A stretch of DNA of 50,243 nucleotides from a virus: the IMG/VR virus record IMGVR_UViG_3300032315_000895, positions 1 through 50,243 of that record, one strand, 5' to 3'. Positions 1 to 50,243 of this stretch are shown here, in pieces. The number at the start of each line of letters is the position of its first letter. The first letter of the stretch is position 1. The translations under genes and the position numbers were made by a program. Below the pieces are notes generated by a model. The model had not been told where the DNA came from. It worked only from the letters and a program-made list of their open reading frames with translations, and did not search any database.

Positions 1-3
1 CGC

Positions 4-276
4 ATGGCGTCCGACATCGAGGACATGATGCCCCGCTGGATTCCTGTCGGCGAGCGGCTGCCAAAGGAGTACGAAACAGTGCTTGTCGCAACCGATGGCG
101 GCGTGTCCGCAGGGGAAATCCGCTTTCCTGACAGCGAGTGCGACATGGACGAGCCTTGGTGGATGGTTTTCAAGGATAGGCGAGATCAGTCTGTTTCGTG
201 GGCCGGCTTTGTTTCTTTTGCAAACGTAACCCACTGGATGCCGCTGCCCGAGCCGCCCGTGCGAGAGAGCGAATGA
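4..276 (+). CDS. DUF551-like small phage protein
   Basis: A 90-residue protein. Seen: W-I-P-V-x-E-R-L-P near the N-terminus (residues 12-20), followed by an E-T-V-L-V strand, and V-T-H-W-M-P-L-P near the C-terminus. This is the arrangement of the DUF551 family, small soluble proteins common in phages and with no established biochemical function. The ATG at position 4 gives a normal family length, but the window edge is so close that a start further upstream cannot be excluded. Its stop overlaps the start of the next gene (ATGA), so the two are probably translationally coupled. Confidence 0.75.
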   Translation: MASDIEDMMPRWIPVGERLPKEYETVLVATDGGVSAGEIRFPDSECDMDEPWWMVFKDRRDQSVSWAGFVSFANVTHWMPLPEPPVRESE

Positions 277-884
277 ACGCAGACATCCCCTACCTGCACT
301 GTCACGTTCGCCGCGAAGTCATCGGCTCAGACACTGGCGTTGAGGAGGCCTACGCCTTCGCGGTTCAAAGCGTCCGTGGGCGGGCCCTGGGCCTGCATGT
401 CATGCTGCGATCTGGGGCGCACTACAGGAATGTTCCGTTGCACGCCGTCGTGCTGTCGCCCGATGCGCCGAAACGCGAGGCTGGCGATCTGGCCTATTGG
501 GACTGTTTTTCAAACACGCCAATCGTCACGGTCTTCGACTACCTCCGCGACCACGAGTGTTTGGCATATCTGCCCACGAAGCAGACCATGCCGGGCATGT
601 ATTTGTTCACGGTCGACTGGATGCCCGACGACCCGAAACACCCGGGATTCATTCTCCAGCCCGATCAGAACAAGTGCGGTCACGTCCTCGCTTTAGAGGA
701 CGGGAATCTCGCGATGTTGCCCACCAACCGGATTGCGTGGAGAGACGGGTACTGGATCGGAAGCAGCCCATCTCCAGAGAAACAGGGCTATGTCGTGCAG
801 CACAACGTCTACCACGCCGAGTCCTCCAGCCGAGACTTCAGCAAGTCTGAGATGTACTTCTATGGGCAGCCCGACGAGACTTGA
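273..884 (+). CDS. Conserved phage protein of unknown function (203 aa)
   Basis: The start is the ATG at 273, which forms an ATGA overlap with the DUF551 stop. An upstream in-frame start at 198 would run deep into the previous gene and give an arginine/alanine-rich leader that looks like out-of-frame translation. The protein begins Y-L-H-C-H-V-R-R-E and contains W-D-C-F-S, G-M-Y-L-F-T-V-D-W, K-C-G-H-V-L-A-L-E-D-G-N and P-T-N-R-I-A-W. From memory this set of motifs recurs in uncharacterised proteins of many environmental phages, often beside tail or structural genes. There is no signal peptide or membrane segment. No function can be assigned. Confidence 0.75.
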   Translation: MNADIPYLHCHVRREVIGSDTGVEEAYAFAVQSVRGRALGLHVMLRSGAHYRNVPLHAVVLSPDAPKREAGDLAYWDCFSNTPIVTVFDYLRDHECLAYLPTKQTMPGMYLFTVDWMPDDPKHPGFILQPDQNKCGHVLALEDGNLAMLPTNRIAWRDGYWIGSSPSPEKQGYVVQHNVYHAESSSRDFSKSEMYFYGQPDET

Positions 885-896
885 TAAAGTCAGGAC

Positions 897-1205
897 ATGG
901 CATCTTTCACGCAGCTTCCGGCGACAATGAACGTCACGGTCAAGGCCGGCGACAAAGCCTCGACAAGCGTCGACTTTGACGTCTCTTTGGCCCCGTATAC
1001 CGTGGCTTCTCAAGTCACGTCCTTAATCACAGGGGCAACGGTAGCGTCAGTGGCTACCACGGTGACGAACGCCGCCAACGGGCAGGTGGCACTCGTGTTC
1101 CCTTCGACTGTTCCGGCCGGGTCGTATGGATGGTCAATGACCTGGACGAGCAGCGACGGGGGCAGGCGAACTGTTCTTTCTGGCGTCGCTGAGTACGTCC
1201 CGTAA
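897..1205 (+). CDS. Small beta-rich fibre/baseplate-type protein, paralogue 1
   Basis: A 102-residue Ser/Thr/Val-rich protein without cysteine, predicted to be all-beta. It shares its layout with the 116-residue protein at 2855-3205: a Phe/Ala-x-L-P-x-T start, a central x-D-F-D segment, and a C-terminal W-x-x-x-W-x-S/A-x-G-x-x-x-R-T-V-L-S-G. Both stand directly in front of a fibre gene, so a role as a small adaptor or N-terminal-type domain of a receptor-binding complex is likely but inferred. The start is an ATG behind TCAGGAC, a weak ribosome binding site. The stop TAA overlaps the ATG of the leucine-rich repeat gene (TAATG). Confidence 0.65.
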   Translation: MASFTQLPATMNVTVKAGDKASTSVDFDVSLAPYTVASQVTSLITGATVASVATTVTNAANGQVALVFPSTVPAGSYGWSMTWTSSDGGRRTVLSGVAEYVP

Positions 1206-2275
1206 TGGTCACGGTAAGCTCCGAGACGGTCTCCGTTTCCGTCAGCGACAACTCTGTCGTTGCAATCACGGAGTCTTATTCAAGGCCAGTCTCATTCACT
1301 ATCGGCCAGACCACGTCCTCCCCTAGCGCTCCGACGCTCGGCGGCATCGGCCTGGGGACTGGGTCGTCTACAACGAACACCACGAACGCGGCCGCCGCAA
1401 TCGGGCGAGACAAGCCGCGAGAGATGGCGTGGATGCTCTCAACGAAGTCGAGCGGGTCGATCACGATCGCCGGCGGCGTGGCAGTCAATCAATACCTGAG
1501 CATTCTTTGGTGGGATGGACAGGTCCAGGTCGTCGGCCCGGGGAACGGGTCGACGCTCCTCTCGGCATCGAGAGCGGTCCCCGCCACCGGGAACTGGTCC
1601 GGGGCGAGCCCAAAGGAGATTTACGTCTGGAGCGGCAACAGAATCCAGAGCGGCGGCCTCACTGCCCTGCACTGCCAGTCTGGAGGGCTCGTTGCGATCG
1701 ACGTCGCTGACTGCGAGTCGATGCTTAGCCTCGACTGCTCGAACAACTCGCTGCGATCTCTCGACCTCAGCAAAACAGGGTCGCTCCAGTACGTCTACTG
1801 CGGGAGCAACTCAATCTCGTCGCTCAACGCGGCCTCGCTCTTGTCGCTGAAAGAGTTGTATTGCCACTCGAACCTGCTAACGGCCCTGTCGCTTTCGAGT
1901 AGCGTGCAGCTTGAGTCACTCCAGGCCAACAACAACCAAATCTCGACGTTCTCGCTGACGGGGATGCCGAAGCTCGTGAACTTCTACTTCCACTACAACC
2001 TGATCTCATTCATCGACCTGCGGTCGTCGCCGATGCTCAAAAACGTGAACCTGATCGGAAACTTCCTGACGTCGATTCGAGCGACGGGTCTAGTTCTCAA
2101 CGGGAACCTCGGGACAAGCCTCGGCCAAAACATGCTCTCCGCCGCCGCGTTAAACACGTTTTACCAGGACCTGTCTCCAGCTACGGGGGGAGCGATTTAC
2201 GTCTCCGGCAATCCGGGCGCAGCGAGCGACGACACGTCAATCGCTGTCGCAAAGGGGTACGCAGTCTATGGGTGA
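1205..2275 (+). CDS. Leucine-rich repeat tail/adhesin protein
   Basis: A 356-residue protein. Residues 1-110 are Ser/Thr-rich and beta-like, resembling a phage fibre shaft or attachment segment. From about residue 150 to 310 there are roughly seven or eight leucine-rich repeats of about 21 residues with the pattern L-x-x-L-x-C/A-x-x-N-x-L/I-x-x-L-x-L (for example L-S-L-D-C-S-N-N-S-L-R-S-L-D-L-S). The last residues carry G-A-I-Y-V-S-G-N-P-G. Such repeats form curved solenoids used for protein or glycan recognition. In this position, between a small beta protein and a fibre gene, it is probably a receptor-binding accessory. No signal peptide is visible, which fits a virion protein rather than a secreted one. 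Confidence 0.8.
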   Translation: MVTVSSETVSVSVSDNSVVAITESYSRPVSFTIGQTTSSPSAPTLGGIGLGTGSSTTNTTNAAAAIGRDKPREMAWMLSTKSSGSITIAGGVAVNQYLSILWWDGQVQVVGPGNGSTLLSASRAVPATGNWSGASPKEIYVWSGNRIQSGGLTALHCQSGGLVAIDVADCESMLSLDCSNNSLRSLDLSKTGSLQYVYCGSNSISSLNAASLLSLKELYCHSNLLTALSLSSSVQLESLQANNNQISTFSLTGMPKLVNFYFHYNLISFIDLRSSPMLKNVNLIGNFLTSIRATGLVLNGNLGTSLGQNMLSAAALNTFYQDLSPATGGAIYVSGNPGAASDDTSIAVAKGYAVYG

Positions 2276-2771
2276 GCGGCTCTATTTCCAGTTGAACGGC
2301 AAGAGCGTCACGACGGACGTTGACGAAGTCCGTGCGCTACTCGGTGGCTGCGGAGAGCCTCTCCCAACATTGCCTCCAATCGCAATTCTCTCCGGAGACC
2401 AGCCGGAACTCCCCGAGGGCACTCTCGTTTTCAGGTATCCATCACAGGCCACGCTGGCGGCCGCAGAGATTGGGGTCGAACTTCCCGAGTCGGGCTCCGA
2501 GGGGGAGCCGGCTGTCGTTCGCAATTTGCCTCTCCGGCCGGTTTCGATCACAGCGACGCAGATTCGGCTCTGGCTCTTCCGGAAAGGCATCGACGTCTCT
2601 CAGGCGATCCAGGCGATCCAGGACGAAAAGGAGAGAGGCGAAGCGATGATTCTTTGGGAGTACGCCCCCTACGTCGACCGCGACAATCCCCTGGTTGCCG
2701 CTATCGCCAATGCGATTGGCATGGGACCGGCCGAGGTGGACGAAGCATTCGCAGAGGCGGCTTCTCTGTGA
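2268..2771 (+). CDS. Tail accessory protein, XkdW-like C-terminal domain
   Basis: A 167-residue protein overlapping the end of the LRR gene by 8 bases. The N-terminal half has no clear family. The C-terminal part (about 95-167) reads I-T-A-T-Q-I-R-L-W-L-F-R-K-G-I, then I-L-W-E-Y-A, then R-D-N-P-L-V-A-A-I-A-N-A-I-G-M, then V-D-E-A-F-A-E-A. This helical layout is seen in small phage tail proteins related to Bacillus PBSX XkdW and in C-terminal domains of other tail proteins. Its biochemical role is unknown; association with fibre or baseplate assembly is inferred from neighbours. Confidence 0.6.
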   Translation: MGERLYFQLNGKSVTTDVDEVRALLGGCGEPLPTLPPIAILSGDQPELPEGTLVFRYPSQATLAAAEIGVELPESGSEGEPAVVRNLPLRPVSITATQIRLWLFRKGIDVSQAIQAIQDEKERGEAMILWEYAPYVDRDNPLVAAIANAIGMGPAEVDEAFAEAASL

Positions 2772-2854
2772 TCCTGTTAGGGGGCAGGGAATCGCAAAAA
2801 TACTCCCGGATGCGGAACTTATGGACTGACGCGGCAAATTGATAGTGTCGAAGT

Positions 2855-3205
2855 ATGGCCGACTACGCAATCCTGCCTTCGACACTCAACATCCAATTCG
2901 TTCGCGGAGACGAATTTGGAATGCTGCTCGACTTCGACCAGAACCTCACGGGGTACACGTTCGTCACTGAAGTGTACGAGGTCGCAGGGGTTTCTGGTGG
3001 AGTCGTCACTCGCGGCCCGGCATTGACATCGTTCACACTTACGACAGTTGACCTCTCGCTCGGGAAAATCAACCTTTCGCTGACCGAGACTCAGACCGGG
3101 GCCTTTAATCTCGCCAAGACGTACCGATGGTACATGCGATGGATAGCCCCTGGCGTGGTGACTAGGACTGTTCTCTCGGGGTCCATCGCTGTCGGAGACC
3201 CGTGA
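2855..3205 (+). CDS. Small beta-rich fibre/baseplate-type protein, paralogue 2
   Basis: A 116-residue protein, the second copy of the family also encoded at 897-1205. Shared features are the L-P-S-T-L-N start, L-D-F-D, the Trp-containing W-Y-M-R-W-I-A and the T-R-T-V-L-S-G ending. It directly precedes a repeat fibre gene, as the first copy precedes the LRR gene. An 83-base gap separates it from the previous gene. The sequence before the start (TTGATAGTGTCGAAGTATGGC) resembles the one before the first copy (TTGATAAAGTCAGGACATGGC), so the duplication apparently included the leader. No strong Shine-Dalgarno is visible. Confidence 0.65.
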   Translation: MADYAILPSTLNIQFVRGDEFGMLLDFDQNLTGYTFVTEVYEVAGVSGGVVTRGPALTSFTLTTVDLSLGKINLSLTETQTGAFNLAKTYRWYMRWIAPGVVTRTVLSGSIAVGDP

Positions 3206-4401
3206 TGGCGATTAACGTCACTGTCTCTGGCGGCGGAACCATCGTCGCCGACGTGAGCGGGGCAGACTCTGCCGACGTTGCCATCTCTGGGGCAGAGATT
3301 GTCGACGTTTCCGTCGCCGGCGGGATTGGCCCCGCCGCGTACATCAACGGCACGAATACGACTGTTATCGGCGTCCACCCTGTCGAGGCTGGCGCCAACA
3401 TCACGGTCACGACGACGAGCGGCAGCTACACGATCATCGGCCGAGACGTGCCTGTCCAATCGGTTCAAGGGAGGGTCGGCGCTGTTGTCCTGACTCTCCA
3501 AGACCTGACAGCAGCCGCCCAAGTCCACACTCACTCAACGACTCAGGTCGTCGGCTTCACGGCTGCGGCCTCCTCTTCCGCGCCAGTTCAAAATGTTCAG
3601 GGTAGGACTGGCAACGTTGTCCTCACTCTTGTCGACCTCACGGCGGCAGCCCAGGTCCACACGCACTCGACCACCCAGGTCGTCGGCTTCACGGCTGCGG
3701 CTGCTCTGTCAGCCCCAGTCCAGACAGTACAGGGGAGGGCAGGAAACGTTGTCCTCACCATTGGAGACATCACGGCGGCGGCAGCATCGCACACGCATCT
3801 GGCGTCCCAAGTCTCAAACCTGACGACTGTTGCGAATGTTGTCAGCGTCAACGGCAGAACGGGAGTTGTTGTCGTCTCGGCTGTCGACGTCACTGCGGTT
3901 CACTCCCTGAATTCTCTCACTGGCCCGCTTTCGATCGTCGCCGGCCCCAACATCACCGTCTCAGCCTCGTCGGCTACGCTGCAAATCTCTGCCGCCAGTG
4001 CTCCAGTCTTTACCGTGCAAGGCAGAACAGGAGACGTAGTCCTCACTCGCGGCGACCTGACTGCCGCCGCCGTATCGCACGCCCACCCATACGTTCAGAA
4101 CATCAACGGCTCGACGGGTTCGCTATCTATTTCTGGCGGCGTGAACGTCACTGTCTCGACCGAAGGCACTGCCATCACTGTCAATTCGCCGCTCGAAATT
4201 CCAGAACAGGCGGGATACTCCGCGAGAGTCCTTGGAACTGACGGCACGAACGCCAACTGGTTTGCGATCAATGCAGGATCGAACGTCACCATTGCGAGAA
4301 ACACAAACTCGCGATCTATCTTGATCTCGGCCAGCGGAGGCGGGGGGACAGCGGGCGGCGGCGGCACGGCGATCTGGCCGGCAATCATTTTTGGAGGCTA
4401 A
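3205..4401 (+). CDS. Tail fibre with collar-type QGRxGxVVLT repeats
   Basis: About 398 residues. I place the start at the ATG at 3205, whose A is the last base of the preceding stop (TGATG); a GTG one codon upstream is also possible. The N-terminal 90 residues are glycine/valine/threonine-rich. Then follow about five repeats of V-Q-x-V-Q-G-R-x-G-x-V-V-L-T-x-x-D-L-T-A-A-A with a trailing H-x-H, a pattern well known from side tail fibres and collar proteins of many phages, where it forms trimeric beta or coiled shafts. The His pairs (H-T-H, H-A-H) resemble metal-coordinating His motifs of trimeric fibres. The C-terminus ends in a glycine-rich stretch and A-I-I-F-G-G. Confidence 0.75.
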   Translation: MAINVTVSGGGTIVADVSGADSADVAISGAEIVDVSVAGGIGPAAYINGTNTTVIGVHPVEAGANITVTTTSGSYTIIGRDVPVQSVQGRVGAVVLTLQDLTAAAQVHTHSTTQVVGFTAAASSSAPVQNVQGRTGNVVLTLVDLTAAAQVHTHSTTQVVGFTAAAALSAPVQTVQGRAGNVVLTIGDITAAAASHTHLASQVSNLTTVANVVSVNGRTGVVVVSAVDVTAVHSLNSLTGPLSIVAGPNITVSASSATLQISAASAPVFTVQGRTGDVVLTRGDLTAAAVSHAHPYVQNINGSTGSLSISGGVNVTVSTEGTAITVNSPLEIPEQAGYSARVLGTDGTNANWFAINAGSNVTIARNTNSRSILISASGGGGTAGGGGTAIWPAIIFGG

Positions 4402-4404
4402 AGA

Positions 4405-5403
4405 ATGCCCACGAACATAGCGATCACGGGAGACATCTACGGCCAGACAAAGGCTGGAAAAATCACCGATGCAGGGACCATCGTCGCATCGAACCCCGCA
4501 GGAAGCGGGAAAGTGCTGAGGGTCGGCAATCTGCTCGTTTCAAACACGACAGGATCGGCCAACGCAGATATGAATGCCGTTCTACGGCGAGGTGGCACGG
4601 TGGGTGCATCAAGCATCTACTTCGACGGAGCAAGCCATTTGACGCTAAGCACCTCCGCCGGGCTTTCGTTCAGCGGAGACTTCACGATCGAGGCATTCAT
4701 CTACCTTCTGTCAAACGCAAACTACGGCGGAATTCTTGACTGCCGTACATCGAGCGGGTCATCAAACTATTTCTTTGGCGTCCGGAACAATTCTTATCAG
4801 CGACTCGTCTGGGGTACCTCGACGATCTCGTCATTTGAGTCAGACACCCCGATCTACTTTAGCCGTTGGACGCACGTCGCAATCGTCCGCTCTGGCTCAA
4901 CGCTGTACTTCTACATCGACGGAGTCCGTGACGCGAACACAGCTACCCTGTCTGGATCGTTGTCGCCAAGCTCGTCGACGCCAAGAATCGGCTCGCTCGT
5001 CGACCCCCACTATTTCAATGGCTACATGGAAGAAACTCGCGTCAGCAACATCGCGAGATACTCAGGGGCATCTTTTGCAGTCCCGACAAGCCCGTTTGCG
5101 AACAACCACGCCAACTCCATGCTTCTCTTGCACGGCGACGGCGAAAACAACTCCGATACTTTTACAAACAGCGTCCTGTCTCCTCAGGGTGTCTCTAGGG
5201 TCGGCTCTACAAGGATCGTGACGAGCAACAGCGTCTTCATCGGCGAAGACACGCGACTTGCCCAAAAGATTTCAGTCCCCGCAAGTTCGAGCCTCGTGCT
5301 ATCGGATAAGGCCATCTACCTTGAAGAAGGCGACAGGCTCGTCTGCTACGCGAGCACCAATGAGCGGCTGGAGTACATCTGCTCCTACGAGGAGATCGGA
5401 TAA
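4405..5403 (+). CDS. LamG (concanavalin A-like) domain tail protein
   Basis: A 332-residue protein starting at ATG 4405, with a GGAGG ribosome binding site inside the end of the previous gene. Residues about 70-230 form a LamG_3-type jelly roll: Y-F-D-G-A-S-H-L, then F-T-I-E-A-F-I-Y, then W-T-H-V-A-I-V-R-S-G-S-T-L-Y-F-Y-I-D-G, then G-Y-M-E-E-T-R-V-S-N-I-A-R-Y. Such domains bind glycans and are frequent in phage receptor-binding proteins. The same domain occurs twice in the next gene, so these are probably paralogous parts of one adhesion apparatus. The stop TAA is immediately followed by the next ATG. Confidence 0.8.
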   Translation: MPTNIAITGDIYGQTKAGKITDAGTIVASNPAGSGKVLRVGNLLVSNTTGSANADMNAVLRRGGTVGASSIYFDGASHLTLSTSAGLSFSGDFTIEAFIYLLSNANYGGILDCRTSSGSSNYFFGVRNNSYQRLVWGTSTISSFESDTPIYFSRWTHVAIVRSGSTLYFYIDGVRDANTATLSGSLSPSSSTPRIGSLVDPHYFNGYMEETRVSNIARYSGASFAVPTSPFANNHANSMLLLHGDGENNSDTFTNSVLSPQGVSRVGSTRIVTSNSVFIGEDTRLAQKISVPASSSLVLSDKAIYLEEGDRLVCYASTNERLEYICSYEEIG

Positions 5404-8400
5404 ATGAAAGGCAGGGTGGGCGGCAGGCTAGGCGCCCGAAACACTGGGCAGCCTTCTACGTCGGCCGCGACCGGCGTGTGGGGACTCCAAGAGGCCTACG
5501 ACGCGTTGTGGAGAAGTTCGTGGCCGATCTCGTGGAACGCTGGGTTCGGGGTCGCAAATCCTAGTTCCGTCAACGCATCCTGCCAGCTATCCGCAAATCT
5601 CTCGGCCAGCGGCTCTCGTTCGACAGCCTGGGGAGACCCAATCTCGTTTCAATGGCAAAGAAGCGAGTCGAACTCAAACACGCCAAACACAGGCAACCCG
5701 TGGCTCGCAGAGCACTTATCGCACAACGGGAACGCGTACCGATACCCCAATGAAACGTGGGTGGGGAGGTCTGCACTTAACCCGAGTGACGTTTACTCGG
5801 TGGGGCTTGCGCCTTCGCCGCTTGTGCGGATGGCATATGCGTCTACTGCATCGAGCGATTCGCTTTTTTCGCAGGTCGCGCTCCTTGCCAGCTTCGACAA
5901 CGGGGCATTTGACAGAAGCAACGACAAGCGAGAGTTCTTTATCCGCAGAGGAGGAACGCTTTCTTCGGCCGTCAGGCGAGTGGCAGGAACAAGAAGTTTC
6001 ACGAACGGAAGCGTCTCCTACTACGGAGACCTTCAACTTTCTGGGAATTTCTGCATTGAGGGCTGGTTTTATTTCGACAGCACAGCCGCGAGACGGCAGT
6101 TGTTCTCTCTCGGAACCATTTCCGGCGCAGGGAACTTCGTCGAATTCTCGCTCAACGAAAACTATTTCGAGTATCAGCGATTTGGCAGCCAGCCGGTCGT
6201 CCTGTCTTCCACTATCGTGGACTCGCAAGAGTGGGTCCACGTTGCCCTTGTTCGCAGCGGCTCGACCGTAAGGCTTTACGTCAACGGAATCAGCGACGGC
6301 GAAACCACTGACTCTAGCGTTGCGGGCGACTCCCTGCTCCGTGGGAATGTAATCCTGTACGCGAGAGCAAATGACTACGTCGATGAATTCAGGGTTACGA
6401 GGTCTTCTCGCTATGCGGCCAACTTCACTCCAGGCACATTCCATTCAGGAGGCAACTCCCCGCAAGTGATTGTCTCGGGCGGGGGCAGCGTGCTTGCGAA
6501 CGGAACATATTCCGCCAAGGCGACCGGAGACGCGTCCTGGGACTCCAAGCAGTTCTACGTCAACAGCGACAACAATTGCTGCATTTTCTGGGAGGCCTCT
6601 CGTGGCATCTGGGCCATTACCCCAGGCTCGCTTTCCGGCCCTTCAGGCGAACGGGACAGTGGCTACAGCGGACGTTTCCTGTACATAAGCGACGGAAGTT
6701 GCTGGACGCCAGTCTCGGAGACAGACCGGCTCTATGGTCCACCGAGCCAAACCCTTTCCAGGACAGGCCTCACTTTCCTCGACAACGAAACATACTATCG
6801 GCTGAAGGCTGTTAGCGGACTAAACGAAGCGGCAAGCCGCACGGCGAAAATAACCGTCGAGCCGATCTCTGTCGCATTCACGCAACAGCCTACCGATCAG
6901 TTTGCGGTGAGCGGCTCGGCTACGTTCTCGGCAATAGTGGCCGGCACCGGGCAAATGACGGCCGATTCGTACACCGGCTTCCTGTACCAATGGCAGAAGC
7001 GGGGCCCGGGGTCATCGGGGCCATTCACGGACATCAACGGAGCGACTAGCACTTCCGTGACGGCCTCGGGCCTGTCGGACAACGATAACGGGTCGCAGTT
7101 CAGGCTTCGCGCGACCACTTCGTGTAGCTCTGGGACAGTCGTATTTAGCAGGATAGCGATCTTGTATGTCGGATCGCCGCGAGAGCCGACGAATCTCGTA
7201 GGGATACCTGGAAACTCGCAAGTCGCATTAACGTGGTCGGCTCCGACAAACCCGGGCAGCGCAAGCATCTCGGACTACGTCGTTCAGTATTCGTCAAACG
7301 GGGGCGTGACTTGGACGACTTTCCCGGACGGCACAGGCACAGCAACGTCAGCTACCGTGACAGGCCTAACTAACGGAACCGGCTACATCTTCCGAGTGGC
7401 GGCTGCGAACAGCATCGGAGCAGGGCCATACTGCACGCCAACGCCGAGGCTCGTTCCATCGCCTGCGGGGACTGACCCGTATTTCTCCTATGTCTCGTTC
7501 GTCTCGAACTTCGATGGAGACAACAACTCCGAGAGTTTCGCGGACCAGTCGCTAGCGGCCAGAGAAGTTTTGCGTTTTGGAGACGCAAAGATATCCACCA
7601 CTGAAAGTATGTGGGGGTCGGCAGCCTACTTCGACGGCACTGGAGACTACCTGAAAGTCAACGACCCTTCGGCCTTTAAGATTGGCAACCAAGACTTCAC
7701 CGTCGAGGCGTGGATTTATCCAACGAGCGTAGGTTCCGTCCGGGCCTTTGCCACTACCGCAGACCCGACAGATCACAGTGGCTTCTGGCTCGGCATCAAC
7801 TCCAACGGAAAAGCGTACTGGCGTTTAGGAAATTCGGGCTCTTGGGCGACTGACAGAGACGCTCACACGCTTTCGGCCAATCAGTGGTATCACGTCGCAA
7901 TTTGTCGGAGCGGTGGCGTCGCAAGGCTCTATGTCGGAGGAGTCCAGCGAGATTCGGTATCAAACTCGACAAACATATCGAACATCAACGAGTCGTTCTT
8001 GATCGGCGGAAGGACGATCGGGAGTCAGTTTTTCCAGGGCTACATCGGCGGAATGCGATTCACGAAGGGCATTGACCGATATCCTCTGGGAGTGACTTTC
8101 GCAGTCCCGGCCGCCCCATTTCCTGTCTCCGTAGTTGGCGCGACTGCACCAAACGCCCCGACTCTCGTGAGCGCGATTCCAGGGACTCGGCAGGCAGCTA
8201 TTTCTTGGTTCGCACCAAGCAACAACGGGTCTGGAATTCGAGACTACCTCGTTCAGTACAGTATCGACGGAGGCGTGACCTGGACAAACTTCTCAGACGG
8301 AACCAACAGGTCCACAACGGCGACCGTTACTGGGCTCTCAGACGACACTGCGTATGTTTTCCGCGTCGCTGCGGTGAACTACATAGGCACTGGCCCATAC

Positions 8401-9609
8401 AGCACAGCCAGTTCCCCAGTGTCGACGAATGCGTTGCCTGGGGCTCCGACGGGAGTCTCAGGGACTCCAGGCAATGGCGAAGTCGCCCTGTCGTGGACGG
8501 GCCCGTCATCGAACGGCGGCGCAAGCATCACCGACTACGCCGTGCAGTACAGCAACAACAGTGGGTCGACTTGGACGACATTCAGTGATGGAACTTCAGC
8601 AACGCTCTCGGCTACTGTCACGGGACTCGCGAACGGGACTGCCTATGTTTTCCGTGTTGCTGCCGTGACTGCGGTTGGGACTGGCCCTTACAGCATCGCG
8701 AGTTCGAGCGTATCGCCTCTGTCCTCTGTGCCAGGAGCACCTACGGCGCTCTCCGGCGTCTCCGGGAACCAGCAAGTATCGCTCTCGTGGGCAAGCCCAG
8801 CAAACAATGGCGGAAGCTCGATCACAGATTACGTCGTGCAGTTCAGTAGCAATTCCGGGTCGACATGGTCCACTTTCACGGACGGCACGTCTTCTGCGGC
8901 CGCTGCGGTTGTGACGGGGCTGACAAACGGAACCGCGTACATCTTCCGAGTGGCGGCAACGAACTCGATGGGCACGGGGGCCTACAGCACAGCCAGTTCC
9001 TCGATCACGCCAAACTCGTTCACTCCGATTGCTGTCCTGCTCACATCGGGGACGAGCTACACGGTGCCGACCGGAGCGACAACCATGAAGGCGTGGACAT
9101 TGAGCGGGGCAACGCCTTCCAAGGCAGGCGGAGTCTCGTACAAGACATGGTCCGCGAGCGGGGGGACGACCGTCTCTTATTCGCTTGGCACTTATAGCAG
9201 CTTTAATGCCACGAACACCCCATGCCAAATCACATACGACGGGCACTCGATCTCGTCCGACTCTGAGTCGCCCTACTACACGGGAGGAGATGGCGGAGCG
9301 GAGGGAGGGGACACGACATATTATGGGGGTGAATATGGATACGACATCTATGGCGGCGCGGTCGGGGGGAACGCGGCGCCGCTTGAGTCCTGCGGACGCC
9401 GGCCGGCAACAGACGTGAGCGGGCTGCTCGCTGCCGTAGCATTGGCTGGCGGAAAGGCGGCCGAGGACTGCGGATCAAGTGCGGCCTTCGGGAGTGGAGG
9501 CTACCACCACAAATACGCGGAGAGCCCCTCGAAGTCCCCCGGGAGAGGCGGCTCGGGCGCGGACACGTTCGTCCCAGGCGGACCCGCAGTCGTACTCTAC
9601 TTCACATGA
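5404..9609 (+). CDS. Large multidomain adhesin: LamG, Ig-like, fibronectin III
   Basis: A 1401-residue virion adhesin. The N-terminus contains G-V-W-G-L-Q-E-A-Y, a common start of phage fibre proteins. In order: LamG-like jelly roll (about 155-345), an unassigned region, an Ig-like domain (about 490-585), fibronectin type III domain 1 (about 590-685), a second LamG-like domain (about 693-903), then three more Fn3 domains (about 915-1205) with P-x-A-P-T-x-V-S-x-x-P-G-N-x-x-V-x-L-S-W and N-G-T-A-Y-V-F-R-V-A-A. The last 120 residues are Gly/Tyr/Ser-rich, like the glycine-rich tips of some phage adhesins. Fn3 and Ig-like domains in phage tails usually mediate weak carbohydrate contacts. The start lies directly after the previous stop, behind GAGGAG. 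Confidence 0.85.
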   Translation: MKGRVGGRLGARNTGQPSTSAATGVWGLQEAYDALWRSSWPISWNAGFGVANPSSVNASCQLSANLSASGSRSTAWGDPISFQWQRSESNSNTPNTGNPWLAEHLSHNGNAYRYPNETWVGRSALNPSDVYSVGLAPSPLVRMAYASTASSDSLFSQVALLASFDNGAFDRSNDKREFFIRRGGTLSSAVRRVAGTRSFTNGSVSYYGDLQLSGNFCIEGWFYFDSTAARRQLFSLGTISGAGNFVEFSLNENYFEYQRFGSQPVVLSSTIVDSQEWVHVALVRSGSTVRLYVNGISDGETTDSSVAGDSLLRGNVILYARANDYVDEFRVTRSSRYAANFTPGTFHSGGNSPQVIVSGGGSVLANGTYSAKATGDASWDSKQFYVNSDNNCCIFWEASRGIWAITPGSLSGPSGERDSGYSGRFLYISDGSCWTPVSETDRLYGPPSQTLSRTGLTFLDNETYYRLKAVSGLNEAASRTAKITVEPISVAFTQQPTDQFAVSGSATFSAIVAGTGQMTADSYTGFLYQWQKRGPGSSGPFTDINGATSTSVTASGLSDNDNGSQFRLRATTSCSSGTVVFSRIAILYVGSPREPTNLVGIPGNSQVALTWSAPTNPGSASISDYVVQYSSNGGVTWTTFPDGTGTATSATVTGLTNGTGYIFRVAAANSIGAGPYCTPTPRLVPSPAGTDPYFSYVSFVSNFDGDNNSESFADQSLAAREVLRFGDAKISTTESMWGSAAYFDGTGDYLKVNDPSAFKIGNQDFTVEAWIYPTSVGSVRAFATTADPTDHSGFWLGINSNGKAYWRLGNSGSWATDRDAHTLSANQWYHVAICRSGGVARLYVGGVQRDSVSNSTNISNINESFLIGGRTIGSQFFQGYIGGMRFTKGIDRYPLGVTFAVPAAPFPVSVVGATAPNAPTLVSAIPGTRQAAISWFAPSNNGSGIRDYLVQYSIDGGVTWTNFSDGTNRSTTATVTGLSDDTAYVFRVAAVNYIGTGPYSTASSPVSTNALPGAPTGVSGTPGNGEVALSWTGPSSNGGASITDYAVQYSNNSGSTWTTFSDGTSATLSATVTGLANGTAYVFRVAAVTAVGTGPYSIASSSVSPLSSVPGAPTALSGVSGNQQVSLSWASPANNGGSSITDYVVQFSSNSGSTWSTFTDGTSSAAAAVVTGLTNGTAYIFRVAATNSMGTGAYSTASSSITPNSFTPIAVLLTSGTSYTVPTGATTMKAWTLSGATPSKAGGVSYKTWSASGGTTVSYSLGTYSSFNATNTPCQITYDGHSISSDSESPYYTGGDGGAEGGDTTYYGGEYGYDIYGGAVGGNAAPLESCGRRPATDVSGLLAAVALAGGKAAEDCGSSAAFGSGGYHHKYAESPSKSPGRGGSGADTFVPGGPAVVLYFT

Positions 9610-10082
9610 TCACCCTGAAAATGCCAAACGGCAGGTACTACCTGCCGATCCCGAGAAGCGGAAGTCACTGCATCGCGAGGGCCGCGATGAAGTCGTTCTG
9701 CCCGGGGATCGATATCGGCGAAGGAGAGCACCCTGCCATCCCATATCCAGTCCGCGAAAAGTACGACGGCTCCCAGAAAGAAGTCGCTGTGCTCGTGAGG
9801 AATCCCATCGAGCGATTCCGTTCCACGATCGCACACCTGAAACTGCCATTCGACTCTCAGATCGTGAGGCCCGCCTGGGGGTTTGTCCCCCGGGGTGAAT
9901 TCCACTACTTCAAGTTCGAGACGCAGCTAAAGGCTTGCGCTGACTGGCTCGGAATCACTGCGGAGCTTGTTCCTGAATCAGAGTCTCCAGAGAAGCCTGA
10001 ACTGAGCGAGTATCAGGAAGAAATCATGCGAGGCATCTACAGGAAGGACATCGAGCTATGGGAGTCTCTCGGAGATGCCTGA
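9606..10082 (+). CDS. Sulfotransferase-like protein
   Basis: A 158-residue protein in ATGA overlap with the adhesin gene. Residues 14-20 (P-I-P-R-S-G-S-H) resemble the 5'-phosphosulfate-binding loop of PAPS-dependent sulfotransferases. Residues 62-70 (V-R-N-P-I-E-R-F-R-S) resemble their 3'-phosphate motif R-[DN]-P-x-x-R-x-x-S. The C-terminal E-x-Y-Q-E-E-I-x-x-I-Y-x-x-D is like the final helix of the same fold. It is shorter than typical sulfotransferases (250-300 aa), so it may be a minimal version. If active it would transfer sulfate to a glycan, perhaps on a fibre or on the host surface; the substrate is unknown. Family assignment is from motifs only. Confidence 0.6.
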   Translation: MITLKMPNGRYYLPIPRSGSHCIARAAMKSFCPGIDIGEGEHPAIPYPVREKYDGSQKEVAVLVRNPIERFRSTIAHLKLPFDSQIVRPAWGFVPRGEFHYFKFETQLKACADWLGITAELVPESESPEKPELSEYQEEIMRGIYRKDIELWESLGDA

Positions 10083-10371
10083 GAGATTTAAGTTCTTCAA
10101 GCCCAAAGGCAAAGCTCGAAAGAAGAGGCTCGGCCCAGGCTTCTCTGAGAAGTATGGAGGCAGGCCATACTGGAATGCCATCAGGAAGAGAATCCTGGTT
10201 AGGGACAATTGGCAATGCAGGCACTGTGGGAGGATTTGCGATCAAAGAGAGGCCCATGTGGATCACATACTCAGGAAGGGCCTGGGTGGGGGTGATGAAG
10301 AATCCAATCTCCAAGTGCTATGCATCCATTGCCATGGCAAGAAAAGCCGGGCAGAGCAATTGTCTGGATAA
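10075..10371 (+). CDS. HNH endonuclease (packaging-associated)
   Basis: A 98-residue protein overlapping the previous gene by 8 bases. It has a basic N-terminus, a zinc-knuckle C-x-x-C (C-R-H-C), the catalytic H-V-D-H-I, an N-L-Q-V-L-C segment and a second C-I-H-C-H followed by a lysine. This complete HNH/zinc arrangement is typical of the small HNH proteins beside terminase genes in cos-type HK97-like phages, where they stimulate cleavage of cos by the large terminase. Location just upstream of the small terminase supports this role. Base composition is AT-richer with many AGG/AGA codons, unlike the neighbours, suggesting separate acquisition. Confidence 0.88.
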   Translation: MPERFKFFKPKGKARKKRLGPGFSEKYGGRPYWNAIRKRILVRDNWQCRHCGRICDQREAHVDHILRKGLGGGDEESNLQVLCIHCHGKKSRAEQLSG

Positions 10372-10475
10372 AGGCCCCTGGCTTGAGATATGAGGCCATT
10401 CTGATTCAAAAGGCTCTCCAGAGAGGCCGAAAAAATCGGGGCCTTAGAAGTCAAGCCAGAGAGAACTTGGAACTT

Positions 10476-10494
10476 CCCCTATAAGGGGCTTTTT
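10476..10494 (+). terminator. Intrinsic terminator-like hairpin after HNH gene
   Basis: CCCCT-ATA-AGGGG followed by CTTTTT: a 5-bp GC-rich stem with a three-base loop and a T-run, about 105 bases after the HNH stop. The larger inverted pair TTGGAAC/GTTCCAA encloses it. It would end the fibre-HNH transcript before the terminase operon. Confidence 0.5.
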
Positions 10495-10629
10495 CATTCC
10501 AGATGAAAAAAAGAGAGGTTCCAAAGTTCTAGCAGCATCTAAGTATCTTATTTCCAATGACTTAGATAGGGACTTCTACTCTCATCTCTTCTGGTTCTAT
10601 CCAGTCCAATCTCAAATATATCGAAATCT

Positions 10630-10647
10630 CCTCATAGGGGCTTTTTT
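10630..10647 (+). terminator. Second terminator-like hairpin
   Basis: CCTC-ATA-GGGG (one T-G wobble) followed by CTTTTTT. It is nearly the same sequence as the hairpin at 10476, spaced about 150 bases downstream, so it is either a tandem terminator or a repeated packaging-site element. Confidence 0.35.
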
Positions 10648-10943
10648 GGAAACTGAATTTGTCCCTTATAGAAGAAAGAGGATTTTTCAGAGAGACCCAC
10701 TATCAGGCGAGACTGGCAGGGGCATGTGGGGATCAAGAAAAATCTTTCTGGCCCACAACTTTACTGGCCTGAGCCCTCTGCTTTAGTTTGCATGTGTCGC
10801 AAGGGTTTCCCCGACAAGCGACCAACCCCACCCGGAGGGCGTATTTCCCGGGAAAAACGCGTGAAACGGAACGATCCAGCCGGGGGCTTGCGTGAGCGCC
10901 CGCAAAATTTTGAGGTAGGGCTTTTCTGGCCCTGAATCAGCGA

Positions 10944-11420
10944 ATGGGTCGGCCACCAGTCCCCACTGCACTCAAGCTCCTGCGGGACAATCCGGGCAAG
11001 CGGCCGATCAACGATGCCGAGCCCACGCCGCCCCCCATCGACGCGACTCCGCCGGCCGGGCTCGAAGGCCTCGCAGTGGAGAAGTGGCACGAGATGGTCT
11101 CGCTCTTGTCAGGAATGGGCGTGCTCTCCCAGGCGGATCGCCACGCTGTACAACGCTACTGCCTCATGTGGGAGCAGTGGTATAACCTCGAAGCCCACTG
11201 CCGTGAACACGGCTCGACTCAACTCACTTCGACCGGATACAGCCAAGTGACTGCGGAGGCCACGCTGGTGAAATCTCTCAGGAAAGAACTCCTGGAGATT
11301 GAACGCCAGTTTGGAATGACACCGGCTGCCCGATCTTCCATGAAGGTGACCGGTGCCTCTGCCCCCCAAAATCCTCTTGCCGCGTTTGCCGAAAGCCGAC
11401 GCGGTCAAGCAGGGGCTTAA
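10944..11420 (+). CDS. terS: Terminase small subunit
   Basis: A 158-residue protein beginning M-G-R-P-P-V-P-T-A-L-K-L-L-R-D-N-P-G-K-R-P, the classic N-terminus of P27-family small terminases. The middle contains W-H-E-M-V-S-L-L-x-x-M-G-V-L-S-x-A-D and a helical region, and the C-terminal part carries L-L-E-I-E-R-Q-F-G-M-T-P-A-A-R-S. It recognises the packaging site on phage DNA and loads the large subunit. The ATG has only a poor ribosome binding site. It follows the non-coding gap, so it is probably the first gene of the head operon. It overlaps the large subunit start by 68 bases, with the GTG at 11353 in another frame. Confidence 0.88.
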   Translation: MGRPPVPTALKLLRDNPGKRPINDAEPTPPPIDATPPAGLEGLAVEKWHEMVSLLSGMGVLSQADRHAVQRYCLMWEQWYNLEAHCREHGSTQLTSTGYSQVTAEATLVKSLRKELLEIERQFGMTPAARSSMKVTGASAPQNPLAAFAESRRGQAGA

Positions 11421-13028
11421 ATACTACTTCGACGAAGACAAGGCGGCCCACGCGGTCGCGTTCTTCGAGCGGTTCCTCACGCACTCGAAGGGCCAGTTCG
11501 CCGGCCAGCCTTTTACGCTGCTCGACTGGCAGAAGAGCGAAGTCATCGAGGAGCTTTTCGGATGGATGCGTGTCGACAACGACATGCGGAAGTACCGAGT
11601 CGGGTACATAGAGGTGCCTAAAAAAAATGGCGTCTTGGCCCCTGCGGCTGGTTGCCGTGGGGGCCAAGACGACAATGAGGCAAATCGACTCTTCTGTCCG
11701 GCATAGGCCTCTACACGATGGTCGCCGACGGCGAGCAAGCCGCTGAATGCTTCGGCTGTGCCACGTCGAGAGAGCAGGCTTCGATCGTCTTCAAGCAGAT
11801 GAAGGAGCTTGTCCAGGCGAGCCCATACCTGTCCGAGATGCTGGAGATCGTCGACTCCCGGAAGACGATCGCTTACGTTCCGACGAACAGCTTCTGGAAG
11901 GTCATCTCCAGCGATGCCGGCCGCCAGGAGGGCTTGAACATCCACTCGCTTTGCTATGACGAGATTCACAGCGCGAAGGACGACAAGCTGTGGCGCGCCG
12001 TCCGTTACGGTGGAATTTCCAGAGCACAAAGCCTCATCCTCGCCATTACAACAGCCGGCGTGGACAGGAACTCGATCGGCTACGAACTGCATGACCACGC
12101 GATGAAATGCAGGCTCGACCCGAGCTATGACGAGCAGTTCTTCGCCTATGTAGCGGCCGCCGCGCCAGAGGATGACTACCGAGACCCCGAGGTGTGGAAG
12201 GCGGCGAATCCATCCTGGGGCGTCACGATGGACGAGGAGAGCTTCCGCGCTGACGTCCGCGACGCCGAGCAGGCCAACTCACGTCTCGCGAGCTTTTTGC
12301 GTTACCGACTCAATGTCTGGACACAGGGCGACGGCAACAAATTCATCAAGCTCGATCAGTGGGACCGCTGCAAGGGCCTGTCTGGCAGCCTCGGCCTGGA
12401 GCGAGAGTGGTACGCCGGGCTCGATCTTGCCCAGACCTGGGACTGCAACGCATTCGTGGCGGTGAGCAAGGGGCCGGACGACGTATTTGACGTGCTTTGC
12501 CGGTTCTGGATTCCCGGTGAGAACGCCGGCATCCGTTCGCAGAAGGATGGCGTGCCATACACAACCTGGGCCAAGAACGAGTCGGTGGGCCTTACTCTCA
12601 CGCCAGGGAACACCTGCGACTACTCGTTCATCAAGCGAGACATCCTCCAGTTCTGCAAAGAGCGAACTGTGCGGATGATCGCCGTCGATCCACACAACAG
12701 CCACTACCTCGTACAGCAACTTCAGGCGGAGGGCCTGAATGTGCAAGGATTTTCACAGTCGTTTGCCAGCATGAACCCCGGGACGAAAGCGATCGAAAGT
12801 TTGATCGCCCAGGCCCGGCTGCGGACCAACGACAACCCTGTGCTGAATTGGATGGCCGGCAATGCGACGACGAAAGAAAATTCCGAGGGATACATCAAAG
12901 TCGTGAAGCCAAGCCCCATGAGCCCGCTGCGGGTCGACGGAATCGTCTCGCTCATCATGGCGGTGTCGATTGCCAGCGACGCCGCCTCCGCCCCCCCGAC
13001 GCCTGAACCGGAGATTCTGATCCTATGA
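11353..13028 (+). CDS. terL: Terminase large subunit, frame-split by a 50-nt insert
   Basis: ATP-driven packaging motor and nuclease. Part 1 (11353-11631, GTG start) carries L-L-D-W-Q-K-S-E and reaches V-P-K-K-N-G, the first half of Walker A. Part 2 (from 11682, a different frame) continues K-S-T-L-L-S-G-I-G-L-Y-T-M-V-A-D-G-E. It then has Walker B (L-C-Y-D-E-I-H), the motif region I-L-A-I-T-T-A-G and the nuclease domain with A-G-L-D-L-A-Q-T-W-D. Joining them by skipping 11632-11681 restores PKKNGKST and a normal length of about 540 aa. Without the skip part 1 ends at TAG 11704-11706, and part 2 has its first ATG at 11718, after the P-loop, so neither piece alone could be an active ATPase. The gene is therefore either expressed by bypassing or splicing, or inactivated. 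Its stop overlaps the portal start (ATGA). Confidence 0.88.
11632..11681 (+). other. 50-nt hairpin insert in terL; putative translational bypass element
   Basis: The insert lies between the Gly and Lys codons of the Walker A motif. Bases 11632-11642 (GTCTTGGCCCC) pair perfectly with 11660-11670 (GGGGCCAAGAC). Inside, CGGC (11645-11648) pairs with GCCG (11654-11657) around a TGGTT loop. The insert is preceded by a GGC glycine codon (11629-11631) and ends with GGC (11679-11681), a matched take-off/landing pair. The landing frame has TGA just before GGC (11676-11678), so a simple -1 slip on the upstream A-run (11620-11627) would terminate. Length, matched Gly codons and hairpin resemble the coding gap of phage T4 gene 60. 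An insertion with a 3-bp duplication or a small intron-like element are alternatives. Confidence 0.7.
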
Positions 13029-16000
13029 TCGAGGAAAACGCGGCGGTCAGCGACATTGTCTGGACGCCAGCCCGGGGCGAGAACGATCCTGACGTTCGCA
13101 GCATCTCGTGGAACAACATCCTCCTGTCGGACGAAGTCCACGGCGGGAAGTTCCTGACGTCCGCCGAGGTGCGGATCAATCCGGACACGGCCCTTCAGTC
13201 GACTGTGTTCCTCGCAGCTTGCCGGATCATCAGCGAAACGGTGGCTGGATTGCCTCTTCTCGTCTATCGGCGTCTCAAGAACGGCAATGAAGAGATCGCA
13301 AGCGAGATTCCTCTCTCGCATGTCCTGGGATTCGCCCCCAACAGTTGGCAGACCAAGTTCGAGTTCTTCGAGCAGATGCTCATGGCCCTGACATGCTGGG
13401 GCAACAGCTACACCGAAGTGAAGTCTGGCAAGTACGGGAGCGTCACGGAACTCAACAACCTGCACCCGAGCCGAATGCGGATCGAGCGACTGGAGAACGG
13501 GCGTCTCAAGTACAGCTACAACGACCCGCAGACCGGCCGGATGATGCAGTACACGCAAGATCAGATCATGCACGTCCGCTGGACGCCCGAGCCAGACGGC
13601 GTGAAGGGCATGGTGCCGGTCGAAGTGAGCCGCGACGCGATCGCGCTTGCTCGTGCGTGCGAAATCTACGCCTCAAAGTTCTGGGCGAACATGGGTCGCC
13701 CCGGCGTAGTGCTCCAAACGGACGGCGCGTTGTCCGCCGAGACCGCTGAGAGGCTCCGCGAGAATTGGGAGAGAATTCATCGAGGCGTCCAAAATGCTCA
13801 TAGAACGGCCATCCTCACGAATGGACTCAAAATTGAGCCGTTCGGTGCGACGAATAATGATTCGCAATTTCTGGAGGTCCGGAGATTTCAATGCGAAGAG
13901 ATAGCTCGCTGCTTTCGGTTGCCTTTGCATTTGATTCAGGGGCAGTCAGGCGGCAACTTGGAGGTCCAAGGGCAAGAGTTCGTCAACTACACACTGATGC
14001 CTTGGCTCACTCGCATCGAGCAGAGCATCAGCCGGTCGCTCATCTACGACGACGCGGTCTACTACGCCAAGTTTGACACGAAGGGGCTGCTCCGTGGCGA
14101 CTCCGGGAGCCGCGCAAGCTGGTACTCGACCATGCTGAACCTGGGCGTGCTGTCGATCAACGACATTAGACGTGCCGAAGGTTACGGCCCGCTCGGCCCT
14201 GAGGCCGACACGCACCTCGTGGCGATGAATTTGCAGCCGCTTGAAGAGGCTGTGAAGCCAAAACCGGACCCGTCGATGATGCCGGGCTTCGGTTCTGGTG
14301 CTCCGCCGAAGGCTCCGGGCGGTCCGCCGAGCCTCTCCGAGGTCAAAACAGGCAAGTCACCGCTCGAATCTCCCAAGGGAGAGGACTCTGCGAAGCAAAG
14401 CCAGACTCGCATGTCTGCCGAGACTCGTACTGCACCAGGGGATTTGCAGAAGGGCGACTTTGTTTCGTGGGGATCGTCTGGCGGGCGTGCTCGCGGGCGT
14501 GTTGTTCGCTTGGTTAAGGGCGGTTCAGTCAATGTGCCAGACAGTGATTTCACTATCGAGGGCACGGAAGACGACCCTGCGGCGCTCATTGCCGTGTATG
14601 AAGAGGTGAGCGGCGGCTGGAGGCTGACAAAGACTCGCGTCGGCCACAAGATTTCGACTCTGACTAAGATTAAGCCGCTCGAATCAGCGAATGACGAGGA
14701 GTCGAGAGAGCTTTTGCCGCAGGACGAGAAGCTCGAAGAGGCCCACGAAGAGATCGCGGACGAGGACGGCAAGTGGAACAAGACCGCCGCACACTACATC
14801 GAGAAGAATCCGTTCGCTTCCAGGGGCATCAAGTGCCAAAACTGCACGCACTACGTCGAAGAAGGCGGCTGTAAGGTCGTCTCGGGCTCGATTGACGGCG
14901 ATGCGATCTGCAAGTTGTGGGTGATCCCGACTGAAAAGATCGTGGATGGCCCCGAGCAGCGGGCCTACTGTCCGACCGGCCCAGGCGGCGGCGTGAAGAA
15001 CGACTGCTCGCCGGCCGGGGGCAGCGAAGTCAAGCTGACGGCCTCCGAGGCTAGGGAAAAGTTTGAGCGATACAGGCCTTTCGTGTCGGTTGGTGACTCA
15101 AAAAACTCTGAAAACATTCGCGTCCCCCAGGACGAGGAGATTTCCGCTGCCCTCAAGGATGCGGACGTTCAGCAAAGCAAGATCGGCGCCAGCCGGAAGC
15201 TGCCGGATGGCACGCCGATAGCTCTCCGCATCGACATACCTGCCTGGAATAAGTCGGAGGGCAAGACATACGTCGTTACTGTCCATGAGGGCAAGAATCC
15301 AGAAGCAAAAAAGCCATTTGGCAGCGTACTTGGCTACGACTCCATGGCAATGCTGAGCGGTCCGGTGCGATTTTCTGCAAATGACGAAGACCGTGCCCAG
15401 CAAGTTGCCGAAGGAAAGAGCAAAACGCCTCTGGCGACTGTCAACGGAGCGTTTTCGGCAAGCAGAGACGTCCCTTCGGACATCGACTCGTGGACTCCCG
15501 TTGGGTACGACCCGCAGAAGGCCACCTATTTCTACGACAAGAGGACGGGCCAGGAAGTTGTGGGCGGAGTCGGCGCTCTGAGCGCTGGCAACACCGTCTT
15601 CACCCGCGAGCCGAAGTACGGAAACAGAAACGCGAAGAAGCACTACCGCTCTCTCGAAGAGATGATGGCCGTCGACTCGTGGGGCCTTGAGTCTCGCGGG
15701 TTTTGCCCGACGGGCGAGGGCGGGGGCATCGACAACTCGTGTGGCGACAAGGACGGACAGGGCGGAGAAGACGGCAATTCGTCTGATGGAAATGATTCCA
15801 GCGGTGATTCGCCTTCAGACTGCCCGAAGCCATGCCACGATGCAGACGTCGAGGCAGACAAAAACCAGGACGGAGTGACTGACAAGGCCCGCGTCGGCGT
15901 CCCGGCGATGGACGTGCCGCCACCACCGCCGATCCCCCGCATTCCAAACCTCGACGAGCGTGCTCGTGCAGTCGAAGAGTCGTTCATTGCTCACTACGAG

Positions 16001-16786
16001 GATGATCCCGAGGGCGTCGCGGGCCAGTTTCGCGAACTCGTGGGCTCAATGGGCGATCCGCCGACGTTCGGCACTGACGACGCCAAGTGTTTGACCGATG
16101 CATGGAGCGATCCGGACGCCGAGTCGCGAGCAGAGAACCGCGCGACGCTCAACACCTGCCTCCATCAGGCCGCAAACGCCATCGCTAAGCGAGCATTCCT
16201 CCAGCATCTCGACACGCTGAAGGAAGGCGACGAGATCATGGTGACAGTTGGCGGCTGCGGCGCAGGCAAGGGCTTCGCTCTCAAGAACAACCCGAAGGCC
16301 CTGGAGCAGAAGGGCAAGTCGAAGGCCGTGTGGGACTCCGCCGGCGACCAGAACGCGACTGAGAACCCGTGGATTCTCGCCGAGGCCGAGAAGCGAGGCC
16401 TCAAGGCGACGTTCGTGTATGTCCACGCCGACCCAGAGAGGCAGTGGGCCGACCCTGAGCGTGGCGTTGTGAAGCGCGCGAGCGATCCGAAGGACGGCCG
16501 CATGGTCGACGCGAAGGTTTTCGCGGACAGCTATGCGATCGGAGCCAGGAACCACCACGCTTTCCATCAGGCCAACAAAGACAACCCCAACGCGTCGTTC
16601 GTGTTTCTCGATAACACGGGGAAGCCAAAGGAAGTCTCTGGCGTTCCCAAGGAGGCGCTCGCCTACGACTCGGCGAAGCTGGCCGAATTTGCTGAGCGAA
16701 CGGTTGAAAAGTCATCGGCGCCGGACCGCGTGAAGACCGGCGCGTTGCAGGGCCGCAAGATTTGGGGCAAGGCGAAAAAGAAATGA
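13025..16786 (+). CDS. HK97-type portal fused to Tudor-like, Cys-rich and zeta-kinase-like domains
   Basis: A 1253-residue protein; ordinary HK97-like portals have about 400-450. Residues 1-410 are the portal (L-P-L-L-V-Y-R-R, C-W-G-N-S-Y-T-E, F-R-L-P-L-H-L-I-Q-G), which forms the dodecameric DNA channel. About 472-540 is a Hva1/Tudor-like domain (K-G-D-F-V-S-W-G-S-S-G-G). About 582-640 has four cysteines in a HiPIP-like pattern (C-Q-N-C, G-G-C-K-V-V-S-G, C-K-L-W-V-I-P). Linker motif at 646-661, then an unnamed domain (about 668-880, with L-P-D-G-T-P-I-A-L-R-I-D-I-P and W-T-P-V-G-Y-D-P), motif again at 891-906, then a zeta-toxin-like kinase domain (about 965-1245) with P-loop G-G-C-G-A-G-K-G at 1076-1083. 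Portal C-termini face the capsid interior, so the additions are probably internal. It starts and ends in ATGA overlaps. Confidence 0.88.
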   Translation: MIEENAAVSDIVWTPARGENDPDVRSISWNNILLSDEVHGGKFLTSAEVRINPDTALQSTVFLAACRIISETVAGLPLLVYRRLKNGNEEIASEIPLSHVLGFAPNSWQTKFEFFEQMLMALTCWGNSYTEVKSGKYGSVTELNNLHPSRMRIERLENGRLKYSYNDPQTGRMMQYTQDQIMHVRWTPEPDGVKGMVPVEVSRDAIALARACEIYASKFWANMGRPGVVLQTDGALSAETAERLRENWERIHRGVQNAHRTAILTNGLKIEPFGATNNDSQFLEVRRFQCEEIARCFRLPLHLIQGQSGGNLEVQGQEFVNYTLMPWLTRIEQSISRSLIYDDAVYYAKFDTKGLLRGDSGSRASWYSTMLNLGVLSINDIRRAEGYGPLGPEADTHLVAMNLQPLEEAVKPKPDPSMMPGFGSGAPPKAPGGPPSLSEVKTGKSPLESPKGEDSAKQSQTRMSAETRTAPGDLQKGDFVSWGSSGGRARGRVVRLVKGGSVNVPDSDFTIEGTEDDPAALIAVYEEVSGGWRLTKTRVGHKISTLTKIKPLESANDEESRELLPQDEKLEEAHEEIADEDGKWNKTAAHYIEKNPFASRGIKCQNCTHYVEEGGCKVVSGSIDGDAICKLWVIPTEKIVDGPEQRAYCPTGPGGGVKNDCSPAGGSEVKLTASEAREKFERYRPFVSVGDSKNSENIRVPQDEEISAALKDADVQQSKIGASRKLPDGTPIALRIDIPAWNKSEGKTYVVTVHEGKNPEAKKPFGSVLGYDSMAMLSGPVRFSANDEDRAQQVAEGKSKTPLATVNGAFSASRDVPSDIDSWTPVGYDPQKATYFYDKRTGQEVVGGVGALSAGNTVFTREPKYGNRNAKKHYRSLEEMMAVDSWGLESRGFCPTGEGGGIDNSCGDKDGQGGEDGNSSDGNDSSGDSPSDCPKPCHDADVEADKNQDGVTDKARVGVPAMDVPPPPPIPRIPNLDERARAVEESFIAHYEDDPEGVAGQFRELVGSMGDPPTFGTDDAKCLTDAWSDPDAESRAENRATLNTCLHQAANAIAKRAFLQHLDTLKEGDEIMVTVGGCGAGKGFALKNNPKALEQKGKSKAVWDSAGDQNATENPWILAEAEKRGLKATFVYVHADPERQWADPERGVVKRASDPKDGRMVDAKVFADSYAIGARNHHAFHQANKDNPNASFVFLDNTGKPKEVSGVPKEALAYDSAKLAEFAERTVEKSSAPDRVKTGALQGRKIWGKAKKK
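14960..15745 (+). repeat. CPTG linker motif copies 1-2 (in portal)
   Basis: Copy 1 at 14960-15007 (R-A-Y-C-P-T-G-P-G-G-G-V-K-N-D-C) separates the Cys-rich domain from the unnamed domain. Copy 2 at 15695-15742 (R-G-F-C-P-T-G-E-G-G-G-I-D-N-S-C) separates that domain from the zeta-like kinase. Both are followed by a low-complexity Gly/Ser/Asp spacer. Confidence 0.85.
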
Positions 16787-19700
16787 GCAAAGCATCCGAG
16801 CGGGCTACGGAATTGATCGAGGAGATCAAGAAAGCGGCCGGGATCGGCGACGGCCTCGTCGAGTGGTGGGCCGAGGACGCCGATCGCGTCAACAAGATGG
16901 CCGAGAAGGCCAGGAAGTTCGCCGCCAAGGTGACGAAGGCCAGCAAAGAGGGCCGCGCCTACTGTCCGACCGGAGAAGGCGGTGGCGTCGATAATTCGTG
17001 CGGCTCCAAGCAGATGATGGCCCCGGACAAGGACGGGGGCGGCGGGGCTGGCGGAGGAAGCGACGGGCCTCAGACCCCAAGCGAAAAGTATGGGCCGCCG
17101 ATGACTCCCCGGAACGTCCCCCACACGGAAGTTTCCCAAACGTCCGACTCAAAGGCCTTCCTTGACGCCAGAAACGCCGGGGCGAAGCGGCCGGAAAACT
17201 TCTCTGACCTCGATCCCGAGCGGCTCGAAAATGCCGCAAAGTTTCTTTCAAAGGACGGCAAGTCTGGCTGTCTTGTGGACGAAAACGGAGACTTGGGTAA
17301 CGTCTTCAATAACGGAAAAACGTCGGGGGCAGGCATGGACGCGGTTTTGGCCGCGATCGAGCAAGGCGGTGCGCAAACACTTGATTGCTACGACGACTTC
17401 CTTCCCTGGAAGTACGCTCAGCTAGGGTTCGTGGCGACGGCAAAAGTGAAGTGGAGCGACGAGCATGCTCCGCCAAATTGGAACTACGCGGAGAAAGGTC
17501 GCCCCGACGTGGTTATAATGTCGTATCAGGGCGGCGACCGCAGCACGATCCGCTCTCGCGTTGGATCGTTCAGGGCATACGAGGCACTTCCAGACAGCAG
17601 GTACACCGATGACTTCGACTCAGCAAAAGCAACTGCAAGACTTTCGAGCGAGCCTCCCCGACGAACTGAAGGCCGTCTTCGACAGCATGATCAAGGCGAA
17701 GGGCGAGGAGCACGTTCACTCGATCCTCGGCCATCTGAAGGACTCGCTGGAAGAAGCTGTTCATTTGTAGAACCACGAGCCTACTGCGCGACAGGCGAAG
17801 GTGGCGGGCAGGATAACTCTTGCCCTCCAGCTTCGGCAGGAGTCGCGTCCGCCAAGCCCGGCGAACTTGTAAACATCAAGCTTGGCAACGTCCGCCGGCA
17901 GGACGTGATGCTTCGCGGCGGCCTTTCTACGGCCGTGATCGACGAAGGCGCGCGAGAGCGTGCCCAGCAAGACCGGACAGACAATCCGATGCCGCCCGAT
18001 GCGCCGGCTGGCAGCACTGCCGACTTGTACGACAGAGACTTCGTCAGTCGAGAAGACCCGAAGCGTCCCTCAAAGATCACGAATCACGACCCTGTGTTCG
18101 CTGATCACGATCTTTGCCAGAACGACTGCTTTGTGTCACACGACGCGGTGGGCAGGCTGCTCACGTCCCGGCACGAAGATGAACGTCGCGAACTCGGAGG
18201 CGAGGGCCCCGCCGCCACCTTCGACACTCGGCGTGAATTGACTCCGGACCAGTTCGAGTATGTCGTGTCTGCGCTCAAGCGGGACGTCGACCGTGCCTAC
18301 GAAGACGGAAGGAACCCAGGTTTCTACAGCACTGACATCGCTGACTGCATGAGCGTCATGTCGGACTTCTACCCTGAGTTGGGCGATCCGGAGGAAGCCA
18401 CTCGGCGAGGCACGACTCCAGAAGATGCCAATTTCGTTTTTACGATGATCACGGCAATCACGAGCAACGGAACCGATCCGGCCTTGAACCTTGAGTCGGC
18501 GGACGCGATTTATCGGCTGTACCGCGAGCATGGCTCCATCAGGACAAACGACCAACTCATGGGCGGTGAGCGAGCGAAAGAGATTAGGGAGTCTCTTGAG
18601 CGATTCCAGTCCATGATCGACGAGTTTGGCGAGGCCCGAGTCCGAAGAGTCATGTCTGGCGTAACTCACGCATCGACGATCGACGAAACGATGAAGCGTC
18701 TCGCTCGGCAGTCAAAGGAGATTGGCGGAAGCTGGGCCCCCAAGAAGATGCTCAAAGGGGATGAACTTGCGGACGAGGTCGTTCCTGTGTCTGCGGTTTT
18801 CGGCCCAAAGATCGGCGCGTTTTTTGCGAACCTGAGCGGCAAGCACGAGTTCCTGACGATGGACCGATGGCTCATGCGGTCAGTCGGTCGCACGACCGGG
18901 GAGCTATTGACCCGCTCCACACCAACTCAGGCCAACAAGCAGGCCAACGCTGCACTGAAGGCAATCCGAGACCGATCGCGAAAGTCGGACGTTCTCTTTG
19001 GTGTAGACAAGCCGCCGCTGAGCCTCACCAGGGCTGCCGTCGTTAAGTCCCTGGAGCTTCAGGCAAGGTCTGGAGTTATCGAGGAGAGCGGAGCCGCTTA
19101 CGCTTGGTCGCAGGCTGCGGCCAGGGCTTATTCAAAGACCCCCAAAAGCGTCGGCGAAGACGGAACACCACGGGGGTCTTTTGGCGAGCACCCCGATCCG
19201 CAGATACGGGCTGCACACAAGGCCGGCAACACTCTTTCCAAGTCACTGATTCACGAACAGCAAGACCCCCGGTCGCCGATGGCGAGGCGGGTACTTCGGG
19301 AAGTCTTTAAGGAGGTTGCGGAACGGGTTGCAAAAGAGAATCCATCCACTCTCGGCAGCGTTAAGGTAAGCGAAATCCAGGCTGTTCTCTGGCAGTACGA
19401 GCAGAACCTTTGGAAGAACTTGGGCGCCAAGACAAAGATCGAGGGCGACTCCCTGTATTCCGCCGCCGCGAAGTCATTGAAGCAGAGAAGAGAGGGCGGT
19501 GAGCCGCTCAGGACACTGAGGCCTTCTCAGCCAAACAGGCCGAAGTCTGTTCGGTCCTATGATCCGAGCGAATATGTCGACCCAACTTCCGACATGAATA
19601 TCGACCGTCCAGGGCAAAGCGGGCAGGACCTGTGGGACAGCGAGATCGAGACCGCTCAGGTTGACTTTGCCGAATTGCTTCGGGCGATCATGGAAAGCGG

Positions 19701-22700
19701 CGACGTCGAACAAGAGGATCGCGCCTTCTGCCCCACCGGAGAAGGTGGAGGCGTGAAGAACGACTGCTCGTCGAAAGACTCTCCCGAAGGAGACGACGAC
19801 GATGATGGTGACGTAACCGCCAACGACCCCTCGCCCTCGCCCCCGACCCCGCCCTCCGGTGGCTCCGGTCCCGAGATCAACATCGGAGACAAGCGGGAGG
19901 AAATCGTCCGTCGCTTGGATTCGATGGGCGTTGTCGAGGATGACGTTGTCAGCATGGCGGGCGGCGCGTCCGACGGGACGTATGTCTTCATGCGTCGGGA
20001 CCATGACCACGAAGGCGGCGACGGCCTGCATGTCGAGACCACGCGAGACGTGGCCGGCGTGAAGGGCGGACTATTCAGCCAGTCGGTCATCTACAACGCA
20101 GGGCCTGCCGAAGACCCGGAGATTGTCGTCGAGCACAAGTTGATGGACGTGCTGCCTGCCGTCGACAGAGACCCGCTAAAGAGAAACGCAGCCGCCCGCG
20201 AGTTCTTCAGGATTATGACTGGCAGCGTCGAGGCGGCGATCAAGCAGGGTGCGTCAAAGGTCAAGCTCAACGCTGCGGACGGTGCGCCATTCAAGGGCTA
20301 CACGATCTGGCCTCGCATGGGATTCGACGCCCCGATTCCTTTTCATGTTCGCAACAAGCTGCCCGAGAATCTCTCGCACTGCCGATCGCTCCTCGACTTG
20401 CACGCGACGTCCGATGGCACGAGGTGGTGGCGAGACAACGGCGTAGGTCTCGACGTTCAGCTTGACCTTACTCGACCCGACAGCCCGCAGATGCAGGTCT
20501 TCGGGAAGTTCGTTCGGCACTTCGAGCGATCCCGCCGCGAGCTTGTTGTTGGCGAGGGCCTCGACTGGCTGTCCCCGGAGGACACCGCCAAGCTCGAAGA
20601 GTTGTGGGAAGAGATTTGGGACGATGGCCTGCTCGACGACTACGAGGGCGAATCAGAAGATTTCTCGACTCTTGAGAAGAGAGCATTCTGCCCCACCGGC
20701 GAAGGCGGCGGGGTGAAGAACGACTGCTCGGCGTCGGATGGCGGCGGCTCTTCGGTAAAGGAACTGGACAACTCCTGGGAAGACTCGGACGAGATTGTCG
20801 AGGTGTACGAGGGCAAGGACCTTGAAAGACGCCCGCCGATCGAGGGCGCTGAAAAGCTGCGATCCCTTGCGATCGAGAGCCCGGTCGACATGAAGTCTGC
20901 CCTGGACGAGATGGGCGTTTCGTTGTCGGACGCCGTGACCATGTGCGCGGCGCCGTCCGAGGGCACGACAGTCATCGTGTCTCCCGAGCATCCATACGAT
21001 TCGATGGGGCTGGGGACACCGGGCGAAGAGAGCAAGGCCGTTGCGTTCGTGATGACCACGAAGGACGTGTCTGGCATCAAAGACGCCCTCGACAGTAACT
21101 CGTCTCTGAGAAAAACCAGCGACGGCGAGCTTGTCCTTGAGTATCACGCGTTCCACGCATCGGCGGAGGCCCAAGAGAAAGCCGCCGTCGCCTGCGCGAA
21201 GGAAGTGATCGGCGGCGTTATCAAGAGCGTGTCACTCGCCGAGAAGAGCGGCGTCTCTGAGATTCGTCTCGATGCCGCCGGCAGCAAAGACAGCGAGGCG
21301 TTCAAGGGCTACCGAATGTGGCCGAAGTTCGGCTTCGACGGCGTGATCCCGAGGAAGATGCTCACCCGGCTTCGAGAAGCCGATCTTTCGCCACGGGCCG
21401 TCGCCGAGAAGCGGGCCGGCAAGCTGACGATCCAGGCCTTGTACGAAACGAAGGCCGGGCAGAAGTATTGGGAGGATCGGGGACAGGAAATCCCAATGTG
21501 GCTCCGCCCAGGCGACCAGAGCACTCCCGGCTGGGAGCGTTTCAAGGCTTATCGGCAACGGCTCGGTAAGCTCGCCGAGAACCGGAGCTTTGAGGCCGGC
21601 GACGAAATCTTCTCTGACGAAGAACTGAAGAAGCTCGAAGAGTTGTGGGAAGAGTTTCGTAAGGAGTCCGGCGAGAAGCGAGGCTTCTGCGCGACGGGCG
21701 AGGGCGGCGGTATCGACAATTCGTGCGGCTCCGACGGCAAGGCGTCTCCTCCGCCTGTCGAGCCTGCCGGCCTTGATGTTGCCATGCCATCCAAGAACGG
21801 ATGGAAGAGCCAGGAGGCGGTTGTTTACTGGGACAAAAATTCGCTGAGCGGGTCGGTCAGTCCGTCGAAGTTACTGAAGGCCGCCAACTCTTTCACCGTC
21901 GTCGACGGGGCAGAGCTTAGCGGTGTTCTCAAGAACACAGGCATCTCGCTTGACGATGCCATTCGCGTCATGGCCTCAACAGACGATGACGTGAACATCA
22001 TCGCCACTGCCGGCGACACGGCCTACGCGATGGGACGGATGAGCGGCGAAGGCGGTGGCGTAGGAAGCGACAGTGAGTTCACTGTCGTTTCGAGGAAGGA
22101 CGTCGACGGCGTGACCAACGCGATCACCGTCACCACTTCCATGAAGAGGCATGAATCCGGCGAGCTTGAGTTGAAGTACACGCTTTTAGACGTGTCTCCT
22201 GAGGTCAAGGAAAACTCTCGAATCTCGATCGCTCGCCAGATGATGACGTCTGTCACCGCCAGTATCGCCGCTGCCGAAGAGGTTGGCGTCGATACCATCA
22301 CGATGCGTGCCGCAGGGGACGCGAGCAACGATCGGTACAAGGGCTACAGAATCTGGCCGCGACTGGGGTTCGACGGAGAGATTCCCCGAAATCTTGTGAC
22401 GCGAACGTGGTCCCCGATGAAGGGCGTGTTCAACAGCTACGGCGACAAGATTCCAGACTCTGTTCTCTCTCCAAAGGCGAGACAGGAGAAGGCCGGCGGA
22501 AAGCTCACCATCCAGTCGCTGTACGAGACAAAAGAAGGACAGCGGTGGTGGGAGAAGTATGGCGGCAGCATGTCTATGTCTCTCAGTGTCAGCGACAAGG
22601 AGAGCCAGGGCTGGAAGGTCTTCTCGAAGGTTCGCGAGCGTTTCGGCAAGTCGTCGCGTGACCTGCTCTCGGCCATCGCGGAAGCGTGGATCGAGCATCG

Positions 22701-23790
22701 GGCCTTCTGCCCGACGGGCACGGGCAACGGCATCGACAACTCGTGCTCCCCGAAGATGGCTGCCGACAAGGACAGCGGAGGCGGCGGATCAGCCACGTCA
22801 TCGAGATGGGGCGGCGACGAAGCCAACTGGGGAACGTCGAGCGGAACCGAGATTTGGACTCCTGGCAAGCCTCTGTTCGCGGGCTCTGAGTCGCTCGCGG
22901 CCATCAAGATTCACAAGCCAGACGACATCCGCCAGCGGATCGTGGATGGTCTCGGGATGACGGTAGCAGAGGCCGTGCTGGCGTCGGGCCCCATCAAGGA
23001 AGCCGCCGATCGCGCGAGCATCACGCGGCCACGCCTTGAGATCATCCCGCAGGAATTCGGCGACGGCATCAATATGCACTGGTCTTCAATGGGCGTCACC
23101 ACTGGCGAGGGATTTCAGGACGACGAGAAGCAGTTCGCGAAATCCGGCACTGCCGTGAAGGCTGTCGAGGCTTCGAGAAACATTTCCAAAGGCCGCGACG
23201 GCAACGTCCTGCACATGGGCGGTTTCTTTGTTCACCCTGACTTCCAGGGTAAGGGCCTCGCGTTGGAGTCTGTGTCGAATTCGGTGTCGTCAGGCGCCGT
23301 CCGTCTCGTGATGGAGGCTGAGCGATACGATGCCGCCAATCCGACAATTAGAATGACCGGGTACCACATCTGGCCGAAGTACGGATACGATGCGTCGATC
23401 GAAGCGGTCCGCAATTCGCTTCGCTCCGGAGACATTCCTGAGCAGTTCTCGAAAGCAAAGTCCCTGCTCGACATCTACGCGATGCCCGGGGGCCACGAGT
23501 GGTGGAGAGAGAACGGCGGCCCCATCAAGCTCACGTTTGACGCCCGCCCGCGAAGCAAGAGCCGAGAAGCTCTGATAAAATTCCAGGATCGGACAAAGGA
23601 GCGTCGCAGCATGCCGGCACCAGATAGCTCGCGTCGTGGCATCGACTGCGACAACGACCCAATCCTCGACGAGGTCTGGGACGAGATTCAGGAGAACGGC
23701 CTCAGCGGGGAAGCCCCGAGTCAGGAAGACTGGGACCGCTGGGACAAAGAAGACCAGGAGGCCAAGGATGGCAAAGCCCGAGAAGTATAG
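16783..23790 (+). CDS. Modular polyprotein with six CPTG motifs and GNAT-like modules
   Basis: A 2335-residue frame counted from ATG 16783 (ATGA overlap with the portal). Module 1 (about 85-285) contains T-L-D-C-Y-D-D-F-L-P-W-K-Y-A-Q-L-G-F, resembling a GNAT-like fold. Module 2 (about 350-950) is a large helical domain of unknown family. Modules 3-6 are GNAT-like, each with a core G-Y-x-[IM]-W-P-[RK]-x-G-[FY]-D (about 1172, 1509, 1853, 2194) and a following E/D/G-G-x-x-W/Y-W segment. Only the last has a good acetyl-CoA loop (H-P-D-F-Q-G-K-G-L-A, about 2151). CPTG motifs stand at about 58, 332, 980, 1300, 1633 and 1973, mostly after an acidic helix such as L-E-E-L-W-E-E. Between about 17630 and 17768 the credible frame is another one (see the entry at 17609), so this may really be two genes. 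It lies between portal and protease, so it is probably capsid cargo. Confidence 0.8.
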   Translation: MSKASERATELIEEIKKAAGIGDGLVEWWAEDADRVNKMAEKARKFAAKVTKASKEGRAYCPTGEGGGVDNSCGSKQMMAPDKDGGGGAGGGSDGPQTPSEKYGPPMTPRNVPHTEVSQTSDSKAFLDARNAGAKRPENFSDLDPERLENAAKFLSKDGKSGCLVDENGDLGNVFNNGKTSGAGMDAVLAAIEQGGAQTLDCYDDFLPWKYAQLGFVATAKVKWSDEHAPPNWNYAEKGRPDVVIMSYQGGDRSTIRSRVGSFRAYEALPDSRYTDDFDSAKATARLSSEPPRRTEGRLRQHDQGEGRGARSLDPRPSEGLAGRSCSFVEPRAYCATGEGGGQDNSCPPASAGVASAKPGELVNIKLGNVRRQDVMLRGGLSTAVIDEGARERAQQDRTDNPMPPDAPAGSTADLYDRDFVSREDPKRPSKITNHDPVFADHDLCQNDCFVSHDAVGRLLTSRHEDERRELGGEGPAATFDTRRELTPDQFEYVVSALKRDVDRAYEDGRNPGFYSTDIADCMSVMSDFYPELGDPEEATRRGTTPEDANFVFTMITAITSNGTDPALNLESADAIYRLYREHGSIRTNDQLMGGERAKEIRESLERFQSMIDEFGEARVRRVMSGVTHASTIDETMKRLARQSKEIGGSWAPKKMLKGDELADEVVPVSAVFGPKIGAFFANLSGKHEFLTMDRWLMRSVGRTTGELLTRSTPTQANKQANAALKAIRDRSRKSDVLFGVDKPPLSLTRAAVVKSLELQARSGVIEESGAAYAWSQAAARAYSKTPKSVGEDGTPRGSFGEHPDPQIRAAHKAGNTLSKSLIHEQQDPRSPMARRVLREVFKEVAERVAKENPSTLGSVKVSEIQAVLWQYEQNLWKNLGAKTKIEGDSLYSAAAKSLKQRREGGEPLRTLRPSQPNRPKSVRSYDPSEYVDPTSDMNIDRPGQSGQDLWDSEIETAQVDFAELLRAIMESGDVEQEDRAFCPTGEGGGVKNDCSSKDSPEGDDDDDGDVTANDPSPSPPTPPSGGSGPEINIGDKREEIVRRLDSMGVVEDDVVSMAGGASDGTYVFMRRDHDHEGGDGLHVETTRDVAGVKGGLFSQSVIYNAGPAEDPEIVVEHKLMDVLPAVDRDPLKRNAAAREFFRIMTGSVEAAIKQGASKVKLNAADGAPFKGYTIWPRMGFDAPIPFHVRNKLPENLSHCRSLLDLHATSDGTRWWRDNGVGLDVQLDLTRPDSPQMQVFGKFVRHFERSRRELVVGEGLDWLSPEDTAKLEELWEEIWDDGLLDDYEGESEDFSTLEKRAFCPTGEGGGVKNDCSASDGGGSSVKELDNSWEDSDEIVEVYEGKDLERRPPIEGAEKLRSLAIESPVDMKSALDEMGVSLSDAVTMCAAPSEGTTVIVSPEHPYDSMGLGTPGEESKAVAFVMTTKDVSGIKDALDSNSSLRKTSDGELVLEYHAFHASAEAQEKAAVACAKEVIGGVIKSVSLAEKSGVSEIRLDAAGSKDSEAFKGYRMWPKFGFDGVIPRKMLTRLREADLSPRAVAEKRAGKLTIQALYETKAGQKYWEDRGQEIPMWLRPGDQSTPGWERFKAYRQRLGKLAENRSFEAGDEIFSDEELKKLEELWEEFRKESGEKRGFCATGEGGGIDNSCGSDGKASPPPVEPAGLDVAMPSKNGWKSQEAVVYWDKNSLSGSVSPSKLLKAANSFTVVDGAELSGVLKNTGISLDDAIRVMASTDDDVNIIATAGDTAYAMGRMSGEGGGVGSDSEFTVVSRKDVDGVTNAITVTTSMKRHESGELELKYTLLDVSPEVKENSRISIARQMMTSVTASIAAAEEVGVDTITMRAAGDASNDRYKGYRIWPRLGFDGEIPRNLVTRTWSPMKGVFNSYGDKIPDSVLSPKARQEKAGGKLTIQSLYETKEGQRWWEKYGGSMSMSLSVSDKESQGWKVFSKVRERFGKSSRDLLSAIAEAWIEHRAFCPTGTGNGIDNSCSPKMAADKDSGGGGSATSSRWGGDEANWGTSSGTEIWTPGKPLFAGSESLAAIKIHKPDDIRQRIVDGLGMTVAEAVLASGPIKEAADRASITRPRLEIIPQEFGDGINMHWSSMGVTTGEGFQDDEKQFAKSGTAVKAVEASRNISKGRDGNVLHMGGFFVHPDFQGKGLALESVSNSVSSGAVRLVMEAERYDAANPTIRMTGYHIWPKYGYDASIEAVRNSLRSGDIPEQFSKAKSLLDIYAMPGGHEWWRENGGPIKLTFDARPRSKSREALIKFQDRTKERRSMPAPDSSRRGIDCDNDPILDEVWDEIQENGLSGEAPSQEDWDRWDKEDQEAKDGKAREV
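16954..22746 (+). repeat. CPTG linker motif copies 3-8 (in polyprotein)
   Basis: Copies start at 16954, 17776, 19720, 20680, 21679 and 22699, each 48 bases long. Sequences vary: C-A-T-G instead of C-P-T-G in copies 4 and 7, G-G-G-Q-D in copy 4, V-K-N-D in copies 5 and 6, and T-G-N-G-I in copy 8. The two cysteines (C-x11-C), the T-G and the asparagine before the last two residues never change. Confidence 0.85.
17609..17770 (+). CDS. Start of second polyprotein gene in alternate frame (probable 1-nt frame break)
   Basis: This frame reads M-T-S-T-Q-Q-K-Q-L-Q-D-F-R-A-S-L-P-D-E-L-K and a helix ending L-K-D-S-L-E-E-A-V-H-L, then stop. Its third codon positions are strongly G/C, whereas the polyprotein frame over the same bases is rich in Arg/Pro/Gly with A/T third positions, so this is the real coding frame here. 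Adding one T to the TTT at 17764-17766 would join it smoothly into V-E-P-R-A-Y-C, the usual acidic-helix-plus-CPTG arrangement. The likely explanation is an indel, natural or an assembly error, at the start of a separate gene that begins at 17609 and ends at 23790. The preceding gene would then end near here. Confidence 0.6.
   Translation: MTSTQQKQLQDFRASLPDELKAVFDSMIKAKGEEHVHSILGHLKDSLEEAVHL
23756..23761 (+). promoter_or_regulatory. Strong ribosome binding site that fixes the protease start
   Basis: AGGAGG, six bases before ATG 23768, inside the end of the polyprotein gene. It identifies 23768 rather than 23636 as the start of the protease gene. Confidence 0.8.
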
Positions 23791-26710
23791 CCACATTAAC
23801 TTCAAGCCCCCTTCTGGCGCCCGCCGCGAAGCGGAGTACGGCCTCAAGCTCCGCCGCGAGTACGGCCGTGGCGGTACTGCCGTCGGCATCGCACGCGCGA
23901 GAGACTTGTCGAACGGCACCGAAGTCTCGCCTTCGACAGTGCGACGCATGAAGGCATACTTCGATCGGCATGCATCTGACCAGCAAGGCGAGGGTTTCGA
24001 TCGCGGGGATAAGGGCTGGCCCTCGAACGGCTACATCGCCGCGAAGCTCTGGGGTGGTTTTCAGAGCGGCTACTCGTGGGCGAAGAAGGTCGTCGAGCAG
24101 ATGAACGCAGCCGACGAGAAGGAAGGCCGATCTTATAGTCCGGATACAGGAGCCCGTAGCATCGAGAGCAAGGAGACCGCGATGGACAATGTCGAGCGTC
24201 GGTACTTGGCGGCATCGGGCACCGAGAACGCCACGGAGGGCTCGCTCAATGTCGAGCACCGTGCCGACCCTGAGACGGGCGAGCGTCGGACGTACCTTGT
24301 GGGGTACGCTGCGAAGTTCCGCACCGACTCGTTGCTCTTGGGGGATTTTGTCGAGCAAATTGCCCCCTCGGCTTTCGAGATCGTCGAGAAGGGGAAGGAC
24401 CTCGAAGGACGTCCCCTGGAGACTCGCGGTCTGTTCAACCACGATCCGAATCACCTCATCGGCCGCTACCCAAACACGATGAAGCTCGTGGTCGACAAGA
24501 TCGGACTCAAGTACGAGATTCTCCTGCCCGAGAGCCGCCATGACATCGCCGAAATGGTGGCTCGCGGAGACCTCAAGGGAAGCAGCTTCAGTTTCATTTG
24601 CGCAGAAGGCGGCGAGAAGTGGACCCGCGAAGGTGGCAAGAGCCGCCGACTTGTCACAAAAATTAAGGCTTTGCTGGACTGCGGCCCAGTGACCTACCCG
24701 GCGTACAGGGATTCCTCTGTCGCCGTTGCGAAGCGGAGTTACGAGCACTTCATCGCGAGCGAGCCCACGCCTGCCGTGATCGAGCCACCGACGCCAAAGA
24801 TCGACGTCAGCGAAGAGATGCGGAAGTGCCAGGAGTTCATCGCCGAGCGTCGCGGCTTCTGCCCGACGGGCTCCGGCGGCGGAATTGATAACTCGTGCGG
24901 TTCTGGCGGGAAGTCTGGCGGCAGCGATCAGATGGAGATCGCCAAGAAGGCGAAAGAGGACTACGACAAGTCCGTGTCGAAGCCTTCTGGTGCTGCCGCT
25001 GCCGGAGCCGTGATTGGGGCCACGATCGGTGCGGTGGCCGGATTTCCAGGACTCATTGCCGGCTCGCTGATCGGCGGTGCCCTCGGAGCAATTCACGCAG
25101 CCGTAAAAGGCCGCGTCGGAAGGCTCTCTAATGAGATGGGAATCTCCGACAAACAATTTGCTGAGGCTGGATCGAGTCTGTTTGGCAAGGAAGTGAAGCC
25201 GATCGCCCTCGACGGGAAGACAATTGGTCTCGACGGCGGAGGGGACAGTGTTGCTTTAATCACAAACAAGAGTCTTTTCACGGGCGAGACGGGGATTTCT
25301 TTCCACTACCAGCCAGGCGCAGACATCAACGGCAAGTTGGACGTCGTTTCTGTGGAAAAGGCGGCCAAGGCTGTTGGTGCAAGAACCGTCGTCGTCGAGG
25401 CTTTCCACGAAAAAGATGCAAAGACCCTGGAGTCGAAGGGGTACAAGTCGGTCGGCCGGTCGCCAAGCGGCTACTCAATAAGCAAGGGAGTCTACGAACG
25501 CAAACTTGGAAAGAGCAGCCGCTCCGCTGGAATGCTTGATGCGGAGCGCGAGAAGAGCATGAATTTCTATCTGGAGCATCGCGGCTTCTGCCCGACGGGC
25601 CCCGGCGGGGGCGTCGACAACTCGTGTGGCGGCAGCGCGAAGGGCGGCAGCGACGGGCCAATCACAGGTTCGTCGAAAGGCAAGCCGCTGTCTGTGTCAG
25701 CGGTCGAGTCTCTCGGGAAACTTGCTTCAAAAAAGCCTGATGGCAACTACAAGGAATGGAAGAAGGGCGACCACAAGGACAAGTCTAAGGAGAAGGACAC
25801 GCAGGATTTCCTCGACAAGGCCCGCGAAGAGCAACTCTCGAAGGGCGGGAAAGACAAGGGCAAGTCCGACGAAGGTGGCGGTGTGCAGACCTGGAGCAAG
25901 GGGGACAATTTCCCCTGGACGACGAAGCAGGTCGGCGACAAGGACGGCTATCTCCAGGGCGTTCACCCGGACGGCTCGAAGACGGAAAAGTATCCTTTCA
26001 AGGATGGCGACACGTCCGAGGCTGAGAAGCAACTAGATGCTGAACTGAAGAAGAACGGGAAGAAGAGCAGCCGGGACCGCTACGCAGACCTGATCTCCTG
26101 GTATGAGGCTCGCGGATTCTGCCCAACCGGCCCCGGCGGCGGCGTCGATAACTCGTGTGGCGGCAACGGGGGGGGCGGACAGAAGCCGCTCGACGCTAAC
26201 GATCCTTCCGCCGTGAAGTCATTTCTTGAAAAGATGGCTCGCGAAACCGGCATGGACCTCCAAGGGCGCCCTGTCCCGCAAGCCAAGGACACGGCCGCCG
26301 GAGGATCGAAGCCGCTAACTCCAGCCGGGGGCACAAAAACTCTTGAGCAAATCAGGCTTGAGGCGGCCGGCGTTTGGGAGGGGAAAGTTGCTGAAAAGCA
26401 GGCCGCAAAGGTGAAAGCCTCTAGGGAAAAGTCCGCAGCTTACAAGGACGAGATGCGGCCACTCAAGGACGCGTTGAGAAAGAACGGAGTGGGCTGGGTG
26501 GACTTTGCGACAAAGTCAAACGCCGCAGCGAAGGGCGGGCAATTGGAATACAAGACCAGGAAGGGTTCTTATCGAGTTGCCCTGGAGGAACTCAAGAAAG
26601 GCCCGGAGGCGTTTAAGGCCCACCTGGACAGCCTTGGCGTGAAGCGAAGGTCGGTAGACCCCCGCCAAGTTATCGAAGACACGCTGAGGTTTCTAAAGGA
26701 CCGCCGATGA
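23768..26710 (+). CDS. HK97-type prohead protease (S78) fused to cargo-like modules
   Basis: 980 residues; typical prohead proteases have about 200-250. Residues 1-115 form an N-terminal domain (Y-S-H-I-N-F-K-P-P, R-E-Y-G-R-G-G-T-A-V-G-I-A-R-A-R) seen in front of other phage proteases. About 140-335 is the S78 protease, with the His motif L-F-N-H-D-P-N-H-L-I-G (His about 225) and the Ser motif L-K-G-S-S-F-S-F (Ser 272/273). It matures the capsid by cutting the MCP delta domain and other head proteins. After the CPTG motif at 362 comes a glycine-zipper hydrophobic stretch (about 408-448: G-A-V-I-G-A-T-I-G-A-V-A-G) and a possible degenerate GNAT fold. After the motif at 605 comes a Lys/Asp-rich domain (about 625-760). 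After the motif at 782 comes a basic helical domain. It overlaps the previous gene by 23 bases and the next by ATGA. Confidence 0.85.
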   Translation: MAKPEKYSHINFKPPSGARREAEYGLKLRREYGRGGTAVGIARARDLSNGTEVSPSTVRRMKAYFDRHASDQQGEGFDRGDKGWPSNGYIAAKLWGGFQSGYSWAKKVVEQMNAADEKEGRSYSPDTGARSIESKETAMDNVERRYLAASGTENATEGSLNVEHRADPETGERRTYLVGYAAKFRTDSLLLGDFVEQIAPSAFEIVEKGKDLEGRPLETRGLFNHDPNHLIGRYPNTMKLVVDKIGLKYEILLPESRHDIAEMVARGDLKGSSFSFICAEGGEKWTREGGKSRRLVTKIKALLDCGPVTYPAYRDSSVAVAKRSYEHFIASEPTPAVIEPPTPKIDVSEEMRKCQEFIAERRGFCPTGSGGGIDNSCGSGGKSGGSDQMEIAKKAKEDYDKSVSKPSGAAAAGAVIGATIGAVAGFPGLIAGSLIGGALGAIHAAVKGRVGRLSNEMGISDKQFAEAGSSLFGKEVKPIALDGKTIGLDGGGDSVALITNKSLFTGETGISFHYQPGADINGKLDVVSVEKAAKAVGARTVVVEAFHEKDAKTLESKGYKSVGRSPSGYSISKGVYERKLGKSSRSAGMLDAEREKSMNFYLEHRGFCPTGPGGGVDNSCGGSAKGGSDGPITGSSKGKPLSVSAVESLGKLASKKPDGNYKEWKKGDHKDKSKEKDTQDFLDKAREEQLSKGGKDKGKSDEGGGVQTWSKGDNFPWTTKQVGDKDGYLQGVHPDGSKTEKYPFKDGDTSEAEKQLDAELKKNGKKSSRDRYADLISWYEARGFCPTGPGGGVDNSCGGNGGGGQKPLDANDPSAVKSFLEKMARETGMDLQGRPVPQAKDTAAGGSKPLTPAGGTKTLEQIRLEAAGVWEGKVAEKQAAKVKASREKSAAYKDEMRPLKDALRKNGVGWVDFATKSNAAAKGGQLEYKTRKGSYRVALEELKKGPEAFKAHLDSLGVKRRSVDPRQVIEDTLRFLKDRR
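24851..26158 (+). repeat. CPTG linker motif copies 9-11 (in protease protein)
   Basis: Copies start at 24851, 25580 and 26111. All read R-G-F-C-P-T-G-[SP]-G-G-G-[IV]-D-N-S-C-G and are followed by Gly/Ser/Lys spacers. The first lies directly after the protease domain, at the boundary between enzyme and appended modules. Confidence 0.85.
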
Positions 26711-28488
26711 GCTTGTCGACGGACTGCCGTGTCGCGAGTCTTGAGGCCTTCCTCCAGGCGAGGGCGATGGGGACCGGCACGAACGCAGGCGGCGGCGTCC
26801 TCGCGGGCGGGGGCGACTGCGGGCGAGATGAGGATGGGAAGTTTGGTGCTGGCAACACCTGCGGCATCGGCATCGGCATCAACGACTCCACCCAGGAATT
26901 CACGACGCAGATTCTTTCCGGCCAGAAGACAGTTGAGACTCGCCCTACAAACTCGCTTCGCCCTTACATCGGCAAGACGGTTGGCATCGTGCGAACTGGT
27001 AAAGGCAAGGCAACGCTCGTAGGCACGATGAAGATCGGGGAGCCGAAGTTCTATAAGTCGAAGAAGGACTTCGACGCGGATCGCAAGAAGCACCTCGTCT
27101 CTCCAGGGAGCCCGCATTACATCACTGCCGTCGGAAAGTACGGATACCCTCTTTCCGAGGTGCGTCCCGTCAAGCCGATTGAACTCGACACGAAGGGTTA
27201 TGTCGGCCGGAGGATTCCGAAGTCGGTCCGAAGCGACGAGCTTGAGTACGACCTCGACGGCGTGGAGATGCGAGCATTCTGTGCGACCGGCGAAGGCGGT
27301 GGCGTCGACAACTCGTGCGGCATCTCCAACAGCAAGGGCGAGCGAATCCGCAACGTCCGCACCAAGTCTGACAAGATGCAGACGAAGGTGGCCCGCAAGC
27401 TCTACCAGATGCGTACCACGGAGAAGCAGATCAAGAAGCTGATCCGTGACCTGGGTGGCAAGGTGAGCAACTCCATCGTGGAGATCGAGTCCACGCGAGG
27501 TGAGGAAGGCGTCAACATCTTCATCCGGGACCGCGACAACAACGAGACGCATTTCATTCACATGGGCTACTACGGCGCAGCCATCTACACGAGCGACAAG
27601 GTCTCGAACGACGAGGCGAAGCGGATCAGAGCCGTCTCCGAGGAAGCGTTCCCGAAGACGATCGACAAGCGGCTCTACGGGCGGGGGAAGAAGTACAATA
27701 TCGACGTCGTCAACGATCCCACGCAGACGAAGACGGCCTGGGACGGCCTGTCGTCGAAGCAGCGGTTCAAGGCAAAGCTCGACGCCCGCTACGCCAGCCT
27801 GCTCGCGTTTGCGGAGTCTCGTGATTGCGGGCGTGACGAGGGCGGGAAATTCTCGTCTGGCAACACATGCGCCTCCGGAGTCGCCGCCGCCGCCGCAACC
27901 GGCGCCGCCACTGGCGGGATCAAGGGCGCGATAACTGGCCTTCTCACCGGGGGACCTGCCGTCGTGAAACCAGCCGCCGCGATCGGCGCCGCCACGGGGG
28001 CGGTAAAGGGCATCTACGACAACCAGATGCGGCCGACGCGAGTGAAGAAGACGATTGAGCGACTGGGCATGGACACGAAGCAGGTCGGCAATCTCGTCGA
28101 GAAGCTCGGCGGCACTCCCGAATCATCTGCCGACACGAAGGGCGGCTCGCTGCGTCTTACGATCAAAGACAAGGAAGGCAAGAAAACCTTCAGCGTCGAG
28201 ATCAATAAGAAAACGATCACCGTCTACCCCAGGCGAGCAACTGGCGAACTGACAACGAAGGAAATCTCCCGAGTCAAAGAAATCGCCGATAAGTCCACGC
28301 CGAAGTCGATCTCAGTGGTTGTGAAGAAGAGTTCTTCTGCCTACGTCTCGAAGCTCGTGCGAAATGGATTCACTGTTGCCGCCGGCAACGCCGGCGACAT
28401 CTTGGTGGCGACATATCTCACTGCACCCGTTCATTCGTTCGCAAACGATGCCGTTCAGTCGGTCAAGAAAACGTTTTCTCGAAGGTAA
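26707..28488 (+). CDS. ASCH-domain and glycine-zipper head-module protein
   Basis: A 593-residue protein in ATGA overlap with the protease gene. Near residue 37 is a variant Cys motif (D-C-G-R-D-E-D-G-K-F-G-A-G-N-T-C). About 55-160 is an ASCH-like domain (T-x-x-I-L-S-G-Q-K-T-V-E-T-R-P, then I-G-K-T-V-G-I-V-R-T-G-K-G), a fold of the PUA superfamily that binds RNA or modified nucleotides. A standard CPTG motif at 189 precedes a Lys/Arg-rich domain (about 205-365). A second variant motif (D-C-G-R-D-E-G-G-K-F-S-S-G-N-T-C) at about 373 precedes an Ala/Gly hydrophobic stretch (about 385-435) and a basic C-terminal domain with S-K-L-V-R-N-G-F. Placement between protease and capsid suggests an internal virion protein. 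No enzymatic motif beyond ASCH is evident. Confidence 0.75.
   Translation: MSLSTDCRVASLEAFLQARAMGTGTNAGGGVLAGGGDCGRDEDGKFGAGNTCGIGIGINDSTQEFTTQILSGQKTVETRPTNSLRPYIGKTVGIVRTGKGKATLVGTMKIGEPKFYKSKKDFDADRKKHLVSPGSPHYITAVGKYGYPLSEVRPVKPIELDTKGYVGRRIPKSVRSDELEYDLDGVEMRAFCATGEGGGVDNSCGISNSKGERIRNVRTKSDKMQTKVARKLYQMRTTEKQIKKLIRDLGGKVSNSIVEIESTRGEEGVNIFIRDRDNNETHFIHMGYYGAAIYTSDKVSNDEAKRIRAVSEEAFPKTIDKRLYGRGKKYNIDVVNDPTQTKTAWDGLSSKQRFKAKLDARYASLLAFAESRDCGRDEGGKFSSGNTCASGVAAAAATGAATGGIKGAITGLLTGGPAVVKPAAAIGAATGAVKGIYDNQMRPTRVKKTIERLGMDTKQVGNLVEKLGGTPESSADTKGGSLRLTIKDKEGKKTFSVEINKKTITVYPRRATGELTTKEISRVKEIADKSTPKSISVVVKKSSSAYVSKLVRNGFTVAAGNAGDILVATYLTAPVHSFANDAVQSVKKTFSRR
26815..27873 (+). repeat. CPTG motif copy 12 and two C-x13-C variants
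   Basis: The canonical copy starts at 27271 (R-A-F-C-A-T-G-E-G-G-G-V-D-N-S-C). Variants lie at 26815-26862 and 27823-27870 with pattern D-C-G-R-D-E-x-G-K-F-x-x-G-N-T-C. Both types sit at domain boundaries, end in N-[ST]-C and are followed by Gly/Ala-rich sequence, so they are probably equivalent elements. Confidence 0.75.
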
Positions 28489-28495
28489 GGAGCCT

Positions 28496-28687
28496 ATGTC
28501 TCTTCGTAGCGGCGATAAGTGTTCACGGTCCGGTTGTTGCGGCCGCATGGCTACCAGAAGCTCCAGGCAGAGCGGTGAGTTCCAGGTGCGGTACCTCAAG
28601 TGCCAAGTGTGTGGAGAATCAGCCCGCTCTGTCGTCTCTGCGACTGACGTGCGTTCGATTTGCTGGCGTCGAGCCCATCAAAAATAG
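28496..28687 (+). CDS. Small cysteine-rich, zinc-ribbon-like protein (63 aa)
   Basis: The start at 28496 is preceded by AAGGAG; longer frames starting at 28364 overlap the previous gene without support. The protein has C-S-R-S-G-C-C near the N-terminus and C-Q-V-C about 25 residues later, followed by a basic C-terminus ending W-R-R-A-H-Q-K. Four or five cysteines could form a small zinc ribbon. It is the last gene before the hairpin and untranslated region ahead of the capsid gene. Function is unknown; a DNA- or RNA-binding accessory is a guess. Confidence 0.6.
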   Translation: MSLRSGDKCSRSGCCGRMATRSSRQSGEFQVRYLKCQVCGESARSVVSATDVRSICWRRAHQK

Positions 28688-28706
28688 TGTTGTGTGGCAC
28701 AACACT
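28686..28706 (+). terminator. Hairpin after zinc-ribbon gene, before capsid gene
   Basis: AGTGTTGTG-TGG-CACAACACT, a perfect 9-bp stem with a 3-base loop, followed by TTCTCTTTCG. It begins at the stop codon of the small gene. It could be a terminator, or a processing or stability element that raises capsid mRNA levels. Confidence 0.5.
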
Positions 28707-28788
28707 TTCTCTTTCGCCCTTCTTCGGGTGAGTGATCGCTCCCAAATAGTTTGAACGTGTGGCACCTGTTTGCCGCACTCACAAACTA
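28692..28788 (+). promoter_or_regulatory. Repeated GTGTGGCAC and inverted TAGTTTG/CAAACTA in capsid leader
   Basis: GTGTGGCAC occurs at 28692-28700 (inside the hairpin) and again at 28757-28765. The second copy lies between TAGTTTG (28747-28753) and CAAACTA (28782-28788), which can pair. The capsid start follows 13 bases later behind AGGAAG. This 114-base leader is one of the few non-coding stretches in the head operon and is a candidate promoter or operator for high capsid expression. No clear -35/-10 pair is visible. Confidence 0.35.
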
Positions 28789-28801
28789 GGAAGCGAATCA
28801 C

Positions 28802-30271
28802 ATGGAAGCCTCGTCCAAGGTCAAGCAACTGCTCGACGAACTCGCCGCCGTCCTCGCTGAGATGGGCGCCCTCCAGGATGCGGGCGGCATCGAAGATACC
28901 GAGGTCGAGCACGACGCTGCCGACAAGGCCGGCATGGAAGAGGACGAGACCAAGTCCGAGTCTCCCGAAGAGGAGTACGAGGAGGAGGAGGCCAAGGAAA
29001 AGAAGATTCGCTGCCTCTGCGAGCGTGCCGAGAAGATTCGCGACCGCATCAAGTTCTACGAGTCGGTCGCAGCGAAGGAGCTTGAGCTTCGCACCGTCCT
29101 GGACAAGGCGACCCCCGCTTCGGTGGCTGCCGTTTCTCCCACCACCCCGGCCAAGGAGGGCCGATCCGTGACCCAGATTTATCACAACCTTCCCGGTGCC
29201 GGTCGTCTCCGTGGCTTCAAGGGCCCCAACGCCGAAGAGCGTGCTTACCGCGCTGGCATGTTCTACAAGGCCCAGCTTTTCGGTGACAAGGACGCTGCCC
29301 GCTGGTGTGCTGATCACGGCGTGATCGACAGCCGTGCGATGGGTGAAGGCGTCAATTCGCTCGGCGGAATTTTCGTAAATGAGGAAGTGCTCAATGAGGT
29401 GATCGTCCTTGTCGAGCAGTACGGTGTGTTCGCCCAGAACGCCCGCAACGTGAACATGCAGTCGGACACCCTCGTGGTGCCCCGGCGTGTTGGCGGTCTC
29501 CAGGCCTATTTTATTGGGGAAAATACGAGTATCCCCGACAGTGACGCTAGCTGGGATCGCGTGCAACTGATCGCGAAGAAGGTCGCGGTGTCGAACCGCA
29601 TCTCCTCGGAGCTTCTTCAGGACAGCGTGCTGTCGCTTGGAGATTATCTGACCACGGAGACGGCCAGAGCCATCGCGATTCTCACGGATCGCGTGGGCTT
29701 CGTTGGTACGGGCTCCGGTGAAGACGGTGGTATCGTTGGTGCTGCGACGAAGATCGCCGACGGCAGCCACAACGGCGGCCTCGTGACGGCCGCGACCGGC
29801 AACACGTCGGCCACGACCCTCACGATCGACGACTTCGTGAACACCGCAGCCCGCCTGCCCGTGTACGCGAGGGCGCGTGCGGCATGGTACTGCTCGCCGG
29901 CCGTGTTCGCTGCCAGCGTGCAGCGTCTCGGCCTGACGAACCAGGGCAAGCTGACGGGCGGCAACAACGCCTCGAACCTCGCCGAAGCTCCCGAGATGCG
30001 TCTCCTCGGCTACCCGGTGAACTTTGTTCACACGATGCCGAGCAACCTGGGTGTCGACGCCGGCAAGGTGCAGTTCCTGCTCGGCGACCTGTCGCTCAGC
30101 ACGATGTACGCGACCCGTCGCGGCCTCCAGATCAAGACCAGCGTCGATCGCTACGCTGAGCTTGACCAAACCTTGATCGTGGCGACCACGCGCTTCGACG
30201 CGGTCACCCACGACTGCGGAGACGGCACGAAGGCTGGCCCGCTCGTCGGTCTCCGCACGGCTCTCTCCTGA
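28802..30271 (+). CDS. HK97-fold major capsid protein with N-terminal delta domain
   Basis: A 489-residue protein. Residues 1-120 form an acidic, helical, coiled-coil-like delta (scaffold) domain with a Glu/Lys-rich stretch (S-P-E-E-E-Y-E-E-E-E-A-K-E-K-K). This is expected to guide assembly and then be removed by the prohead protease. The mature part shows G-G-I-F-V-N-E-E-V, V-P-R-R-V-G-G-L-Q-A-Y-F-I-G-E-N, the spine and A-domain region with S-N-R-I-S-S-E-L-L-Q-D-S, and the C-terminal G-D-L-S-L-S-T-M-Y-A-T-R-R-G-L-Q-I-K-T-S. This is the order of the HK97 phage_capsid family. It unusually ends with a tail of about 35 residues after that region, including C-G-D-G-T-K-A-G-P-L-V-G-L-R-T. Confidence 0.92.
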   Translation: MEASSKVKQLLDELAAVLAEMGALQDAGGIEDTEVEHDAADKAGMEEDETKSESPEEEYEEEEAKEKKIRCLCERAEKIRDRIKFYESVAAKELELRTVLDKATPASVAAVSPTTPAKEGRSVTQIYHNLPGAGRLRGFKGPNAEERAYRAGMFYKAQLFGDKDAARWCADHGVIDSRAMGEGVNSLGGIFVNEEVLNEVIVLVEQYGVFAQNARNVNMQSDTLVVPRRVGGLQAYFIGENTSIPDSDASWDRVQLIAKKVAVSNRISSELLQDSVLSLGDYLTTETARAIAILTDRVGFVGTGSGEDGGIVGAATKIADGSHNGGLVTAATGNTSATTLTIDDFVNTAARLPVYARARAAWYCSPAVFAASVQRLGLTNQGKLTGGNNASNLAEAPEMRLLGYPVNFVHTMPSNLGVDAGKVQFLLGDLSLSTMYATRRGLQIKTSVDRYAELDQTLIVATTRFDAVTHDCGDGTKAGPLVGLRTALS

Positions 30272-30319
30272 TTTGTCCGGACACAGTTACCCCAACACCT
30301 TTCCTGGAGCAGATAGAAC

Positions 30320-30751
30320 ATGAACCACCTGGAAGCCACGAAGTCCGATTGCCGAGTCTCGGCCTCGGTTGCGTCGAACGCCACGCACAGCCATGAGATC
30401 GACACGATCGGCTACGAGTACCTGTCGGTCGACGTGGTCTACGGTGCCTACTCGGCTGCCACGAGCCAGTACGCAACGGTGCTGAAGCTCCAGGAGAGCG
30501 ACGCCTCGGGCAGCGGCCAGACGGACGTCACCGGCTTCTCGGTGACCGCCGGCGCTGGCTCGACGACCGGTGCGAAGAACGGTGCCGTGTGCCGCTACAA
30601 CGTCGACCTTCGCGGTCGCAAGCGGTACATCACTGTTGTCACGACTCCCGGCAACGCTACCCCCGTTGTGACGTCCGCTCGACTGGGCAAGGCCCACGAG
30701 TCGCCGTACAACGCCGCGACCGCCGGCGTCAACAGCTACGTTTCCGGCTGA
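30320..30751 (+). CDS. Putative capsid decoration or head-associated protein (143 aa)
   Basis: It starts at ATG 30320 behind GGAG. It is a beta-rich protein with Y-L-S-V-D-V-V-Y-G, a repeated Ser/Ala/Thr composition and Y-N-V-D-L-R-G-R-K-R-Y-I-T-V-V. It lacks membrane or catalytic motifs. It directly follows the major capsid gene, the usual place of decoration or cement proteins. Similar proteins are, to my memory, common after capsid genes in environmental siphoviruses. The assignment is by position and fold impression only. Confidence 0.55.
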   Translation: MNHLEATKSDCRVSASVASNATHSHEIDTIGYEYLSVDVVYGAYSAATSQYATVLKLQESDASGSGQTDVTGFSVTAGAGSTTGAKNGAVCRYNVDLRGRKRYITVVTTPGNATPVVTSARLGKAHESPYNAATAGVNSYVSG

Positions 30752-30820
30752 GTCAAGGACGACTCACCTGGGCATGGATGCCCAAGCCATTTTTTAGTCG
30801 GAGGGCTTGGAGCACGATGA

Positions 30821-31594
30821 ATGCGAGTTGTCGTTGGCAACGTCGAGCATGACGTTCAGGTAGCTGCTTGTTTCTCGGTTCCCCGACTGGGGTTCCAGGA
30901 CAACTTCTTCACGGTCTTCTCTGCGCTTGCTCCCCACGGTGTGAAAATCACCAAGGGGACTGGCGCATTTTGGGACCAGACCATGTCTCGGATTCTCTCC
31001 GATCTCTCGAAAGAGGAGACCGGCAACCAGTTCGTGATTACAGTTGATTACGATTCTGTCTTTGAGCCCGACTGCGTGAATCGTTTGATGGCGGCGATGC
31101 TGATCAGTGGCGTCGACGCCCTGGCTCCGCTTCAAACGAAGCGAGACGATCAGACTTTGATGTTCACTCCGGAAGGCCTTGCAACGGATGAGGGCCCCGT
31201 GACCGTGAGCCTGCCGGGCGACTGGTGGGAGAAGCCGGCACAGCCTGTCGACACGGCCCACTTCGGCCTCACGATCATTCGCACGGCCGCCCTGCGGCGA
31301 ATGCCCAAGCCGTGGTTCATCGGAATCCCGGGCCCCGACGGCGATTGGGGTGACGGCAGGCGAGACCCTGACATTGAATTCTGGCATCGCTTCCGAAAGG
31401 CGGGCAACACTCTCGCTGTCTGCCCGCAGGTCGCGATCGGCCACGCGGAACTGGTCATTACATGGCCCGACCAGCGGCTGAAGGCGATACACCAATACCC
31501 GACGCACTACTGGGGCGACGGCGGCAAGCGGCCGCCCGAGGCCTGGGGGAGCGAGGACCACGCGGCGAAGTCAACGAAGAGGACGCAGGAATGA
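30821..31594 (+). CDS. GT-A type glycosyltransferase-like protein
   Basis: A 257-residue protein. It has the N-terminal A-C-F-S-V-P-R of nucleotide-sugar-binding GT-A folds. It also has the acidic motif F-V-I-T-V-D-Y-D-S-V-F-E-P (the D-x-D that binds metal and sugar nucleotide), and a later G-D-W-G-D-G-R-R-D-P-D-I-E-F-W-H-R segment typical of the acceptor side. The C-terminal H-A-E-L-V-I-T-W-P-D is also frequent in phage GTs. A GT gene between decoration and connector genes suggests modification of capsid or tail subunits, though host targets are possible. The start is ATG 30821 with GGAG about nine bases upstream. The stop overlaps the next start (ATGA). Confidence 0.75.
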   Translation: MRVVVGNVEHDVQVAACFSVPRLGFQDNFFTVFSALAPHGVKITKGTGAFWDQTMSRILSDLSKEETGNQFVITVDYDSVFEPDCVNRLMAAMLISGVDALAPLQTKRDDQTLMFTPEGLATDEGPVTVSLPGDWWEKPAQPVDTAHFGLTIIRTAALRRMPKPWFIGIPGPDGDWGDGRRDPDIEFWHRFRKAGNTLAVCPQVAIGHAELVITWPDQRLKAIHQYPTHYWGDGGKRPPEAWGSEDHAAKSTKRTQE

Positions 31595-31794
31595 AGATCA
31601 GACTCTTGAAAAACTGGAGTTGGTACAAGGCCGGTGACGTCGCGGACGTGCACGAGCCGCTTGCGAAGAACTGGCTGCACGAAGGCGTGGCAGAGCCGGC
31701 CGGCGAGGAGCGTTCAGTCGTCGTAGATCGGGCCGAAGCAGACAACTCGCGAGTCGAGCGGGCTGTCGTCACCGAGAAGCGGCGAAGCAAATGA
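31591..31794 (+). CDS. Small phage protein (67 aa)
   Basis: The start is ATG 31591, which overlaps the glycosyltransferase stop (ATGA). The protein reads M-K-I-R-L-L-K-N-W-S-W-Y-K-A-G-D-V-A-D-V and W-L-H-E-G-V-A-E-P, followed by a charged tail. This is the layout of small head-module proteins that carry a K-x-G-D-V-x-D/E-V-x-x-x-x-A-x-x-W/L core; some are annotated as capsid cement or connector-adjacent proteins. Function is unknown. Its stop overlaps the connector gene start. Confidence 0.65.
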   Translation: MKIRLLKNWSWYKAGDVADVHEPLAKNWLHEGVAEPAGEERSVVVDRAEADNSRVERAVVTEKRRSK

Positions 31795-32444
31795 CGTATC
31801 CATCGCGGTTTGATCGCTACCTTGAGGTCGTTTCACGCACGAACCTGAAGTACCGATCGCTCGTGCGTGTCACGGAGCCGACTGTCGAGCCGGTCTCGGT
31901 GGCAGAGGCCAAGCATCACCTCAGGCTTGACGCTGACTTTAGCGACGACGACCTGTATGTCTCCTCGCTGATCACGGCCGCGAGGTATTACGTCGAGAAT
32001 TACGTCGACAGGACACTCCTGCGGACTCAGTTTCGGATGAAGCTCGATTATTTCCCCACCTGGGACCTTCCGCTGCCCCGTCCGCCATTGATGGCGGACC
32101 CTGTCACTGTGCAGTACGTCTCGTCCGATGCTTCGCTCGGGTACGCGTTAACGAGCTACACCAACTTCCGGACCGATCGCGATGCCACCCCAGCCGTCAT
32201 CCGGCCGCAGTGGAACGGAACTTGGCCTACTGTCCGGGGTGCCGAGAACGACGTCGTCATCTCGTGGTGGGCGGGCTACGGAACCACCGGAGCAGACGTG
32301 CCGATCCCCGCCCGCCACGCGATGCTTCTGATCTTGTCTCACTGGTACCGCACCCGCGAGAGCGTTTCAGAGGTCCGTTTCGCGCCCGTGCCCATGTCCG
32401 CCGAGACTCTCCTCGGCACCGTCAACTGGGGGCAGTACCGGTGA
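31791..32444 (+). CDS. Head-tail connector, HK97 gp6-like
   Basis: A 217-residue protein. The region P-V-S-V-A-E-A-K-H-H-L-R-L-D-A-D-F-S-D-D-D and L-I-T-A-A-R-Y-Y-V-E-N-Y-V-D-R-T-L is the signature of phage_connect_1/gp6 adaptors, which form the ring beneath the portal. The C-terminal part includes P-I-P-A-R-H-A-M-L-L-I-L-S-H-W-Y-R-T-R-E, also typical. The first 30 residues are extra. It is translationally coupled with both neighbours through ATGA and GTGA overlaps. Confidence 0.85.
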   Translation: MTYPSRFDRYLEVVSRTNLKYRSLVRVTEPTVEPVSVAEAKHHLRLDADFSDDDLYVSSLITAARYYVENYVDRTLLRTQFRMKLDYFPTWDLPLPRPPLMADPVTVQYVSSDASLGYALTSYTNFRTDRDATPAVIRPQWNGTWPTVRGAENDVVISWWAGYGTTGADVPIPARHAMLLILSHWYRTRESVSEVRFAPVPMSAETLLGTVNWGQYR

Positions 32445-32773
32445 TCAATGCAGGCGATCTTCGCGAGGCTGTCACCGTCCAGGTGGCGTCAAAGACGACG
32501 AACGCCTACGGCGAGACGGTCCTCAGTTGGACGACATTCGCGACACGCCGCGCTGCCGTCGACGGCAGGACAATCACCGAGACGATGGGCCAGGAGCAGC
32601 CGTACACGAGCGGGGCCTACAACGTCCGGTTCCGGTACCTGCCGGGGTTGACGTCTGAGATGCGGCTGGTGTGGACGAGCCGCAGCCCAGCCAGGACGCT
32701 CGACATTGTCGCCATCACCGAGAAGAACAATCGGGAAGAGCACCAGCTTGTGTGCAAGGAGTGGCGGGCGTGA
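32441..32773 (+). CDS. Head closure / head-tail joining protein
   Basis: 110 residues from GTG 32441, which overlaps the connector stop (GTGA); the earlier in-frame ATG at 32210 lies deep in the connector gene. The sequence I-N-A-G-D-L-R-E-A-V-T-V-Q, then N-A-Y-G-E-T-V-L-S-W-T-T-F-A-T-R-R-A-A-V, then R-T-L-D-I-V-A-I-T-E-K-N matches the SPP1 gp16/lambda gpFII-like head-tail joining family. It closes the head after packaging and provides the tail docking surface. Confidence 0.85.
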   Translation: MINAGDLREAVTVQVASKTTNAYGETVLSWTTFATRRAAVDGRTITETMGQEQPYTSGAYNVRFRYLPGLTSEMRLVWTSRSPARTLDIVAITEKNNREEHQLVCKEWRA

Positions 32774-33168
32774 GCATTGAGATTCTCGGGCTCGAAGAAA
32801 CCCTCGACGCTATTCGCGCCATGCCCACGGTCATCGACCGGGCCAGGGCCTTTACGCCCGTGGCGGACCAGTTCAAGGCTCGGCTGACCGATGCGACCCC
32901 CATCGGATACAGCGGGAAGCTCAAGAAGTCTGTGATTGCCCAGGTCGACGACGAGCAGGCGATCGTCGGATACGAGGAGGGAGTCGAGACGGCCGGAAAT
33001 CCGAAGCTCGACAGCGTCACGCGGCCACGCACCAGGGGCAGGAGCGTGCTCTGGGTCCACGCGGAGAGCCTGGAGGAACTCATGGCCCAGGAGTTCGAGG
33101 ACTTCGAGTCCACGGCGGTCTCGGTTCTGGAGGAATCATTCGCGGAGCAGATCAATGCCGGCTCCTGA
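32770..33168 (+). CDS. HK97 gp10-like tail/neck protein
   Basis: 132 residues from GTG 32770, overlapping the previous stop (GTGA). The pattern I-E-I-L-G-L-E-E-T-L-D-A-I-R-A-M, A-R-L-T-D-A-T-P-I-G-Y-S-G-K-L-K-K-S and the Gly-rich return are typical of the HK97 gp10 family (neck or tail completion) that follows head closure in this gene order. The C-terminal helix overlaps the next gene by 14 bases. Confidence 0.75.
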   Translation: MSIEILGLEETLDAIRAMPTVIDRARAFTPVADQFKARLTDATPIGYSGKLKKSVIAQVDDEQAIVGYEEGVETAGNPKLDSVTRPRTRGRSVLWVHAESLEELMAQEFEDFESTAVSVLEESFAEQINAGS

Positions 33169-33550
33169 AACGTGGCTGAAGCATGCCCTGACCCAGGCCA
33201 CAACGGCCGGCGTGCATCCAGTGCTCGCCCCGCAAAACGCAACCTTCCCGCTCGTCGTTTACCGCCGATCATCCACCCGCCGGGAGCGTGGAATGGGGGG
33301 AAACTTCGGCGTCCCGGTCGCCTCCTTCTCGGTTTCGATCGTCTCGCAGTCCTACTCCGAGGCCAAGGACATAGCCGACGCAATTCGCCTGAGGGCCGAC
33401 AACTTTACGGGCGATTTTTCCGGCGTGAGAATCATTACATCGGCATTGACGGCCGAGAGCGACAACATGGAGCGTCCCCCCGAGGGCCAAGCCAAGCCGC
33501 TTTACAGGGTTGATCAGGTCTACGACGTTCGCTTTCAAGAAACTGTTTAA
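33155..33550 (+). CDS. Tail terminator/completion-like protein
   Basis: 131 residues from ATG 33155. It has T-F-P-L-V-V-Y-R-R, F-S-V-S-I-V-S-Q-S-Y-S-E-A-K-D-I-A-D-A-I-R and L-Y-R-V-D-Q-V-Y-D-V-R-F, the alternating strand-helix-strand layout of tail terminator/DUF3168-type proteins. Gene order (connector, head closure, gp10-like, this, tail tube) agrees. It would cap the tail tube and join it to the head. Confidence 0.75.
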   Translation: MPAPETWLKHALTQATTAGVHPVLAPQNATFPLVVYRRSSTRRERGMGGNFGVPVASFSVSIVSQSYSEAKDIADAIRLRADNFTGDFSGVRIITSALTAESDNMERPPEGQAKPLYRVDQVYDVRFQETV

Positions 33551-33570
33551 CGTCCAAGGAGGGACGAAAA

Positions 33571-33942
33571 ATGCCTTTCGAGTCTTCGCAGGGAATTGAT
33601 TTCAAGTTTTCCGGCCAGTCGTTCACGGCGAACCAGATTCAGGTGTCGCAGCAGGTCAGCGAAATCGACGTCTCGTCGCTCTCTGATCCGACCGGCAGCT
33701 ACCGCAGCTTTCGCCCTGCCCCGATCCGCGAGGCTCCTGAGCTTCAGATCGAGTTCGTCGGCATGACTCTCCCGCAGATGACCGCGACCGGCGCGATTAC
33801 CTGGACGGTCGCCGCCAGCGGCTCGAACGCGGGCTTCACGACCGGCATTCCGACCGTGGCGCTCTGCACTCAGGCAAGCGTGACGGCCGCTGTCGGCGAG
33901 TTGATCAAGGGCTCGGCGACGTTCCGTCTGACGCAGAACTAG
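33571..33942 (+). CDS. Tail tube-like protein 1
   Basis: A 123-residue beta-rich protein, with a strong AAGGAGGG ribosome binding site about eight bases before the ATG. It has Q-V-S-Q-Q-V-S-E-I-D-V-S-S-L and a C-terminal V-G-E-L-I-K-G-S-A-T-F-R-L-T. These resemble small tail tube proteins in which I-x-V-T-S-L and G-x-F-x-L-T strands form the ring. A second protein of the same length class and ending follows, so either could be the major tube subunit. Confidence 0.7.
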   Translation: MPFESSQGIDFKFSGQSFTANQIQVSQQVSEIDVSSLSDPTGSYRSFRPAPIREAPELQIEFVGMTLPQMTATGAITWTVAASGSNAGFTTGIPTVALCTQASVTAAVGELIKGSATFRLTQN

Positions 33943-33948
33943 GCAACG

Positions 33949-33970
33949 CCTCCTGAGCTAGGGAGGTGAT
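33949..33970 (+). promoter_or_regulatory. Hairpin covering a perfect Shine-Dalgarno
   Basis: CCTCC (33949-33953) can pair with GGAGG (33962-33966) around an 8-base loop. GGAGGTGATC is the full complement of the 16S rRNA 3' end and lies six bases before the next start, ATG 33973. The hairpin may reduce translation unless opened by ribosomes finishing the first tail protein. Confidence 0.5.
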
Positions 33971-33972
33971 CC

Positions 33973-34386
33973 ATGGCACTCCTGTCACCGCACGGCTCGC
34001 CTACGGCGAGCAAGGGGCTGGAGTGTACTTGGGCTGGGTTCATGCTTAACGTTAAGTCGCTGTCTTACAGCAGGTCTGCCTCGGCGGAAGTAGATATTAC
34101 ATGCATGGACTCGTCGGCCCAGACTGACGAGAAAAACTCAACGAGGAGACTCACCGTCAAGTCTGTTGATTACGGGATCATCGACCCAGGCGAAGTTCAG
34201 CTTGAGTTCTTGACCGGCGCAAACGGACTAACTTTGTCTAGTCTCATTGGCAGAAAAAGTGAACTCAAGTTCAAGACGGATGAGTTCGAGGTAGCGTCGC
34301 AAGCGATTCTGACACAGTTCTCAATGCAGATGCAGGTGGGCGAGTTCATCACCTGCAACTGTACGTTCAAGTTCACGGAGCTTTAG
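33973..34386 (+). CDS. Tail tube-like protein 2
   Basis: A 137-residue protein with beta strands S-L-S-Y-S-R-S-A-S-A-E-V-D-I-T-C-M-D-S, G-E-V-Q-L-E-F-L-T-G-A-N-G and the end M-Q-M-Q-V-G-E-F-I-T-C-N-C-T-F-K-F-T-E-L. It has the same overall plan and C-terminal G-E-x-I-x-x-x-x-T-F-x-x-T as the preceding protein. Two consecutive tube-like genes may give major and minor tube subunits or a tube and an ancillary protein. It contains four cysteines, three of them near the C-terminus or in the M-D-S region, whereas the first copy has one. Confidence 0.7.
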   Translation: MALLSPHGSPTASKGLECTWAGFMLNVKSLSYSRSASAEVDITCMDSSAQTDEKNSTRRLTVKSVDYGIIDPGEVQLEFLTGANGLTLSSLIGRKSELKFKTDEFEVASQAILTQFSMQMQVGEFITCNCTFKFTEL

Positions 34387-34436
34387 AATCCATTTGTACG
34401 GATACGGTTTCTTTTCCCCTGATGGAGTAGGTAGGC

Positions 34437-34802
34437 ATGGCATTTCTCAACAAGGCGGCGATTCTGGCGGCGAAGGACAAGAAGCAGGTCGAGGTCACTG
34501 TTCCTGAGTGGCTCGACGATGCAGGGCAGCCCGGAGTGGTCTGCCTTCGGGTGCTGACCGGCACGGAGCGCGATCGCTTCGAGGCCGAGTTCGTGGGCGG
34601 CAACAAGAGCGTGGACATGGTCCGTGCGAAGCTCGTGGCGAAGTGTCTGTGTGACTCGGAAGGCAACCGTCTCTTCACCGAGCAGGAGATTCCTGCTCTC
34701 GGCGAGAAGTCGGCGGCCGTCCTCGACCGGCTCTTCACGCAGTGCATGAAGTTGAATCGGTTTACCAAAGATGACGTGGAGGAACTCGCGGGAAACTGCT
34801 GA
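34437..34802 (+). CDS. Tail assembly chaperone, short form (gpG-like)
   Basis: A 121-residue protein. It has T-V-P-E-W, a D-x-F-E-x-E segment (R-D-R-F-E-A-E-F), V-R-A-K-L-V-A-K-C-L-C-D-S-E-G-N-R-L-F-T, and a C-terminal L-F-x-x-C-M-K-L-N-R-F-T. These match tail assembly chaperones encoded between tail tube and tape measure in siphoviruses. It coats the tape measure during tail assembly. The gene ends in a slippery sequence that allows a longer fusion product. Confidence 0.8.
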   Translation: MAFLNKAAILAAKDKKQVEVTVPEWLDDAGQPGVVCLRVLTGTERDRFEAEFVGGNKSVDMVRAKLVAKCLCDSEGNRLFTEQEIPALGEKSAAVLDRLFTQCMKLNRFTKDDVEELAGNC

Positions 34803-35098
34803 GCCGTCCGAGGCGGCGATTTGAGTATCGGCTGGCGTTAGCACTCGGCAAGACGCACAGGCAACTCCTTGAGGAGTGCGATGCGCAAGAACTCGCTGAG
34901 TGGGAGGCCTTTTGGCTCATCGAGCCGTGGGGGGACGAGTGGCGACAAATCGCTCGTCTCACCACGGCTCTTTGCACTGCCTGGGGCAGCAAGAACCTTG
35001 AAGAAGAAATGATCATGCCGAGCCACAGGAAGCAACAGCAAACGCCTGGGCAGATGTTGTCTGAGCTAATGAAAATTCCATCGCTGACAAAGAAGTAA
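34437..35098 (+). CDS. Tail assembly chaperone, frameshifted form (gpGT-like)
   Basis: Ribosomes slip -1 on G-GGA-AAC (34790-34796). They then continue in the other frame to TAA 35096-35098, giving about 220 residues. The second part reads R-R-R-F-E-Y-R-L-A-L-A-L-G-K-T-H, then L-A-E-W-E-A-F-W-L-I-E-P-W-G-D-E-W-R, the usual signature of gpT-like extensions. No independent start with a ribosome binding site exists for it. By analogy with lambda, the short form is made in excess and the long form recruits the tail tube protein. The stop overlaps the tape measure ATG (TAATG). Confidence 0.88.
34790..34817 (+). promoter_or_regulatory. Programmed -1 frameshift site
   Basis: The heptamer GGGAAAC fits X-XXY-YYZ, and the zero-frame stop TGA follows after one codon. 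A short hairpin GCCG (34803-34806) / CGGC (34814-34817) starts six bases downstream, the usual distance for a stimulatory structure. Confidence 0.85.
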
Positions 35099-38000
35099 TG
35101 GCAACGATCGGCAGCATCACCGTCGCGTTTGGGGCGGACCCGGGAGGTCTCAAGAAGGGCGTCGACGACTCGATCGGCTACCTCAGCGATCTGCGTGCGA
35201 GCATTGCAGAGACTTCGAGCGAGCTTGAGAAATTCAACACCACGCTTGCTGCGCAGGCCAACGTTGCAAATGCTGCGCTCGGCAAGATGCAGGTTGAGAA
35301 GCAGATTCGGATCGACGCAGATTTTGCTGCCGTCGAGGAGGCGGCCAGGGAAGTCGACGCCATCGCGGCGAGCGTTGAGTCTGATTCGTCTCCGAAGCTG
35401 ACTATTTCGGCCGACACCTCTTCCCTGTCAGAAGCGTCTGGATTTGTCAGCGAGTTTGCTTCGACAGCGAGCGACGCCTTTCAGCGAACTGGAGACGAAG
35501 CCATCGCTGGCGCAAGGCGAATGGATGCCCTTCGCACTTCAGCTTCTGCAATAGCCGGCGGAGTCTCGCAAGCATATGGAGCAATTCAATCTACAGCACG
35601 CGCGACTTCGTCTGCGATTGATGCGGTTGGTGATGCCGCCTCGACGGTCGGCAAGGTCGGCCAGAAAGGGTTTCAGGGGCTGGGCTCTGCGGCAGACACT
35701 ACCGTTGTGGCCGTTGGCAGGACAGTCGCGGCGGTGTCAGCGCTCAAGGCTGTCGGAGATGCTGTCGTCTCGTCTCTCGGGCTCTCCGCCAAGGGCGTAG
35801 CGGGATTCGTGAAGACACTCGGCGGCGCGGCCGTCGTCTCGGCGGCATTCGGGGGGAGCGCGGCGGCGACATCGCAGGTAATCGGGCGGATCGGCTCGAT
35901 ATTCGCAAGCGCGGGGGCGTCGATTGCAACGTACTCGGCGATCGTATCGCTAGCGAGAGTCGCAACGGCGGGCATGAGCGACGAGGCGAAGGCCTACGCC
36001 GAGTCCGGCGCTCAGTTTGTCGGCGCGATTGCGGCCGCCAAGGCTGGGGCACTCGTGGGCTCAGCCGCCTACAGAACGCTCGCGGCCGCCATATTCAACT
36101 CAACATCGGCGACAGACGCAGCCCAGAAGCTGGTTGCAATTCTAGGTAATTCATTTACGCAGGCCGCCAGCCGCGCCCAGGCTTTCAGCACAACTCTTTC
36201 GAGGGTAACGGCGGCAACAAAAATACTGGCCGCTGCGGCGGATGATAAAACTACTGTGTCCGGTTTCTCGGCGATTGTCGCCCAGACAGTCGGCATGTCC
36301 GCCGCGTTCGGCGCTGTGTCAGGCGCTGTCGCAAACTTTGCAGCCGGCCAATCCGTGGCCGCCGGTGCGGCGGCAGGGGCCGCTGCCGCCATGGGCAGCC
36401 TGATTGCAGCCTTCCCCGTAACGGCGGCGCTTGCCGCAACAGCGGCTGTCGCCACCGGCCGTTTTCACGACGAACTCAAGAGACTTGCCGGCGAAGCCGA
36501 GACGGTCTCCCAACTCTCTGACAGGTTTGGCGCATCGACGCAAGAGATGGAGCGGCTCAAGACGGCCGCAGAGTTTGCCGGCATCGGGATGACTCAGCTT
36601 GCGAGGGCGCAGCAGTCGTTTCTCGCGAATCTCGACAAGGTCAAGATTGGTCAACTCAACACCCAGAGCGTTCGCGAGGCAAAGATTGCCTTCGACAAAC
36701 TTGGCCTGTCGATGGAAGACTTGAAGGATAAAGACCCGAGGCAGGTATTCGCGGAAGTCGCAGAGAAGCTGTCGGCGGTCAGGGACCCGGCGGAAAAGAC
36801 CGCCATCGCGGTCGACCTCCTCGGGCAGCGCGGGGCGATGGTCCTGCCCGCGCTCAAGGAGTTCGGGGAACTCGCGAGCGACTTTGACCGCATCGGCGGA
36901 GCGCTCAGCAAGATCGACTTCGAGCGATTCAACTCGCTCGAAGGGTCCTTCGACCGAGCGGAGAAGGCGTCGAAGTCACTCGGCAGGACGCTCCTCGTTC
37001 CGTTCACGGAGCTTCAGAGGGCGTTCAACAACCTGAGCGCTGAACTGTCGGGAGGCCTGTCGAAGGCGATGGCCCCGATTGCGAGCATGCTTGCCGACAT
37101 AACGAAGCCGATCGCCGTAATTATCGAAGCATTCGGCAGGATGCTCAACGTGTTGCTGAGGATTATTGGAATCTTCACGGCGATTGCGGCGTACTCTCAG
37201 GTCTTTGCCAGTTTTGCGGCAGTCGCCAAGGGTTTTGGCGAGGGCTTCAACGCGGCCCTGAAGCCTCTCGAAGAACTGATCGCCATGCTGACGGCCGGTT
37301 CGTCTGAAACGACTGTCTTCAGCAAGGCAGTGGAAAGCATGATGGTAGTGCTGAACGGCATAGGGAAAGCCATCGGACTCGTCATCGGCGCGATTGCCAA
37401 TCTTGCAATCTTCATCGCTGCGGGTGCCGCCGCGTGGGGCATCTACACGGTGGCGGTGGCTCTTGCGAGTGCCACTTCGCTCACGGCGGCAGCGAGCTTT
37501 GTCATCGCCTGGGCCGCTGCCCTCGGCCCGATCGCGCTCGTTGTCGCGGGCCTTGCTGCGCTCGGGGCGGCAGTAATGGCCGTCGGCTACGCCGTTGTGC
37601 AGGGGGCAAAGTGGCTCTACAGCTTCGGCCAGTCCATCGGCCTGATCGGCAAAGACCGCAAGAAGATCGACGCAACGAAGGCGTCCGTAGAAGAGCTTGC
37701 CGTGGCGGCTGCCGCCTCGGCGAAGGCTGTCGAAGCGTCAGCGGCCGGTGTGCCATCAATCAAGGCGCCGGGTGTCGAAGAGATAAAGTCCGCTGTCGCC
37801 GGAGCAACTGACGCACTCGGTGAACTGACGATCGAGGCTGCCAAGTTTGGAGATGCCGGCTCGGACGTTGCATCGACGGCCAGCATTCAGTTCAACAAAC
37901 TCAAGCAACAGTTCGCCGACGGCGCAATTAGCCTTGAAGAGTTCAGAAGCGGTGCTGCCGAACTCGCAGACAACCTGCGAGAAAACCTTGACGCAATGAA

Positions 38001-40254
38001 GGACGACAGTCCTGAGATCATGCTCAAGAAAAATCTTGATCTCTACAAGCAGCTTGACGGCGCCGTGAAGCAGGCCGGAAAGTCCATTCGCGATCTGACC
38101 GCCAACAGAGAAGTAAACGACAAGCTCTTGCCGGCGTCTGCGGAAGTCAAGCGTCGCGCAGAAGAACTAAAGAGCCAGTACACGGCCGCGTTGGAGGCAA
38201 TTAAGCGGAAGCAGCAAGCCGGCGGCTTCCAGAAGGAATTGACGCAAAAGCGAGCGCAGCTCGACGCCGACTTCCAGTCCGGCCAGATCGACTCCGCGCA
38301 GTACACGATGATGAAGCTGGAACTTGACTCCACGAGCGCCCAAGAGCAGGCGCAGATCGCCGCCGAGGAAGTCCAGCGAGAGTTCGACCGCAAGAAGGCA
38401 AAAATCCAGGCCGACATTTCCTTTGCCGACGACATCCGCAAGAAGCTCGAAGACGCGTTCACGTCTCCCGTCCAGAAGATGGAGAAGGAACTCAAGAAGA
38501 TCGCAGAGAATCCGGACCTGAACCCGAGCGAGAAGGCAGCGGCGTCCTTCATGGTCAAGAATCAGGCACGCGAGCAGCTTGTCGGCAAGAATGCCCAATC
38601 GCAACTCCAAGAGCGGAGACGCGACCTAACCCAAGCCAGGGACTCGGGCCTCATCTCCGGCGAAAGTTTCAACGCAGAGATGAAGAAGGCCGCAGAAGAT
38701 TTCGCCGCCGCTGTCGGGGTCACAAAGACTCCGTTCGAGGCATTCTCGTCGTCGCTCGATAACATCGCCAAGCAGTTTGGCTTTGCCGGGCAGCCACTCG
38801 AAGAGGTTCGCCGTAAGCTGGCCGGCAACGCCGAGCAGTTGGCGACCTTTGACCGCGCCGTGGCCGAGGCTCGCGACAACTTGCTCGCGTCTCTCGGCGT
38901 CGAGAAGAGCCCGCAGAAGGTCTTTGAAGAGCAGATGGAAAAGATCGACGAGGCGGTCAATTCGACCGACCCGTCAAAGAGGATCACCGAGAGCGAGGCC
39001 GCCCAGGCACGCGCGGCCGCGACCCGAAAGCGAGACTCGTCGCTTGGGGCGGGCGAAGACTTGGGCGGGCAGTTCGCAGAGCGACGGGCCAAGATTGAGG
39101 AGGCTTACGGCGACGGCAAGGACCCTGCCCGTGAGTCCATTGCCATGAACAAGCTGGACATGGATCGCCGGCAGGCTGCCGGTCTCGACGCCACGCCCGC
39201 ACAGACCCTCAAGGCAGGCGTCGACAAGATCAACGACGCGTTCGGCGTCACCGGCAAGTCGATGGCCGAGATTCAGGCTACGCTCTCCCCGGAGGCGTTC
39301 GCGGAGTACCAAGACGCGATCAAGGAGAACGCCGACAAGGTCAAGGCAAGCCTGGGAGTTGAGCAATCCGGCGCAGAGAAGCTCGCAAAGTCTCGGGAGA
39401 AGCTGGAGCAGGCCGTCAGGGACGGCGTGATTACGGAGCAAGAAAAGAACAAGGCCATCAAAGAGCAGCGAGACGCCCTGCTTTCTTCGCTCGGCATACC
39501 GAAGACTCCCGCCCAGGACTTCGAGGACGCCGTTAACAAGATCAAGGAGAACGCAGCCGAGCTTTCTCCTGAAGAGATAACGAAGGGCCTGAAGGAGGCA
39601 AAAGACAAACTGCTTTCGAGCCTCGGGATCGAGAAGTCGCCAGTGCAGGCCGCTTCGGAGCAGATGGAAAAGCTGAGCGAAGCCTTTGCGAAGGGCCAGA
39701 TCAGCGCCGAGGAGTTTGCAAAGGGCTCCCAGAAGGCCAAGGACACGCTGCTCCAGTCGCTCGGCATTCCGCTCGATCCTGTCACGCAGTTGGCAGAGAG
39801 GATGAAGAATCTCGACGAAGCTCTCGCTTCAGGTTCGATCACTAACGAGGAGTTCAAGCGAGGACAGGAAGAGGCGAAGAAGTCTTTCCTGCCCGGCGGC
39901 GAACAGGAGAGCCCGGTCAAGAAATTCCAGCGAGACCTGGAAACGCTTCAAAAGGCGAACAGCGAGGGCCTGATCGACGACAGTGAGCTTGCCGACCGCA
40001 AGAAAAATCTCCAGGCCGAGCTTCAGGAGTCTCTCGGCCCCGCCCTCGACAACCTCAAGCCCGACCGCCGGGCGATCGAGGGCTCCGACGTTCGCAGCAA
40101 GTCCGGCGTCGACACCTTCTTCCGCATCCTTCGCGGCAATGACAATCCGTCGCTGAAGGCACAGCTTGAGGTGGCAAAGAACACGCGATTCCTCGCAGAG
40201 GCCGCAAGGAATCCAGACGCCGCGCCAGTGATCGCGCAACTTCCGGCGAGGTAG
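35098..40254 (+). CDS. Tape measure protein
   Basis: A 1718-residue protein placed directly after the chaperone pair. The N-terminus (I-G-S-I-T-V-A-F-G-A-D-P-G-G-L-K-K-G-V-D-D) is typical of tape measures. There are Ala/Gly-rich hydrophobic segments (about 215-300 and about 755-840), which in tape measures can insert into the host membrane, and long helical, charged regions. Residues about 1190-1640 contain degenerate repeats of about 45-65 residues with L-x-S-L-G-[IV]-x-K-[ST]-P and a following helix (E-x-M-E-K-L-x-E-A). It sets tail length by extending through the tube; at about 0.15 nm per residue the tail would be about 250 nm. No lytic transglycosylase or peptidase motif was seen. Confidence 0.9.
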   Translation: MATIGSITVAFGADPGGLKKGVDDSIGYLSDLRASIAETSSELEKFNTTLAAQANVANAALGKMQVEKQIRIDADFAAVEEAAREVDAIAASVESDSSPKLTISADTSSLSEASGFVSEFASTASDAFQRTGDEAIAGARRMDALRTSASAIAGGVSQAYGAIQSTARATSSAIDAVGDAASTVGKVGQKGFQGLGSAADTTVVAVGRTVAAVSALKAVGDAVVSSLGLSAKGVAGFVKTLGGAAVVSAAFGGSAAATSQVIGRIGSIFASAGASIATYSAIVSLARVATAGMSDEAKAYAESGAQFVGAIAAAKAGALVGSAAYRTLAAAIFNSTSATDAAQKLVAILGNSFTQAASRAQAFSTTLSRVTAATKILAAAADDKTTVSGFSAIVAQTVGMSAAFGAVSGAVANFAAGQSVAAGAAAGAAAAMGSLIAAFPVTAALAATAAVATGRFHDELKRLAGEAETVSQLSDRFGASTQEMERLKTAAEFAGIGMTQLARAQQSFLANLDKVKIGQLNTQSVREAKIAFDKLGLSMEDLKDKDPRQVFAEVAEKLSAVRDPAEKTAIAVDLLGQRGAMVLPALKEFGELASDFDRIGGALSKIDFERFNSLEGSFDRAEKASKSLGRTLLVPFTELQRAFNNLSAELSGGLSKAMAPIASMLADITKPIAVIIEAFGRMLNVLLRIIGIFTAIAAYSQVFASFAAVAKGFGEGFNAALKPLEELIAMLTAGSSETTVFSKAVESMMVVLNGIGKAIGLVIGAIANLAIFIAAGAAAWGIYTVAVALASATSLTAAASFVIAWAAALGPIALVVAGLAALGAAVMAVGYAVVQGAKWLYSFGQSIGLIGKDRKKIDATKASVEELAVAAAASAKAVEASAAGVPSIKAPGVEEIKSAVAGATDALGELTIEAAKFGDAGSDVASTASIQFNKLKQQFADGAISLEEFRSGAAELADNLRENLDAMKDDSPEIMLKKNLDLYKQLDGAVKQAGKSIRDLTANREVNDKLLPASAEVKRRAEELKSQYTAALEAIKRKQQAGGFQKELTQKRAQLDADFQSGQIDSAQYTMMKLELDSTSAQEQAQIAAEEVQREFDRKKAKIQADISFADDIRKKLEDAFTSPVQKMEKELKKIAENPDLNPSEKAAASFMVKNQAREQLVGKNAQSQLQERRRDLTQARDSGLISGESFNAEMKKAAEDFAAAVGVTKTPFEAFSSSLDNIAKQFGFAGQPLEEVRRKLAGNAEQLATFDRAVAEARDNLLASLGVEKSPQKVFEEQMEKIDEAVNSTDPSKRITESEAAQARAAATRKRDSSLGAGEDLGGQFAERRAKIEEAYGDGKDPARESIAMNKLDMDRRQAAGLDATPAQTLKAGVDKINDAFGVTGKSMAEIQATLSPEAFAEYQDAIKENADKVKASLGVEQSGAEKLAKSREKLEQAVRDGVITEQEKNKAIKEQRDALLSSLGIPKTPAQDFEDAVNKIKENAAELSPEEITKGLKEAKDKLLSSLGIEKSPVQAASEQMEKLSEAFAKGQISAEEFAKGSQKAKDTLLQSLGIPLDPVTQLAERMKNLDEALASGSITNEEFKRGQEEAKKSFLPGGEQESPVKKFQRDLETLQKANSEGLIDDSELADRKKNLQAELQESLGPALDNLKPDRRAIEGSDVRSKSGVDTFFRILRGNDNPSLKAQLEVAKNTRFLAEAARNPDAAPVIAQLPAR

Positions 40255-40256
40255 CT

Positions 40257-41132
40257 ATGGCAGTCGTTTCAACGAGAGAGATGTTCCGTGGCCGATCGCG
40301 GTCAGCGACGTTCGGAGACGTGCCGACGTACACTCGCGTGTGGATGGTCACCGTCGACGACGCCGCGAATGCGTACCAGGAAATCAGCGCTGCCCCTGGA
40401 GTCGCGTGGCTTGAAAACCACCCTGAGGATGAGAATGCTTTCCTCACGGATTCGAGCGTTCAGCAGGAAGGCGACTCGCCGTTTCACTACCGAGTCACGT
40501 TCACCTACAAGGGTCTCAAGCCCGACGAGGCCAATCCGATCCCGACCGATCGACCGGCGCAGTTTTCCTTCTCAGGTTCTCTCGCCTCGGCCCCTTGCTT
40601 CTGGCACTACCCAAACCCGGGCGATAATTCTGCTTCGTCTAGGCGGATCATCATTAACACTGCCGGTGACCCCATCGGCGGCCTAGACCGGGACGAGGGT
40701 GAGTTTACGGTCTCGATCACCAAGAACACTCTCCCTCCCTTCCCATACGCCAAGGCACAGAACTACGTCGGCGCGGTCAACAGCGACTCATGGAGCGGTG
40801 GCGTTGCCGGGACGTGGAAGTGCATGTCAATCACCGGTAATCGGAAGATCGAAGAGGTCAACGGAACTCAGTTCGTCTACTACGAAGTGAGCACGACACT
40901 TGCCTACCGTGGCACGGGATGGGACCTCCAGACCTGGGACGTTGGGTTCAACGAGATCGTTGGCGGCCAGCGGAAAAAGATCATGGCCGGCAGCGAGCCG
41001 GTGAGCGAGCCGGCGGCGTTAAGCAGCGGCAGGGCCAAGGCCCCGGGCCAGCCCCCAGACATGCTGATGTTTCGCATCTACAAGTCTTTGCCTTTCCTTG
41101 AAACGTTCCCAGTTATACCGGATACGGTATGA
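40257..41132 (+). CDS. Distal tail / tail-tip protein (unassigned)
   Basis: A 291-residue protein following the tape measure, the usual place of distal tail proteins. It is beta-rich, with Y-T-R-V-W-M-V-T-V-D-D, F-H-Y-R-V-T-F-T-Y-K-G, F-V-Y-Y-E-V-S-T-T-L-A-Y-R-G-T-G-W and W-D-V-G-F-N-E-I. The C-terminus is rich in Ala/Pro/Gly before M-L-M-F-R-I-Y-K-S-L-P-F. No catalytic motif is evident. A structural role at the tail tip is inferred from position. Confidence 0.6.
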   Translation: MAVVSTREMFRGRSRSATFGDVPTYTRVWMVTVDDAANAYQEISAAPGVAWLENHPEDENAFLTDSSVQQEGDSPFHYRVTFTYKGLKPDEANPIPTDRPAQFSFSGSLASAPCFWHYPNPGDNSASSRRIIINTAGDPIGGLDRDEGEFTVSITKNTLPPFPYAKAQNYVGAVNSDSWSGGVAGTWKCMSITGNRKIEEVNGTQFVYYEVSTTLAYRGTGWDLQTWDVGFNEIVGGQRKKIMAGSEPVSEPAALSSGRAKAPGQPPDMLMFRIYKSLPFLETFPVIPDTV

Positions 41133-41521
41133 GTTCAGGCAGCTACAGATCGAGCGGCAACTGGGGCACGAAGGCCGTTCAGTTCACGCTTCAGGATGCA
41201 GAGCGAATCGCCGCTGCGGTGCAGTCGTCGGAGCGAGGGCGGCGAGGGCGAAAGCCGAGCACGCTGCCGAGGGCGGCGGGCGGCGGCGGACAGGCTTCCG
41301 GAGGCGGCGTGACATTCGCAACGTTTGGCGGCTCGTGGTTTAAGGGCACCTACAAGACGATCACGCTGCTTCCTGGAACCGCAACGGCGTCTGCTTACAA
41401 TTCCCTGTCGAACATCGCAGGCACCGGCGCTGGAAGGAATTGCACGGTCTCCGTGTTTCCGGGCCCCGGCCCAAGCGGAGAAGAGGACGAGTACCGCCTA
41501 GTCTCTGCGGAGTGTTCGTGA
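41129..41521 (+). CDS. Small tail-tip protein of unknown function
   Basis: A 130-residue protein in ATGA overlap with the previous gene. It has a basic central stretch (R-G-R-R-G-R-K-P), a Gly-rich linker, then a beta-like domain with F-A-T-F-G-G-S-W-F-K-G-T-Y-K-T-I-T-L-L-P and a C-terminal E-E-D-E-Y-R-L-V-S-A-E-C-S. It lies between the tail-tip protein and the giant fibre, so a structural linker is plausible. No family is recognised. Confidence 0.55.
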   Translation: MSSGSYRSSGNWGTKAVQFTLQDAERIAAAVQSSERGRRGRKPSTLPRAAGGGGQASGGGVTFATFGGSWFKGTYKTITLLPGTATASAYNSLSNIAGTGAGRNCTVSVFPGPGPSGEEDEYRLVSAECS

Positions 41522-41522
41522 A

Positions 41523-44500
41523 ATGAACGGGCTCGGGATTGGAGACTGCCTGAAGCGGTTTCTTTGCTGCTTTCCACGGGTTTACGCGTGGTTCCTGTAT
41601 CATCGCCCTGGCCTTCAGAAGACCGCCGGCAACGATAATTTAGAGGCCGGCGACAACTGCGGCACGCTTCCGCCAATATCTGGCTATGGAATTGTCGGGC
41701 CAGTCGAGTCCCAGGAGGAATGGGAGTATGTTGCCGGCTGCGGGGCGAGAGCATACGGAATAAAAAGCGACGGATCGCTTTGGGGGTGGGGCACCGGAGC
41801 CCTCGGAGACGGCACCTCCTCCGGCAGCGCAGTTCCAGTGTTCATTCACCAAGGCCCCTGGAAGATGGTTTCGACGAGCGCCAACAACGCAACGCTTGCC
41901 ATCAAAGAAGACGGGACCATGTGGTCATGGGGAGATAATAGTGCCGGCCAGTTGGGCCTCGGAAGACGGGGCTCTCCGCCGGGGACATCTGCCCCCAAGG
42001 CGAGGCTGTCCTCGTCGATAGCGCGAGTTGATTGCAGCGATGGAGGGATGTATTCAAAAACTCCTTCGGTTTCTTTTTTTTATAAGAGCAGCGAGCACCC
42101 TGTCTACTGGGACGAAGCCCCTGGACCCGGCAGCGGCGTCGTGGCAGAGGCCGTCATGGATTACTCGCTCAAAGACTACCGGATTAACGTCGATGCTTCC
42201 GGGAGTGGGTACACAAGCATTCCTCTCGTTCGCGCAGTCGAGCAGCAATCACCTCCAAAAGAAGAGGCATCAGTCAGCCTTACTGTCCGCTTCCAGGTGG
42301 TCTCCGTAGAAGTGCAGGCTGGCGGCTCAGGGTACTCGACGCCTCCAGTTGTGACAGTCCCAGGAGTTTCTGGTTTTCAGGCAACGGCAGTAATTTCAGG
42401 CGGCACGATAACGGCGATAGAAATTCAATCGCCGGGATTTGTTCAGTTCTCGTCAACCGGCGACAGCGGGGGGCAAAGAACGCTCCCAGTCGTAATCGCG
42501 GGGGCGGGGGTCGGGGCCTCAGCGCTCGCAAAGCTGGGGAACGGTTATATAGTCGAAGGAAACGTCTCGGCTTCAGGCAGCGGATACCGGGCTCCAATTT
42601 CTCTTGAGGTCCCCGGAAGCGGGAGAGTTTCCGTCCGGTCGACCGGCAAGGTTGTTGGCGTAAAGATTTACAACGGCGGCAGCGGTTACACAAATAGCAG
42701 CACGAAGGTACTTTCAGTCCGATTCAATCGTGATCCCCAGGACGAATTCACCTGGGGAAACTCTGCTTCGGGCACTCCCGCACTTGTCCCGGCCCAGGCG
42801 ACAGTCGAGTGGGAAGGCGATCTATCTTCATACCTTGCCGACCCATTTTTTACGGGTCGAGACGGAAGGATTCTCGGCTTCTCCTTCGCCTATACCGCCC
42901 CGACGAACTTGGTTTCACTTGAGGCGAGGATCGTCGGCGGCGGACTCTCGTGGGAAGACGGAATTCCCGTCTCCTACTCGGGGGGCAGGCTGAGCTACGA
43001 CGGCTCTTCTGAAGTCGGCTTTTATACCGCCCCGTACATTGCGATGAAGATTTCGATTTCGACAACAGCTAACACATCTTTTGGCCCGTTCCGGCCGATC
43101 TTGAGGTACGAAAGCGACGACGACCCCCGCAAGGCGATAGCCGATGCGTGGGACGTGGAGTACAGCGGCGGTAGACAAATTTTGCACCCCTACTTCTGCA
43201 ATCCTTATCCATGCGAACGAGAGACGATCACAAAAGAGACCGGAGACCTTGTTGAGTTTGTCAACAGCCTCAAGGGTGAGGTTTATCCAGGCTCTGTCGT
43301 TGCAACAAGTTCGATGGACTACTCTTGGAACTCCTGGTACTACGGCGACCAATTCTACTCAAACATTGCTGGAGAGCCGGAACTGGTCGTCAGTCCGGAG
43401 GGCGCTGAGTTCGAGCTTTTCGACGTTTTTGACGGGAGGGCTTTTTTTAACCAGACGAGCACTGGCGGGGAGTACAGGCGAGCCTCATCGTCCGACCTGC
43501 CTGCCCCGCCGCCGTTTGTCGACCCTTGCGGGCGATCAATTACTTACTCCGGGCACAAAAGAATTACTGTTGACTATGAAAATATTAGCGTAACGCTTAC
43601 CGGCCACAGCGTAGAACCATATTTTATTGCAAGGTCCATATCGCTGCCGCAGGGGGCATTCCCATATCCTAAATCATCCGCCGGGCGGGCGTTTTTTGCA
43701 TTTGGAGAAGGGCGAGAGCAGGGCTGCTTTTCGGTGGGGCTCAGCGGATTGCAGGTCCACAGAGTCGGGGGCTATTGGGTCAAAGAGCCTAGCGTCACAG
43801 CACCCTACGGCCTGTCAGGCGGCGGCAGCCCGATCCCTCAGCAAATTCCAGGACAGTGGTCTCACTGTGAGGCAGACCAACTTTCTGCGGTATCGTCTTC
43901 GGGAATTGTTTACAGGTGGAATTCAACAGTCCCGCAGCCTGAAGACATGGGTCGCCCGGCAGAGATAAACGTTTCGTGGAATAAAGACAGCGTTCCATCT
44001 CGCGACCGAGCGGTCAGGTCTGAGTACGAAATTCGCGGTTTTCGTAGCGGCTTCTTCAGTTCTGAACTCGATCAAAGATTTTTCACCATGTCGCCCCCGC
44101 AGGCGATCAACGGAGCGGCAGCGGCCATAGAAAGAACGAAGAGGCTGTGCTACGAGTACAGGTTCTTCCCGGATGAACTGCCAAACGACTACTTCTACTT
44201 CATTAGCACAAAATCCAGCGACGAGAAGGACGGAGTCGACGGCGAAGCCCAAGTGATGTTCAACAAGAGGCCAACCGCCGATTGCTTTATGAATGATTTC
44301 TCGACTCCCCCTCTGACCGTCTACTCTACAGGAGCCGGCTATCGCTCGCCCCCGGAAATACTTTTCTCTCGCGGAGGTGACCCGCTCGTTGAAGTGACAA
44401 CCTCTCTGGCGGAGGTTCCCGCCTTTTTAGAGACCCGCTCAAATTACGCATTAGCGGAAGGCGGCGAACTATGGCATCTCGGCGGCGGCTGGAGAGTAGT

Positions 44501-47500
44501 CGACTTTGATTACAAAATAGTCGCAAGAAAAGCTGCCTTTGAATCATCTCCACTGTACGACTCATTTTTTATTCTAGCATCCACGTCGGACGTGGTGGAG
44601 AGCGATAGTGAAGGCAACGAGACTATATGGAAAAACGTGTCTCCATACTTTTGGTGGAATAGTTATAACTATTATTCGACGCTCTCCCCGGCTTGCATGA
44701 CAAAAAGTCCAGTGAACCACGAAACGGTTGAGTCGGTGGACGCTGTTGTCGGGTACGTTATCGTTTTCGACGACGGCGGAAGCGGCTTTGATAATTATAG
44801 CCAATGGACAATCAGAGTAACTCTGCCGCAGCAACTCTCTTTGGCCGCCGCGTTCTCCGCCTACAGTGTTCTTAATTACACTGCGGAGAGAACCATTTTC
44901 GGAAGCAACTCTCCGCCGTTTCCCTCATTTCCTGACGAGAAGGGGTACAAACTTTCTAAATGGGTTTACGATGAGAGACGCCGTGTCAACTCGTGTACGG
45001 GGACGTCCGCGTGGGACGGTGGCCCCGGGCCGGAGCAAAGTCAGTTCAACATTCCAGGGGCGGACTTGCGCATTCCGAGTTCCTGTAGCCACACGACGGA
45101 GTATGTGATTAAAAGAAGCCAGGGCAACGTCACTTCGCACCAGTCAAGTCCGTGGATGGGTTCGCTTATCCCCCCGACCGGCCTCGCTCCGGGAATTCTG
45201 TACTTTAATTCTATAAGCGACTTAAACGATGAGCCTACCGTCGAGTTTTTGTGTACCAGCGGCTCGGAGTCTTACGAGTCGCTGCCGTCATACCGAGTGA
45301 TTCCAGTGACGGGGTATTTGCAGTCGCTGGGCGGGCAGCAAAAAGTCGACGGCTCGTGGTCTGACTTTGAAATTGAGTCTGGTGCCAGAAAACTTTACAA
45401 GGCATCGTTTCCTACATACACCGGAATCGCGGCCCCTGGCGACGAGGCGGAGTTTGTCAAGACGAACCATGACGTCGGGCTAAAGGAGGACGGCTCGCTG
45501 TGGAGACTAGGGACTCCCGGGGTGAGCCCGTCCCGGGTGATGGGGAACTTGGAACTGAAGGTCGTCTCGCCCGGCAGTGGGTACACGTCGCCGCCAACGG
45601 CCGAGGTCTCGCCCCAGCTATCCGGAGTAGCTACAGCCACGGCGACATTCAACGGGAAGATCGTGGCAGTTGGCATCGACAATCAAGGCGCCGGGTACAG
45701 AACCCCGCCGCAACTCACAGTCTCCGGCGGCGCTCAGCTTCAGGCAGTCATCCTGGGTCCAGTCGACTCCGTGACGGTCACCAACGGTGGGTCGGGGTAC
45801 AAAAACCCGCCACGGGTGATTTTCTCGACCCCTGGAGCTTCCGCTTCGGGGAAAGCCTCTATGAATGGCAGCGTCGCATCCGTGAGGGTTGTCGACGGCG
45901 GTGAGGGCTACTCTGATCCTCCGACGATCTCGATGGGAGGAAACGCAACCGCGACCGCAACGATCAAGGGATACATCCAGAGTGTCATTGTCAACGAAGG
46001 CGGACTATATTCTTCAGCCCCGTCGGTCAACTTCTCTGGCGGCGGAGGCTCCGGCGCGACCGCCGTCGCCGTGATGGCTAGATCAGGAAACTCTCTCAAG
46101 GTTTCGTCCGTCGTAGTGACGAACACCGGCAGCAACTACACGTCATCTCCGGCCGTGAGCTTTTCGGGCGACGGGTCTGGAGGCGCAGCCACGGCCGTCC
46201 TGAACGCATCCGTCGACAGCGTGTCTCTGACGTCAGGCGGCAGCGGTTACGGAGACCACCCGACGGTCACGGCCGACGGCGCGGCAAGAACTCAGGCCAA
46301 GATTGCCGCAACGTGCTCGCTGGAGGTCGACTCAGTTTCTGTCGTGAACGGTGGTTCGTATAGGTCTGCTCCGACGGCCTCATTTGAGCCTGTCGGAGAG
46401 ATTTCGTCCGTCAGCCTCACGTCAGGCGGCGACGGATACTCTTCTGCCCCGGAAGTCAAAATCCTTGGCGGCCTGGGCTCCGGGGCGGAGGCGGCCTGCA
46501 CGATATCCGCCTCGATTCAGGGCTTCGCAATTACGAACAGAGGCAGAGGATACCTCTACCCGCCATACGTCCTGATAAATGGTGGACGGCGTCCCAAGCA
46601 AAGCACGCAAGCGAAGGCGACGGCCGTACTTGCGGGCGGGTCCATTGCCTCAATCTCCGTCGACGGAGGAGGCAGCGGATACTACGGGCAGCCAACGGTG
46701 GCATTTAAGTTTCCTGAGTCGGCAATCGCGAACTCTTCCGTGTCGAGCGGCTCCGTGTCCGGAGTTCAGGTCCTTTCCGGTGGATGCTACTACACTGATC
46801 CGCCGCAGGTTGTATTTGAGGGTACAGGGACAGGCGCGGCAGCAACCGCGCAGGTGCAGGACGGCGTCGTCACGTCCGTCAGCATTACGAGCGGCGGAAG
46901 CGGATACTCGACGCCCCCCAGGGTCAGTTTCTTTGTACCCAAAGGCGGCGGCGGCGCGGCGGCGGCGGCCGTGCTGTCGGGCGTGGTTGATTCAATCAGC
47001 CTCGTCTCTTGCGGCGTCAACTACGACCAGGACGCCTTGCCAGAGGTTCTCTTTATCGGCGGAGGCGGCTCCGGCGCGTCTGCATCGCTGTCTGTTGCAA
47101 AGTCTGGCTCCGGAGGAAATGCAACGACAACGATCAACGGCTCTGTCATCTACGCGAAAATCGTCAGCCAAGGCTCTGGATACCAGGACGAGCCGGCGGT
47201 TGGGGTCTCTGATTCAACAAACTTTATCATTCAAAAGGCAGCCCAGGAACTGGCTGATGGATTGATTGACCAAGATTCGCATGACGAGATTGTCGACGCG
47301 TCGCGAGCCGTTATCCGAGCAGGCGTTGCCGGGTCCGTCTCGGGAGTGACGATACAAAACGCGGGCCAGAACTACGTCCACGCCTCCGGGAGGTTCCACA
47401 ACCAGCACGGCGAAAGAAAGCCGTCGGACGTGGCGTTCAGGGGGCCGAGACTGGGAACCTTTGAATCGCTTTCATTTGCAAGTACGCAGGCGTCGACTTC

Positions 47501-48719
47501 AACGAACGCTAGGGGCGGCGGGGAAGTAACGGCGGTGCCCTCGCCGGGAGGAGAGTCTTTTACGAAAAGGCCTACAGTTCATTTCTGCGACACGATCGGC
47601 GTTTCCTTGTCGACCAGGGCAAGAGTTTCGAGCGTGGGCGTGATCAAGGGAGACCGCCTAGATTCACAGGGGTATTCCCTTTCGACGGTTTTCCCTTGGT
47701 ACGGAATTAATGGGTGGCCGTTTAAATTCGAGTCATCTCCTAGCCTGCCGTTTAACTCGAACTACGGGAGCTTTAATGTATGCGCGCAACCCAACCCCGG
47801 CGCAAGAAATAAGGCAGGGAGCCCAGTTAAGGGAGTCGTGCATCCATACGATTTCACTTGCTCAGCCATCCGGGCCGCTACGTTTTCCGGAAAGTTCGTT
47901 AGATTCCCGACGATTGGCGTGGAGTCCAGCTTGGGGGCCAGGGAACTGTGGCAAATGACTGGAGGAGGGGAAATAATGCACTATCAAGACGTCCCACTGC
48001 CGGGCCAGCAAAAGCATTCCGGCGACATCCAGGTCATAGTGCTTGATCCAGGTGTCGCTGAAGTCTTGTCTCCTCAGTTTCAGGTATCCATCTCGGGCGG
48101 CGCGGTTGTGTCGGTTTCCGCAAGCGGGCCGGCGAGGTTCGACGGGATATGGGGAGCCGGAGAACTTGTCGTCCACGGTGGCGGAGGCAGCGGTGCTAGG
48201 CTCTCTCTCTCTGTTTCAAGCGAATCGATGAATGTGTACGTTTTGGACGGAGGAAGCGGGTACACATCTGCCCCGAGCATAAAGTGGGTTTTGCCGCAAC
48301 AGGCATACGGCTTCAGGATGCCAGATCAATCTTCACCGTATCCGGCAGACGACTCAAAATGGAAGACTCGGCGCCCGGCAGATGGCTACCTTTCAATAGG
48401 AGATCGACGAATTGAGTATGTCATCGGCTCGACCGATGGCGGGTATGTTTCAATTAACGATAACGATCCGTTCGGAGGAACTGGTCTCTACGCTTTCTAT
48501 AAAGACGGCTTCGTCTCCGACGCTTCGCTCCTGGACGCAGGGTACTTCACGCAAAACTTTGACGGACCGGCATTTCTCAAGCATTACACTTCTCCCCCGG
48601 CAGTGACATTGTACGGAGGCTCTCCAGACGAGCAGGCGACCGTGCAGGCACCGGTCGTGCAATGGACAGACAAGTTCTCCGGCAAGGATGGGCTTTGCGT
48701 GGCTGTCCGACAAACATGA
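41523..48719 (+). CDS. Giant tail fibre/tip protein with RCC1-like and GSGY repeats
   Basis: 2398 residues. The N-terminal 50 residues include a Cys-rich hydrophobic segment (C-L-K-R-F-L-C-C-F). Residues about 65-145 contain RCC1-like blades (D-G-S-L-W-G-W-G-T-G-A-L-G-D-G, D-G-T-M-W-S-W-G-D-N-S-A-G-Q-L-G-L-G). Isolated blades recur later (about 990 and 1320, D-G-S-L-W-R-L-G). G-S-G-Y-x-x-P-P-x-V repeats occur at about 215-400 and form a dense block at about 1345-1895, with further single copies near the C-terminus (about 2240). The large middle is Tyr/Ser-rich and unassigned. It lies at the end of the tail operon and is probably the central fibre or host-recognition spike. No peptidase or glycosidase motif was found. 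Confidence 0.75.
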   Translation: MNGLGIGDCLKRFLCCFPRVYAWFLYHRPGLQKTAGNDNLEAGDNCGTLPPISGYGIVGPVESQEEWEYVAGCGARAYGIKSDGSLWGWGTGALGDGTSSGSAVPVFIHQGPWKMVSTSANNATLAIKEDGTMWSWGDNSAGQLGLGRRGSPPGTSAPKARLSSSIARVDCSDGGMYSKTPSVSFFYKSSEHPVYWDEAPGPGSGVVAEAVMDYSLKDYRINVDASGSGYTSIPLVRAVEQQSPPKEEASVSLTVRFQVVSVEVQAGGSGYSTPPVVTVPGVSGFQATAVISGGTITAIEIQSPGFVQFSSTGDSGGQRTLPVVIAGAGVGASALAKLGNGYIVEGNVSASGSGYRAPISLEVPGSGRVSVRSTGKVVGVKIYNGGSGYTNSSTKVLSVRFNRDPQDEFTWGNSASGTPALVPAQATVEWEGDLSSYLADPFFTGRDGRILGFSFAYTAPTNLVSLEARIVGGGLSWEDGIPVSYSGGRLSYDGSSEVGFYTAPYIAMKISISTTANTSFGPFRPILRYESDDDPRKAIADAWDVEYSGGRQILHPYFCNPYPCERETITKETGDLVEFVNSLKGEVYPGSVVATSSMDYSWNSWYYGDQFYSNIAGEPELVVSPEGAEFELFDVFDGRAFFNQTSTGGEYRRASSSDLPAPPPFVDPCGRSITYSGHKRITVDYENISVTLTGHSVEPYFIARSISLPQGAFPYPKSSAGRAFFAFGEGREQGCFSVGLSGLQVHRVGGYWVKEPSVTAPYGLSGGGSPIPQQIPGQWSHCEADQLSAVSSSGIVYRWNSTVPQPEDMGRPAEINVSWNKDSVPSRDRAVRSEYEIRGFRSGFFSSELDQRFFTMSPPQAINGAAAAIERTKRLCYEYRFFPDELPNDYFYFISTKSSDEKDGVDGEAQVMFNKRPTADCFMNDFSTPPLTVYSTGAGYRSPPEILFSRGGDPLVEVTTSLAEVPAFLETRSNYALAEGGELWHLGGGWRVVDFDYKIVARKAAFESSPLYDSFFILASTSDVVESDSEGNETIWKNVSPYFWWNSYNYYSTLSPACMTKSPVNHETVESVDAVVGYVIVFDDGGSGFDNYSQWTIRVTLPQQLSLAAAFSAYSVLNYTAERTIFGSNSPPFPSFPDEKGYKLSKWVYDERRRVNSCTGTSAWDGGPGPEQSQFNIPGADLRIPSSCSHTTEYVIKRSQGNVTSHQSSPWMGSLIPPTGLAPGILYFNSISDLNDEPTVEFLCTSGSESYESLPSYRVIPVTGYLQSLGGQQKVDGSWSDFEIESGARKLYKASFPTYTGIAAPGDEAEFVKTNHDVGLKEDGSLWRLGTPGVSPSRVMGNLELKVVSPGSGYTSPPTAEVSPQLSGVATATATFNGKIVAVGIDNQGAGYRTPPQLTVSGGAQLQAVILGPVDSVTVTNGGSGYKNPPRVIFSTPGASASGKASMNGSVASVRVVDGGEGYSDPPTISMGGNATATATIKGYIQSVIVNEGGLYSSAPSVNFSGGGGSGATAVAVMARSGNSLKVSSVVVTNTGSNYTSSPAVSFSGDGSGGAATAVLNASVDSVSLTSGGSGYGDHPTVTADGAARTQAKIAATCSLEVDSVSVVNGGSYRSAPTASFEPVGEISSVSLTSGGDGYSSAPEVKILGGLGSGAEAACTISASIQGFAITNRGRGYLYPPYVLINGGRRPKQSTQAKATAVLAGGSIASISVDGGGSGYYGQPTVAFKFPESAIANSSVSSGSVSGVQVLSGGCYYTDPPQVVFEGTGTGAAATAQVQDGVVTSVSITSGGSGYSTPPRVSFFVPKGGGGAAAAAVLSGVVDSISLVSCGVNYDQDALPEVLFIGGGGSGASASLSVAKSGSGGNATTTINGSVIYAKIVSQGSGYQDEPAVGVSDSTNFIIQKAAQELADGLIDQDSHDEIVDASRAVIRAGVAGSVSGVTIQNAGQNYVHASGRFHNQHGERKPSDVAFRGPRLGTFESLSFASTQASTSTNARGGGEVTAVPSPGGESFTKRPTVHFCDTIGVSLSTRARVSSVGVIKGDRLDSQGYSLSTVFPWYGINGWPFKFESSPSLPFNSNYGSFNVCAQPNPGARNKAGSPVKGVVHPYDFTCSAIRAATFSGKFVRFPTIGVESSLGARELWQMTGGGEIMHYQDVPLPGQQKHSGDIQVIVLDPGVAEVLSPQFQVSISGGAVVSVSASGPARFDGIWGAGELVVHGGGGSGARLSLSVSSESMNVYVLDGGSGYTSAPSIKWVLPQQAYGFRMPDQSSPYPADDSKWKTRRPADGYLSIGDRRIEYVIGSTDGGYVSINDNDPFGGTGLYAFYKDGFVSDASLLDAGYFTQNFDGPAFLKHYTSPPAVTLYGGSPDEQATVQAPVVQWTDKFSGKDGLCVAVRQT
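45557..47210 (+). repeat. Block of about 12 GSGY/PP beta-repeats
   Basis: Units of roughly 40-50 codons with V-x-S-V-x-[VI]-x-x-G-G-S-G-Y-x-x-P-P-x-V-x-F-x-G, then a Gly/Ala/Thr stretch (G-S-G-A-x-A-x-A). Units differ substantially, so the block is old rather than freshly expanded. The pattern suggests a beta-helix or beta-prism shaft. Confidence 0.75.
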
Positions 48720-49099
48720 ACCCCTGCCTCCCCGGAACAGCCCTGAAGCAACTCCTGTCCTGGTTCAAGCTCCAGGACGAAGCCGGCTGCCGGTGTGCGT
48801 CCAGGGCCCGAATCATGGACGCTTGGGGGTGTGACGAGACAGAGAGGAGAATGGACGAAGTGGTAGGATGGCTTCGTGAGGCCGCCGCCGCCCGAGGACT
48901 GCCGTTCATCGATTTCGCCGCCAGAGCCGCCGTGAAACTTGCAATCTGGAGAGCGAGGAATGGATCATCACTTCCTGATCAACGGGCAGAGGTGGCTCTG
49001 GAGGTACTCGACGCTCAAGGGCGGAGCGGAGGGCTGGACGGAGTACAGCAAGCACAAGGTGCTGATCCACTCGAAGCTCCGCCGGCGAGCGAGACTTGA
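48716..49099 (+). CDS. Small Cys-containing phage protein (127 aa)
   Basis: The start is ATG 48716, overlapping the giant fibre stop (ATGA). The N-terminal 80 residues contain L-S-W-F-K-L, C-R-C-A-S-R-A-R-I-M-D-A-W-G-C-D and V-V-G-W-L-R-E-A-A-A-A-R-G-L-P-F, a compact Cys/helical unit that I associate with short proteins near phage tail modules. The last 45 residues overlap the next gene for about 140 bases and look less natural, so the true end may be earlier or a small indel may be present. Function is unknown. Confidence 0.6.
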   Translation: MNPCLPGTALKQLLSWFKLQDEAGCRCASRARIMDAWGCDETERRMDEVVGWLREAAAARGLPFIDFAARAAVKLAIWRARNGSSLPDQRAEVALEVLDAQGRSGGLDGVQQAQGADPLEAPPASET

Positions 49100-49247
49100 A
49101 TGCGAATTGCACGAGGGATTGCACGCTGCCCTGGGCGACACGATCAGCGAGTCCTGCGTCGAGCGGACGGCTGCGGACTTGGCAAAAATCCTCTACTCGT
49201 TAGGCTATAGGCTGGATACGCGTACCCACGGAGGGCAACAGCCATGA
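48960..49247 (+). CDS. HExxH (zincin-like) small protein
   Basis: 95 residues from ATG 48960, preceded by GCGAGGA; an upstream ATG at 48939 is less likely. It has H-H-F-L-I-N-G-Q-R-W-L-W-R-Y, then I-H-S-K-L-R-R-R-A-R-L-E-C-E-L-H-E-G-L-H-A-A-L, with the H-E-x-x-H motif of zinc metallopeptidases, and a following S-C-V-E-R-T-A-A-D-L-A helix that could carry the third ligand. Such short H-E-x-x-H proteins accompany many phages; a proteolytic function is not demonstrated. It is coupled to both neighbours by overlaps. Confidence 0.65.
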   Translation: MDHHFLINGQRWLWRYSTLKGGAEGWTEYSKHKVLIHSKLRRRARLECELHEGLHAALGDTISESCVERTAADLAKILYSLGYRLDTRTHGGQQP

Positions 49248-49750
49248 TCGACGACAGGGAGGCGGTGGAGGAATTGGTCGAAGAGATGAAGAGCGACGAC
49301 GTCGTGCCTCGACTCTTCGACTCGCTCGACAATCCGAAGGACATCGTCGGCAGCAACAAGTTGCCGCTTCATCTCTGGCCGATGACGGCCACCGCGATGG
49401 GCTCGATCGCGATGCTCAACGGCGCAATCAAGTATGGTCGAAGCAACTGGCGGGTAGTTGGCATCAAGGCCTCGATCTACGTCGACGCCTGCCAGCGGCA
49501 TCTCTCGCAGTGGTTCGAGGGACACGAGTGCGACGAGGAGGGGGTGCCTCACCTCGCTTCGGCGCTCGCCTGCCTCGCGATCGTTGTCGACGCCCGCGCT
49601 GCCGGGACGCTCAGGGACGATCGGCAGGTCGAGGGCGGATACCGAGAACTCGTTCAGCAACTCACGCCGCATGTTGCCAGGATCAGAGAACTGCATGCAG
49701 ATCGTCCGCCGGCCAAGCAGTGGACGATCCGAGACTCTCCCCCGCCGTGA
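49244..49750 (+). CDS. dATP/dGTP diphosphohydrolase-like protein (DUF5664)
   Basis: A 168-residue protein in ATGA overlap with the preceding gene. The core K-L-P-L-H-L-W-P, A-M-L-N-G-A-I-K-Y-G-R-S-N-W-R, A-S-I-Y-V-D-A-C-Q-R-H-L, H-E-C-D-E-E-G-V-P-H-L-A-S-A-L-A-C-L-A-I-V-V-D-A matches the dATP/dGTP diphosphohydrolase N-terminal family (DUF5664). It has the helical His/Asp/Glu metal site of MazG/HD-like all-alpha nucleotide hydrolases. It probably cleaves purine dNTPs to adjust the nucleotide pool. In some phages this family goes with 2-aminoadenine genomes, but the companion genes are not in this window. Confidence 0.78.
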   Translation: MIDDREAVEELVEEMKSDDVVPRLFDSLDNPKDIVGSNKLPLHLWPMTATAMGSIAMLNGAIKYGRSNWRVVGIKASIYVDACQRHLSQWFEGHECDEEGVPHLASALACLAIVVDARAAGTLRDDRQVEGGYRELVQQLTPHVARIRELHADRPPAKQWTIRDSPPP

Positions 49751-49798
49751 GAGGCGGCCACGCGTCCTCGCCTACCCCGTGTGGCCGCCTCCGGCGGG
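49741..49798. terminator. Large hairpin between convergent genes
   Basis: GAGGCGGCCAC (49751-49761) pairs perfectly with GTGGCCGCCTC (49781-49791), and the outer CCCGCCG (49741-49747) pairs with CGGCGGG (49792-49798). It starts at the stop of the diphosphohydrolase gene and ends two bases before the integrase stop, so it can serve both strands. There is no T-run, so termination strength is uncertain. Confidence 0.55.
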
Positions 49799-49799
49799 C

Positions 49800-50243
49800 T
49801 TATCCTCGATGAATCGTCGGCAGGACGTGGCACGCGGGCGTGCTCAAGTCTGCATACCTGGGGTCGAGGTATGCCTTCGTGATTTTTGGGCTTGAGTGAT
49901 CGAGCAGGAGAGTTGGATTGCCTCCCCTCGCAGCGTAGTGACTCGCAGCACAGCGTCGGAGCTTGTGGAATTTTGCCTTCCTCCCGCTCCCCAGGCCCGC
50001 CGCCGTGACAATGTCGCCAAAACGCATCCAAATGTGCGTGTAGCAGCGATCCCAACGCCAGATCAGGTCCGTCGGCTTTCGCCCCTCGCACAGCTTGCCC
50101 ACGAGCAACGCCGTCTCGTCGGTGAGCGTGTAGAGCCGGTCTCGTTTGCCCCCCTTGCGGTTCTCGGCACGGACGAGCAGGCGAGCCCCGGACCAGTCCT
50201 CGACGCGAGCGGCGAAGATCGCGCCGCACCGTTCCGCCGACTC
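49800..50243 (-). CDS. int: Tyrosine recombinase (integrase), 5' end beyond window
   Basis: The C-terminal catalytic domain reads from the right edge of the window to TAA at 49800-49802. Catalytic elements in order are E-S-A-E-R-C-G-A (first Arg), a beta-hairpin with R-K-G-G-K-R-D-R (Lys), F-H-K-L-R-R-C-A-A-S (H-x-x-R), L-L-D-H-S-S-P-K-I-T (second His) and K-A-Y-L-D-P (tyrosine nucleophile). All are present, so it is probably active. It integrates and excises the element at an attachment site that should lie nearby. It is the only gene on the minus strand and faces the tail operon. Confidence 0.88.
   Translation of the reverse strand, partial: ESAERCGAIFAARVEDWSGARLLVRAENRKGGKRDRLYTLTDETALLVGKLCEGRKPTDLIWRWDRCYTHIWMRFGDIVTAAGLGSGRKAKFHKLRRCAASHYAARGGNPTLLLDHSSPKITKAYLDPRYADLSTPACHVLPTIHRG

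Follow-up and report, generated by a model that had tools for sequence, protein, structure and literature searches.

A phage protein with widely spaced RCC1-type blades and G-S-G-Y repeat arrays as a putative exchangeable tail adhesin

The DNA analysed here is a 50,243-base IMG/VR virus record, hereafter called the window, that is, the whole stretch at its full length. One of its genes encodes a protein of 2,398 residues in which RCC1 blades and G-S-G-Y repeats are combined, and with moderate confidence this protein is regarded as an exchangeable adhesin at the tail tip or in a tail fibre of a siphovirus-type phage, its framework being a single RCC1-type propeller from which very long excursions depart between the blades. 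In the proposed architecture, the N-terminal 1,345 residues would form one β-propeller of about six full blades (B1 to B6) and an N-terminal half-blade, and between successive blades the chain would leave the propeller in excursions of some 140 to 610 residues, several with G-S-G-Y units. After B6 the dense array of 15 G-S-G-Y units would come, and then a variable C-terminal region. As the rigid core of the molecule, the propeller would leave contact with the bacterial surface to the excursions and the C-terminal region, and recombination would replace these parts by divergent alleles and keep the repeat array nearly constant. The virus probably uses the protein for recognising bacteria, since its position after the tape measure, where phages commonly encode the tail tip that grips the host, its divergence, the greatest in the cassette, and the occurrence of another protein in the same slot point to host recognition. 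The tail location, the bacterial binding and the role of the excursions are thus proposed from gene position and sequence divergence, and the fibre or spike nature is suggested by gene position and by fast, mosaic evolution. What seems to be new is that blades of RCC1 type, G-S-G-Y arrays and excursions in most of the gaps occur together in one family-wide slot; no description of the family was found among titles and abstract openings of a literature set in which subscription journals are mostly outside, and the words RCC1 and propeller are absent from the available part of PMC10966104. The features are collected in Table 1.

Table 1. Features of the window (positions are those of the window, residues those of the 2,398-residue protein)
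Feature	Position	Strand	Residues	Remarks
Large terminase	11718-13028	+		structural cluster
Portal	13025-16786	+		structural cluster; 1,253 residues
Prohead protease	23636-26710	+		structural cluster
Major capsid	28802-30271	+		structural cluster, connectors after
Tail assembly chaperone	34437-34802	+		structural cluster
Tape-measure protein	35098-40254	+		PHROG match
p291	40257-41132	+		conserved 291-residue gene; query used to gather the phage clade
p130	41129-41521	+		conserved 130-residue gene, directly upstream of the target
Target gene	41523-48719	+	1-2398	ATG start; carries RCC1 and G-S-G-Y
N-terminal half-blade candidate	41577-41621	+	19-33	second half of an RCC1 blade, RVYAW...
RCC1 blade B1	41718-41852	+	66-110	Pfam, PDB, sliding scan
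RCC1 blade B2	41856-42002	+	112-160	Pfam, PDB, sliding scan
B2-B3 excursion	42003-43841	+	161-773	contains the sparse G-S-G-Y zone
Sparse G-S-G-Y zone (first zone)	42189-42695	+	223-391
RCC1 blade B3	43842-43982	+	774-820	sliding scans, shuffle test
RCC1-like blade B4	44394-44522	+	958-1000	sliding scans, shuffle test
Weak RCC1-like blade B5	45306-45422	+	1262-1300	clearer in L062, L063, L066
RCC1-like blade B6	45432-45557	+	1304-1345	sliding scans, shuffle test
Dense G-S-G-Y array (zone 2)	45540-47246	+	1340-1908	15 units
Variable C-terminal region	47247-48662	+	1909-2380
Possible C-terminal closing half-blade	48660-48716	+	2380-2398
p145	48662-49099	+		145-residue gene downstream, overlaps the target end by a few codons
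dATP/dGTP diphosphohydrolase-like gene	49244-49750	+		PF18909; end of the conserved cassette

Profile matches across the window show a structural cluster of siphovirus type on the + strand. The terminase is at most 38% identical to those of the phages listed, and a search of named phages with p291 (E up to 0.1) gave no match. The 2,398-residue reading frame is real, as originally taken, for it is intact and has intact full-length relatives on two other metagenome contigs. The protein has no match to the lambda J-type central tail fibre or hub in PHROGs or Pfam. A photosystem reaction-centre gene was searched for in the records of six relatives and none was found.

The RCC1 repeats at the N-terminus are borne out by Pfam matches above the curated cut-offs (PF00415, 31.4 bits against 21.7; PF13540, 30.2 bits against 22), which cover about residues 122-151 and are confined to the B1-B2 region, and by a PDB sequence search in which HERC2, RCC2 and UVR8 match at about residues 66-159. 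The whole RCC1-like (RLD) domain, PF25390, matches residues 68-151 at E 3.5e-10 with 40.2 bits, far under its cut-off of 150. Calling these repeats eukaryote-style, as the original prediction did, is misleading, because RCC1 repeats are common in phages and the label carries no information. The single blades far downstream, which it had also described, were recovered above shuffled references by a sliding profile for which four cyanophage proteins from two records supplied the 21 blades; this profile is not independent of B1-B2, since the records were found by matching B1-B2. With a 10-member alignment (392 windows) the highest scores stand at the expected blade places, and with a 24-member alignment (294 windows) scores above 13.3, the maximum reached by three column-shuffled references, occur at window starts 33-137, 737-793, 937-977 and 1281-1321, those starting at 1225-1249 (B5) being barely above it. 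Slices for B1 to B6, picked by eye where the sliding scans are unbiased, all outscore 100 of 100 shuffled references, B5 again barely (12.8 against a null maximum of 12.6), so that B5 is a marginal blade. Moreover, B3 is found by single sequence at E below 0.05 in seven of 27 members (P0002, L149, L155, L157, L166, L180 and, counted by position, L060), with E 1.8e-8 in L166 and 2.6e-5 in L155. Among four members given to Pfam, RCC1 matches were obtained in L061, L069 and L166 and none in L155; in L166 Pfam alone detects B3 (E 0.00057, 20.1 bits, below the 22-bit cut-off).

The candidate half-blade at the N-terminus aligns to template positions 20-33, and none of 100 shuffled references scores as high. 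Single-sequence matches are KIYGWGHNWSGQLGLGE in L157 and similar ones in L158, L159 and L166, and the Pfam RLD match begins at this half-blade in L166 (residue 20) and L069 (residue 14). The C-terminal residues align to template positions 1-18, just short of where the N-terminal half starts, with a borderline score that five of 100 shuffled references reach; single sequences were negative, with two of the 23 members ranking in the top 5%, and in a joined C-plus-N profile only the N half aligned. Among 23 complete members, 11 have both half-blade motifs, two only the N-terminal, two only the C-terminal and eight neither (Fisher p 0.003, with patterns chosen post hoc and related members that are not independent). 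Tentatively, and with rather more doubt than confidence, the whole chain may be one seven-bladed RCC1 propeller in which the N-terminal stretch and the C-terminal 19 residues share a blade as its second and first half, respectively, the 570-residue array and the variable C-terminal region being a single excursion. If so, the phages would retain the ring and exchange the excursions, and the protein would be a platform for display whose loops could each reach about 1,000 residues.

Segment-wise structure prediction, which the original prediction had proposed as a check, gave a divided answer: blades of the relative L069 superpose on known RCC1 proteins, and the segment of the target at residues 770-1560 folds poorly. 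The AlphaFold2 model of L069 residues 103-1185, which spans all blades and was made with an 11-row alignment, has a mean pLDDT of 34.6 and a pTM of 0.36, with islands of higher confidence at B1, B2 (maximum 82), B3 (maximum 78), B4 (maximum 61) and B6 (about 45). A pLDDT of 45 is exceeded at the sites predicted for B1-B4 and where the B3 region ends, and one further block of about 45 lies near model residue 235, outside the predicted blades. In a Foldseek comparison of this model with the PDB, RCC1 proteins rank first with about 92 columns aligned, the size of the B1-B2 pair. VIA-align, which was applied to the chains obtained from Foldseek and whose figures skip long low-confidence stretches, superposes the model on UVR8 (4d9s_A; Z 19.4, rmsd 3.2, 180 residues, model range 1-812) and HERC2 (7q41_C; Z 17.5, rmsd 3.4, 183 residues, model range 1-704), where unrelated propellers reach Z about 11-12; B6 falls outside the range. 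From the alignment length, roughly half of the residues aligned are expected beyond B1-B2, and to judge from the model range and the confident islands these would be B3 and B4. The model thus supports the packing of B1-B4, hundreds of residues apart, as consecutive blades in L069. In a comparison of the same model with predicted viral proteins, RCC1 proteins from phages and giant viruses fill most of the best rows. The model of target residues 770-1560 has a mean pLDDT of 35, gave nothing better than E 1.4 in Foldseek against the PDB, and is too poor for any claim on the G-S-G-Y fold. The idea of a propeller assembled from distant segments is consequently carried by the four blades of the low-confidence L069 model and by the conserved blade order, and gains nothing from the target segment itself.

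A whole-protein scan of viral contigs gave one full-length relative, L002, 50% identical in the best segment, and L004 was obtained in addition when the N-terminal alignment was the query. The blade region alone gave 77 loci, many of which are canonical RCC1 proteins; L060-L070, L117 and L131 have the layout of the target, and in these 13 loci, several of them truncated, the chaperone is followed by the tape measure, p291, p130 and the target in this order. The diphosphohydrolase-like gene is also often present where the contigs extend far enough. Among the loci found with the zone 2 profile, only L004 and L006 (on the L002 contig) join RCC1 motifs with the repeats by motif count, and a scan of bacterial and archaeal genomes gave only a canonical RCC1 protein, L058. 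When p291 was used as the query, 48 loci were obtained. The slot after p130 holds the RCC1 plus G-S-G-Y type in 33 of 39 classifiable loci and another, unrelated protein in the other six (L152, L153, L154, L176, L177 and L179), types being assigned by motif count and reading, and the counts are not independent because several loci come from a contig that was collected twice, in identical or nearly identical form. Outside the 39 are six loci without a readable downstream reading frame and three that were not classified: in L143 and L145 the frame picked has only 208 residues and resembles the p130 counterpart, and L178 is truncated. The unrelated slot protein of L179 has collagen-like G-X-Y repeats.

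Complete RCC1 plus G-S-G-Y members of the slot have 2,141-2,873 codons from stop to stop, the exception being the compact L155 (1,596 codons; 1,583 residues), the shortest complete member. Over 24 aligned members the blade order is constant and the inter-blade lengths vary about twofold (B1-B2, 36-90 residues; B2-B3, 407-866; B3-B4, 136-249; B4-B6, 224-411), as is expected of loops on a fixed core. A Cys-Cys motif (41565-41570, residues 15-16 of the target) is found within the first 45 residues of 19 of 27 family sequences, and CC occurs once at most in the remainder of each family chain; the motif, which may be part of an anchoring peptide, also stands near the start of the unrelated slot proteins L152, L153 and L176.

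A G-S-G-Y unit profile detects 19 units in the target that outscore all 200 residue shuffles (maximum 4.6 bits); 15 of them lie at residues 1340-1908, two within 259-391, one at 933-952 and one at 2241-2253. The two separated zones originally described are therefore present as a dense and a sparse zone, and two single units lie outside them. The best PHROG profile match is phrog_701 (E 5.8e-61, six stretches of the target), and most of the families that match the G-S-G-Y part are named as virion structural, tail or baseplate. In tblastn against named phages this part matches mostly Synechococcus and Prochlorococcus phages, and the zone 2 profile has no match among PDB sequences at E up to 10.

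The target is the most divergent of the genes compared in the cassette. Between the window and L002, amino-acid identity is 72-90% in the flanking genes and 42% in the propeller region. At four-fold sites, identity to L002 is 0.59 for the chaperone, 0.57 for p291, 0.61 for p130, 0.28 for the propeller and its inserts, 0.84 for zone 2, 0.34 for the C-terminal region, 0.71 for p145 and 0.55 for the diphosphohydrolase; identity to L004 is 0.47 for p291, 0.64 for p130, 0.37 for the propeller, 0.69 for zone 2, 0.35 for the C-terminal region, 0.84 for p145 and 0.62 for the diphosphohydrolase. The propeller and C-terminal stretches are thus nearly saturated at silent sites between close relatives. 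Since these stretches exceed the flanking genes in silent-site divergence and zone 2 lies below most of them, the exception being p145 in the L004 comparison, the gene is a mosaic in which divergent alleles flank a recently exchanged or homogenised repeat array. Purifying selection alone was considered for the constancy of zone 2 and rejected, because the silent sites too are more alike than in most flanking genes; recent exchange or conversion is the likelier cause, and zone 2 could serve as a homology anchor for exchange.

Other explanations of the protein have to be weighed. In one of them, B1-B2 would be a small remnant, the blade-like segments further along the chain would be isolated hairpins that never meet, and the protein would be a linear string of β-modules, a fibre with no closed propeller. 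It is in accordance with such a string that only B1-B2 reach curated cut-offs in the target, that the Foldseek alignment has only about the extent of B1-B2, and that the target segment 770-1560 did not fold; however, the blade order is constant in 24 members though the B2-B3 distance ranges from 407 to 866 residues, the profile scans exceed their controls, and four blades superpose as consecutive ones in the L069 model, so that this explanation is considered unlikely.

The other two explanations concern the function. The protein might be a structural organiser of the tail tip or baseplate (hub, nozzle or muzzle-like), host binding being left to another protein. A candidate for the latter is the 1,401-residue reading frame at 5404-9609, upstream of the terminase, which has fibronectin type III and laminin-G-like lectin domains, matches phrog_31 (central tail fibre J) and is a second candidate adhesin. 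A precedent for an organiser is the muzzle protein gp44 of a crassvirus, a tail-end protein described in the available part of PMC10172136 as having a seven-bladed propeller with inserted domains, and among the PHROG families that the G-S-G-Y repeats match are some named virion structural protein or baseplate wedge. Against an organiser it can be said that structural hubs tend to be conserved, whereas the target is the most divergent of the genes compared in the cassette and is replaced in six of the 39 classifiable loci; an organiser is therefore considered improbable. Far less probable still is a tailspike enzyme degrading surface polysaccharide. The target is indeed a large, repetitive, β-rich protein, probably of the tail, and phage endosialidases contain propellers according to the part of PMC4901313 available, but no catalytic family was found in the target in Pfam (E up to 1) or NCBIfam (E up to 0.1), in agreement with the original remark that no catalytic domain is visible. 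In addition, the PHROG matches are to structural, tail, connector, unknown or regulator-of-chromosome-condensation families, those to connector and tail-lysozyme families coming via the repeat region.

The adhesin on a stretched propeller, the reading preferred here, can be compared with several known systems. Canonical phage RCC1 proteins (PHROG 4219; S-SRM01 gp335, gp337 and gp344) share the RCC1 blades with the target, and those of Synechococcus phage S-SRM01 adjoin a tail-fibre gene. They have, however, 344-405 residues at a near-regular spacing of 50 residues without long excursions, in contrast to the 2,398 residues, the excursions of 140-610 residues and the G-S-G-Y arrays of the target. 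RCC1 proteins of phages W70 (PHROG 4219) and GAP32 have been found in virions by mass spectrometry, as reported in the accessible parts of PMC11370258 and PMC5259590. The crassvirus muzzle gp44 resembles the target as an interrupted tail β-propeller, with domains inserted between and inside its blades, the tail place of the target being a proposed one; its propeller is likened to the T7 nozzle protein and not to RCC1, and G-S-G-Y arrays are not mentioned in the available text (PMC10172136). The receptor-binding protein Gp45 of Staphylococcus phage phi11 is a siphophage host-recognition protein with a propeller platform, but it is a five-bladed trimer with a coiled-coil stem and a tower, with residues up to 636, and RCC1 repeats are unmentioned in the portion of PMC4901313 at hand. 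Furthermore, T4-like cyanophages have G-S-G-Y proteins (PHROG 701, 2885, 708 and others) with the repeat unit of the target (E 2.9e-36 to 5.8e-61); these are structural proteins in a gene context unlike that of the target. Propellers with inserted domains are thus already known at phage tail ends. A family of propellers with hundreds of residues in most gaps would show how far this fold can stretch and offer natural swap points for host recognition, and for at least one clade it would explain the G-S-G-Y arrays as parts of such displays; the compact L155 makes the idea directly testable.

Some further observations were made in the structural cluster. In the portal reading frame, the portal profile matches stop near residue 619, leaving about 600 residues extra. 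A 2,342-residue reading frame with a TTG start (16762-23790) lies between the portal and the prohead protease, a size unusual for this position, with no match in Pfam and only a short one in PHROG. Just in front of the tail assembly chaperone, a pair of small genes (33571-33942 and 33973-34386) look like paralogues, L066 (799-2663) and L069 (228-2100) have a tandem of four p123-like copies and one p137-like copy, and the small tail-region genes ahead of the chaperone vary in number between relatives.
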